Shown here: one piece after another, positions 1-38,299 of the stretch
Position numbering within the stretch: the first letter of the stretch is position 1
How the letters are laid out: every line of letters starts with the position of its first letter
Notes under the pieces: model-generated
Told to the model about the DNA's origin: nothing
The model's input: the letters and a program-made list of their open reading frames with translations, nothing else
The model's database searches: none
Program-made: the position numbers and the translations under genes
Assembly: GCA_016201015.1 (NCBI GenBank)
Contig: JACQDQ010000096.1
Span: 1-38,299 of the forward strand
Length of the DNA: 38,299 nucleotides
Source: Pseudomonadota bacterium
GTDB lineage: Bacteria; Pseudomonadota; Alphaproteobacteria; CACIAM-22H2
Reading direction: 5' to 3'

Positions 1-755
1 CGCGAGGCGGAAAAGCGCGGCTCGACCGCCAGCGTCGAGCCGGTGAGCATCGCCTGGTAGAAGCTGTTGAGCGCGTTGGTGTGGAAGAGCGGCAGCGTGG
101 TGCAGAGCACGTCCCCCTCGCGCACGTCGAGCAGCTGCGCGGTGTTGACGCCCCACCAGAAATACTGCGCGTGTGGGCAGCACACGCCCTTCGATGGGCC
201 GGTGGTGCCGGAGGTGTAGAGGATCGCCACCGTGTCGCCGGGGTGAAGCGCCGCGGGCGGCAGTGCTTCACCGGATGGCGGCAGTTTCGTGCATGCCCAG
301 CCATGGACTGAGACGGGGTCGCCGCCGATGAGCCAGATCTGCTCCAGCTTCAACGCACGGGCATCGAGTTGCTCCAGGGCACCAGTTAGGTGGGACTCGA
401 TGGCCAGCAACCGCGCGCCCGAATTGGCCAAGAGATGCTGGAGCTGCAGCCCGCGCGCGGCGGTGTTGAGTGGCACGGCAATCGCGCCCAGCCAGGCGCA
501 GCCGAGGAACACCTGCAGGAATTCGGCGCGGTTGGAGCACATGAGGGCGACGCGATCGCCGGTCCGGATGCCTACAGCGGCGAGAGCGCCGGCGAAGCGC
601 GCCGCCATCGCCCGCGTCTCTTCGTAGGTCCAGGCGACATCGCCGGCGACGAAAAGACGGCGATCGCCATGGCGAAGCGCTTGCCGCGCGAGCATCGTCG
701 GCAGCGTGCGCTGGTGCGGCGCAAAGGCGGCGATGATGTCGGTCGCGTCGCTCAT
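1..755 (-). CDS. AMP-dependent acyl-CoA ligase, N-terminal part (cut by window edge)
   Basis: This is the N-terminal 251 residues of an ANL-superfamily AMP-forming acid:CoA ligase; the 3' end lies outside the window. Family members adenylate a carboxylic acid with ATP and transfer the acyl group to CoA in the cytoplasm. The diagnostic P-loop-like motif YTSGTTGPSKG is visible near residues 180-190, preceded by GDTVAIL and followed by the LPLFHTNA segment typical of the family. The ATG at 755 has a GGAGAG ribosome site 8-9 bases upstream. It is the last visible gene of the minus-strand operon, 20 bases after the cyclase-like gene, so it probably activates the acid imported by the Liv-type transporter. 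The substrate cannot be read from this part. The family call is secure; the substrate is unknown. Confidence 0.93.
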   Translation of the reverse strand, partial: MSDATDIIAAFAPHQRTLPTMLARQALRHGDRRLFVAGDVAWTYEETRAMAARFAGALAAVGIRTGDRVALMCSNRAEFLQVFLGCAWLGAIAVPLNTAARGLQLQHLLANSGARLLAIESHLTGALEQLDARALKLEQIWLIGGDPVSVHGWACTKLPPSGEALPPAALHPGDTVAILYTSGTTGPSKGVCCPHAQYFWWGVNTAQLLDVREGDVLCTTLPLFHTNALNSFYQAMLTGSTLAVEPRFSAS

Positions 756-775
756 TTGCGTCTCTCCAGCGCGCC

Positions 776-1561
776 TCAGCCGCCCGGCACCAGTCCCAGC
801 ACGCGCAACGGGCTGCCGCTACCCTGCTTGATCTTGAGCGGCGGGCAGATGATCACGCTGCCGGTTGGCGGCAACAGGTCGAGATTGGCGAGACACTGAA
901 GGCCGTAGCGGCCGGCGCCGTGCATGTAGTAGTGGCAAGGGTATGGCGGCCGCAGGTGATAGGCCTGCCCGGCATCGGTCCCGATCGCCTCCGAGCCGAA
1001 GCCGAGCACGTCGCGATCGTTGACGAGAAACTTCACGGCATCGGCATCGGGTCCGGGCGTGTGCTGGCCGGTCTCGTCGAAATTCTGAAAGGCGATGGGG
1101 TCGGTACGCTTCGACCAGTCGGTACGCATGAGGACCCATGAGCGGCGCGGGATTGGCCCGTGCCGCTTCTCCCAATCGCGGATGAAATCGACCGTCAGCA
1201 AAAAATCGGGGTCGGCCGCGGATTCCTGCGAGCAATCGATGACGCAGGCGGCGGCGATGAAATTCTCGACCGGAATCGTGTCGGTGCTGTTGTTGGGCAG
1301 ATCCTTCCCGGAAATCCAGTGGATCGGCGCGTCGAAATGGGTGCCCGTATGCTCGCCGCACGAGAAGTTGTTCCAGTACCAGGCGGGGCCGCGCTCATCG
1401 TAGCGCGACACCTCCTCGATGCGGAACGGCCAGCATTGTCCCATTTCCGGCGGCAAGACGATCTGCGGGAAATCGGGTGAAAGCGTCTGGGTGAGATCGA
1501 CGACGCGGATGCGGCCCGCGGCGAAGGCGTTGACCAGCTGCAACAGAGTTTCCGCGCTCAT
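776..1561 (-). CDS. Cyclase family metal-dependent hydrolase (kynurenine formamidase-like)
   Basis: A 261-residue protein of the cyclase/KynB family (PF04199), whose members hydrolyse amides, lactones or related bonds using a metal bound by a HxGTHxDxPxH motif. The motif is intact here as HTGTHFDAPIH near residue 95. The N-terminal VVDLTQTLSPDFP segment is also typical. The open frame extends to a TTG at 1567, but the ATG at 1561 has a GAGG ribosome site 8 bases upstream and is preferred. It sits 51 bases after the DUF35-SDR gene and 20 bases before the acyl-CoA ligase gene, in one operon. In such catabolic operons the family often opens a ring or amide. The actual substrate is unknown. Confidence 0.9.
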   Translation of the reverse strand: MSAETLLQLVNAFAAGRIRVVDLTQTLSPDFPQIVLPPEMGQCWPFRIEEVSRYDERGPAWYWNNFSCGEHTGTHFDAPIHWISGKDLPNNSTDTIPVENFIAAACVIDCSQESAADPDFLLTVDFIRDWEKRHGPIPRRSWVLMRTDWSKRTDPIAFQNFDETGQHTPGPDADAVKFLVNDRDVLGFGSEAIGTDAGQAYHLRPPYPCHYYMHGAGRYGLQCLANLDLLPPTGSVIICPPLKIKQGSGSPLRVLGLVPGG

Positions 1562-1612
1562 CGCCAATGCCTCAATCCAACAGAGTTTCCTTTGCGTCCG
1601 ACACGAACCCGA

Positions 1613-2866
1613 TCAGCCGGCCCCGGCGGCCAGCTCGCGCTCGAGCGCCTTGGGGTTGTCGCGCCATCGCGCCAGCCATTCCTGCGCGACGTCGCCCGGA
1701 TAGACGTCTTCGATTCCGTCCTGCAGCGCCTTGACGATGGCGGCCGCGAGCGCCGCGGGGGCGAGCTTCGGCGGCAGGAGCTGCTGATTCCATTCGTCGT
1801 CGATCGGTCCAGGAAAGACATTGACGACGCGCACGCCGGATGCACGCATCTCGGCACGCAGGCATTGCGCCAGCGACAGGGCCGCCGCCTTCGAGGCGGA
1901 ATAGGTGCCGTGCGGCGGGAAGTTCGAAAGCGCGAATATCGACAGCAGATTGACCCAGGCGACCGCGCTCGATTGACCGTCGGCGCCGCGCGCGCGCATC
2001 GCCGGCGCGAATTCCTGCGCCAAACGCAGGAGCGCGAGATAGTTGGTCTCCATCTCAGCGCGGGCCGTTTCGACGCCGTGGCGCGAGGCGATGCCAAAAT
2101 TGCGATGGTGGTCGGCGGTGTTGATCAGGATATCGACGCGGCCGCCGATCTCCCCGGCAATCTCCTTGACCGAGCGAGAGTTGGTGACGTCGAGCGGCAG
2201 CAGCGCAACTTGCGGGATCGCCTTGAGCCGATCGAAGCCCGGGAGCTTCTTCCACGGCTCGGCATGGCCCACCCAGATGAGGTCCGCCCCGGCTGCGGCG
2301 ACCGCCTCGACCACCGCCTGGCCGGCGGCCGTCTTGCCGTCGGTGACCAGAACCTTGCGGAACTTGGGATCGCAGGTCATTTCCCTGAGTTGGCGGTCGT
2401 CGGCCATGTTCGGTGTTTCCTTCTCCGGCAATGCGACCAGCACGGCTTGGCCGGCGCGGTCGAGACAGGCGCGGATGCGCATGCGCGCCGGTGCCGCCGG
2501 GCAATCGCCGTGCAGATAGGCGATGACGGTCGGGCCGCAATCGAGCCGCACCATACCGAGGCGCCACGGCACGCGTTCGCGGAAGAACAGCTCCTGGCTA
2601 TGGCGCAGCAATGTCTCCGAGATCAGCTCGCCGGCGCCGTTCTGGACGCGCCAATCCAGGCGGTCCGACAGGCAGGCGCAGCACGCCTCGCGCGGCGGAT
2701 ACTGAACGGTGGCGCAATCGCGGCAGACCTGAAGCTCGAAGCTGCCGCGGGCGGCGGCGGCGGTGAGGCCAAGCGCGACGCGGCTGCGGATGGCCGGCGG
2801 CAGCGTCGGCAGACGCGTGCGCAGGACCGGGTTCTTGCGCTTGGGCCGGAGGAGCGGCGCCGTCAT
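1613..2866 (-). CDS. DUF35 OB-fold/Zn-ribbon protein fused to a short-chain dehydrogenase
   Basis: A 417-residue two-domain protein. Residues about 30-150 are a DUF35-type acyl-CoA-associated domain: a rubredoxin-like Zn ribbon with C48xxC51 and C62xxC65, then an OB-fold-like stretch. Residues about 168-417 are a short-chain dehydrogenase/reductase with catalytic Asn275, Ser309, Tyr322 and Lys326. The SDR nucleotide site is degenerate: the glycine motif reads TDGKTAAGQ and the NNAG motif reads NTAD. DUF35 proteins act as partners of thiolase-like lipid-transfer proteins (ChsH2 with Ltp2 in steroid side-chain cleavage), and the upstream neighbour, 4 bases away, is exactly such a protein. The ATG at 2866 has a GGAG site. 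Met154 at the domain boundary could in theory start a separate SDR, but the frame is continuous. The fused architecture suggests aldol cleavage coupled to redox of the released carbonyl, which is inference. Confidence 0.88.
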   Translation of the reverse strand: MTAPLLRPKRKNPVLRTRLPTLPPAIRSRVALGLTAAAARGSFELQVCRDCATVQYPPREACCACLSDRLDWRVQNGAGELISETLLRHSQELFFRERVPWRLGMVRLDCGPTVIAYLHGDCPAAPARMRIRACLDRAGQAVLVALPEKETPNMADDRQLREMTCDPKFRKVLVTDGKTAAGQAVVEAVAAAGADLIWVGHAEPWKKLPGFDRLKAIPQVALLPLDVTNSRSVKEIAGEIGGRVDILINTADHHRNFGIASRHGVETARAEMETNYLALLRLAQEFAPAMRARGADGQSSAVAWVNLLSIFALSNFPPHGTYSASKAAALSLAQCLRAEMRASGVRVVNVFPGPIDDEWNQQLLPPKLAPAALAAAIVKALQDGIEDVYPGDVAQEWLARWRDNPKALERELAAGAG

Positions 2867-2870
2867 AGCG

Positions 2871-4040
2871 CTAGCTCCGCGCGAGGATCGCGGCGCCGCT
2901 GCACAGGCCGCGATCGTAGTTGATCATGCCGAAGCCGCTCGCCATGCCGATCCTGGCATCTGCCACGGCGCCGCCGAGCGCTTGGCCGGTCACCTGCCGG
3001 ATCGCTTCGACCAGTCCGAGAAACCCGCCGGCGGCGCCCGCCTGGCCGACCGAAAGCTGGCCGCCCGAGGTATTGAGCGGAAACGATCCGTCGACGGTAA
3101 AGCTGTGCCGCCGCACGAAATCCGGCCCTTCGCCCTTGCGGCAGAAGCCGAGGTCTTCGAGCTGCATCATGGTGATCACCGGATAGTCGTCGTAGGCCTC
3201 GACGAAATCGATGTCGCCGGGGGGAATCCCGGCCTGGCGGTAAAGCTCATCGCAATCCAGCACCCAGCCGCCGCGATACTGGACCGGATCGTCGGGAAAG
3301 GCGTTGTGCCGCTCGATCGTTGCGAGGACCCGAGCGTAGGCCAAGTCGAGCTCTTCCGCCCGCTCGCGCCGCAGGACGAGGAATCCCTCGGCACCGGCGC
3401 AGGGCATCACGCAGTCGAACAGGCGCAGCGGGTCGGCGATCGGCCGCGCGCTGAGATATTCGGCGAGGGTCAGCGCCTTCTTCATGAGAGCGTAGGGAAA
3501 TTTGAGCGCGTTGGCGCGCTGCGCCACGCAGAGTTTGCCGAAATCCTCGGCCTCGGCGCCGTAGCTGCGCATGTAATGCGCGGTGAGAAACGCGAAACTG
3601 GCGTTGGGCCCGCCGGAGCCGTAGGGGTAGACGGCGTCGCGGGCAAACTGGCTGAAGGTCGCCGTGTTCAGGCGGAACGAGTCGGTGTGGTTGGTGTCGC
3701 CGGCGATGCAGGCGACGATGTCGGCATCGCCGCATTGAACCGCTCGCGCCGCGCGGCGCAGGGCGACGACCCCACTGGCGCCGCCCATCGGAATATGGTC
3801 GAGCCAGCGCAGCGTGAAGCCGAGATGTTGCGTCAATCCCACCGCCGTGTCAGGCGCCAGCGTGAAGCTCGATACGCACAATCCCTCGATCTTGTCCTTC
3901 GTCAGGCCCGAGCGCTGCAGCAGCTCGGCCAGTACGCGGGCAAGAAACCAATGCGCGCCACGGATCGAATAGCGCGCATAAGGCACGGTCACCGGAACCG
4001 CGACCGCCACGTCGTCATAGCCTGTACGTCGACGGGTCAT
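2871..4040 (-). CDS. SCP2/Ltp2-like thiolase homologue without the catalytic Cys (probable acyl-CoA aldolase)
   Basis: A 389-residue thiolase-fold protein of the nonspecific lipid-transfer (SCP-x/Ltp2) group. In true thiolases the nucleophile lies in a CASG motif. Here the segment reads MGGASG (residues 85-90), so Gly87 replaces Cys. The C-terminal GHP motif after NTSGG is changed to GQA (Gln333 in place of His). These losses fit the Ltp2-type retro-aldolases, which work with a DUF35 partner, rather than a Claisen thiolase. The EAYDDY segment at residues 281-286 is typical of the group. The ATG at 4040 has no good ribosome site but overlaps, as ATGA, the stop of a possible 20-codon frame beginning at 4099, so coupling is possible. 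It lies directly upstream of the DUF35-SDR gene. Family is confident; aldolase activity is inferred from context. Confidence 0.88.
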   Translation of the reverse strand: MTRRRTGYDDVAVAVPVTVPYARYSIRGAHWFLARVLAELLQRSGLTKDKIEGLCVSSFTLAPDTAVGLTQHLGFTLRWLDHIPMGGASGVVALRRAARAVQCGDADIVACIAGDTNHTDSFRLNTATFSQFARDAVYPYGSGGPNASFAFLTAHYMRSYGAEAEDFGKLCVAQRANALKFPYALMKKALTLAEYLSARPIADPLRLFDCVMPCAGAEGFLVLRRERAEELDLAYARVLATIERHNAFPDDPVQYRGGWVLDCDELYRQAGIPPGDIDFVEAYDDYPVITMMQLEDLGFCRKGEGPDFVRRHSFTVDGSFPLNTSGGQLSVGQAGAAGGFLGLVEAIRQVTGQALGGAVADARIGMASGFGMINYDRGLCSGAAILARS

Positions 4041-4106
4041 GTCGACCGGCGCCGGCAGGCGGTCGCTGCTCTTGCTGCCATGGTCAGCGGACTCTGCATG
4101 GCCGCA

Positions 4107-4826
4107 TCACGCCTGGCCGCCGAGATAGGTTGCGACGACCTTGGGGTCGTGCATCAGCGCGGCGGCGGCGCCGGAGTGGGCGATCTCGCCGGTCTCGAGG
4201 ACATAGGCATAGTCGGCAGTCTCGAGCGCGGCGAGGGCGTTCTGCTCGACGAGCAGGATCGAGACGCCGCTGCTGCGGAGCGAAGCGATGATGCGAAAGA
4301 TCTCGCGGACCACGAGTGGGGCCAGGCCCAGGCTCGGTTCGTCGAGCAGGAGGAGGCGCGGCCTGGCCATCAGCGCGCGGCCAAGCGCCAGCATCTGGCG
4401 CTCGCCGCCCGACAGCGTCGCGGCAAGTTGGTTGCGCCGTTCGGCGAGGCGGGCAAAGCGCTCGAAGACCGTGGCCAGGTCTTGCCGTACGCCCTCGCGG
4501 TCGCGCCGGCGCGCATAGGCGCCGAGAAGAAGATTGTCGATGACCGAAAGCTCGCCGAACAGCTCGCGGCGCTCGGGAACTAGGCAGAGGCCGCGCGCGA
4601 CCCGGTCCTCGATCTCCAACCGACGCAGATCGATGCCGTCGAATACGATGCGGCCGCGCGAGGGCAGCAGCCCGATCGTCGCCTCGAGCAGCGTGGTCTT
4701 GCCGGCCCCGTTGGGGCCGATGACGGTGACGATCTGGCCGGCCTGCAGGGAGAGCGACACGCCGCGCACCGCCTCCATCTTGCCATAGGCGACGTGGATA
4801 TCGTCGATCTCGAGAAAAGCGCTCAT
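4107..4826 (-). CDS. livF: Branched-chain amino acid-type ABC transporter ATPase LivF
   Basis: A 239-residue ATPase of the HAAT (LivF) family, on the cytoplasmic face of the transporter. It has Walker [10 protein letters not shown] near residue 40, the ABC signature LSGGERQM near residue 140, Walker [12 protein letters not shown], and the switch region SILLVEQNA typical of LivF. Its start overlaps the stop of the upstream livM-livG fusion by four bases (ATGA), indicating translational coupling. Together with livH, the livM-livG fusion and the divergent binding protein it completes one HAAT importer. Liv-type transporters in catabolic operons often carry aromatic or other carboxylic acids rather than leucine, and the CoA ligase and aldolase-like genes downstream point that way here. 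Confidence 0.95.
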
Positions 4827-6589
4827 GTCACGCCGCCAAGATAGGCTTGGCGCACTCTGGGATCGGCGCGAATCTCGGCCGGCAACCCTTCGGCCAGCTT
4901 GACGCCGAAATCCATGACGACGATGCGATCGACGAGACCCATGACGAAATCCATGTCGTGCTCGACCAGCAGGATCGTCACGCCTTCGCTGCGAAGCGCG
5001 CGGAGAAGATCGGCGAGGGCGTTCTTGTCCGCGCGCCTGAGGCCGGCCGCGGGCTCGTCGAGGATGACGAGAGCCGGGTCGGCGGCGAGCGCGCGCGCCA
5101 CTTCGAGGATGCGCTGGCTCGCCAGCGGCAGATTGCCGGCAAGCTCATAGGGTCGGTCGCCGAGGCCGACGCGGTGGAGCTGGTGCATCGCCTCGGCACG
5201 CACGGCGCGCTCCTCGCCGCGGTCGAGATGCAGCGCCCCGGCAAGGAACCCGGCGCGCGTGCGGAGATAGGCGCCCAGCACGACATTATCCAGCAGCGTC
5301 ATGTTGGGGCGCAGTTTGACGTGCTGGAATGTGCGGGCGACGCCGCGGGCCGCGATGCGCCGCGCCGCTAGACCGCTGATGGCCTGGCCCTGGAGCACGA
5401 TCTTGCCGCGATCGGCCTTCAACACGCCGGTAATCAGGTTGAACATGGTGCTCTTGCCGGCGCCGTTGGGGCCGATGAGGCCAAGGATCTCGCCCGCCCT
5501 GAGTTCGAAGCTGACGTCGCTCACGGCGACAAGCCCGCCGAAGCGTTTCATCATGCCGTCGACCTTAAGCAGCAACGTGCCCGCCTGCGGCAATGTGCGG
5601 CGCGGCAGCGGCGGGGCGGCGGCCGGCGGTGGCGGAGTATGCTTGGGCAGGCGACGGCGGAGGAACGGCACCAGCCCGCCGCGCGCATGCTGCAGCAACA
5701 GAACGAAGAGCGCGCCGAAGAAGACGATTTCGAGCTGGCCGCTGTTGCGCGAGATGGTGGGAAGCACATCCTGCAGCGCGTTCTTGAGCAGCGTCACCAA
5801 CGCCGCGCCGACCACCGCGCCGGCGATATGCCCCGAGCCGCCGGCGAACGCCATAAGCAGATACTCGATTCCCGGCTTCACGTCGAACGGCGCCGGGCTC
5901 ACGAAGCGCTGCAGATGTGCGTAGAGCCAGCCGGCGAGGCCGGCGAAAAGGCCGGCGAGCACGAACACGGCAAGACGAATCCGAAAGGTGTTGATGCCCA
6001 GGCTTTCGGCCATCGCCGCGCCGCCGCGCAGGCTGCGGATCGCGCGGCCCTCGCGCGAGTTCAGGAGGTTGGCGCTGAGCCACATGGCGCCGGCGAGAAA
6101 CAGCCAGATGAGATAGTAGATCGCACCGGCGGCGGCGAAGGAGATCGATCCCACCTGGATCGGCGGAATGCCCGAGATGCCGTTGAAGCGGCCGAGCATC
6201 TCGATATTGCCGAAGAGGTAATAGATGGCGATGCCCCAGGCGATGGTGCTGAGCGGCAGGAAATGTCCTTCCAAGCGCAGCGTGACGGCGCCAAGCACGG
6301 CCGCGACGCCGCCGGTGAGCGCCAGCGCCAATAGTAGCCCCAGCCAAGGGGGGGCGCCGTGGGCGGTGGTCGCCCAAGCGGTGGCGTAAGCGCCGATGCC
6401 GACGAAGGCGGCCTGACCGAACGAGGTGAGGCCGCCGATGCCGGTCAGCAGCACCAATCCGAGCGCCACCAGCGCATAGACGCCGATGTAGTTGAGCAGC
6501 GTCACCGTGAAGCTGCCGAGCACCAGCGGCGCCGCCGCCAGCGCGGCGGCCGAGACGAGGAGCAGAAGCATGAAATGCGCGGGCCTCAT
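4823..6589 (-). CDS. Fused LivM permease - LivG ATPase of a HAAT-family ABC transporter
   Basis: A 588-residue fusion. Residues 1 to about 325 are a LivM-type permease with roughly eight to nine hydrophobic segments and the typical [16 protein letters not shown] and [16 protein letters not shown] motifs. After a Pro/Ala-rich linker (about 315-340) comes a complete LivG-type ATPase with Walker A GPNGAGKS, the LivG-style signature region [17 protein letters not shown], Walker [12 protein letters not shown] and [13 protein letters not shown]. LivM and LivG are usually separate genes, although fusions are known in proteobacteria. The gene overlaps livH upstream and livF downstream by four bases each (ATGA), so the three are translated as a coupled set. 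No frameshift is needed; the fusion is one open frame. Confidence 0.94.
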
Positions 6590-7641
6590 GCGGCATCCTC
6601 GGCTTCATCCTCGTCCTCGAGATGGGCGAATGTGAGCGAGCGCCAGAGCAGCACGGGAATAAGCGAGGCGAAGACCACGACCTCTTTCAGCGAGCTGTTC
6701 CAGAACGAGGCGTAGCTTTCGAGCAGACCGACAAAAACTGCGCCAAGCGCGGCCACCGGATAGCTCACCAATCCGCCGATGATGGCGCCGACAAAGGCCT
6801 TGAGCCCGAGGATGAATCCGGAATCGTAATAGAGCGTCGCCACCGGGCCGATCAGGATGCCGGAAGTCCCCGCCAGCACCGAGGCGAGCAGGAAGGCCAG
6901 TTCGCCGGCCGCGGCGGGCCGGATTCCGACCAGCCTGGCGCCGGTGCGGTTGATCGCCGTCGCGCGCAACGCCTTGCCGGCCATCGTCCGCCCGAAGAAC
7001 AGGAACAACAGCAGGCCGAACACGATGGAGGCGCCGACGATCAGCAGCGATTGTCCGGTGATCACGATCGTGCCGATCGTGAACATCGCGCGCGTCAGCG
7101 GCTCCGTCCGGAAGCCCTCCGGTCCGAAGAACAGCAGCGCGAGTCCGGAAATGGCGAAGTGCACGGCCAAGGCGACGATCAGCAGCACCAGGACCGGCGC
7201 ATCGGCGAGCGGACGAAAAGCGATGCGGTAGAGCAGCGGGGCAATCGGCATCACCAGCGCCAGTGCCAGGGCGATCTCGGCGGCCATCGGCAGCCGTTGA
7301 CCGCCGACGATCCACACCGCCGCTATCGGGATCAGCGGCAGGACGGCATAGTGGAGCAGAGCCATGGGGAGACGATGCGCCTCGCCGCGGCGCAGCAGTG
7401 TGTAGACCTCCATGGCGAGCGCGAGGCCGGCCAGCGTCATCACCAACCATATCGTCCCCGGCGTCCGCTCGAGCTGGAACGACGCGAGAGTGAGCGCCGC
7501 ATAGGCGGCGATATCGCCGAACGGCACGAAGATGACGCGGGTGACGGTGAAGATGAGCACCGTGCCGAGGGCCACCAGCACATAGATCGCGCCGTTGGCG
7601 ATGCCGTCCTGCGCCAGCAGCAGTGCAATCTCGAGGTTCAT
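6586..7641 (-). CDS. livH: Branched-chain amino acid-type ABC transporter permease LivH
   Basis: A 351-residue inner-membrane permease of the HAAT LivH family. The N-terminus MNLEIALLLAQDGIANGAIY is the usual LivH start, and about eight to nine hydrophobic segments follow. The conserved loop KALRATAINRTGARLVGI near two-thirds of the length is the ATPase-contact region. The open frame extends upstream to 7755 through a non-homologous stretch; I chose the ATG at 7641 because homology begins there and a GGGGG tract lies just upstream. Length is somewhat above the common 290-310 because of an extra segment near residues 80-170. It is the first gene of the minus-strand operon and is transcribed from the AT-rich region shared with the divergent MarR-type regulator. 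Confidence 0.93.
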   Translation of the reverse strand: MNLEIALLLAQDGIANGAIYVLVALGTVLIFTVTRVIFVPFGDIAAYAALTLASFQLERTPGTIWLVMTLAGLALAMEVYTLLRRGEAHRLPMALLHYAVLPLIPIAAVWIVGGQRLPMAAEIALALALVMPIAPLLYRIAFRPLADAPVLVLLIVALAVHFAISGLALLFFGPEGFRTEPLTRAMFTIGTIVITGQSLLIVGASIVFGLLLFLFFGRTMAGKALRATAINRTGARLVGIRPAAAGELAFLLASVLAGTSGILIGPVATLYYDSGFILGLKAFVGAIIGGLVSYPVAALGAVFVGLLESYASFWNSSLKEVVVFASLIPVLLWRSLTFAHLEDEDEAEDAA

Positions 7642-7678
7642 GTCCCCCAACGCAGCACCCTCGGAACTTCGACCTGGA

Positions 7679-7703
7679 TTTATACCAGAATTTCTTATAT
7701 AAA
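7679..7703. promoter_or_regulatory. 25-bp near-perfect dyad, candidate MarR-type operator between livH and the regulator
   Basis: Centred on base 7691, outer arms TTTATA (7679-7684) and TATAAA (7698-7703) and inner arms AGAA (7687-7690) and TTCT (7692-7695) pair in 10 of 12 positions. It lies in the only AT-rich stretch nearby, between the divergent start codons at 7641 and 7731. A third copy of the outer arm (TTTATA, 7714-7719) lies just before the regulator's ribosome site, making a second, spaced inverted repeat with 7698-7704. TATA-like sequences inside it could also be -10 elements. Position, symmetry and the adjacent winged-helix gene make it the likely binding site of that regulator. 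Confidence 0.72.
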
Positions 7704-7730
7704 ATGTCTGATTTTTATAAGGATCTGTTG

Positions 7731-8315
7731 ATGGAGCGCGCGCGATCGAAGGCACGTCTTGTCGATCCGAGCCCGGAGGCCGCGACGGCGGTCGCGCCCG
7801 ACAATGCCTCGCGACACGAACAGGTGGTCACCGCCTTCGAGTATGCCGTCTGGCACCTCGGCTCGGCCTTCGCCCGCTGGCGTCGGGACTGCCTGGCGCG
7901 CCTGCCCGGCGGCGACGAACTCTCGGGCGCGGAAGCGTCGATCCTGCACATCATCCATGTCAACGACACCGCCAAGGGCCTGGCGGAGATCAGCCGCCTG
8001 CTGCATCGCGACGATCTTTCCAACATCCAATACGGCCTCAAGAAGTTGCTGACTCTGGGCTACATCGAAAAGGCCAACCCGCGCGCGCCGCGCAAGAGCG
8101 TCAGCTATCGCGTGTCAACCCACGGGCGCGTGCTCATCGAGGCGTATCTGCGCCTGCGCCGCGATGTCCTTCTACGGCTGACGGCGCGCCTTGCCGGCAC
8201 CACGGCGGAGATCGAAAGCGCGACATTGCTTCTGCATCTGATGATCGGGGTCTACGACCAGGCCAGCAATGTCGTCGTCGGACACGGCGATGCGTTTGGC
8301 CGCATGCGCCCTTGA
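7731..8315 (+). CDS. MarR-type winged-helix transcriptional regulator
   Basis: A 194-residue regulator of the MarR-like group of COG5631. The winged helix lies at about residues 65-130: SGAEASILHIIHVNDTAKGL, then EISRLLHRDDLSNIQYGLKKL as the recognition segment, and KSVSYRVSTHG as the wing. Flanking helices at both ends probably form the dimer. In-frame ATGs exist at 7704 and 7731. The second is chosen because AAGGA lies 8 bases before it, while 7704 has no ribosome site and overlaps the operator-like dyad. It is divergent from the livH operon and precedes the binding-protein gene by 141 bases. It probably senses the imported acid or its CoA ester and represses both directions through the dyad at 7679-7703; this is inferred. 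Confidence 0.88.
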   Translation: MERARSKARLVDPSPEAATAVAPDNASRHEQVVTAFEYAVWHLGSAFARWRRDCLARLPGGDELSGAEASILHIIHVNDTAKGLAEISRLLHRDDLSNIQYGLKKLLTLGYIEKANPRAPRKSVSYRVSTHGRVLIEAYLRLRRDVLLRLTARLAGTTAEIESATLLLHLMIGVYDQASNVVVGHGDAFGRMRP

Positions 8316-8456
8316 GCTTTGACGTTGACCCGAAGGCACGCAAGAGGTTCGATCTTCGCAATGGTGAATTTTGATGACCAGGGCTTGTGCAGCGAAGCTC
8401 ATCGACGGCGCTGGCGGCTTGGTTCGATGCGAAATCTCGTAACAGGGAGGGTAATC

Positions 8457-9623
8457 ATGTCGACTTCCATCAAACGGCTGAAACAGGTGCTCGCCGGAGC
8501 CGCCCTTGCCGGCGCCTTCGCTGCGACGGCGGCGGCGCAGACCGAAATCAGGGTCGGTCACATCACCTCGCTCTCGGGTCCGGTCTCGACGATCGGCGTT
8601 CCGTATTCGAAGGGCATGAAGGCCGGCAACGCCTTCATCGGCGAGATCGGCGGCTTCAAAGTGCGCGTGATCGAGCTCGATGACGCGTCAGACCCCTCCG
8701 CGGCAACCCGCAACGCGCGCAAGCTGATCGAGGAAGACAAGGTCGACCTGATCGTCGGCACGGCCGGCTCGCCGCTGTCGATGGCCGTCGCCGCCGTCAC
8801 CCTCGAGCAGAAGGTGCCGCAGATCGCCATCTCGCCGATCGCACTGCCGGCCGAGCGCCAGGGCTGGGTGATCGTGGTGCCGCAGCCGCCCCCGCTGATG
8901 GTCGCCGCGGATGTCGAGCACATGAAGAAGGCCAATATCAAGACGGTCGCCTATATCGGCTACAGCGACGCGTGGGGCGACCTGGTCTATGACGCGATCA
9001 TGAAGACCGCCGGACCGGCCGGCATCAACGTGATCACCAACGAGCGCTATGCGCGCGCCGACACCAGCGTGACGGCTCAGGCGCTCAAGATCGTTGCCGC
9101 CCGGCCGGACGCGGTGTTGACCGGCGGCTCGGGCACGCCGGGTGCCTTGCCGCATATCGGGCTGGCCGAGCGCGGCTTCAGAGGGCCGGCCTACAGCACG
9201 CACGCGATCATCAATCCCGACTTCATCCGCGTCGGCGGTCCGTCGGTCGAAGGCGTCATCGCGCCGACCGGCCCGGTGGTCGTGGCTGAGCAGCTGCCGG
9301 ACTCGAACCCGATCAAGAAGGTGGCGATGCAGTTCCGCGAGGTTTACCAAAAGGCGCTCGGCGAGCCGACCAAGGACGCTTTCTCGGCCTATGCCTTCGA
9401 CGGCTATCTCATCTTCGCCGACGCCGCCAAGCGGGCGCTCGCCAAGGCCAAGCCGGGCACGCCGGAGTTCCGTACGGCGTTGCGAGACGCCATGTTCGCG
9501 ACCAAAGAGCTGGTCGGCACGCACGCCGTCTACAACTTTAAGCCAGGCGAGCTCTACGGCGTCGACGAGCGGGCACGGGTGATGGTGCGCCTCGAGAAAG
9601 GCCAGTGGAAGCTAATGCCGTAG
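8457..9623 (+). CDS. Periplasmic substrate-binding protein of a Liv/HAAT-type ABC transporter
   Basis: A 388-residue type I periplasmic binding protein (Peripla_BP_6). A signal peptide is clear: MSTSIKRLKQ, a hydrophobic core rich in Ala/Gly, and cleavage near ATAAAQ-TEI. The mature part opens with IRVGHITSLSGPVSTIG, characteristic of LivK-type proteins, followed by YSKGMKAGNAFI and the GSGTPGALPH segment. The ATG at 8457 follows a GGGAGGG ribosome site; the upstream frame back to 8319 is not conserved-looking. It lies downstream of the MarR-type gene and divergent from the permease and ATPase genes, with no other binding protein for that transporter nearby. Ligand unknown; an aromatic or branched carboxylate is suggested by the downstream CoA-based enzymes. 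Confidence 0.94.
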   Translation: MSTSIKRLKQVLAGAALAGAFAATAAAQTEIRVGHITSLSGPVSTIGVPYSKGMKAGNAFIGEIGGFKVRVIELDDASDPSAATRNARKLIEEDKVDLIVGTAGSPLSMAVAAVTLEQKVPQIAISPIALPAERQGWVIVVPQPPPLMVAADVEHMKKANIKTVAYIGYSDAWGDLVYDAIMKTAGPAGINVITNERYARADTSVTAQALKIVAARPDAVLTGGSGTPGALPHIGLAERGFRGPAYSTHAIINPDFIRVGGPSVEGVIAPTGPVVVAEQLPDSNPIKKVAMQFREVYQKALGEPTKDAFSAYAFDGYLIFADAAKRALAKAKPGTPEFRTALRDAMFATKELVGTHAVYNFKPGELYGVDERARVMVRLEKGQWKLMP

Positions 9624-9640
9624 GAGCACGCAGATCGGCT

Positions 9641-9673
9641 TCCTCAGGACGCCGATCTACGGCGTCCCGAGGA
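9641..9673 (+). terminator. Stem-loop after the binding-protein gene, probable terminator
   Basis: GGACGCCG (9647-9654) pairs perfectly with CGGCGTCC (9660-9667) around the loop ATCTA, and after one mismatch the stem continues with TCCTC (9641-9645) against GAGGA (9669-9673). It begins 17 bases after the stop codon at 9623. No T tract follows, so it may protect the mRNA 3' end or act with Rho rather than being a classical intrinsic terminator. Confidence 0.65.
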
Positions 9674-9986
9674 TGTCGTCGGCAAGGGCTCTGTCGCCGC
9701 AGTGATTCGCCGCCATCGGCCTCGTCGCGAATCACAGCTGTTGGGCGTGATAAAGCGCTTCGACCTCCGCGCCCAGCTGCCGACATTCCAGTTCCCGTAG
9801 GCGCCTATACCGCCGCGCACATCTGGCCCGTAATAAACCGGCACGCGCGTCACCGCCGAATTCGCCGTTGATGCGCGGGCGGCACTCGCATGCTGCGGAC
9901 GCCACAAGACGGCAAGTGGGGCGCTGAAGCGCTTGGCTGACGTTCGCGATTGAGCTTTTGGCCGTGCATGTCATACATTCAGTGCG
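9674..9986. other. Non-coding stretch before sugar-transport system A, no gene recognised
   Basis: About 310 bases with no convincing gene. Short Arg-rich frames on the minus strand (for example 9732-9974) lack a ribosome site and resemble no family I know. Base composition becomes more AT-rich toward 9950-10060, which suits the promoter region of the following permease genes. Confidence 0.5.
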
Positions 9987-10002
9987 ACGGAAAAGCTTTT
10001 CC
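9987..10002. promoter_or_regulatory. Palindrome GGAAAAGCTTTTCC, candidate operator, copy 1
   Basis: Bases 9989-10002 form a perfect 14-bp palindrome. The 16 bases from 9987 match the site at 11911 at 15 positions. It lies about 140 bases before the permease start at 10139, in an AT-richer region. Two copies in the same transport operon argue for a specific regulator, which is not encoded next to it. Confidence 0.65.
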
Positions 10003-10038
10003 TGGATTCGAAGAAGACAGAGGCAAGTTTGATTTTCT

Positions 10039-10056
10039 ACCGAATTAATAATCGGT
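10039..10056. promoter_or_regulatory. Imperfect dyad ACCGA-n8-TCGGT upstream of the system A permease
   Basis: Five-base arms ACCGA (10039-10043) and TCGGT (10052-10056) surround an AT-rich centre. It sits in the leader before the permease gene. The arms are short, so this is a weak operator candidate. Confidence 0.35.
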
Positions 10057-10138
10057 TATGGCCTGATTGCCGGTTCCGGCGCCGAGCTCGCCGTCAAGTC
10101 CAAGCAGCAGACCTGCCATCTCGGCGGGGCGGCGCGGA

Positions 10139-11068
10139 ATGTCCATGACCGGCCGCGGCAGTCAGGCGGACGGCACAGCGCCACATTCAACGTCGTGGCG
10201 TCCGGGCACGGCATTCTGGTTCCTGCTCCCGGCGGCCGCCGTTCTCATCGTCATCTATGCCGGGCCGCTGCTGTTCGCCTTCCATGCAAGTTTCACCGCA
10301 TGGTCCCTGGTCCAGCCGGGCAGCGACAAAGACTACGTCGGCCTGCAGAACTACGAAGATGTGCTCGGGAGCGGCGAATACTGGAACGCGGTCTCGGTCA
10401 CGCTGCGCTACTCGCTATCGGCGGTGGCGATCGAGCTGGTGGTCGGTACCGCTTTTGCCCTTCTGCTAAATCTCGAATTCTTCTGCCGCAGCATGTTCCG
10501 TTCGCTGATGGTGATTCCGATGGTGATGACGCCGGCGGTGACCGGCATCTTCTGGAAGCTGCTCTACGAACAGCAATCTGGCGTCTACAACTACTTTGTC
10601 ACGAGCGTCGGCTTGCCGCGGGTCGCTTGGCTTGGCGTCGACATGTCGCTGGTGTCGATCATCATCATGGACGTCTGGCAGACGTCGCCCTTCTTCATGC
10701 TGGTCATCCTGGCGGGCCTGCAGTCGATCGACGAGAACGTGATCGCCGCGGCCAAGGTCGACGGGGCCAGTGCGTCGCAGATGTTCCGCTATATCACGCT
10801 GCCCTTCCTCGCCCCCTACATGGCGATCGCCGCGTCGTTTCGAATCATCGCGTCGATGGGCGACTTCGACAAGATCTTCCTGGCGACAGCGGGCGGCCCG
10901 GGCAGCGTCACCACGACGATGAGCATCTTCGCCTTTAAGACCGGATTCAACGCCTTCGACATCGGCCGGACGACGTCGATCGCCTTGATATTCGTGCTTA
11001 TCGTGCTCAGCGTCAGCGCGCCGTTGCTTTGGTTCCTGTTCAAGTCGACGGCGGCGGAGCGGCACTAG
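10139..11068 (+). CDS. Carbohydrate-type ABC permease (MalF/UgpA family), system A
   Basis: A 309-residue inner-membrane permease of the MalF/UgpA type (BPD_transp_1). About six hydrophobic segments are seen, starting with FWFLLPAAAVLIVIYAGPLLFAF near residue 25. The cytoplasmic EAA-type loop AAKVDGASASQMFRYITLPFLAP that contacts the ATPase is clear near residue 215. The frame is open upstream to a TTG at 10067 but that part is Ser/Pro-rich and not family-like; the ATG at 10139 (or 10145) is preferred although its ribosome site is weak. It is followed after two bases by a MalG-type gene. No ATPase gene is present in this operon. Substrate unknown. Confidence 0.92.
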   Translation: MSMTGRGSQADGTAPHSTSWRPGTAFWFLLPAAAVLIVIYAGPLLFAFHASFTAWSLVQPGSDKDYVGLQNYEDVLGSGEYWNAVSVTLRYSLSAVAIELVVGTAFALLLNLEFFCRSMFRSLMVIPMVMTPAVTGIFWKLLYEQQSGVYNYFVTSVGLPRVAWLGVDMSLVSIIIMDVWQTSPFFMLVILAGLQSIDENVIAAAKVDGASASQMFRYITLPFLAPYMAIAASFRIIASMGDFDKIFLATAGGPGSVTTTMSIFAFKTGFNAFDIGRTTSIALIFVLIVLSVSAPLLWFLFKSTAAERH

Positions 11069-11070
11069 AA

Positions 11071-11892
11071 ATGTACCGGTACCGCACGCTCAGGCGATCG
11101 CTGGTCACGCTGTTATGGATCGGCGTCAGCCTATTCTACCTATTCCCCTACACCTGGATGGTGATGACGGGTTTCCGCAATCCGATCGACACGCTCACCA
11201 TGCCGCCCCGATTCATTTTTCAGCCGAACCTGGAAGGCTTCCGCTACATATTCACGACGACCGGCTTCCAGCACTATCTCGTCAACAGCATCATCGTCAC
11301 GGTCAGCGCGACCGTGCTCATCATCGCGACCGCGGCGCCGGCGGCCTATGCGCTGACCCATCTCAAGACCCGAGGCCGGGCATTCCTGCTGGTCATTCTG
11401 GTCGCGCGGATGGTGCCCGGCGTCGCGGTCGTCATTCCGTTCTATCTCGTCGCGGCCAAGCTGGGTCAGCTCGACACCTACCATGTGCTGATCCTCATCT
11501 TCACGGCGTTCAACCTGCCGTTCGCAATCTGGCTGCTGCGCAGCTTCTTCCGTGAGATCCACCCCGAGTTGCGCGAGGCGGCGATCATGGACGGCTGCAG
11601 CGAATTGCGTGTCTTCGGCCGCATCATGCTGCCGCTCGCCGCGGGCGGCCTTGTCGCCACCGGCGTTTTCGTTTTCATCGCGGCGTGGAACGAGTTCTTG
11701 TTCGCGCTGGTGCTGACCAACTCGCAGGCGCCGACCGCGCCCATCGCTATTCTCGGCTTCCGCACCGAATACGGCACCCAATGGGGCGCTATCGGCGCGG
11801 CGGCGCTGCTCATTTCGACCCCGGTCATCGTCTTCGCCATCGTCATGCAGAAATACCTGGTGCGCGGGCTGACCATGGGCTCAATTCGATGA
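11071..11892 (+). CDS. Carbohydrate-type ABC permease (MalG/UgpE family), system A
   Basis: A 273-residue partner permease of the MalG family with about six membrane segments. The EAA loop EAAIMDGCSELRVFGRIMLP and the AAWNEFLFALVLT segment that follows are hallmarks of MalG/UgpE proteins. The ATG at 11071 lies two bases after the stop of the MalF-type gene, so translation is probably coupled; a GTG at 11029 would overlap the previous gene and adds no family sequence. It forms the membrane pore with the preceding permease and would receive substrate from the binding protein encoded at 12027. Confidence 0.94.
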   Translation: MYRYRTLRRSLVTLLWIGVSLFYLFPYTWMVMTGFRNPIDTLTMPPRFIFQPNLEGFRYIFTTTGFQHYLVNSIIVTVSATVLIIATAAPAAYALTHLKTRGRAFLLVILVARMVPGVAVVIPFYLVAAKLGQLDTYHVLILIFTAFNLPFAIWLLRSFFREIHPELREAAIMDGCSELRVFGRIMLPLAAGGLVATGVFVFIAAWNEFLFALVLTNSQAPTAPIAILGFRTEYGTQWGAIGAAALLISTPVIVFAIVMQKYLVRGLTMGSIR

Positions 11893-11910
11893 TTTCACAG
11901 GAAATGCCTC

Positions 11911-11928
11911 ACGGAAAAGGTTTTCCGT
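11911..11928. promoter_or_regulatory. Palindrome ACGGAAAA-GG-TTTTCCGT, candidate operator, copy 2
   Basis: Eight-base arms pair perfectly around GG. The first 16 bases match the site at 9987-10002 except at the central base (G for C). It lies 19 bases after the second permease gene and about 100 bases before the binding-protein start at 12027, where a separate promoter for the binding protein would be expected. Confidence 0.65.
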
Positions 11929-12026
11929 TGCTCTCGGACCCCGGCTGTGGAATACCTATCGACAATGGTCGGCGCCGCCCAACGCGGATGATCCGATCGT
12001 CAATTTGATCAGGGGAGACCGCCATC

Positions 12027-13313
12027 ATGTACATTAAGCGGCGCGATTTTGTTCTTGGAGTTTCATCGCTGGGGCTGGCCGGGCTGCCGCTGCGCAGTGC
12101 CGCGGCTCAGGAGCTGCCGCGGCGCTATGCCGGCAGCACCTTGAACGTCCTGACGCGATCCACCTCGGCCTTCGAGGGCACCATCCAGGTCGGCGCCCAG
12201 TTTACCGAGGCGACCGGCATCAAGCTGCAATACACGCGCGTCGCGCCCGGCGACCAATACCAGAAGTTGATGCTCGACCTGACCGGCGGCACGCATTCCT
12301 TCGACGTGACGTATTTCGTCTATCAATGGAAATACGAGATCGCGCCCTATCTCGCCGATCTTTCGACGCTCGAGAAGGACGTGCCGGGCGCGCCGCCACT
12401 GGTTCTCAACGACTATTCGCCCAAGCTGGTGGAAATCTACGGCAAGGTGGACAACCGCCTGGTCGGCCTGCCGATCCTCGCCGACGTCGCCTTCATCCTG
12501 TGGAACAAGGACGCCTACAAGGCCAAGGGGTTCGATCCCGAGATTGGCCCGAAGAGCTGGCAGGAGATCGTCGAGCGCGGCAAGAAGCTGACCGACGGCA
12601 AGCAGTTCGGCTATGGGCTGCCGGCCGGCAAGGCGATCCAGTGCGCGGTGACTTGGACGCTGCTCTATTACGGCTTCGGCGGCCGCTTCTTCGATGCCGC
12701 CGGCAAGCCCGATCTCGGTGGCGAGGCCGGGATCAAGACCATGCGGTTCATGGCGAACGAGCTGCAGCCGATCGCCCCGCCCGGCAACCTCGCCTGGGAC
12801 TACAACGAGATGCTGACCGGCTTCCAGACCGCCCAATCGACGCAGACTTTGATGTGGCCGGGCGGATTCGCGAACCTGTCCGATCCGACAAAGTCTTCGG
12901 TGGCGGGCCGATATGGGATGGTATCGCCGCCCGGCGGCTCGCTGCTCGGCGGCACCTCGATCGGCGTCAACGCCAAGTCGACGAATCTCGACGCGGCTAA
13001 GATGTACGTCGCCTGGATGACGTCCAAGGACACGGTCCGGCGGACCGCGCTGGTCGGCACGCCGCCGGCGCGCCTCTCCATCCTCCAGGATCCGGAATTG
13101 GTTCAACGCTTCCCGCATTACCCCAGGGTGTTGGCGGCACTGACCGGTGAGACATTCGGCTACATCCCGATGAAGGAAGCCGAGCAGGTCCATATCATGA
13201 TGTACGACGAGGCAAATGCCGCCTGCGCCAAGCTCAAGACGCCCGAGCAGGCGGCAGCCGACTTGCAGACAAAGGCGGTGGCGTTCATGACGCGGCGCGG
13301 CTATCTGCGCTGA
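12027..13313 (+). CDS. Extracellular solute-binding protein family 1, Tat-exported, system A
   Basis: A 428-residue carbohydrate-type binding protein (SBP_bac_1). The N-terminus has a twin-arginine signal, KRRDFVLGV, with a hydrophobic core and probable cleavage near SAAAQ. The mature domain opens with STLNVLTRSTSAFEGTIQ and contains the repeated hinge patterns of the MalE/UgpB fold, such as GLPILADVAFILWNKDAYKAKGF. The ATG at 12027 is preceded by AGGGGAGA. It is third in the system A set, after the two permeases and a 134-base gap that holds its own palindrome. Tat export implies folding in the cytoplasm before transport, seen in some alphaproteobacterial binding proteins. Ligand is not predictable from the sequence. 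Confidence 0.93.
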   Translation: MYIKRRDFVLGVSSLGLAGLPLRSAAAQELPRRYAGSTLNVLTRSTSAFEGTIQVGAQFTEATGIKLQYTRVAPGDQYQKLMLDLTGGTHSFDVTYFVYQWKYEIAPYLADLSTLEKDVPGAPPLVLNDYSPKLVEIYGKVDNRLVGLPILADVAFILWNKDAYKAKGFDPEIGPKSWQEIVERGKKLTDGKQFGYGLPAGKAIQCAVTWTLLYYGFGGRFFDAAGKPDLGGEAGIKTMRFMANELQPIAPPGNLAWDYNEMLTGFQTAQSTQTLMWPGGFANLSDPTKSSVAGRYGMVSPPGGSLLGGTSIGVNAKSTNLDAAKMYVAWMTSKDTVRRTALVGTPPARLSILQDPELVQRFPHYPRVLAALTGETFGYIPMKEAEQVHIMMYDEANAACAKLKTPEQAAADLQTKAVAFMTRRGYLR

Positions 13314-13360
13314 GGGACGTTTCCCGCCCGCGGCGACCGCGCGCGATGCGGAATTGTTTC

Positions 13361-13386
13361 ACCGGCCGGGACTAGTCCCGGCCGGT
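13361..13386. terminator. Perfect 26-bp GC-rich palindrome, probable bidirectional terminator
   Basis: The half ACCGGCCGGGACT (13361-13373) is followed immediately by its exact complement up to 13386, giving a stem of up to 11 pairs closed by a CTAG loop. It lies between the convergent binding-protein gene (stop at 13313) and LysR gene (stop at 13538), where a shared terminator is expected. No T tract follows on either side. Confidence 0.6.
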
Positions 13387-13456
13387 CAGAACCTGAAACT
13401 CTCCATCCGACCGGTCAAGAAATCCGGGAAACGCCTGTTTCGCGCATGACCCTGCC

Positions 13457-13482
13457 GGTATCCGGATGAAAATCGGGATACC
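13457..13482 (-). terminator. Hairpin downstream of the LysR gene
   Basis: GGTATCC (13457-13463) pairs with GGATACC (13476-13482); after one mismatch, GAT pairs with ATC around a GAAA loop. On the minus strand it lies 56 bases beyond the LysR stop codon. It lacks a T tract. It may terminate or stabilise the LysR transcript. Confidence 0.45.
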
Positions 13483-13537
13483 TGGTCGGTTCAGTTCAAG
13501 CCGTCGCAGCGCTGCGAGTTTCCAAATCGCCGTCGAA

Positions 13538-14443
13538 TCATCGCCGCGCAAGAAGACTTGATCCTATGACGCAATCGCGGATTGCCTGGATCACCAGCTT
13601 CATGCCATGGCCGACCTTGTCCGCTTGATAGGCGAGGTATAGGCGCGGCCGGACCAGGGTGGGCCGCGTCTTCAGCATCTCGACCTTGCCTAAGCACAGC
13701 TCGGTTCCCAAGATCGCCGGAGACAGGATGCTGACGCCTTCGCCGGCCGCGGTCAGCCGCGCGATCACCGATATGCTGTCGCAGGTGCCGAGCCGCTTGG
13801 GCTCGAGTCCCGCGGATCCGAACCAGGTCATCACCAATGTCATCAGGTTCGACGGTTCGGGCTGGGTGAACACCTGGTGTGGCATGAGGTCGGCGGGCCC
13901 GATCCAACGGCGCGCCAGGCTCAGCCGCGGGCTGGCAAACCACGCATGTTTCATGATGCCGAGCGGCGCGACGCGCACATGCGGCTTGACGTCGGGCTCC
14001 ACGACGATGGCAACGTCGATCTCGCGCTCGTTCAACCGCCGTTGCAGGATCGAGCTTTTTTCGATGGTAAGCGCCACGTCGAACCGGGCATCGCGCTTTT
14101 CGAGTGTGCCCAACAGCTCGGCCATGCAGCCGAGCGCGATGCTGGCCGGCGCGCCGAGACGAAGGCGCCCGTGCAGCGGATCGACGAGGCGCTGCCTTGC
14201 GGATATCTGACCGGCGAGCTGCATCATGCTGCCGACATCGGGCAACAATGTGGTCCCGTCATCGGTCAGCCGCATCTTGCGGCCCGCCCGTTTGAACAAG
14301 CGGACGCCCAGCGATTCCTCAAGGTTGTGGATGCGCAGGCTGACGGTCGGTTGCGTCAGATTCAATTGCATCGCTGCGGCGCGAAAACTGCCTAGCCGCG
14401 TTATCCAGTAGAAGGCTTCAATCTGACTGAGGGTCGCTTTCAT
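13538..14443 (-). CDS. LysR-family transcriptional regulator
   Basis: A 301-residue LysR-type regulator. The winged helix-turn-helix occupies residues 1-60: LSQIEAFYWITRLGSFRAAA, then LNLTQPTVSLRIHNLEESLG, the family signature. A co-inducer-binding domain follows from about residue 90, with RLRLGAPASIALGCMAELL opening it. The ATG at 14443 follows AGGA; a TTG at 14467 would add eight residues and is less likely. It is divergent from transport system B and convergent with system A, and probably controls system B. Two inverted repeats (14446-14460 and 14472-14489) lie just upstream, the first with the T-N11-A pattern of LysR boxes and overlapping its own ribosome site, which fits autoregulation. 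Confidence 0.94.
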   Translation of the reverse strand: MKATLSQIEAFYWITRLGSFRAAAMQLNLTQPTVSLRIHNLEESLGVRLFKRAGRKMRLTDDGTTLLPDVGSMMQLAGQISARQRLVDPLHGRLRLGAPASIALGCMAELLGTLEKRDARFDVALTIEKSSILQRRLNEREIDVAIVVEPDVKPHVRVAPLGIMKHAWFASPRLSLARRWIGPADLMPHQVFTQPEPSNLMTLVMTWFGSAGLEPKRLGTCDSISVIARLTAAGEGVSILSPAILGTELCLGKVEMLKTRPTLVRPRLYLAYQADKVGHGMKLVIQAIRDCVIGSSLLARR

Positions 14444-14445
14444 AT

Positions 14446-14460
14446 ATAGGGAAATCCTAT
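14446..14460. promoter_or_regulatory. LysR-box-like dyad ATAGG-n5-CCTAT
   Basis: The arms pair perfectly and contain T-N11-A (T at 14447, A at 14459), the pattern recognised by LysR-type proteins. It starts three bases upstream of the LysR start codon, so binding would block the regulator's own transcription or initiation region. Confidence 0.6.
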
Positions 14461-14471
14461 CATTCAACTAC

Positions 14472-14489
14472 GGACAATTCAATTTGTCC
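14472..14489. promoter_or_regulatory. Second dyad GGACAA-n6-TTGTCC in the LysR/system B gap
   Basis: Six-base arms pair perfectly around TTCAAT. It lies 11 bases from the LysR-box-like dyad and about 160 bases before the system B binding-protein start. Either a second LysR contact site or the site of another regulator. Confidence 0.5.
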
Positions 14490-14649
14490 CAATCTATCCT
14501 CGGCCTTATCGTCAACGGCGTGACGTCAAAAGGCGCGCGAGAGGCGGGTTCCGGCCGGACGCCCACAGCTTGAAATGCAATTCGCTTCAGGCGAGCAGCA
14601 CAATCCGGCTGATGACCGCAGCCTTCGCGGATACATGGGGAGCCAAACA

Positions 14650-15948
14650 ATGCATGCATGCTTCGCGATGCGGTCTGTGGCTGCCGTCGGGCTGGTCACG
14701 GCTGCGATTCTCGGGGGCGTAGCGACCAAGGCAAGCGCCCAGAACGTGACGCTGGAAGTATGGAGCCACGAGGCGGACGAGCCGGCGAAGGTGGCGTTCC
14801 GCGAATTGGCGGCGAAAAATCTCGAAAAAAGCCGACCCGGGGCCAAGGTCAAGATCACGTGGTATGAGAAGAACCCGCTGTTTGCCGCGCTGAAGACGGC
14901 GCTGCCGGCGGGCAAGGGCCCGGACGTCTTTTATCTCGAGCCCGACCAGGTCGAATACATCACCGCCAGCTACGTCATTCCGCTCGACGATCTGGTGAAC
15001 TGGAACAACATCGAGCCGTGGGCGCGCAAGGTATGGACCCACAACGGTAAGACCTACGGGATTCCGCAGGAGGCCTATACCAACGAGCTTTATTACGACA
15101 AGGACGCACTGAAGAAGCTCGGCATCGCGTTGCCCGCCAACGGGCAGTTGACCCAGGCGCAGTTCCTAGAGGTGGCCAAGAAGGCGCGTGCGGCGGGAAT
15201 GACGCCGATTTCGCAGGGCGTCGGTGACCGCCCCTATCCCGGTGCATACATCAGCGGCGAAGCGCTGCTCCGCAAGCTGGGGCCGGACGACTATCAGAAA
15301 CTGTTCACCGGCAAGCTGTCGTTCGCCGATCCCCGCGTCGTCGAGGTTCTCAAATGGGTCAAGGAGCTGGTCGACGCCGGCGCCTATCCGAAGAACTTCA
15401 TGACGCTGAAGCTCGGCGAGTCGCACTATTACTTCTACAGCAAGCCCGGAGCAGTGACGCTGCCGATGGGAAGCTGGTACACTGGCCGCGCCTTCGTGCC
15501 TGAGGACAAGGGCGGGCAACCGGAGAAATTCCCGCTCGGCATCATGCAGTACCCGGCGATGGACGGCGGCGCCTGCAATCAGTGCAAGACGTCCGCCATC
15601 GGCGCCAGCTTCGTCATCAACGCCGCGAGCAAGCAGAAGGAGCTGGCCGCCGCGTTTCTGAACGCGATGTCGACACCGGAGATGGGCAAGATGTGGATCG
15701 AGACCGTCTATCTCCAGACCGGCATCAAGGCGGACGTGAAGAACTTCTCCGGCCCGCACGCTGCCTATTTCACCGAACTGATGGATCGGCAGAAGGGCGT
15801 GACATACTTCATCGGCAGTCCGCGCGATATGGTGACCGGCGAGTGCAAGGACACCTTTGCGCAGGTGCTGAACTCCGCCTTCCCTGGCGGCCTGCTGACG
15901 GTCGATCAGGCTGTGCAGATGATGAACAAGTCCTGCTACAAGGGCTAG
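14650..15948 (+). CDS. Extracellular solute-binding protein family 1, system B
   Basis: A 432-residue carbohydrate-type periplasmic binding protein. The Sec signal peptide covers about the first 30 residues with cleavage after KASA, before QNVTLEVWSHEADEP. The body shows the typical NELYYDKDALKKLGI and WVKELVDAGAYPKNF segments of SBP family 1. Several in-frame ATGs exist (14575, 14635, 14650); 14650 is chosen because GGGGAG lies 7 bases upstream and the signal peptide then has normal length. CNQC (near residue 320) and a C-terminal Cys could form disulphides. It is the first gene of system B, divergent from the LysR gene, and is separated from the permeases by a strong hairpin. Confidence 0.93.
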   Translation: MHACFAMRSVAAVGLVTAAILGGVATKASAQNVTLEVWSHEADEPAKVAFRELAAKNLEKSRPGAKVKITWYEKNPLFAALKTALPAGKGPDVFYLEPDQVEYITASYVIPLDDLVNWNNIEPWARKVWTHNGKTYGIPQEAYTNELYYDKDALKKLGIALPANGQLTQAQFLEVAKKARAAGMTPISQGVGDRPYPGAYISGEALLRKLGPDDYQKLFTGKLSFADPRVVEVLKWVKELVDAGAYPKNFMTLKLGESHYYFYSKPGAVTLPMGSWYTGRAFVPEDKGGQPEKFPLGIMQYPAMDGGACNQCKTSAIGASFVINAASKQKELAAAFLNAMSTPEMGKMWIETVYLQTGIKADVKNFSGPHAAYFTELMDRQKGVTYFIGSPRDMVTGECKDTFAQVLNSAFPGGLLTVDQAVQMMNKSCYKG

Positions 15949-15990
15949 GCATTGACGGTGGCGGGATCTGTACCTCGTATAGTCAAGTGG

Positions 15991-16021
15991 CCGCGGCGTA
16001 ACGGACTAGGTTATGCCGCGG
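15991..16021 (+). repeat. Strong intercistronic hairpin between binding-protein and permease genes
   Basis: CCGCGGCGTAAC (15991-16002) pairs with GTTATGCCGCGG (16010-16021) around a seven-base loop, with a single G-T position that is a G-U wobble in RNA. It starts 43 bases after the binding-protein stop. No T tract follows. The arrangement resembles hairpins that stabilise upstream binding-protein mRNA over the permease mRNA, as between malE and malF in enteric bacteria. Confidence 0.65.
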
Positions 16022-16079
16022 TCCGCATCGCGGAAGGGTTGGCACCGATCGGCCCGAACGGCGGCGGCCGATCGCGTCG

Positions 16080-17030
16080 ATGAGCATTTCCGGCCGGCTG
16101 TCTCGCTTTGCTCGACGCAATTCGGCGAGGCCGGAGATTGACGCGCGGCGCGCGGGGATCGGTATCCTTGTCGTCTTTCTGGCGCCGGCACTGCTGATCT
16201 ACGCCGGATTTACCATCTACCCGGTCTTGCGCACGTTCTATAACGCCTTTCATGCGATCAAGCCGCACGGGGTTGTCGAGTTCGTCGGGCTCGGCAACTT
16301 CACGGCATTGCTGCTCGCCGATTCGATATTCTGGAAGGCGGTTTCCAACACCGCGATATTTACGATCGTCGCCACGATTGTCGACGTGTTCGGTGGATTG
16401 CTGCTGGCGCTCTGCCTGTTTGCGCGGGCGCCGCTGGCGCCGCTCCTGCGTGTCGTCTGGTTCACTCCCGTGCTGATGTCCTATGTGGTGGTCGGGATCG
16501 TCTGGGTGTGGATCTACGACTACGACTGGGGGCTGGCGAATGCGGTGCTGCATTGGCTGGGCCTGGGCGCGTATGAGCAGTCCTGGCTCGGGCATCCATC
16601 CACGGCCTTGTCGTCCGTCCTCGTGGCGCATGTGTGGAAATGGCTCGGTTTCAACATGATCGTCTTTCTGGCCGCGCTGCATGCGCTGCCGGCCGAGGTG
16701 CTCGGCGCGGCGGAGCTCGACAATTGCGGCTGGCTCGCCAAGCTCGTCTACATCATCATCCCGATGCTGCGCGCGACGATCGTCAATCTGCTGGTGCTGT
16801 CGTTCATCGGCAAGATGATGGTCTTCGATCTGATCTGGATCATGACCGGCGGCGGGCCCCTATGGTCGACCGAAACCGTATCGACCTATGTCTACAAGCG
16901 CGCCTTCGAGTGGAACACGTTCGATCTCGGCTACCCTTCGGCCATCGCCGTGTTGTGGTTCATCATCATTCTCGCCTTCATCGCGATCATGACGCGGCTG
17001 TTGCGCCAGCGCGACAGGCTCGAGTTCTAG
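16080..17030 (+). CDS. Carbohydrate-type ABC permease (MalF/UgpA family), system B
   Basis: A 316-residue inner-membrane permease with about six hydrophobic segments. It begins with a basic cytoplasmic N-terminus, and the first helix (IGILVVFLAPALLIYAGFTI) starts near residue 25. The EAA-type loop GAAELDNCGWLAKLVYIIIP lies near residue 210, followed by FDLIWIMTGGGPLWSTETVS, highly typical of MalF/UgpA proteins. It is separated from the binding-protein gene by 131 bases holding a hairpin, and from the second permease gene by two bases. Substrate unknown; same superfamily as system A but clearly a distinct paralogue. Confidence 0.94.
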   Translation: MSISGRLSRFARRNSARPEIDARRAGIGILVVFLAPALLIYAGFTIYPVLRTFYNAFHAIKPHGVVEFVGLGNFTALLLADSIFWKAVSNTAIFTIVATIVDVFGGLLLALCLFARAPLAPLLRVVWFTPVLMSYVVVGIVWVWIYDYDWGLANAVLHWLGLGAYEQSWLGHPSTALSSVLVAHVWKWLGFNMIVFLAALHALPAEVLGAAELDNCGWLAKLVYIIIPMLRATIVNLLVLSFIGKMMVFDLIWIMTGGGPLWSTETVSTYVYKRAFEWNTFDLGYPSAIAVLWFIIILAFIAIMTRLLRQRDRLEF

Positions 17031-17032
17031 GC

Positions 17033-17875
17033 ATGGCAACGCAGATGCGACTTGGGTTCGCACAGCTGCGCCGCCTGCCGCTGGTTCTGTTCGTCGTGCT
17101 CTATAGCGTGGTGTCGGGCGGCCCCTTCTTGTGGGTCGCCACGATGTCGCTGCGCACGACAGCCGAGATATTCAAGAATCCCTACGGCGTTCCGTCCCCG
17201 GTTCATTGGGAGAAGTTCGCCGATGCCTGGACCAAATCGAACTACAGCACCTATTTCTGGAACAGCGCCACCGTCGTCGTGGTCGCCGTCGCGCTGGTGA
17301 CCGTGATCGGCTCGATGGCCGCGCACTGCCTTGCCCGTTACCGCTTTCGCGGCAACCGGTTTGTGCGGTTCCTAATTCTTTCCGGGCTGGTCCTGCCGCC
17401 GCAATTGCTGATCCTCGCGCTGTTCCAGATCTTGCTGGATCTCGACCTGTACAACACGCTGACCGGACTGGTCATCGTCTATGTAGCGACTCACATCGCT
17501 ATGACGGTCTATATCCTGGAAGGCTTCTTCGCGCAGATTCCCCAGGATCTATTCGATGCGGCGCGGATGGACGGCTATTCCGATTTCGAGATCTTCTGGC
17601 GAGTGACCATGCCGATCGGCGCGCCCGCGATCTTTACCACGGTAACGCTCAATTTCATCATCCTGTGGAACGAGTTTCTGTTCGCCGTGGTGCTGTTGAC
17701 CGACGACGCCAAGCGCACGCTGCCCTTGGGGATCATGCACTTCACGGGTAGCCACCAGCTCGATGTCGGCATGGTGGCGACCGGCCTCATGATCGCCATT
17801 CTCCCGATCATCCTGATCTACGCGTTCTTTTCCGAGGCCATGATCAAGGGCATGACCGCCGGTGCCGTCCGCTAG
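17033..17875 (+). CDS. Carbohydrate-type ABC permease (MalG/UgpE family), system B
   Basis: A 280-residue MalG-type permease. Six hydrophobic segments are visible from residue 13 (LPLVLFVVLYSVVSGGPFLW). The EAA loop is FDAARMDGYSDFEIFWRVTMP, followed by LNFIILWNEFLFAVVLLTDD, the family's most conserved stretch. The reading frame is open far upstream inside the previous gene, but the ATG at 17033, two bases after that gene's stop, gives the normal family start. The ATPase gene follows after 35 bases. Confidence 0.94.
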   Translation: MATQMRLGFAQLRRLPLVLFVVLYSVVSGGPFLWVATMSLRTTAEIFKNPYGVPSPVHWEKFADAWTKSNYSTYFWNSATVVVVAVALVTVIGSMAAHCLARYRFRGNRFVRFLILSGLVLPPQLLILALFQILLDLDLYNTLTGLVIVYVATHIAMTVYILEGFFAQIPQDLFDAARMDGYSDFEIFWRVTMPIGAPAIFTTVTLNFIILWNEFLFAVVLLTDDAKRTLPLGIMHFTGSHQLDVGMVATGLMIAILPIILIYAFFSEAMIKGMTAGAVR

Positions 17876-17910
17876 GGCGCCGCTGATCGAGTGTTCAAGG
17901 TGGAGTGAAC

Positions 17911-19023
17911 GTGGCTGTCATAACGGTCGACAAACTCTGCAAGCGCTACGAAAGCATGACCGCGCCGGCGGTCAAGGACGTCGACTTCATCGTTGCGGAT
18001 CGCGAGTTCATGGTGCTGCTCGGCCCGTCGGGCTGCGGCAAGTCCACCGTGCTGCGCATGATCGCGGGGTTGGAGCCGATCACCTCCGGCACCGTCTCGA
18101 TCGACGGCCGGGTGGTGAACCAGGTGCCGGCCAAGGCGCGCGACATCGCCATGGTGTTTCAGTCCTACGCGCTCTACCCGCATATGACGGTATTTGACAA
18201 TCTGGCCTTCGGGTTGCGGCGGCGCGATGTCGGACGGACGGAAATCGACCGCCGCGTGCACGCCGCGGCAGTGAAACTGGGGTTGGCGGAACTGTTGAAG
18301 CGCAAACCGCATGCGCTGTCCGGCGGCCAGCGCCAGCGCGTGGCGCTCGGCCGCGCGATCGTCCGCGATCCCAAAGTGTTTTTGTTCGACGAGCCGCTGT
18401 CCAATCTGGATGCGGCGCTGCGCGTCACCACGCGCAACGAGCTGATCAAGCAGCAACATGAAATCGGCACCACCTCGATCTATGTGACCCACGACCAGGT
18501 CGAGGCGATGACGATGGGCGACCGCATCTGCATCATGAACCAGGGCGAGGTGGTGCAGATCGGCCGTCCATTGGAGGTATACAGAAACCCTACCGACACG
18601 TTCGTGGCGAGGTTTCTCGGCAATCCGCCGATGAATCTGTTGAAGGGCCGGCTCGATGCCAAAGATGGTGTCGCCGTTGCCCACTTCGCCGGCAGCGTCA
18701 TCGTCTTGCCCAAGCGCGCGGCGTCGTCGCTCGTCCGCTATGTCGGCCGCGACGTGATCATCGGCATCCGGCCGGAAGACTTGTACGAAACTGCGCCGCC
18801 CGGCGGGCCAGTGCCGATCGCGCGATCGCCCGCGCGCGTCGTCGCCGTCGAGCCGCTTGGCGCCGAGACCTTGCTGGTGGTGGCCCTAGACGTCTCGAGC
18901 GACGAGCTGATCGCCCGCATCGGGCGCGACACCGCATTGCGCAATGGTGACCGTTTCGACATTGCGATCGACACGACGGCGATACATCTCTTCGATCCCG
19001 CCACCACCAAGGCGATTGTCTAG
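17911..19023 (+). CDS. Carbohydrate ABC transporter ATPase (MalK/UgpC/MsmX type)
   Basis: A 370-residue ATPase of the CUT1 family. Walker A is GPSGCGKST (about residue 40), Q-loop VFQSYALYPHMTV, ABC signature LSGGQRQRVALGRAI, Walker B VFLFDEPLSNLD, and switch IYVTHDQVEAMT. The C-terminal third (about 240-370) is the MalK-type OB/TOBE regulatory domain. GTG codons at 17905 and 17911 are both possible starts; GGAG at 17902-17905 supports 17911. It is the only CUT1 ATPase in the window, so it is the natural partner of system B and may also drive system A, since MsmX/UgpC-type ATPases are known to serve several permease pairs. That sharing is inference. Confidence 0.94.
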   Translation: MAVITVDKLCKRYESMTAPAVKDVDFIVADREFMVLLGPSGCGKSTVLRMIAGLEPITSGTVSIDGRVVNQVPAKARDIAMVFQSYALYPHMTVFDNLAFGLRRRDVGRTEIDRRVHAAAVKLGLAELLKRKPHALSGGQRQRVALGRAIVRDPKVFLFDEPLSNLDAALRVTTRNELIKQQHEIGTTSIYVTHDQVEAMTMGDRICIMNQGEVVQIGRPLEVYRNPTDTFVARFLGNPPMNLLKGRLDAKDGVAVAHFAGSVIVLPKRAASSLVRYVGRDVIIGIRPEDLYETAPPGGPVPIARSPARVVAVEPLGAETLLVVALDVSSDELIARIGRDTALRNGDRFDIAIDTTAIHLFDPATTKAIV

Positions 19024-19057
19024 ACGCGCCGTTGCAATAGGAAGGGACCAGGTCGCG

Positions 19058-19885
19058 GTGAATTCCGATCGCTTCGTCGACTGTCACGCTCATATCATCG
19101 ATCCGGTGCGGTTTCCCTTGACCGGCGAGCGCGGCTACAAGCCGCGGCCGGACGAGACCGGAACCAGGGAGGAATTTTGCGCTGCCCTGGATCGTCATGG
19201 GGTGCGAAACGCGGTGCTGGTGCAGTTAAGCGGCTATGGCGTCGACAACGCGGCCATCGTCGACGCGATGAAGAGCAATCCGGGACGGTTTAAGGCAATC
19301 GCCGTCATCGATCCCGGCGCCAGCGATCGGGCGCTCGAGGATTTGGCTGCCGCTGGCGTCGTCGGGGTCCGGTTCAACCTGGTGAGCTACGAGCGCGACG
19401 CGCTGACGCGGCACGACGCGCCCCGGTTGCTGCAGCGGCTCAAGTCGCTCGGACGGTTCGCGCAGGTCTATGCTGACGACGCGCAATGGCCGGAGGTCGC
19501 TGCCGTCTTGAAGGCCAGCGGCATTCGGGTATTGATCGACCATTTCGGCGTGCGCGACCCTGTTGGTGGGATCGGCCAGAAGGGGTTTCAGGCCGCCCTG
19601 GCGCTCGGCCGCGAGGGGCGGGCGACGGTCAAGTTTTCCTCGCCGTTTCGCGTCTCGCGCTTGTCCACTGGCTTCGACGATCTGGATCCCTTCGTGAATG
19701 AGCTGCTGCAGGCGTTTGGGGTGGATGGTTGCATCTGGGGGTCGGATTGGCCGTTCATCAACGTCCCCAGACGCCCGAGTTACGCCGATGTGATGGCGCC
19801 GCTTTCGCGGTGGCTGCCGAACCCTGACGACAGGCACCGTGTGCTGGCGCGCAACCCCGCGCGCCTATTCGGATTTGGAGACTGA
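19058..19885 (+). CDS. Amidohydrolase family 2 metal-dependent hydrolase
   Basis: A 275-residue TIM-barrel hydrolase of the Amidohydro_2 family (PF04909), related to lactonases and decarboxylases. Visible metal or catalytic residues are His10 and His12 in DCHAHI, His162 in LIDHFG, and Asp230 in GSDWPF. The usual His of the strand-four site appears as QVYAD, so that ligand may be missing or displaced. The start is GTG at 19058 after an AGGAAGGGA ribosome site; the frame is open upstream inside the ATPase gene but shows no family sequence there. It lies 34 bases after the ATPase and 3 bases before the Gfo/Idh gene. A lactonase acting after the sugar dehydrogenase is a natural guess, unproven. 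Confidence 0.91.
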   Translation: MNSDRFVDCHAHIIDPVRFPLTGERGYKPRPDETGTREEFCAALDRHGVRNAVLVQLSGYGVDNAAIVDAMKSNPGRFKAIAVIDPGASDRALEDLAAAGVVGVRFNLVSYERDALTRHDAPRLLQRLKSLGRFAQVYADDAQWPEVAAVLKASGIRVLIDHFGVRDPVGGIGQKGFQAALALGREGRATVKFSSPFRVSRLSTGFDDLDPFVNELLQAFGVDGCIWGSDWPFINVPRRPSYADVMAPLSRWLPNPDDRHRVLARNPARLFGFGD

Positions 19886-19888
19886 CCG

Positions 19889-20923
19889 ATGGCCATATCG
19901 CCCAAGACAACCAAGCCGTTGAAAGTCGCATTCGCCGGTGCGGGCATGATCAGTTGGTTCCATCTCGTCGGCTGGCGGGCGCTGGGCGAGCGCGTGCGCC
20001 TGGCCGCGATCTGCGATCCCGACCCGGAGCGCGCCGCCAAGCGCGCAAAGGAATTCTCCATAGCCAAGGTCTATCGCGACGCCGACGCGATGTTCGCCAC
20101 GGAATCGATCGATGCGCTGGACGTGGCGTCGCCGCGCGAAACCCATGCCGCCTGGGTCGAAGCGGCGGCCGCGCGTGGCATCGACGTGCTGTGCCAAAAG
20201 CCGATGACACCCACCTTGGCCGAGTCGGAAACGTTGGTCCGCCGGGTCGAGGGCAAATCGCGCCTGATGGTGCACGAGAACTGGCGCTTTCGGCCGTGGT
20301 ATCGCGAACTCAAACGTTGGCTCGACGCGGGGGAAATTGGCGAGGTCATCCTGGCGCGCCTGGCGATGATCAATTCGGGTCTGCTGCCCGACGCCGAGGG
20401 GCGGCGGGCGGCGCTGATCCGCCAGCCTTTCATGCAGCACGAGGAGCGGCTGATGATCGCCGAGGTGCTGATCCATCAAATCGATGTCATGCGCTATCTG
20501 TGCGGCCCGTTGCGCGTGATGAGCGCGCGGGCGCAGCGCACCGTCCCTGACGTCCGCGGCGAGTCGGTGGCCGCCATCTTCATGGAAACAGGCACGGGCT
20601 CCGCAGTGGAGGTGGTTGGCACCATGGCGGCGCCGGGCTACCCGCCCCGCAATCCGGACCGGTTGGAAATCATCGGCAGCAAGGCCAGTGTCATCTTCGC
20701 CGATTCCGAGCTGCGTCTGCTCGGGCCGAATCCGCGAAGCCAAAGCTACGACAACGACCGCGGGTACCAGGCCAGCTTCGACGGCGTCATCGCGCATTTC
20801 GTCGACTGCCTGGAGACCGGCGCGCCGTTCGAAACTGGCCCCGCCGACAATCTCGAAACCTTGCGCCTGGTTGAACATGCCTATTGGGCGGCCGGCCGGC
20901 ATCGGCTAGGCGGTGGCAACTAG
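19889..20923 (+). CDS. Gfo/Idh/MocA-family NAD(P)-dependent dehydrogenase
   Basis: A 344-residue oxidoreductase. The Rossmann motif AFAGAGMIS lies at residues 14-22 and the strand-two acid at ICDPD (residues 41-45) suggests NAD. The family's catalytic EKP motif is present as QKP (Lys104 kept, Glu replaced by Gln). The ENWRFRPWYRELK segment and an IHQIDVMRY segment, with its active-site His, are typical of the second domain. These enzymes oxidise or reduce sugars, inositols and related polyols. It sits three bases after the amidohydrolase and 11 bases before the PLP enzyme, in the same operon as the sugar-type transporter, which supports a role in catabolism of the imported compound. Confidence 0.94.
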   Translation: MAISPKTTKPLKVAFAGAGMISWFHLVGWRALGERVRLAAICDPDPERAAKRAKEFSIAKVYRDADAMFATESIDALDVASPRETHAAWVEAAAARGIDVLCQKPMTPTLAESETLVRRVEGKSRLMVHENWRFRPWYRELKRWLDAGEIGEVILARLAMINSGLLPDAEGRRAALIRQPFMQHEERLMIAEVLIHQIDVMRYLCGPLRVMSARAQRTVPDVRGESVAAIFMETGTGSAVEVVGTMAAPGYPPRNPDRLEIIGSKASVIFADSELRLLGPNPRSQSYDNDRGYQASFDGVIAHFVDCLETGAPFETGPADNLETLRLVEHAYWAAGRHRLGGGN

Positions 20924-20934
20924 GAGAAAATACA

Positions 20935-22035
20935 ATGGCCTCGTCCAGCCTCATCGGCCACTCCAAGACCGCGCTGGATACCCCGGCGCTGCTGGTCGAT
21001 CTCGATGTCATGGAAGCCAATATCGCGCGCATCGCGGCCACATGCCGCGCGCATGGCGTTGCGTGGCGGCCGCACTCAAAGGCGCACAAGACTCCGGAGA
21101 TCGCGAGGAAACAGATCGCAGCCGGCGCGATCGGCGTCACGTGTGCGAAGTTGGGCGAGGCGGAGGTGATGGCCGCTTCGGGCATACGCGACATCCTCAT
21201 CGCCAATCAGATCGTGGGGCCGATCAAGATCGGCCGGTTGATCGGGTTGGCGGATCGGGCCGACCCAATCATCTGCGCCGACAGCAGCGAGAACCTGATG
21301 GAACTCGACGCCGCCGCCAGGCGGGCCGGCAAGCGGCTGAAGGTCGCGATCGAAGTCAATATCGGCATGAACCGCGCCGGCGTGGAGCCTGGCACACCGG
21401 TGCTGGCACTGGCGCGAGAGATCGCCAGCCGGCCCGGCCTTCGCTTCGTCGGGCTCGTGGGCTGGGAGAGCCAGGCGACGACGATCGCGGATTCGGCCGA
21501 GAAGGAGCGCGTGGTCCGCGATGCGGTCGCCGCTCTCGCCGCCAGCGCCCGCGCGTGCAAGGAGGCCGGCCATACGGTCGAGGTCGTGAGCTGCGGCGGC
21601 ACCGGTACCTTTCCCTATTGCGCAAAGCAACCGGGGGTCACCGAAGTCCAGGTCGGCGGTGCCATCTTCAGCGACATGCACTACCGCACCCATTACCATG
21701 TCGACTTTCCGCCAGCCTTGACCGTACTTGCGACTGTGACGAGCCGGCCGACGCCGACGCGGATCGTGGTCGACGCCGGAAAAAAGACGATGAGCGGCGA
21801 TGCAGCGATGCCAGCGCCAACCGGGTTGCCTGCAATAGGCGCGGTGAAACTCTCGGCGGAGCACGCGAAAATCGAACTGGAGCGTCCGAGCGACACCCCG
21901 AGGATCGGCGACAAGATTGAGTTTATTGTCGGCTATTCCGACACCACGGTCCACTTGCACGAGGAAATCATCGGCGTCCGCGGCGGCCACATCGAAGCTG
22001 TCTGGCCGGTGGCCGGGCGCGGCAAGATTAAATAG
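20935..22035 (+). CDS. D-threonine aldolase/D-serine dehydratase-like PLP enzyme (DSD1 family)
   Basis: A 366-residue fold-type III PLP enzyme: an alanine-racemase-like N-terminal barrel and a DSD/DTA-type C-terminal domain (PF14031). The PLP lysine motif RPHSKAHK is at residues 45-52 and the phosphate-binding SCGGTGTF segment near residue 220. In this family the C-terminal metal site usually reads GHCD or SHxC; here it is GYSD (residues 333-336), so the His ligand is Tyr while Asp336 is kept. The ATG at 20935 follows AGGAGA. It is the last gene of system B. The family cleaves or dehydrates D-3-hydroxyamino acids; the changed metal site makes the exact activity uncertain. Confidence 0.9.
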   Translation: MASSSLIGHSKTALDTPALLVDLDVMEANIARIAATCRAHGVAWRPHSKAHKTPEIARKQIAAGAIGVTCAKLGEAEVMAASGIRDILIANQIVGPIKIGRLIGLADRADPIICADSSENLMELDAAARRAGKRLKVAIEVNIGMNRAGVEPGTPVLALAREIASRPGLRFVGLVGWESQATTIADSAEKERVVRDAVAALAASARACKEAGHTVEVVSCGGTGTFPYCAKQPGVTEVQVGGAIFSDMHYRTHYHVDFPPALTVLATVTSRPTPTRIVVDAGKKTMSGDAAMPAPTGLPAIGAVKLSAEHAKIELERPSDTPRIGDKIEFIVGYSDTTVHLHEEIIGVRGGHIEAVWPVAGRGKIK

Positions 22036-22053
22036 CGGCTACGAACGAGCCGC
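22035..22053 (+). terminator. Short GC-rich stem-loop at the end of the system B operon
   Basis: GCGGCT (22035-22040) pairs with AGCCGC (22048-22053) around a seven-base loop, starting on the last base of the PLP-enzyme stop codon. No T tract follows. The remaining 160 bases to cinA hold no gene I can recognise. Confidence 0.4.
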
Positions 22054-22215
22054 AAGCCGCCACGTCGCTTCGCCGGCAGCAATCCTTCGGTCGGTTGAGT
22101 GGCGGAGCGCGTGGCTGTGAGGGCGTCCGCCTGACGAGAAGCTCATCCGCCAAAGTGGCCTCGACGCCGTATACGAAATGCGGGAAGTTAACTGAGTACA
22201 CCATTAGGAATCCGC

Positions 22216-23487
22216 ATGCGCATCGAAATTCTCTGCACCGGCGACGAAATCCTGTCCGGCAAGACCGTCAACACCAACTATGGCCACATTGCCCGCCGTC
22301 TCGCGGAATTCGGGCTCACCGTGCAGTGGGGCACGACCGTCGGCGACGATCGCGACAGTCTGTTGGCGGCGTTCGGCCAGGCGGCGGCGCGTGCGGACGC
22401 GGTAATCGTCAATGGCGGCCTGGGGCCGACCGTCGACGACCTGTCGCAGGAAGTCGCCGCGCAGGCGGCGGGAGTCGAATTGGTCCTGAGCGGGGCATGG
22501 CTGGCGCGCATGGAGGAATATTTTCGCCGGCGCGGCCGCGTCATGCCGCCAAACAACCGCAAGCAGGCGATGCTGCCGGCGGGCGCCGAGATGATAGACA
22601 ATCCGATCGGGACCGCCTGCGGCTTTGCTGTTACCCTCGGCCGGACCCGCTTCTTCTTCACTCCTGGTGTGCCCAGCGAGATGCGCCGCATGCTCGACGA
22701 ACAGCTGATCCCGCGCCTGCTCGCGCTGAGCGGCATGCAGGGCGTGTTCCGTCTCAAACGGTTCCACTCGTTCGGGATCGGCGAGGCGCGGGCGGACGAG
22801 ATGCTGAACGGTATCGAAGCGCTGGCACCAGATGGCGGCGTGAAGCTCGGGTTTCAGGCGCATTTTCCCCAGCTCGAAACCAAGCTTGCGGTGCGCGGCC
22901 TTGACGAGGCCGATATCGCGCGCAAGCTTGTCCCGCTGGAAGCCGAGACGCGCCGGCGCCTCGGCAGCTTCATCGTCGCCGAGGACGAAGGGACATTGGA
23001 AGGCGTGATTTTGGACAAGCTGCGTGATCGCGCCGGCTCGCTATCGACGGCCGAGATGTTCACCGGTGGTAGCATCGCCGCCCGGGTCGCGCCGATGGCC
23101 GATTCGGGGCGGCTGTTTCGGCGCGGCGTCGTCGCGCGCGACCTTGCCGAGCTGCGCAATGCCGTCGGCCTCGACGATGACGGCGCCGCGAATGGAATCT
23201 CGCCGGCAACCGCGGCCGCGGTGGCGCGCGCCTTGCGGGATCGGAGCGGGTCGAGTCATGCGCTGGCAGTGCTCATCGACCTGGACGAGGGCGCCGACCG
23301 GCTCGAGTTCGGGGGCACGATTTGCATCGGCATCGCTTCCGGCAACGCGACCGTGTCCCGCCAGGCGCGATTGCTCGGCGGCCGCAACTGGGTCCGCCTG
23401 GGCGCGGTGGAGCTTGGCCTCGACTGCCTGCGCCGCCACCTGCTCGGACTTTCCGTTGACGAGCGCATCGATTTCGAGAAGCGCTGA
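22216..23487 (+). CDS. cinA: CinA-family protein (MoCF-like domain plus degenerate PncC domain)
   Basis: A 423-residue CinA homologue of normal length. Residues 1-170 are the MoaB/MogA-like domain, seen in CTGDEILSGKTVNTN, NGGLGPTVDDLS, NRKQA and FFFTPGVPSEM. A linker domain follows, and about 255-415 is the PncC-like nicotinamide-nucleotide amidase domain. In active PncC proteins the catalytic Ser sits in AESCTGG; here residues 279-285 read AEMFTGG, so Ser is Met281 and Cys is Phe282. The deamidase half is therefore probably inactive, while the N-terminal half (an ADP-ribose pyrophosphatase-type activity in some bacteria) looks intact. It follows the system B operon after 180 bases and seems to be a separate unit. 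ATG at 22216 has a weak AGGA site. Confidence 0.9.
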   Translation: MRIEILCTGDEILSGKTVNTNYGHIARRLAEFGLTVQWGTTVGDDRDSLLAAFGQAAARADAVIVNGGLGPTVDDLSQEVAAQAAGVELVLSGAWLARMEEYFRRRGRVMPPNNRKQAMLPAGAEMIDNPIGTACGFAVTLGRTRFFFTPGVPSEMRRMLDEQLIPRLLALSGMQGVFRLKRFHSFGIGEARADEMLNGIEALAPDGGVKLGFQAHFPQLETKLAVRGLDEADIARKLVPLEAETRRRLGSFIVAEDEGTLEGVILDKLRDRAGSLSTAEMFTGGSIAARVAPMADSGRLFRRGVVARDLAELRNAVGLDDDGAANGISPATAAAVARALRDRSGSSHALAVLIDLDEGADRLEFGGTICIGIASGNATVSRQARLLGGRNWVRLGAVELGLDCLRRHLLGLSVDERIDFEKR

Positions 23488-23528
23488 GCGGTCATATTCC
23501 TACCGCATGCGCTACCAACGGTATTCGT

Positions 23529-24038
23529 ATGCGCGTGGTGCTGATTTCACTGTTGTTATGGGCGCCGCTAGCAATGGCCCAGCAGCCGGAACCGCCGGAC
23601 GACGTCCGCGCGGTCCAGACTTTTATCGACCGGGCGCGATCGTCATGTAGCGCGCGGCCCGCCCAAGCGTGCGTCGACGACGGGTGGCGATTCGCCGCCG
23701 CCTCGCCGAAACAGGGCCTGACGCTGGTGGATGTGCAAACCCTGCGACGGCGCTTGGCAGCTTGGTACAACTGGCACCAGTCCACATTGCCGGCGCGCGA
23801 GCTCCGGCCCATCGCTCTCGGGCTGCTGCTGGCCGACGGAATCGGGCTAAGCCGTCTCCACGCGGCGTTCGACGGCAACGGCGACGGCAAGGTGACCCAG
23901 AAGGAACTTTTGGCCGACGTCAAGCTCGACAGCCGGCCCCTCGGCAAGGTGCTCAACGATCCGGCGGCGGTAGACCGGGCCGGCCTCGCGCGCCGGCTGG
24001 GGCTGCCGCCCGCCTTGGTGGAGGACTTGTTTCGATAA
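23529..24038 (+). CDS. Small secreted EF-hand protein of unknown role
   Basis: A 169-residue protein with a Sec signal peptide (MRVVLISLLLWAPLAMAQ, cleavage after AMA). A single canonical EF-hand loop is present at residues 115-126, with ligands at D115, N117, D119, K121 backbone, T123 and E126, in FDGNGDGKVTQKEL. Two cysteines at 40 and 48 could form a disulphide in the periplasm. The rest is helical and matches no family I recognise. It begins 41 bases after cinA and may be cotranscribed with it. A Ca2+-binding periplasmic or cell-surface role is likely; no partner can be named. Confidence 0.8.
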   Translation: MRVVLISLLLWAPLAMAQQPEPPDDVRAVQTFIDRARSSCSARPAQACVDDGWRFAAASPKQGLTLVDVQTLRRRLAAWYNWHQSTLPARELRPIALGLLLADGIGLSRLHAAFDGNGDGKVTQKELLADVKLDSRPLGKVLNDPAAVDRAGLARRLGLPPALVEDLFR

Positions 24039-24044
24039 CTTCAG

Positions 24045-24353
24045 TGTCCCCAAATCCGCGGAAGGTTCCGGCCCCGCTGTTTTCTTGCTCTCTGCAACCC
24101 TGCCTTTGCCGCAAACTCCAATCCGAATGTAGCGATGGTGTAGTCCGGCCGGAATCGGCGGTGGGTCAATGCGGGCGACAGCCCGAACCCGGCGTGATTC
24201 AGGCGCATCTTTGTTCAGTGACAGGTGCGGGCGGACTTGGATGTAGTAAGTTGTGTAGGCCTCAAGAACGCGTCGCAGATGCCGTTCGCCGAACACGACG
24301 ATGAAGTCCAGGCATTCGCGGCGGATCGAGTCGATGAAAATCGGACGGAATAA
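24045..24353 (-). mobile_element. 3' remnant of an integrase-core (rve) transposase gene with one probable IS end
   Basis: On the minus strand from about 24350 to 24113 the translation reads IDSIRRECLDFIVVFGERHL, then an AYTTYY segment and VRPHLSLNKDAPE, ending in LHHRYIRI. This is the C-terminal part of a DDE integrase-core transposase, including the catalytic Glu region. The N-terminal two-thirds is missing: the frame is interrupted by the start of the neighbouring gene at 24363. The expected stop after HHRYIRI is also lost. TGTCCCC at 24045-24051 resembles an IS terminal repeat and may mark the original end. No partner end is visible, so the element is dead. The specific IS family cannot be fixed from this fragment. 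Confidence 0.72.
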
Positions 24354-24362
24354 TGAATTGCC

Positions 24363-25367
24363 ATGGAACAGCTGACACAACTTGTCCCATTGACGCACAT
24401 CTGGCCAGGTTATGCGCCGATTGCCCTCGTCTCGGCGCTCGGCTACGACCGCGACGAGGGGATCGACGTTCGGAACGTATCCGCCGGCTCGCCGACGGAG
24501 GCACTGGCGGGCGTCATCGGCGGCAAGGGCGACATGACGTTCGTCAACACGGCCTTCGGCTTCGTCGCGCGCGATCGAGACGAGCCCTTTCGGATGTTCT
24601 ACGCGTTCGCGCGGCGAATGAACCGGTCCTTCGCGGTCCTGGCCGACAGCCCGATCCGCACAATCGCCGGCCTCAAGGGTGCGCGCATCGCGCTGCATTT
24701 CGGCGATCTGCTCTATTTCGCACGTGCGCCGCTCATCGACGAAGGGCTCGATCCCGAGCGCGATGTCAAGTTTGTCGATTGGCGTGGACCGCTCGATGAG
24801 GCCGATCAGATGTTGAAGGCGGTCCGCGCAGGTGAGGTGCAGGCGATTTGGCAGCTCGACATGGTTTATGGGTTGTTCGCTGCGGCGGGATCGCCGCTGC
24901 GACGCCTGCCGGCGCGCAACCTCGATCGGCTGACGCCGTCGGCCTCGGTCTATGTGCATGATCGCACGGTAGCGAAGCGCGGGGCGGCGCTCGGCGCGTA
25001 TGGTTGCGCGCTTGCCAAGGCTACGCTCTTCGCCATGACGAACCCTGAAGCGGCGATCCGGCTGGTCTGGGAACACGTGCCTGCAACACGCCCGCCTCCG
25101 GGTGCGGAGCGGCGGGTGCTGCGTCGGGATCTTGCAGTGCTGCAAAGCCGCCTCGAGAATTCGCGACCGAACGATGCGCCAGATAAGCGTTGGGGCGCGA
25201 TAACCGAAGCGGAGATGGTCGCGTGGCAGGACTTCATGTTGGCGACAGGAGCCATCCGCAACCGGCGGCCGCCAAGCGACTATTTCAGTGGAGCGTTCGT
25301 CGACCGCTTCAATGCATTCGATCCCGCGTCGGTTATCTCTCGGGCGACGGCGAAGCGGCCGAGTTAG
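24363..25367 (+). CDS. NMT1/SsuA-like substrate-binding protein lacking a signal peptide
   Basis: A 334-residue binding protein of the NMT1/THI5/SsuA group. Early residues PGYAPIALVSALGYDRDEGIDV and the segment TEALAGVIGGKGDMTFVNTAFGF are characteristic, as is SPIRTIAGLKGARIALHFGD. The protein begins almost exactly where the mature chain of exported relatives starts and has no signal peptide. The frame cannot extend upstream, because TGA at 24354 is three codons before the ATG. The transposase remnant ends about ten bases away, so the signal-peptide coding part may have been removed by that insertion. It may alternatively be a cytoplasmic sensor. No SsuB/SsuC-like permease or ATPase is encoded nearby. 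It precedes the first hyuA gene by 38 bases. Confidence 0.85.
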   Translation: MEQLTQLVPLTHIWPGYAPIALVSALGYDRDEGIDVRNVSAGSPTEALAGVIGGKGDMTFVNTAFGFVARDRDEPFRMFYAFARRMNRSFAVLADSPIRTIAGLKGARIALHFGDLLYFARAPLIDEGLDPERDVKFVDWRGPLDEADQMLKAVRAGEVQAIWQLDMVYGLFAAAGSPLRRLPARNLDRLTPSASVYVHDRTVAKRGAALGAYGCALAKATLFAMTNPEAAIRLVWEHVPATRPPPGAERRVLRRDLAVLQSRLENSRPNDAPDKRWGAITEAEMVAWQDFMLATGAIRNRRPPSDYFSGAFVDRFNAFDPASVISRATAKRPS

Positions 25368-25405
25368 CCTAGGGACCTCCCGCCGTCGTGGAGGAGATTA
25401 AAACA

Positions 25406-27466
25406 ATGCAGAATTCGAACGACGTCGAAGTGGGTGTCGATATCGGCGGCACTTTCACCGATGTCGTCTGTCGGCTCCCGGACGGGCGGTTGCGCGCGGT
25501 TAAGCTCCCGACCACGCATGCCGATCCAAGCCGCGCAGTTGGCCAGGCACTTACGCATCTGGCAGAGGTCTGGCAGGTGCCAGCGGCGCGTATCGCCCAT
25601 TTCAGTCACGGCACCACGCTGGCGACAAATGCCGTGCTCGAGCGCAAGGGTGCGCGCATCGGGCTGATTACGACCGAGGGTTTTCGCGACGTCCTCGAGA
25701 TCGGGCGGCAGTTCCGCCGTAGCCCTTACGAGCTCGAACCCGCAGCCGAAGCACCAACCTTTTTGATTCCGGGCGCGCTGCGCAAGGAGGTGCGCGAGCG
25801 CGTCTCGCGCACGGGCGAGATTGTCGTGCCGTTGAATGAAGACGCCGTTCTTGCGCGCGCGCGGGAACTCGTCGCCGAGGGTGCGGAAGCGATCGCGATC
25901 TGCTTCGTTTTTTCGTTCATGAACCCGGCGCATGAGTTGCGCGCGCGGGCACTCATTCACGAAGCCTTTCCGGCAATGCTGACCTCGATCTCGTACGAGG
26001 TCGATCCGGCGTTTCGCGAATATGAGCGGACCTGCATTACGGCATTCGATGCCTACGTGAAGCCAATTCTTGACCGTTATCTGACGGGCATGGAGGACGA
26101 TCTACGGAAGTGCGGCGTCGGTGGACCGTTGCTCGTCATGTTATCGCGCGGCGGCAAATGCTCGGCGCGCATCGCCCGACAGCGCCCGGTACGCCTGTTC
26201 CTATCCGGGCCGGCGGCGGGCGTCATCGGCGGTTGCGCGGTCGGCAATGCGGCGGTGATCGGCGACCTCATCACTTTCGACATGGGTGGAACGAGCTGCG
26301 ATGTCGCGCTCGTCGTTGGGGGAAAACTGATGGTAAGTGCCGAGGGAGAGATTGGCGGCTTCCCGGTGCGCGTGCCGTTGATCGACGTCCATACGATCGG
26401 TGCCGGTGGCGGCAGCATTGCCTGGATCGATGGTGCCGGAACGCTGCGGGTTGGCCCTCGCTCGGCCGGGTCGGAACCGGGCCCAGTGTGCTACGGCCGT
26501 GGCGGGACCGAGCCCACGGTGACCGACGCTTCGCTCGTACTCGGCTATCTTGATCCCGAGAACTTCGCCGGCGGCTCGATGCGACTGGACCCCGCCGCGG
26601 CGCGGCAGGCGGTTGCGGAGAAAATCGCGCGCCCGCTAGGGCTCTCCGTCGAAGAGGCTGCGCGCGGTATTCATCGCGTGGTCAACGCGCAGATGGCCGA
26701 AGCGGTGCGCTCGGTCTCGGTCTATCGCGGCGCCGATCCGCGCCGTGCGACATTGCTGCCTTTGGGCGGCGCGGGTCCGCTGCACGCGGTCGCCGTTGCC
26801 GCGGAACTGCAGATTGAGCGCGTGCTGGTGCCGCCGAGGCCAGGCGTGTTGTCGGCTTGCGGATTGCTCGTCGCGCCCGTCGAGCACGAGCGCTCGGCCG
26901 CCTTTCTGCGCGCCCTGGACGGCCTGGCTCTCGCGGACGTCGACCGTGTTCTCGAGACGCTCGACGCCGAATGCATGACCCTCATGGCCGCAGAGGCGGT
27001 TGATCGCGACGCGATCCAAGTGCTGCACTTTGCCGACATGTGCTATGTCGGCCAGTCCTATCACCTCGAGGTTCCATTCGCCGACAAGCACGAGGCCGAT
27101 CCGCTCGCGCGTCTCTATGCCGATTTCTGCACTTTGCATGACCGCGTCTACGGCCATGCGATGAAGGGGCCGGCGAACATCGTCAATCTGCGCGCCGTTC
27201 ACCGTGCGCAAGGGCTGCCGGATTTCGGGCGATCGGAGGAGTCCGCGATGAAGGCAGCGAGCGTACGCCACCGTATGATCGTACCTGTAGCGGCTGGCGC
27301 GCCGGTCCAGGCAACGATATACGATCGCTGGGCGTTGCGCCGTGGAGATTCCCTTGATGGTCCAGCAATCGTGGAGCAAAGCGATACGACGACGATCGTT
27401 GCCGGCGGTTGGCGTGCCACCGTCGACGCCTCAGGCAATCTCATGATAGAGGTAAAGCACGGTTGA
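25406..27466 (+). CDS. hyuA: Hydantoinase/oxoprolinase-family subunit A, first copy
   Basis: A 686-residue HyuA protein (Hydant_A_N plus Hydantoinase_A). The ASKHA-fold nucleotide motifs are intact: VGVDIGGTFTDVVCR at the N-terminus, SHGTTLATNAVLERKGA, FLSGPAAGVIGG, and FDMGGTSCDVALV near residue 295. IDVHTIGAGGGSIAWID follows. Family members form A/B complexes that hydrolyse hydantoins or 5-oxoproline with ATP, or carboxylate ketones (acetone and acetophenone carboxylases). The ATG at 25406 follows GGAGGAG at 25390-25396; a GTG at 25388 would overlap that ribosome site. It is 10 bases before its HyuB partner. The substrate cannot be told from sequence. Confidence 0.94.
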   Translation: MQNSNDVEVGVDIGGTFTDVVCRLPDGRLRAVKLPTTHADPSRAVGQALTHLAEVWQVPAARIAHFSHGTTLATNAVLERKGARIGLITTEGFRDVLEIGRQFRRSPYELEPAAEAPTFLIPGALRKEVRERVSRTGEIVVPLNEDAVLARARELVAEGAEAIAICFVFSFMNPAHELRARALIHEAFPAMLTSISYEVDPAFREYERTCITAFDAYVKPILDRYLTGMEDDLRKCGVGGPLLVMLSRGGKCSARIARQRPVRLFLSGPAAGVIGGCAVGNAAVIGDLITFDMGGTSCDVALVVGGKLMVSAEGEIGGFPVRVPLIDVHTIGAGGGSIAWIDGAGTLRVGPRSAGSEPGPVCYGRGGTEPTVTDASLVLGYLDPENFAGGSMRLDPAAARQAVAEKIARPLGLSVEEAARGIHRVVNAQMAEAVRSVSVYRGADPRRATLLPLGGAGPLHAVAVAAELQIERVLVPPRPGVLSACGLLVAPVEHERSAAFLRALDGLALADVDRVLETLDAECMTLMAAEAVDRDAIQVLHFADMCYVGQSYHLEVPFADKHEADPLARLYADFCTLHDRVYGHAMKGPANIVNLRAVHRAQGLPDFGRSEESAMKAASVRHRMIVPVAAGAPVQATIYDRWALRRGDSLDGPAIVEQSDTTTIVAGGWRATVDASGNLMIEVKHG

Positions 27467-27476
27467 GGAGCAGCAA

Positions 27477-29195
27477 ATGAGTGGTAATGACAACGCCGCC
27501 GGAGTGGCGAGCACAGTGGTCGATCCGTTCACGATCGAGATCGTGCGTTACAAGCTCGAGGGGATCGCCAACGAGATGTGCACGACGATGCTCCGCAGTG
27601 CCTTCTCGTCGATTGTCAAAGAGGGGCGCGACGCCTCGGCCAGCCTATTTACGCCGCAGGGCGACGCGCTCGCACAGTCGAGCTCGATCCCGATCCATCT
27701 CGCGACGCTCATCCCGGCTGTGGGGCAGATCCTGAAGACCTATCCACTGCATACGATGCAGCAAGGGGACGTCTATATTCTCAACGACCCCTATTGCGGC
27801 GGCACCCATCTGCCCGACATCGCGGCGGCTGTCCCGGTCTTCCATCGCGGCCGGATAATCGCGATCGGCGCGACGATGGTGCACCATCAAGACGTCGGCG
27901 GCATGACTGCGGGATCGGTGCCGCCAAATGCGACCGAGATCTTCCAGGAGGGGATCCGCATCCCGCCGGTCAGGCTCATGGAAGCCGGACGGCCGAACGA
28001 GACGCTCGTTGCCATGTTGAGGCAGAATGTACGCGTTCCAGACATGTTCATGGGCGACCTCAACGCGCAGATCGCCGCCGGCAATCTCTGCGCCCGGCGC
28101 CTCAGGGATGTGGTCGAGAGTTGCGGCGACAACCTATTGGCGGCGATCTACGGCGAGCTGCTCACGCGTTCCGAGACGCTGACTCGACAAGCTCTTGGTA
28201 GGCTGCCGCAGGGCACGTTCCGCCACGTCGATTTCCTCGACAATGACGGGATCGAGCTCGATCGCCGCGTACGCATCGAAGTGGCGGTCACGATCCGCGA
28301 CAATGCCATACATTTCGACCTGTCCGGCACCGATGCGCAACTCAGAGGCCCCTTCAACTGCGTACCGTCTGGTATCCACGCCGCAGGCTACTACACGGTG
28401 CGGGCGCTGACGGGATCGCAGATTCCGACCAACGCCGGATGCTTTCGTCCGGTGAGTTTGCATTTGCCGAAGCACACGCTCGTCAATCCTGAAGAACCGG
28501 CGCCTGTCAACTCGCGAACGGCAACGGTGATTCGTGTTGCCGGCACTATGATCCATGCGATTGCGAAGGCGGCGCCCGAGCGCGTGCCTGCCGCCGCTTC
28601 GGGAGAACTCCTCGTCATGGCCTTCGGCGGCAACGGATACGACGATAAGCGCATCGTCGTCGGCGACATGATTGCTGGCGGCGGCGGCGCGAGTGCGCGA
28701 CGGGACGGCGTCGACTCGCTGGACTGCTACACGAGCAATTCAATGAATCTCTCGGCTGAAGCACTCGAGCTCGAAGCGCCGCTCCGCGCGCATCGCTTTG
28801 CGCTCCGGCCCGATTCCGGCGGTCCCGGAAAATTCCGGGGCGGGCTCGGCGTGCTGCGTGAGTATGAGGTGCTGGAAGGCGAGATATCGCTCACCCATCG
28901 CGGCGAGCGGCACTATACCGGGGCGCCCGGCCTCGCCGGTGGGCATTGCGGCGCTATGGCGCACTCGCTCATCCGACGCCGCGGGGGCGGTACGGAGACT
29001 ATCCCATCGAAGATCGTCACAAGCCTGCACAAAGGCGACAGGCTCGTCGTCGAAACCGCAGGCGGCGGCGGCCATGGTGATCCGCGGCAGCGCGATCGCG
29101 TCGCCACGGTCCAAGATGTCCGCAATGGCAAGGTCACGGCAGCGGCGGCGCGCGAAATCTACGGCATCACTGCGAACGGCGGATCGGCAGAGTAA
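27477..29195 (+). CDS. hyuB: Hydantoinase/oxoprolinase-family subunit B, first copy
   Basis: A 572-residue HyuB protein (Hydantoinase_B). Typical segments are IVRYKLEGIANEMCTTMLRS, the metal-site region ILNDPYCGGTHLPDIAAAVP, TMVHHQDVGGMTAGS, and FDLSGTDAQLRGPFN. The C-terminus carries the conserved Gly-rich GGGGHGDPRQRD. The ATG at 27477 follows a GAGGAG site that overlaps the HyuA stop region. It forms the catalytic complex with the adjacent HyuA. Length is normal for the family and about 90 residues shorter than the second HyuB in this window. Confidence 0.94.
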   Translation: MSGNDNAAGVASTVVDPFTIEIVRYKLEGIANEMCTTMLRSAFSSIVKEGRDASASLFTPQGDALAQSSSIPIHLATLIPAVGQILKTYPLHTMQQGDVYILNDPYCGGTHLPDIAAAVPVFHRGRIIAIGATMVHHQDVGGMTAGSVPPNATEIFQEGIRIPPVRLMEAGRPNETLVAMLRQNVRVPDMFMGDLNAQIAAGNLCARRLRDVVESCGDNLLAAIYGELLTRSETLTRQALGRLPQGTFRHVDFLDNDGIELDRRVRIEVAVTIRDNAIHFDLSGTDAQLRGPFNCVPSGIHAAGYYTVRALTGSQIPTNAGCFRPVSLHLPKHTLVNPEEPAPVNSRTATVIRVAGTMIHAIAKAAPERVPAAASGELLVMAFGGNGYDDKRIVVGDMIAGGGGASARRDGVDSLDCYTSNSMNLSAEALELEAPLRAHRFALRPDSGGPGKFRGGLGVLREYEVLEGEISLTHRGERHYTGAPGLAGGHCGAMAHSLIRRRGGGTETIPSKIVTSLHKGDRLVVETAGGGGHGDPRQRDRVATVQDVRNGKVTAAAAREIYGITANGGSAE

Positions 29196-29267
29196 ATGCC
29201 TTGCCGCAGTCCATCAACGATTTCGGCGTTTGGCAGAGCCGATATCGAGGTCTCGAAGTACGGATAA

Positions 29268-29298
29268 TTGACAGGCTTTGCGCCGAGAGCGTACGCTC
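29268..29298 (+). promoter_or_regulatory. Candidate promoter with 12-bp palindrome before the PotD-like gene
   Basis: A consensus -35 hexamer TTGACA (29268-29273) is followed after 18 bases by a weak -10-like TACGCT (29292-29297). A perfect 12-bp palindrome GAGCGTACGCTC (29287-29298) overlaps that -10. It lies in the 177-base gap between the first hyuB and the binding-protein gene at 29373, so the transporter and second hydantoinase genes may have their own regulated promoter. Confidence 0.5.
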
Positions 29299-29372
29299 CA
29301 TTTGAAATAACAAACGGAGCCGGGGAGGCCATTTGCATCTGGCTGCACGACCTGAAAGGGGAGATTAAATTC

Positions 29373-30443
29373 ATGGCTGGTTTTTCGCGGCGCGAGTTTC
29401 TTCACATTACGGGGATGACGGCGGGATCACTCGCGCTCATCGAGAGCGGGCGGTTGACGCCGGCCTGGGGCGAGGACAAGTTCACAATCGCGTCGACCGG
29501 AGGTAGCTGGGGCGAGGGCATCCGAGAGTCGTTCGTCACCGCGCCGAAATTCGCCGAGAGCGCAAAGGTGGCGGTCGACTACTCGCAGCAGTTGGAATCC
29601 GTCGCGACGGCGAAAATCATCGCACAATGCGGCAATCCGCCTTTCACTGTCTCAGGCCACGGCGAGGCCGAGGCGATCCTGATGGCGGATGGCGGCTGCG
29701 TCGATTCCTACGATCTCAGCGTCGTCACGAATTACAAGGACATCTACGACACGGCAAAACTTCCGCCCCGTAAAGGGATGGATGCGTGGTGGGCATCGTT
29801 CATGATGCTGGTGTTCGGCCTGTCCTATAATACGAAGGAGGCGAGCAAGCCGGCGTCGTTCCAGGACCTGTTCAGCGACAAATACAAGAACCGGATCGGC
29901 GTGCCTGCCTATGGCTGGTACGGCATGTACTGGTTGCACGCGTTCAACAAGACGCTCGGTGGCAATGAGGACAACATTTCGCCGGGCATGGATGCCGTTT
30001 CGCGTCTCGTCAAGAAGAATGGCGCGATCATCATCGAGAATGTCGATCACGGAATGAAGGCGCTGACGCGCGGCGAGGTCGTGATGGCACCGATCTTTAA
30101 CGGCCGTGTCTTCGCCTTGCAAGAACAGGGGGTTCCGGTCGATATGGCCTATCCGCCGGGCTCGATTCAGATTGGCAACGGCGCCGTTATCCTCAAAGGT
30201 ACCCGCTTCCGCGAGGCGGCTAGCCGCTACGTGAACAACACCCTCGACGGACAATTCCAATTGGGTATGACCGAGCGATTCAGATACCCGCCATCCAACC
30301 GCAACACGAAGCTCCCGGCCAAGATGGCGCATTACGCGGTGCCGGAGGCAAGCTTCCCGAACATGGTCGCGCTCGATTGGACCAAGATAAATCAGAACCG
30401 GGAAAAATATCTCGAGCGCTGGAACAAGGAAGTGCTTGCTTAG
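29373..30443 (+). CDS. Tat-exported PotD-like (spermidine/putrescine-type) substrate-binding protein
   Basis: A 356-residue extracellular binding protein of the PotD/SBP_bac_8 type. The N-terminus has a twin-arginine signal, FSRREFLHITG, with a hydrophobic stretch after it and cleavage probably near residue 30. The mature part starts DKFTIASTGGSWGEGIRESF and shows ASFQDLFSDKYKNRIGVPAYGWY, a typical hinge segment. The ATG at 29373 follows AAAGGGGAG; the upstream frame to 29268 is not signal-like. It is the first gene of a full ABC set (binding protein, ATPase, two permeases). PotD-like systems carry polyamines, but also opines, amino-acid derivatives and many other cations; the hydantoinase neighbours suggest a cyclic amide or related solute. 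Confidence 0.92.
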   Translation: MAGFSRREFLHITGMTAGSLALIESGRLTPAWGEDKFTIASTGGSWGEGIRESFVTAPKFAESAKVAVDYSQQLESVATAKIIAQCGNPPFTVSGHGEAEAILMADGGCVDSYDLSVVTNYKDIYDTAKLPPRKGMDAWWASFMMLVFGLSYNTKEASKPASFQDLFSDKYKNRIGVPAYGWYGMYWLHAFNKTLGGNEDNISPGMDAVSRLVKKNGAIIIENVDHGMKALTRGEVVMAPIFNGRVFALQEQGVPVDMAYPPGSIQIGNGAVILKGTRFREAASRYVNNTLDGQFQLGMTERFRYPPSNRNTKLPAKMAHYAVPEASFPNMVALDWTKINQNREKYLERWNKEVLA

Positions 30444-30483
30444 CCGCGGCGCGGCAAGTCGGGAGCTACCCGCCATCGTGCGC

Positions 30484-31557
30484 ATGGTCGAGCTGGAGGT
30501 GGCGGGGCTCGTCAAGCAGTACTCACCGCAGGTCACGATCGGCCCCATCTCGTTCGAGGTCACGGAGGGGGAATTCTTCTCCCTCCTCGGCCCGAGCGGG
30601 TGCGGCAAGACGACGACGCTGCGGTGCATTGCCGGTTTCGAAAGACCAAGCGAAGGCCGGATCACGCTCAGCGGCAGGCGTCTCGACGATATGCCGCCGC
30701 ATCGTCGCGACGTCGGTCTGGTGTTTCAGAACTACGCTCTTTTCCCGCACCTCACCGTGTTCGAGAACATTGCCTTCGGGCTGCGCTTGCGGCGGATCGG
30801 ACGCAAGGAGGTCGAAGAGCGGGTCGGGCGGATGCTGGAGCTCGTCGGCTTGCCAAATCTTGCCGGCCGCTACCCGCCGCAACTCTCGGGCGGACAGCAG
30901 CAGCGGATCGCGATTGCCCGGTCCCTGGTGCTCGAGCCTAGGCTCCTCCTGTTCGACGAGCCGCTGTCGAACCTTGACTTCAAGCTCAGGGTCCAGATGC
31001 GCTTCGAGCTGCGCGAGCTGCAGCGGCGCCTAGGCAAGACGTCGATCTATGTTACGCACGACCAGACGGAGGCGCTGGCGCTTTCGGACCGCATTGCCGT
31101 GCTCTCGCAAGGCCGCATCGAGCAGATCGGTCGTCCATCCGAGATCTACGAGACGCCGGAAACGGCCTTTGTCGCCGATTTCATCGGCAGCTCGAATATT
31201 CTGGACGCAACCGTCCAATCAAAGAGCGGCGTCGGAGCGTCGGTGCGGACCGGATCAGGCCTCGAGCTCACCGTTCCGCCGGTCGTCGAGGAGATCGGAT
31301 CGCGCCTTCTCATTCTGGTGCGGCCGGAGCGCATCCGGCTTGTCGATGGTCGCGAGGAGGCGGTGTCGAACCGAATCACCGCGGAAATCGACGACTTGAC
31401 CTATCTTGGCGAAGATGTCCAGTTGCGCGTGACGACCGCGCCGGCGGCCAAACTGCTCGTCGCGCTCAAGAGCGGCAAGGGGACGCGCGAGTTGCGGCGG
31501 GGCGGCTCGATCGATCTGGCGATCGATCCGGAAGACATCCACGTGCTCCGGAAGTGA
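30484..31557 (+). CDS. PotA-like ABC transporter ATPase
   Basis: A 357-residue ATPase of the PotA/FbpC type. Walker A is GPSGCGKTTT, Q-loop VFQNYALFPHLTVFENIAFG, signature LSGGQQQRIAIARSL, Walker B LLLFDEPLSNLD, switch YVTHDQTEALALSD. The C-terminal TOBE domain spans about 270-357. Start choice is uncertain: the frame runs back to a GTG at 30436 that overlaps the binding-protein gene; GTG at 30478 and ATG at 30484 are closer to the family start, and a GGGAG lies upstream of both. It is followed after 7 bases by the first permease. It powers the PotBC-like pore encoded next. Confidence 0.93.
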   Translation: MVELEVAGLVKQYSPQVTIGPISFEVTEGEFFSLLGPSGCGKTTTLRCIAGFERPSEGRITLSGRRLDDMPPHRRDVGLVFQNYALFPHLTVFENIAFGLRLRRIGRKEVEERVGRMLELVGLPNLAGRYPPQLSGGQQQRIAIARSLVLEPRLLLFDEPLSNLDFKLRVQMRFELRELQRRLGKTSIYVTHDQTEALALSDRIAVLSQGRIEQIGRPSEIYETPETAFVADFIGSSNILDATVQSKSGVGASVRTGSGLELTVPPVVEEIGSRLLILVRPERIRLVDGREEAVSNRITAEIDDLTYLGEDVQLRVTTAPAAKLLVALKSGKGTRELRRGGSIDLAIDPEDIHVLRK

Positions 31558-31564
31558 GGCGGCG

Positions 31565-32422
31565 GTGCAGCGGAGCATCGATCGACCATTGTGGGCGCTG
31601 TTCGTTGGCCCGTATGGCGTCTATCTGGTGATCCTGCTTGTCGTGCCGCTGGTCAATATTGCCGTGTACAGCGTCTACACCTACTCCCCGACCAAGATCG
31701 CCGTCCCCGATCTGACGGCGGCGAACTACGCGAGGCTGTGGGACGCCTATTACATCCAGCTGTTCTTGCGGACGACGAAGCTCGCTCTCGTCACGACGGT
31801 GATCTGCGCGGTGCTTGGCTATCCGGTCGCCTACACGCTCGCCCGGGCACGGCCGGCATTGATGTCGCTGGGGCTGTTCCTGCTCGTCGTGCCGCTCATG
31901 GTGAGCACGGTCATCCGCGTCTTCGGATGGGTGGTGATCCTGGGGCGCAACGGCCTTGTCAACGAGGTGCTGGACCTGCTTGGTCTCGAGCCGTTCAGAG
32001 TCATGTATACCGAGACCGCCGTGGTCATTGGGCTTGTCAACATCTTCATGCCGTTCATGGTGTTGCCCATGATGTCGGCAATCGAGCGCATCCCGCCGAG
32101 CTTCGAGGAGGCAGCCACCAATCTTGGCGCCAACTGGTTTCAGATGTTCGCGCGCGTCATCCTGCCGCTCAGCTATCCGGGCCTCGTTTCGGGATCGTTG
32201 CTGGTCTACAGCGTCTCCCTCAGCGCCTTCGTCACTCCGGTATTGATGGGCGGCGCGCGCATCCGGGTAATCGGATCGCAGATTTTCGACGAGGTCCTCG
32301 TGTCGTTCAATTGGCCCGGCGCGTCGAGTCTGGCTTTGGTTGTGATCGCCGCGACGACGATGCTCGTTCTCGTCGCGTTGCGTGCGACGAGGGCAGCCGC
32401 ACGCCTGGAGAGCCGGCAATGA
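31565..32422 (+). CDS. PotB-like ABC transporter permease
   Basis: A 285-residue permease of the PotB family with about six membrane helices, the first at ALFVGPYGVYLVILLVVPLV near residue 10. The EAA loop reads EEAATNLGANWFQMFARVILP near residue 185, typical of the group, and YSVSLSAFVTPVLMGG follows. The start is GTG at 31565, seven bases after the ATPase stop, with a GAGG-like site. Its stop overlaps the start of the PotC-like gene by four bases (ATGA). Confidence 0.93.
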   Translation: MQRSIDRPLWALFVGPYGVYLVILLVVPLVNIAVYSVYTYSPTKIAVPDLTAANYARLWDAYYIQLFLRTTKLALVTTVICAVLGYPVAYTLARARPALMSLGLFLLVVPLMVSTVIRVFGWVVILGRNGLVNEVLDLLGLEPFRVMYTETAVVIGLVNIFMPFMVLPMMSAIERIPPSFEEAATNLGANWFQMFARVILPLSYPGLVSGSLLVYSVSLSAFVTPVLMGGARIRVIGSQIFDEVLVSFNWPGASSLALVVIAATTMLVLVALRATRAAARLESRQ

Positions 32423-33207
32423 GCGTAAGACGGCCCGCGGTCCTGCCCCTGGCGGTGATCCTGGTCTATGCCGGACTGCTCGCGCCGCTCGTCGTCGTGA
32501 TCGGTGTTTCGTTCAACGCCGCTACCGGATTCGACTTTCCGCCGAGGGGCCTGTCGCTGCGCTGGTATAGCAACTTCTTTACGAAGACGAGCTTTGTCGA
32601 CGCCTTCTTCCGAGTGAGTCTGCTGATCGGCATCCTGGCGGCACTCGGCGCAACGCTTCTCGGCGCATTCGCGGCGATCGGCCTCGTGCGCTTCCGCTTT
32701 GTCGGGCGGGATTCGCTGGAGGCGTTCTTCCTGATGCCGCTTTTGGTGCCGCACATCCTGCTGGGCGCGGCGCTATACCTCTATTACGCCAGGCTCGGAA
32801 TGAAGTCGTCGCTGCTGACGATCGTGCTGGCCCATCTCGTCATCGCCACGCCCTACGTGATCCGCAGCGTCACCGCGGGGCTTGTCGGTATCGATCCACG
32901 CCTCGAGGAGGCGGCGATGAGCCTCGGGGCGAGCCACGCCCAGGCCTTCCGCAAGGTTACGCTGCCGTTGCTGCGGTCGAGCCTGCTCTCCGGCGCGATC
33001 TTCTCCTTCATCATCTCCTTCAGTGACATCAACTTGTCGCTATTCCTGTCGGGCCCGGGTATGACGACGCTACCTGTTCACATTTTTTCCGAGATTCAAT
33101 GGGGCGGCGACCCGACGATCGCCGCCGCCTCGGCCCTGCAGATTGTTATCGTCGGCCTGCTCATCTTGATCGTGCAGCGCTTCTTCCGCCTGAGGCTCAT
33201 GATCTAA
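32419..33207 (+). CDS. PotC-like ABC transporter permease
   Basis: A 262-residue permease of the PotC family with about six hydrophobic helices. The EAA loop EEAAMSLGASHAQAFRKVTLP lies near residue 160, followed by FSFIISFSDINLSLFLSGPG, a region typical of PotC-like proteins. The ATG at 32419 overlaps the PotB-like stop (ATGA), indicating coupled translation. The open frame continues upstream within the previous gene but is not real there. It is followed after 31 bases by the second hyuA. Confidence 0.93.
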   Translation: MSVRRPAVLPLAVILVYAGLLAPLVVVIGVSFNAATGFDFPPRGLSLRWYSNFFTKTSFVDAFFRVSLLIGILAALGATLLGAFAAIGLVRFRFVGRDSLEAFFLMPLLVPHILLGAALYLYYARLGMKSSLLTIVLAHLVIATPYVIRSVTAGLVGIDPRLEEAAMSLGASHAQAFRKVTLPLLRSSLLSGAIFSFIISFSDINLSLFLSGPGMTTLPVHIFSEIQWGGDPTIAAASALQIVIVGLLILIVQRFFRLRLMI

Positions 33208-33238
33208 CGGCGGCAAGTTAACGCCCGAAGGGACACCA

Positions 33239-35308
33239 ATGCCCAGCTACCGTATGGGAATCGATATCGGCGGCACGTTTACCGACTTCTCCCTTCTCGA
33301 GGAAGGCACCGGCCGCATTCGCGTTCTGAAGACGCCCTCCAATCCCGCCGAGCCTGAGAAGGCGGTGTTCGACGGCATCTCTCGCATCTTCTCGGAATAC
33401 GCCGTGAGGCCCGACGAAATCCGATATTTCATTCACGGCACCACGCTCGCCGTGAACACCGTCATCCAGCGCTCGGGCGCGAAAACGGCCTTCCTCGTGA
33501 CCAAGGGTTTTCGCGACATTCTCAACATCGGGCGCCACCGGATCCCCGACGTCTTCAACTTCTTTACAGAGTTGCCGCGGCCTCTGGTGCCGCGCTCGCT
33601 CGTCTTTGAAATTCCAGAGCGCTGTTCTGCGACGGGCCGCATCGTCCGGCCCGTTGACAGGGAGGCGGTGCGTGCAGCAGCCGCGGATATGCTTGCGAAG
33701 GGCGTTCAGGCGATCGCCGTTTGCTTCCTGCACAGTTACCGCAACGATGAAAATGAACAGGCGGCGCGCGCGCTGCTCGAGGCGGACGTGCCTGGGCTCT
33801 ACGTCTCGCTCTCCTCCGAGATCTGGCCGCAGATGCGCGAATACGAGCGCGGCCTGGTGGCCGTCATGAATGCCCATGTCGGGCAGAAGATGAAGACCTA
33901 TTTTTCCGGCCTGGCCAAAGGGGTGCGCGGCCTTGGAATCGGCGCGCATATCCTCTCGACCAAGTCGAATGGCGGCGTCATGCATGTCCATGAGGCGGGC
34001 GAGCGGCCGGTCGATACGCTGCTTTCAGGCCCGGCGGCGGGAGTCATCGGCGCCTCCTTCGTCGGCGCGGCGATCGGTCTTAGAAATCTTGTCACCTTCG
34101 ACATGGGAGGAACGAGTGCCGATGTCGCGGTCATCGAGGGTGAGCCGCGTTACTCGACCGAAAACACTGTCGGCGATTTTCCGGTGATCATGCCCGCCAT
34201 CGACGTGACTTCGATCGGTGCTGGCGGCGGTTCGATCGCCTGGACCGACAGCAATGGGGTTCTGAAGGTCGGTCCGATGAGCGCCGGCGCCAAGCCCGGC
34301 CCCGCGTGCTACGGACTTGGCGGCATCCAGGCGACGGTCACAGATGCCTATGTCTGCCTCGGCATCGTCGATCCAAAGCGCTTCCTTGGTGGCGCCATCG
34401 ACATCAAGCCCGAGCTTGCCGAGAAGTCGGTGGCGGCGATTGGCAAGATTCTTGGGCTTGATGCGTTGGAGTCCTCCGAAAGTATTTTGCGTGTGGCGAC
34501 GTCGCAGATGTACGCAGCGCTGGTGCCGCTGCTGGCGCGCAAAGGCATCAGTTACGACGACTTCGCGCTTCTGCCCTTCGGCGGCGCGGGGCCGACGCAT
34601 GGCTTCTTGCTCGCGCGTGAAGTTGGCATCCGGCGCGTTGTCGTCCCCCTCCATCCCGGCGTACTGTGCGCGGCCGGGTCCCTTGCTGCCGACATCCGAC
34701 GCGACTTCATCCGTACGATTCACACCACGATGCAATCGGACACCGAATCGAGCGTGGTGACGACGATGCGGAACGGCCTTGAAGCATTGTCGCGCGAGGG
34801 CAGGGCATGGCTGGACCTGCAGGGTATGGAGTTTCTCGATCAGAGGGTCAGCTGGTCGGCCGACATCCGGTACCTCGGACAATCATTCGATCTCACCGTT
34901 TCGCTCGATGCCGGCGTGCTCGCGGATGCAACCGGCGCGGTCTTGCGGCGGCGCTTCAATGAAGTGTACGAGCAGGTCTACGGCTACAAGGACGAAGCGG
35001 CACCGCTCGAGATTCTCGATGTGCGCGCGACCGCGGTGGGCGTGACGCTCAAGCCTAAGATCGAAAGCGTCGCGATGCGCGGCGACGGCAAACGTGGAGA
35101 AGCGACGCCGGGGCGGCGGCGCGTTTTTCTCGACGGCCGATACTGGGACGCCCAGGTCTATGATCGCGACGCGCTACCGTCAGGCGCGCGCTTCAAGGGG
35201 CCGGCGATCGTCGAGCAATACGATACGACGACGCTTATTCCGCATGGTTTCGCGGTCACCGTCGACCGCTTCGGTAACCTCATCGGTGAGGCACAAGATG
35301 CCATCTGA
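33239..35308 (+). CDS. hyuA: Hydantoinase/oxoprolinase-family subunit A, second copy
   Basis: A 689-residue HyuA paralogue. Nucleotide-fold motifs are intact: MGIDIGGTFTDFSLLEEGTG, IHGTTLAVNTVIQRSGAKTA, LLSGPAAGVIGASFVG and FDMGGTSADVAVIEG. It differs clearly from the first copy, for example in RHRIPDVFNFFTELPRPLVP where the first has RQFRRSPYELEPAAEAP, so this is an older paralogue and not a recent duplication. ATG at 33239 follows AAGGGA. Its 3' end overlaps its HyuB partner by 11 bases. It sits directly downstream of the Pot-like transporter. Confidence 0.94.
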   Translation: MPSYRMGIDIGGTFTDFSLLEEGTGRIRVLKTPSNPAEPEKAVFDGISRIFSEYAVRPDEIRYFIHGTTLAVNTVIQRSGAKTAFLVTKGFRDILNIGRHRIPDVFNFFTELPRPLVPRSLVFEIPERCSATGRIVRPVDREAVRAAAADMLAKGVQAIAVCFLHSYRNDENEQAARALLEADVPGLYVSLSSEIWPQMREYERGLVAVMNAHVGQKMKTYFSGLAKGVRGLGIGAHILSTKSNGGVMHVHEAGERPVDTLLSGPAAGVIGASFVGAAIGLRNLVTFDMGGTSADVAVIEGEPRYSTENTVGDFPVIMPAIDVTSIGAGGGSIAWTDSNGVLKVGPMSAGAKPGPACYGLGGIQATVTDAYVCLGIVDPKRFLGGAIDIKPELAEKSVAAIGKILGLDALESSESILRVATSQMYAALVPLLARKGISYDDFALLPFGGAGPTHGFLLAREVGIRRVVVPLHPGVLCAAGSLAADIRRDFIRTIHTTMQSDTESSVVTTMRNGLEALSREGRAWLDLQGMEFLDQRVSWSADIRYLGQSFDLTVSLDAGVLADATGAVLRRRFNEVYEQVYGYKDEAAPLEILDVRATAVGVTLKPKIESVAMRGDGKRGEATPGRRRVFLDGRYWDAQVYDRDALPSGARFKGPAIVEQYDTTTLIPHGFAVTVDRFGNLIGEAQDAI

Positions 35309-37295
35309 AAAGGTATTGCTTGAAATTCTCAATAATCGCTTCACCGGCATCGTCGAGGAGATGGGCTATGTCATTCATCGTGCCTCCTTTACGGTCTTCG
35401 TGAAGGAGACATGGGACTTCGATTCTGCGCTGCTCACGCCGGAGGGGGAGGTCTTCTGCTATCCCCGCAACATCGGCGTCACCAACATGCTCGGAATCGA
35501 CATGGGGCCGGCAGTCCGCTGCATCGATCATCTGGAGCCCGGTGACGTCATCGTCACCAACGATCCACACACGACACGCGGTATGTGCACCCACCTGCCG
35601 GACATCATGCTCTTCAAGCCGCTCTTCTTCGGCGGCAAGCTGGTTTGCTTCGCGTGGTGCTTCGTCCACTCCTCCGATGTCGGCGGTCTCGTGCCCGGAA
35701 GCATCGCGCCCACCGCCTATGACCGCTATCAGGAAGGCCTGACGATTCCACCGACCAAGCTCGTCAAAGCCGGCAAGCTGAACGATGAGTTGCTGCGAAT
35801 TATCCTCGCCAATTGCCGCATTCCCGAGCAGAACTGGGGCGACATGAAGGCGTTGCTGGCGGCGCTCAACATCGCCGAGCGGCGCATCGGACAGGTCGTC
35901 GCGCAGTATGGCGCCGAGTCCGTGGAGAGTGGAATTCGCGGCCTCATGAACTACGGCGAGCACCGCGCCCGCGAGATCCTGCGCGGCATACCCGACGGCG
36001 AGTACCGCTTCGCCGACTACATCGAGGTCGATTTCGTCACGAAGTACTTCGTGCGCATCAATGTCCGTGTCGTTGTCGAGCAGGGCAATCTGTTGCTGGA
36101 CTTCACCGGAACGGACACGCAGATGCGCGCGGCGATGAACTTGCCGACATACGGCCGGCCCAATCAATGGGTCGTGCTCGGCATCGTCAATTTTCTGCGC
36201 ACCTCCGATCGCGCGCTGCCGGTGAATCGCGGCATCTTGCGTTCGGTCAAGGTGCATATCCCGGAAGGGACGTTGCTCAATCCGGCGCCCTTCGTTGCCA
36301 CAGGCGTCCGACACACGACGGGGTACCGCGTCTCGGATGCGGTGCTTGGGGCACTGAGTCAAGCCGCGCCGGAGCGCATTCCAGCGGCGGGGGCGGGCCA
36401 GGTTGCAATCGTCCTCTACTCGCATCTCGACTCCCGCACCGGCGGCTACAGCGTCAACGTGCTGCAGCCGATGCAGGGCGGCTGCGGCGGCCGTCCGACC
36501 AAGGACGGCATCGATGGAGTCAACTTCTCGGCGGGCTCGTTGCGCAACGTGCCGACCGAGAGCATCGAGCTCGAAGCGCCGATTGTCGTCAATCGCTACA
36601 TGCTGGCAGACAAGGCGGCCGCTGGGCGCTATCGCGGCGGTTCGGGCGTCATCTTCGAATTTCAATCGCTGGCGCCAAACGCAATCGTGACGGCGCGCGG
36701 CATGGATCGCTTCAAGCTGCGACCCTATGGCCGCAAGGGCGCGCATCCGGGAAGCTTGGGTGAGACGCTGGTAAATCCCGGCACGGCGCAGGAGACCAAT
36801 ATCGGCAAGATCGACATTCTGAAGCTCAATCCGGGTGACGTCGTGCGAATCACCGCGCCCGGCGGAGCGGGCTACGGCGATCCGCTCGACCGCGACCCGG
36901 CGATGGTCCTGACGGACATCGAGAATGGCTTCGTCAGCGAAGTGGAAGCCGCGGATGTCTACGGCGTGTCCGTCGCCAACGGACGCGTCGATGCCGCTGC
37001 CACCAAGGTGCTGCGCGAGCGGCTGACAAACCATCCGTCGACTGAAGAGTTCGTATTTGGACCCGAGCGGATGGAATACGAAACCCGCTTGCCGCATGCG
37101 ATTCAGGATCTCGTCGCCGAGCTCCTTGCCGCTTACCCGGCAGCGACGCGCCAGTTTCTGCGCGACCGTCTCTACGCCCGCATCGAAGCCGATGCCAAGC
37201 TACGCAGCCAACCGGCCGCAGAGATACGACGCGGACTTTTTGCGCTGCTCGAGGAGGCAATGGCGCAAGGCAAGAGCGCCATGGCGGCCGAGTAG
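35298..37295 (+). CDS. hyuB: Hydantoinase/oxoprolinase-family subunit B, second copy, with C-terminal extension
   Basis: A 665-residue HyuB. Core motifs include ILNNRFTGIVEEMGYVIHRA, VTNDPHTTRGMCTHLPDIML, FVHSSDVGGLVPGSIAPTAY and LDFTGTDTQMRAAMNLP. The Gly-rich GGAGYGDPLDRD segment lies near residue 530, not close to the end as in the first copy; the remaining 130 residues are a helical extension (DLVAELLAAYPAATRQFL, then REGLYA-like repeats of Arg/Glu). The ATG at 35298 overlaps the HyuA stop by 11 bases; the upstream frame to 35094 is antisense-like to HyuA coding and is rejected. The extension may be a docking or oligomer domain; that is a guess. Confidence 0.93.
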   Translation: MPSEKVLLEILNNRFTGIVEEMGYVIHRASFTVFVKETWDFDSALLTPEGEVFCYPRNIGVTNMLGIDMGPAVRCIDHLEPGDVIVTNDPHTTRGMCTHLPDIMLFKPLFFGGKLVCFAWCFVHSSDVGGLVPGSIAPTAYDRYQEGLTIPPTKLVKAGKLNDELLRIILANCRIPEQNWGDMKALLAALNIAERRIGQVVAQYGAESVESGIRGLMNYGEHRAREILRGIPDGEYRFADYIEVDFVTKYFVRINVRVVVEQGNLLLDFTGTDTQMRAAMNLPTYGRPNQWVVLGIVNFLRTSDRALPVNRGILRSVKVHIPEGTLLNPAPFVATGVRHTTGYRVSDAVLGALSQAAPERIPAAGAGQVAIVLYSHLDSRTGGYSVNVLQPMQGGCGGRPTKDGIDGVNFSAGSLRNVPTESIELEAPIVVNRYMLADKAAAGRYRGGSGVIFEFQSLAPNAIVTARGMDRFKLRPYGRKGAHPGSLGETLVNPGTAQETNIGKIDILKLNPGDVVRITAPGGAGYGDPLDRDPAMVLTDIENGFVSEVEAADVYGVSVANGRVDAAATKVLRERLTNHPSTEEFVFGPERMEYETRLPHAIQDLVAELLAAYPAATRQFLRDRLYARIEADAKLRSQPAAEIRRGLFALLEEAMAQGKSAMAAE

Positions 37296-37337
37296 GGTTG
37301 AGGGCGTCCACGCGCCGCTGACGACCGGAAACCCGGG

Positions 37338-37352
37338 CTGCCGGCGCGGCAG
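37338..37352 (+). repeat. Short GC-rich hairpin between the second hyuB and the RidA-like gene
   Basis: CTGCCG (37338-37343) pairs with CGGCAG (37347-37352) around GCG. It ends 19 bases before the RidA-like start codon. It could reduce read-through or shape the leader; no T tract follows. Confidence 0.3.
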
Positions 37353-37370
37353 AACAGGAACGGGGGAACC

Positions 37371-37769
37371 ATGAAGCGCGTCAATTATGACGGCAGCTGG
37401 CAGAAGCCGCGCGGCTATTCTCCCATGGTCGCGACCGAGGGCGGCCGCATCCTCTGGCTCTCCGGCCATGTCGGCGCGGCGGAAGCGAGCGGCGGGTGGG
37501 ATTTCGCGGCCGATTTCGAAACGCAGGTGCATCAGACCTTTCGCAACATTGAGGCGACGCTGGCTCGGGCCGGCGGCCGGCTGCAGGACATCGTGACGAT
37601 GACAGCCTTCATCATCAATGTGCGGTACAGCGATAAATTCATCGAGATCCGCAAGCAGTATTTTCCGGACGACGGTTATCCCTGCAGCGCGCTGGTCAGC
37701 GTCGCTGGGTTCGCCAAGCCCGGAATCATGATCGAGATTCAGACCATAGCCGTGATCAAGTCAGCATGA
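37371..37769 (+). CDS. RidA/YjgF-family protein lacking the canonical Arg
   Basis: A 132-residue member of the RidA/YER057c/UK114 family, a trimeric barrel protein. The start MKRVNYDGSW and the FRNIEATLARAGGRLQDIVTMTAF and AKPGIMIEIQTIAVI segments are typical. In imine-deaminating RidA proteins a conserved Arg follows PA in the (P-A-R) motif; here the segment is YPCSALVSVAGFAKPG, so Ser replaces Arg. It thus belongs to the Rid groups for which imine deaminase activity is not expected. ATG at 37371 follows GGGGGAA. It ends the hydantoinase/transport block, and such Rid genes often accompany amine or N-heterocycle catabolism. Confidence 0.92.
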   Translation: MKRVNYDGSWQKPRGYSPMVATEGGRILWLSGHVGAAEASGGWDFAADFETQVHQTFRNIEATLARAGGRLQDIVTMTAFIINVRYSDKFIEIRKQYFPDDGYPCSALVSVAGFAKPGIMIEIQTIAVIKSA

Positions 37770-37788
37770 CGTTAGAGCTGGCCCAGGC

Positions 37789-37961
37789 ATGTTTGGCTGG
37801 ACATCGATGATCGACAGCATCCGTCTGTTCGTCTTCCACCAGATCGACGCCATTGGCATGACTCGCTGTTCAATGCCTTCGAGGAGATTGCGAAGGACTT
37901 CTGTACCGACGAACGGGCGGACTTATTCTTGCACAACGCGGAACGCGTCTACCGCATTTGA
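37789..37961 (+). pseudogene. 3' remnant of an amidohydrolase (Amidohydro_2) gene
   Basis: Two frames together read like the C-terminus of an amidohydrolase of the PF04909 type. From 37789 one frame gives MIDSIRLFVF; from about 37851 another gives HWHDSLFNAFEEIAKDF and then ADLFLHNAERVYRI before TGA at 37959. Relatives read LFxFSSDYPHW at the junction, so a small deletion near 37843-37855 has shifted the frame and removed the SDYP metal-site part. The 5' three-quarters of the gene is absent. It lies 19 bases downstream of the RidA-like gene. It is unrelated in position to the intact amidohydrolase at 19058. Confidence 0.65.
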
Positions 37962-37975
37962 CCATACCGGCCCGT

Positions 37976-38299
37976 TCATCGCGCCTTGAATGGTCCGGGC
38001 TGGCGCTTTTCGGCGAATGCTCTCACCGCCTCGGCGAAATCTTCGGTCAAGTGGAGCCTGGTGGGTTCGGTCTGAAATGCGACCTCCCGAACGAGCTGGT
38101 TCATGTGCCAACGGCGGATGCGCACCGTCTCGCGCACGCTGAGCGGGGGGTTCTTGGCCAGGGCAGCGGCCAAGTCGAGCGCGGCCTCCATGGCCTTCCC
38201 TTCGGGTACGACGCGGGTCAACACGCCGGCGGCAAGGGCTTCCTCGGCAACGAAGGTTCGGCCAGTCAGGCTCACCTCGTCCGCGAAGGCGGCCGCACC
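37976..38299 (-). CDS. Enoyl-CoA hydratase/isomerase family protein, C-terminal part (cut by window edge)
   Basis: The last 107 residues of a crotonase-family protein; the 5' part, including the oxyanion-hole and catalytic Glu motifs, lies beyond the window. Visible and typical are FADEVSLTGRTFVAEEALAAG, LTRVVPEGKAMEAALDLA, NPPLSVRETVRIRR and the C-terminal EDFAEAVRAFAEKRQPGPFKAR tail. The open frame continues to the edge, so the internal GTG at 38275 is not the start. It is convergent with the plus-strand block. Such proteins hydrate or isomerise unsaturated acyl-CoAs; the exact reaction cannot be assigned from this part. Confidence 0.92.
   Translation of the reverse strand, partial: GAAAFADEVSLTGRTFVAEEALAAGVLTRVVPEGKAMEAALDLAAALAKNPPLSVRETVRIRRWHMNQLVREVAFQTEPTRLHLTEDFAEAVRAFAEKRQPGPFKAR

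Follow-up and report, generated by a model that had tools for sequence, protein, structure and literature searches.

The minus strand of the window (the whole stretch of 38,299 nucleotides analyzed here) encodes a 417-residue protein in which a DUF35 acyl-CoA partner domain is joined to a short-chain dehydrogenase (SDR) fold, and which we identify by gene order as IadH of the auxin (IAA) degradation operon. Together with its thiolase-fold partner IadG, this protein would, as we largely infer, probably split dioxindole-3-acetyl-CoA into isatin and acetyl-CoA in a redox-neutral step with the SDR domain redox-dead. The fusion is a variant of the DUF35–aldolase kind, placed within a known operon at a step without biochemical assignment. 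Soil and marine bacteria that destroy auxin by means of the iad operon influence how plant roots grow. The IadF, IadG, and IadH steps of the published pathway rest on annotation; in their place we propose one redox-neutral reaction and name its putative catalytic tyrosine.

The fusion protein is intact and widespread

Matches of the window protein to zf-ChsH2, OB_ChsH2_C, and adh_short (the last over residues 171–362) all score above the Pfam gathering cut-offs, and both domains are predicted with confidence in the AlphaFold2 model (pLDDT 91.4, pTM 0.90). The OB fold finds 6ok1_B, ChsH2(DUF35), with an E value of 2e-4, as well as 9myr_B. The sequence-only reading had described one continuous 417-residue frame with an intact zinc ribbon, and both points hold. 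The frame is uninterrupted and lies on the minus strand, a detail that the reading omitted; read on the plus strand, positions 1613–2866 contain no gene. The four zinc ligands, Cys48, Cys51, Cys62, and Cys65, are invariant in 51 of 51 aligned orthologs. Conservation extends to the N-terminal extension, where Pro8, Pro13, Pro23, Pro24, Arg27, and Arg29 are conserved at 95% or above in the same alignment. The count of fusions given below is a lower bound.

Full-length orthologs were found by contig search at more than 50 loci, spread over more than 50 species of alpha-, beta-, and gammaproteobacteria, including Achromobacter, Pusillimonas, and Bradyrhizobium, and 49 further orthologs from this search align to the window protein at 43–77% identity with the domain order unchanged in all. 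A search of related genomes added one full-length fusion, 65% identical and from a different family, and a class-wide draw of genomes yielded more at 50–67% identity. The gene is plasmid-borne on 35 plasmids, from Labrenzia/Roseibium, Sulfitobacter, Paracoccus, Azospirillum, Neorhizobium, and others. As a check that did not favor fused genes from the outset, IadG alone served as the query against 399 genomes of the phylum; in seven of seven matches outside the window, the gene adjoining IadG is fused. A frameshift that joins two genes, a chimera, or a sequencing error is ruled out by the many uninterrupted full-length orthologs with the same domain order. A DUF35 partner fused to a dehydrogenase fold is thus kept in three proteobacterial classes despite the loss of the cofactor motif.

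Many relatives carry the fusion, though it is absent from all 22 other genomes searched in the window's own order, so its distribution is patchy. Among the matches listed, the closest orthologs (77%) come from betaproteobacterial metagenome-assembled genomes (L033–L045). This proximity, combined with the missing gene in the rest of the order, suggests that the window copy was acquired by horizontal transfer.

Table 1. Features of the fusion gene and its operon in the window
Feature	Position	Strand	Basis
Acyl-CoA ligase (AMP-binding), contig-edge fragment, candidate for the IadF role	1..755	-	
IadI-like isatin hydrolase-type cyclase-family protein (P0004)	776..1561	-	5nna isatin hydrolase A, E=1.8e-110
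IadH-like fusion protein, 417 aa	1613..2866	-	DUF35/ChsH2-type zinc ribbon + OB fold + pseudo-SDR
SDR-fold domain, residues 170–414, without TGxxxGxG	1625..2359	-	Pfam PF00106
OB_ChsH2_C OB fold, residues 72–125	2492..2653	-	Pfam PF01796
zf-ChsH2 zinc ribbon, residues 36–70, Cys48/51/62/65	2657..2761	-	Pfam PF12172
N-terminal extension, residues 1–35, KxPxxRT...PP..RSR motif	2762..2866	-	Conservation across 51 orthologs
IadG-like thiolase-fold protein (P0003), candidate retro-aldolase catalytic subunit, Y283-D-D285-Y	2871..4040	-	
LivF-type ABC ATPase	4107..4826	-	Also beside G-H-I in other loci
LivM-LivG fused permease/ATPase, one 588-aa ORF	4823..6589	-	Homologs beside G-H-I elsewhere
LivH-type permease	6586..7755	-	
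LivK-type solute-binding protein, divergent	8319..9623	+	Pfam PF13458

Gene order identifies the fusion as IadH

The search for DUF35–SDR fusions and the table of neighbors that the sequence-only reading had proposed reveal a fusion that recurs widely among constant neighbors. An Ltp2/Sal-like "thiolase" (IadG) lies directly upstream on the same strand in all 47 loci that extend far enough, with a 4-bp overlap between the two genes in 37 of them, and a gene of the isatin-hydrolase type lies downstream in 51 of 51 loci. On the Labrenzia, Sulfitobacter, and Paracoccus plasmids, the order runs PDR/VanB reductase, ring-hydroxylating dioxygenase alpha and beta, AMP-binding ligase, thiolase, fusion, cyclase, and SDR, with a MarR regulator nearby. 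The same gene set returns in Achromobacter, Pusillimonas, Hoeflea, Phaeobacter, and others, and the iad-type operons of three Achromobacter species (L048, L068, and L074) contain the fusion. The auxin degradation operon is ordered iadC-D-E-F-G-H-I-J (PMC12633357; PMC9613470). Because loci with an adjacent Rieske oxygenase match this order, the fusion protein is, by gene order, IadH; the comparison was made through the Achromobacter loci, whose iad genes reportedly resemble those of Variovorax closely (PMC9613470). In gene order, neighbors, and pathway position, the protein is like the IadH of the Variovorax, Achromobacter, and Bradyrhizobium operons; the window operon differs in having no iadCDE alongside.

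In the published pathway, IadG is labeled a ketothiolase and IadH an "alcohol dehydrogenase," said to be one which "likely facilitates further processing" (PMC12633357), and the database name for the whole fusion protein is NAD(P)-dependent oxidoreductase. We found no published description of the DUF35 part or of the SDR-motif loss in IadH, and in the open-access literature no paper treating IadG–IadH as a DUF35-type aldolase. A steroid side-chain pathway, considered by analogy with Ltp2, was rejected as the context since the neighbors are isatin-hydrolase-type and iad genes. The Pseudomonas LY1 IAA cluster that has also been called "iad" (PMC8383072) is an iac-type cluster and was set aside as not comparable.

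IadG resembles DUF35-dependent aldolases

The sequence-only reading noted that DUF35 proteins pair with Ltp2-type aldolases in side-chain cleavage, and the adjoining gene supports such a pairing here. By sequence, the nearest PDB entry to P0003 is CtSal (9myr, E=4e-46), with TcLtp2 (6ok1) third at 4e-36, and the predicted fold (model pLDDT 84.6) is likewise closest to 9myr and 6ok1; these are the structures of Sal–Shy(DUF35), the Comamonas bile-acid aldolase, and Ltp2–ChsH2(DUF35). In CtSal, the motif Y302DCY provides Tyr302 as base and Cys304 as acid, helped by Gln347 and Gln352, and a glycine occupies the thiolase cysteine position; TcLtp2 uses YDHF plus Tyr344 (PMC12329534). Replacing Cys304 of Sal with His, Ala, or Ser abolishes activity (PMC12329534).

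IadG shares with Sal the thiolase fold (its best fold match), the glycine in place of the thiolase nucleophile (Gly87, 62 of 63 family members), the conserved tyrosine, and the two glutamines (Gln328 and Gln333, 63 of 63). Its motif is YDDY in 62 of 62 sequences, in contrast to the YDCY of Sal. Asp285 stands at the place of Sal Cys304, and Gln333 at that of the second catalytic tyrosine of Ltp2. With the general acid, whether cysteine or second tyrosine, replaced, IadG forms a separate variant that is neither Sal nor Ltp2. From these residues, its active site is predicted to be aldolase-like, with an aspartate replacing the cysteine or histidine; we found no published precedent for aspartate as the general acid in such aldolases.

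The partner proteins show a similar mixture of likeness and difference. Shy and IadH both carry a DUF35 domain fused to another enzyme domain, but the extra domain of Shy is an active MaoC hydratase whereas that of IadH is a C-terminal SDR fold without the cofactor motif, and the zinc site of Shy is Cys3His where IadH has four cysteines. The DUF35 domain of ChsH2 is also fused to MaoC. With ChsH2, IadH shares the Cys4 zinc ribbon and OB-fold partner. Ltp2 acts on a steroid, cleaving a β-hydroxyacyl-CoA with a tertiary alcohol, and we propose the same chemistry for IadG–IadH.

The SDR domain has lost its cofactor motif under purifying selection

As first noted from the window, the TGxxxGxG and NNAG patterns are gone from the SDR part, their places taken by T175-D-G-K-T-A-A-G182 and NTAD. 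The glycine motif is found in none of the 51 fusions; its first glycine is Asp, Asn, or Glu in every one, and a glycine occupies the second position in only two. Asn275, Ser309, Tyr322, and Lys326, which had been listed as kept, are all found in the window protein, but Tyr322 and Lys326 are no family trait, with the tyrosine in 14, the lysine in 18, and both in 4 of the 51 sequences. As a control, IadJ, the operon's separate SDR, keeps TGxxxGxG, Tyr, and Lys in 34 of 34 sequences.

The closest subfamily and fold are those of the PRK08264-type SDRs and 5u4s, the best Foldseek match (TMt 0.92), which was crystallized with NADP and has a leucine at the tyrosine position. Ten stand-alone SDRs of the same subfamily retain [TS]GxxxGxG and the lysine without exception and the tyrosine in five, so that the tyrosine was already gone from 5u4s and half of these relatives, whereas the glycine motif is missing throughout the fusion family. 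Thus, the fusion shares the fold of classical NAD(P)-dependent SDRs, but neither TGxxxGxG nor a family-wide YxxxK. Certain Rossmann enzymes, FabI/InhA for example, do bind NAD(P) although they lack this classical motif. The SDR domain of the fusion may still bind a cofactor in an unusual way.

The domain is nevertheless maintained. Its dN/dS ratios (omega) of 0.04–0.30 in 13 pairs indicate strong purifying selection, similar to that on the DUF35 part, and Trp205, Asn249, Pro354, Trp359, Gln361, and Pro366 are invariant or nearly so across the 51 fusions. Asp226 (50/51), Asn249 (51/51), and Ser309 (50/51) are likewise conserved. That the fold is conserved while the catalytic residues are not is consistent with a scaffold or a module that binds a ligand, and we favor a redox-dead domain of this kind. 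Of the two roles first suggested for it, reuse of the fold for binding is therefore preferred, given the motif loss and the selection, to an active carbonyl-processing SDR. The accompanying idea of product channeling through an active SDR is not favored; a hand-over of product could still take place, since the next gene of the operon, of the isatin-hydrolase type, would process the carbonyl product.

A redox-neutral cleavage would deliver isatin to IadI

The gene that follows the fusion encodes a protein (P0004) with the metal motif HTGTHFDAPIH and GLQC. Across the IadI family, the HxG[T/A]HxDxPxH Mn site is present in 64 of 64 sequences and GLQC in 58 of 64. Assignment of P0004 as a kynurenine formamidase was rejected, with an E value of 4e-4 against about 1e-110 for isatin hydrolase A. 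In the Labrenzia plasmid locus, iadI (L028 13254-14027) encodes a protein nearly identical to LaIHA (5nna/5nnb), a measured isatin hydrolase with a Km of 16 µM (PMC6117287), which ties the structurally solved isatin hydrolase A to the iad operon. This likeness concerns the gene downstream of the fusion, and the window copy is a putative ortholog. In the iad preprint, IadI appears only as a possible broad-specificity amidase (PMC12633357). Given the hydrolase match and the activity of LaIHA, the product that reaches IadI is most simply isatin.

In Variovorax, deletion of iadF, iadG, iadH, or iadI leads to accumulation of C10H9NO4 (dioxindole-3-acetate) and a fall in anthranilate, and the preprint proposes, from annotation, a reductive removal of the acetyl chain (PMC12633357). 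Among the intermediates detected are isatin, isatinic acid, and dioxindole (PMC9613470). By mass balance, isatin (C8H5NO2) and acetic acid (C2H4O2) together make up C10H9NO4, and the conversion therefore requires no redox step. We propose that IadF makes dioxindole-3-acetyl-CoA, a β-hydroxyacyl-CoA with a tertiary alcohol at C3. By analogy with Sal–Shy and Ltp2–ChsH2, the DUF35 domain would bind IadG to form an α-β-β-α complex. Tyr283 of IadG would deprotonate the hydroxyl group at C3, retro-aldol cleavage of the C3–CH2 bond would release isatin, and the enolate of acetyl-CoA would be reprotonated, probably with Asp285 of YDDY in place of Cys304 of Sal. IadI would then hydrolyze isatin to isatinate, and the SDR domain, performing no redox chemistry, would serve as a structural or ligand-binding pseudo-dehydrogenase. 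A more specific version is tentative, and we hold it to be rather unlikely in full: the pair would be a third type of DUF35-dependent retro-aldolase, with YDDY and an aspartate donor, whose redox-dead SDR module holds isatin or organizes the complex and passes isatin to the hydrolase.

Alternative reactions and the substrate of the window operon

The chief argument that IadH contains a working reductase is that, when iadI is absent, it is C8H7NO2, the formula of dioxindole, and not isatin that accumulates (PMC12633357). We read this compound as a side reduction of isatin, yet it would fit a bifunctional IadH whose DUF35 domain supports IadG and whose SDR domain, despite an atypical cofactor motif, uses NAD(P)H to convert isatin or another carbonyl to dioxindole. 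The detection of dioxindole among the intermediates, the NADP bound by 5u4s despite its leucine, the conservation of Asp226, Asn249, and Ser309, and the retention of Tyr322 and Lys326 in the window protein all lean the same way. Against it stand the glycines lost throughout the fusions, the rarity of Tyr and Lys together, and the intact [TS]GxxxGxG of the stand-alone relatives; moreover, isatin reduction would be a detour, isatin being the direct substrate of the neighboring hydrolase. We regard an active reductase as improbable. Far less credible still is a true ketothiolase (IadG) acting with an alcohol dehydrogenase (IadH), although this agrees with the names in databases and with the pathway scheme of the preprint (PMC12633357). 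Glycine replaces the nucleophile in IadG, which is closest to aldolases, and thiolysis requires a β-ketoacyl-CoA. The ring carbon C3 of dioxindole-3-acetate bears OH and CH2COOH, is quaternary, and is not oxidizable to a β-ketone. Thiolysis is therefore chemically excluded, retro-aldol cleavage of the CoA ester is feasible, and we rejected the ketothiolase identity on residues and substrate chemistry together.

The retro-aldol cleavage may also act on something else in the window organism. The operon is ordered LivH-LivMG-LivF-IadG-IadH-IadI-ligase, the ligase being cut by the contig end; this fragment matches IadF weakly (62 bits over 251 aa). In most of the loci long enough to show it, G-H-I comes with a CoA ligase. 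Homologs of the LivK-type protein occur in the Achromobacter iad loci and in Bradyrhizobium loci. No iadCDE genes adjoin the window locus, and the best ring-hydroxylating dioxygenase alpha subunit genome-wide is 38–43% identical to the operon IadD, as in other such genomes; G770, G771, G772, G774, and G776 have no IadD at E<=1e-60. The operon could accordingly serve another indole or oxindole substrate, or imported dioxindole-3-acetate, with the G-H-I chemistry the same, a reading that is compatible with our explanation on chemistry and its rival on substrate only. We give it an appreciable but minority chance. Genomes with a similar split layout are of two kinds. In Bradyrhizobium and Azospirillum a strong IadD (67–71%) lies elsewhere, which speaks against this reading, as does the fragmented assembly of the window genome at 96% completeness. 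The others have none or a weak one, a hint that the pathway may be entered at dioxindole-3-acetate or a different oxindole. As the window genome has no clear iadD, its own substrate is less certain, the same compound or a close analog, and this lineage may rely on a different oxygenase or import dioxindole-3-acetate.

Other loci of the genome and contig

The layout transporter-G-H-I-ligase without adjacent iadCDE is seen in the window (1–7755) and in L030, L031, L052–L058, L076, and L080. The best IadD-like oxygenase of the window genome, with alpha and beta subunits (L119 6136-8072, G000:C29), adjoins another Liv-type transporter and is a possible functional substitute for IadDE. Two more thiolase-like/DUF35 pairs, unfused, lie elsewhere in the same genome (L120, G000:C332:10000-29900); they are of the lipid-transfer type and score weakly to IadG and IadH.

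On the plus strand of the window, two adjacent sugar/peptide-type ABC transporter sets with solute-binding proteins lie within 10067–22035, followed at 18944–22035 by an amidohydrolase, a GFO/IDH/MocA oxidoreductase, and a D-serine-dehydratase-like gene. Two hydantoinase/oxoprolinase A-B pairs (25388–29195 and 33239–37295, plus strand) are arranged around ABC transporter genes.
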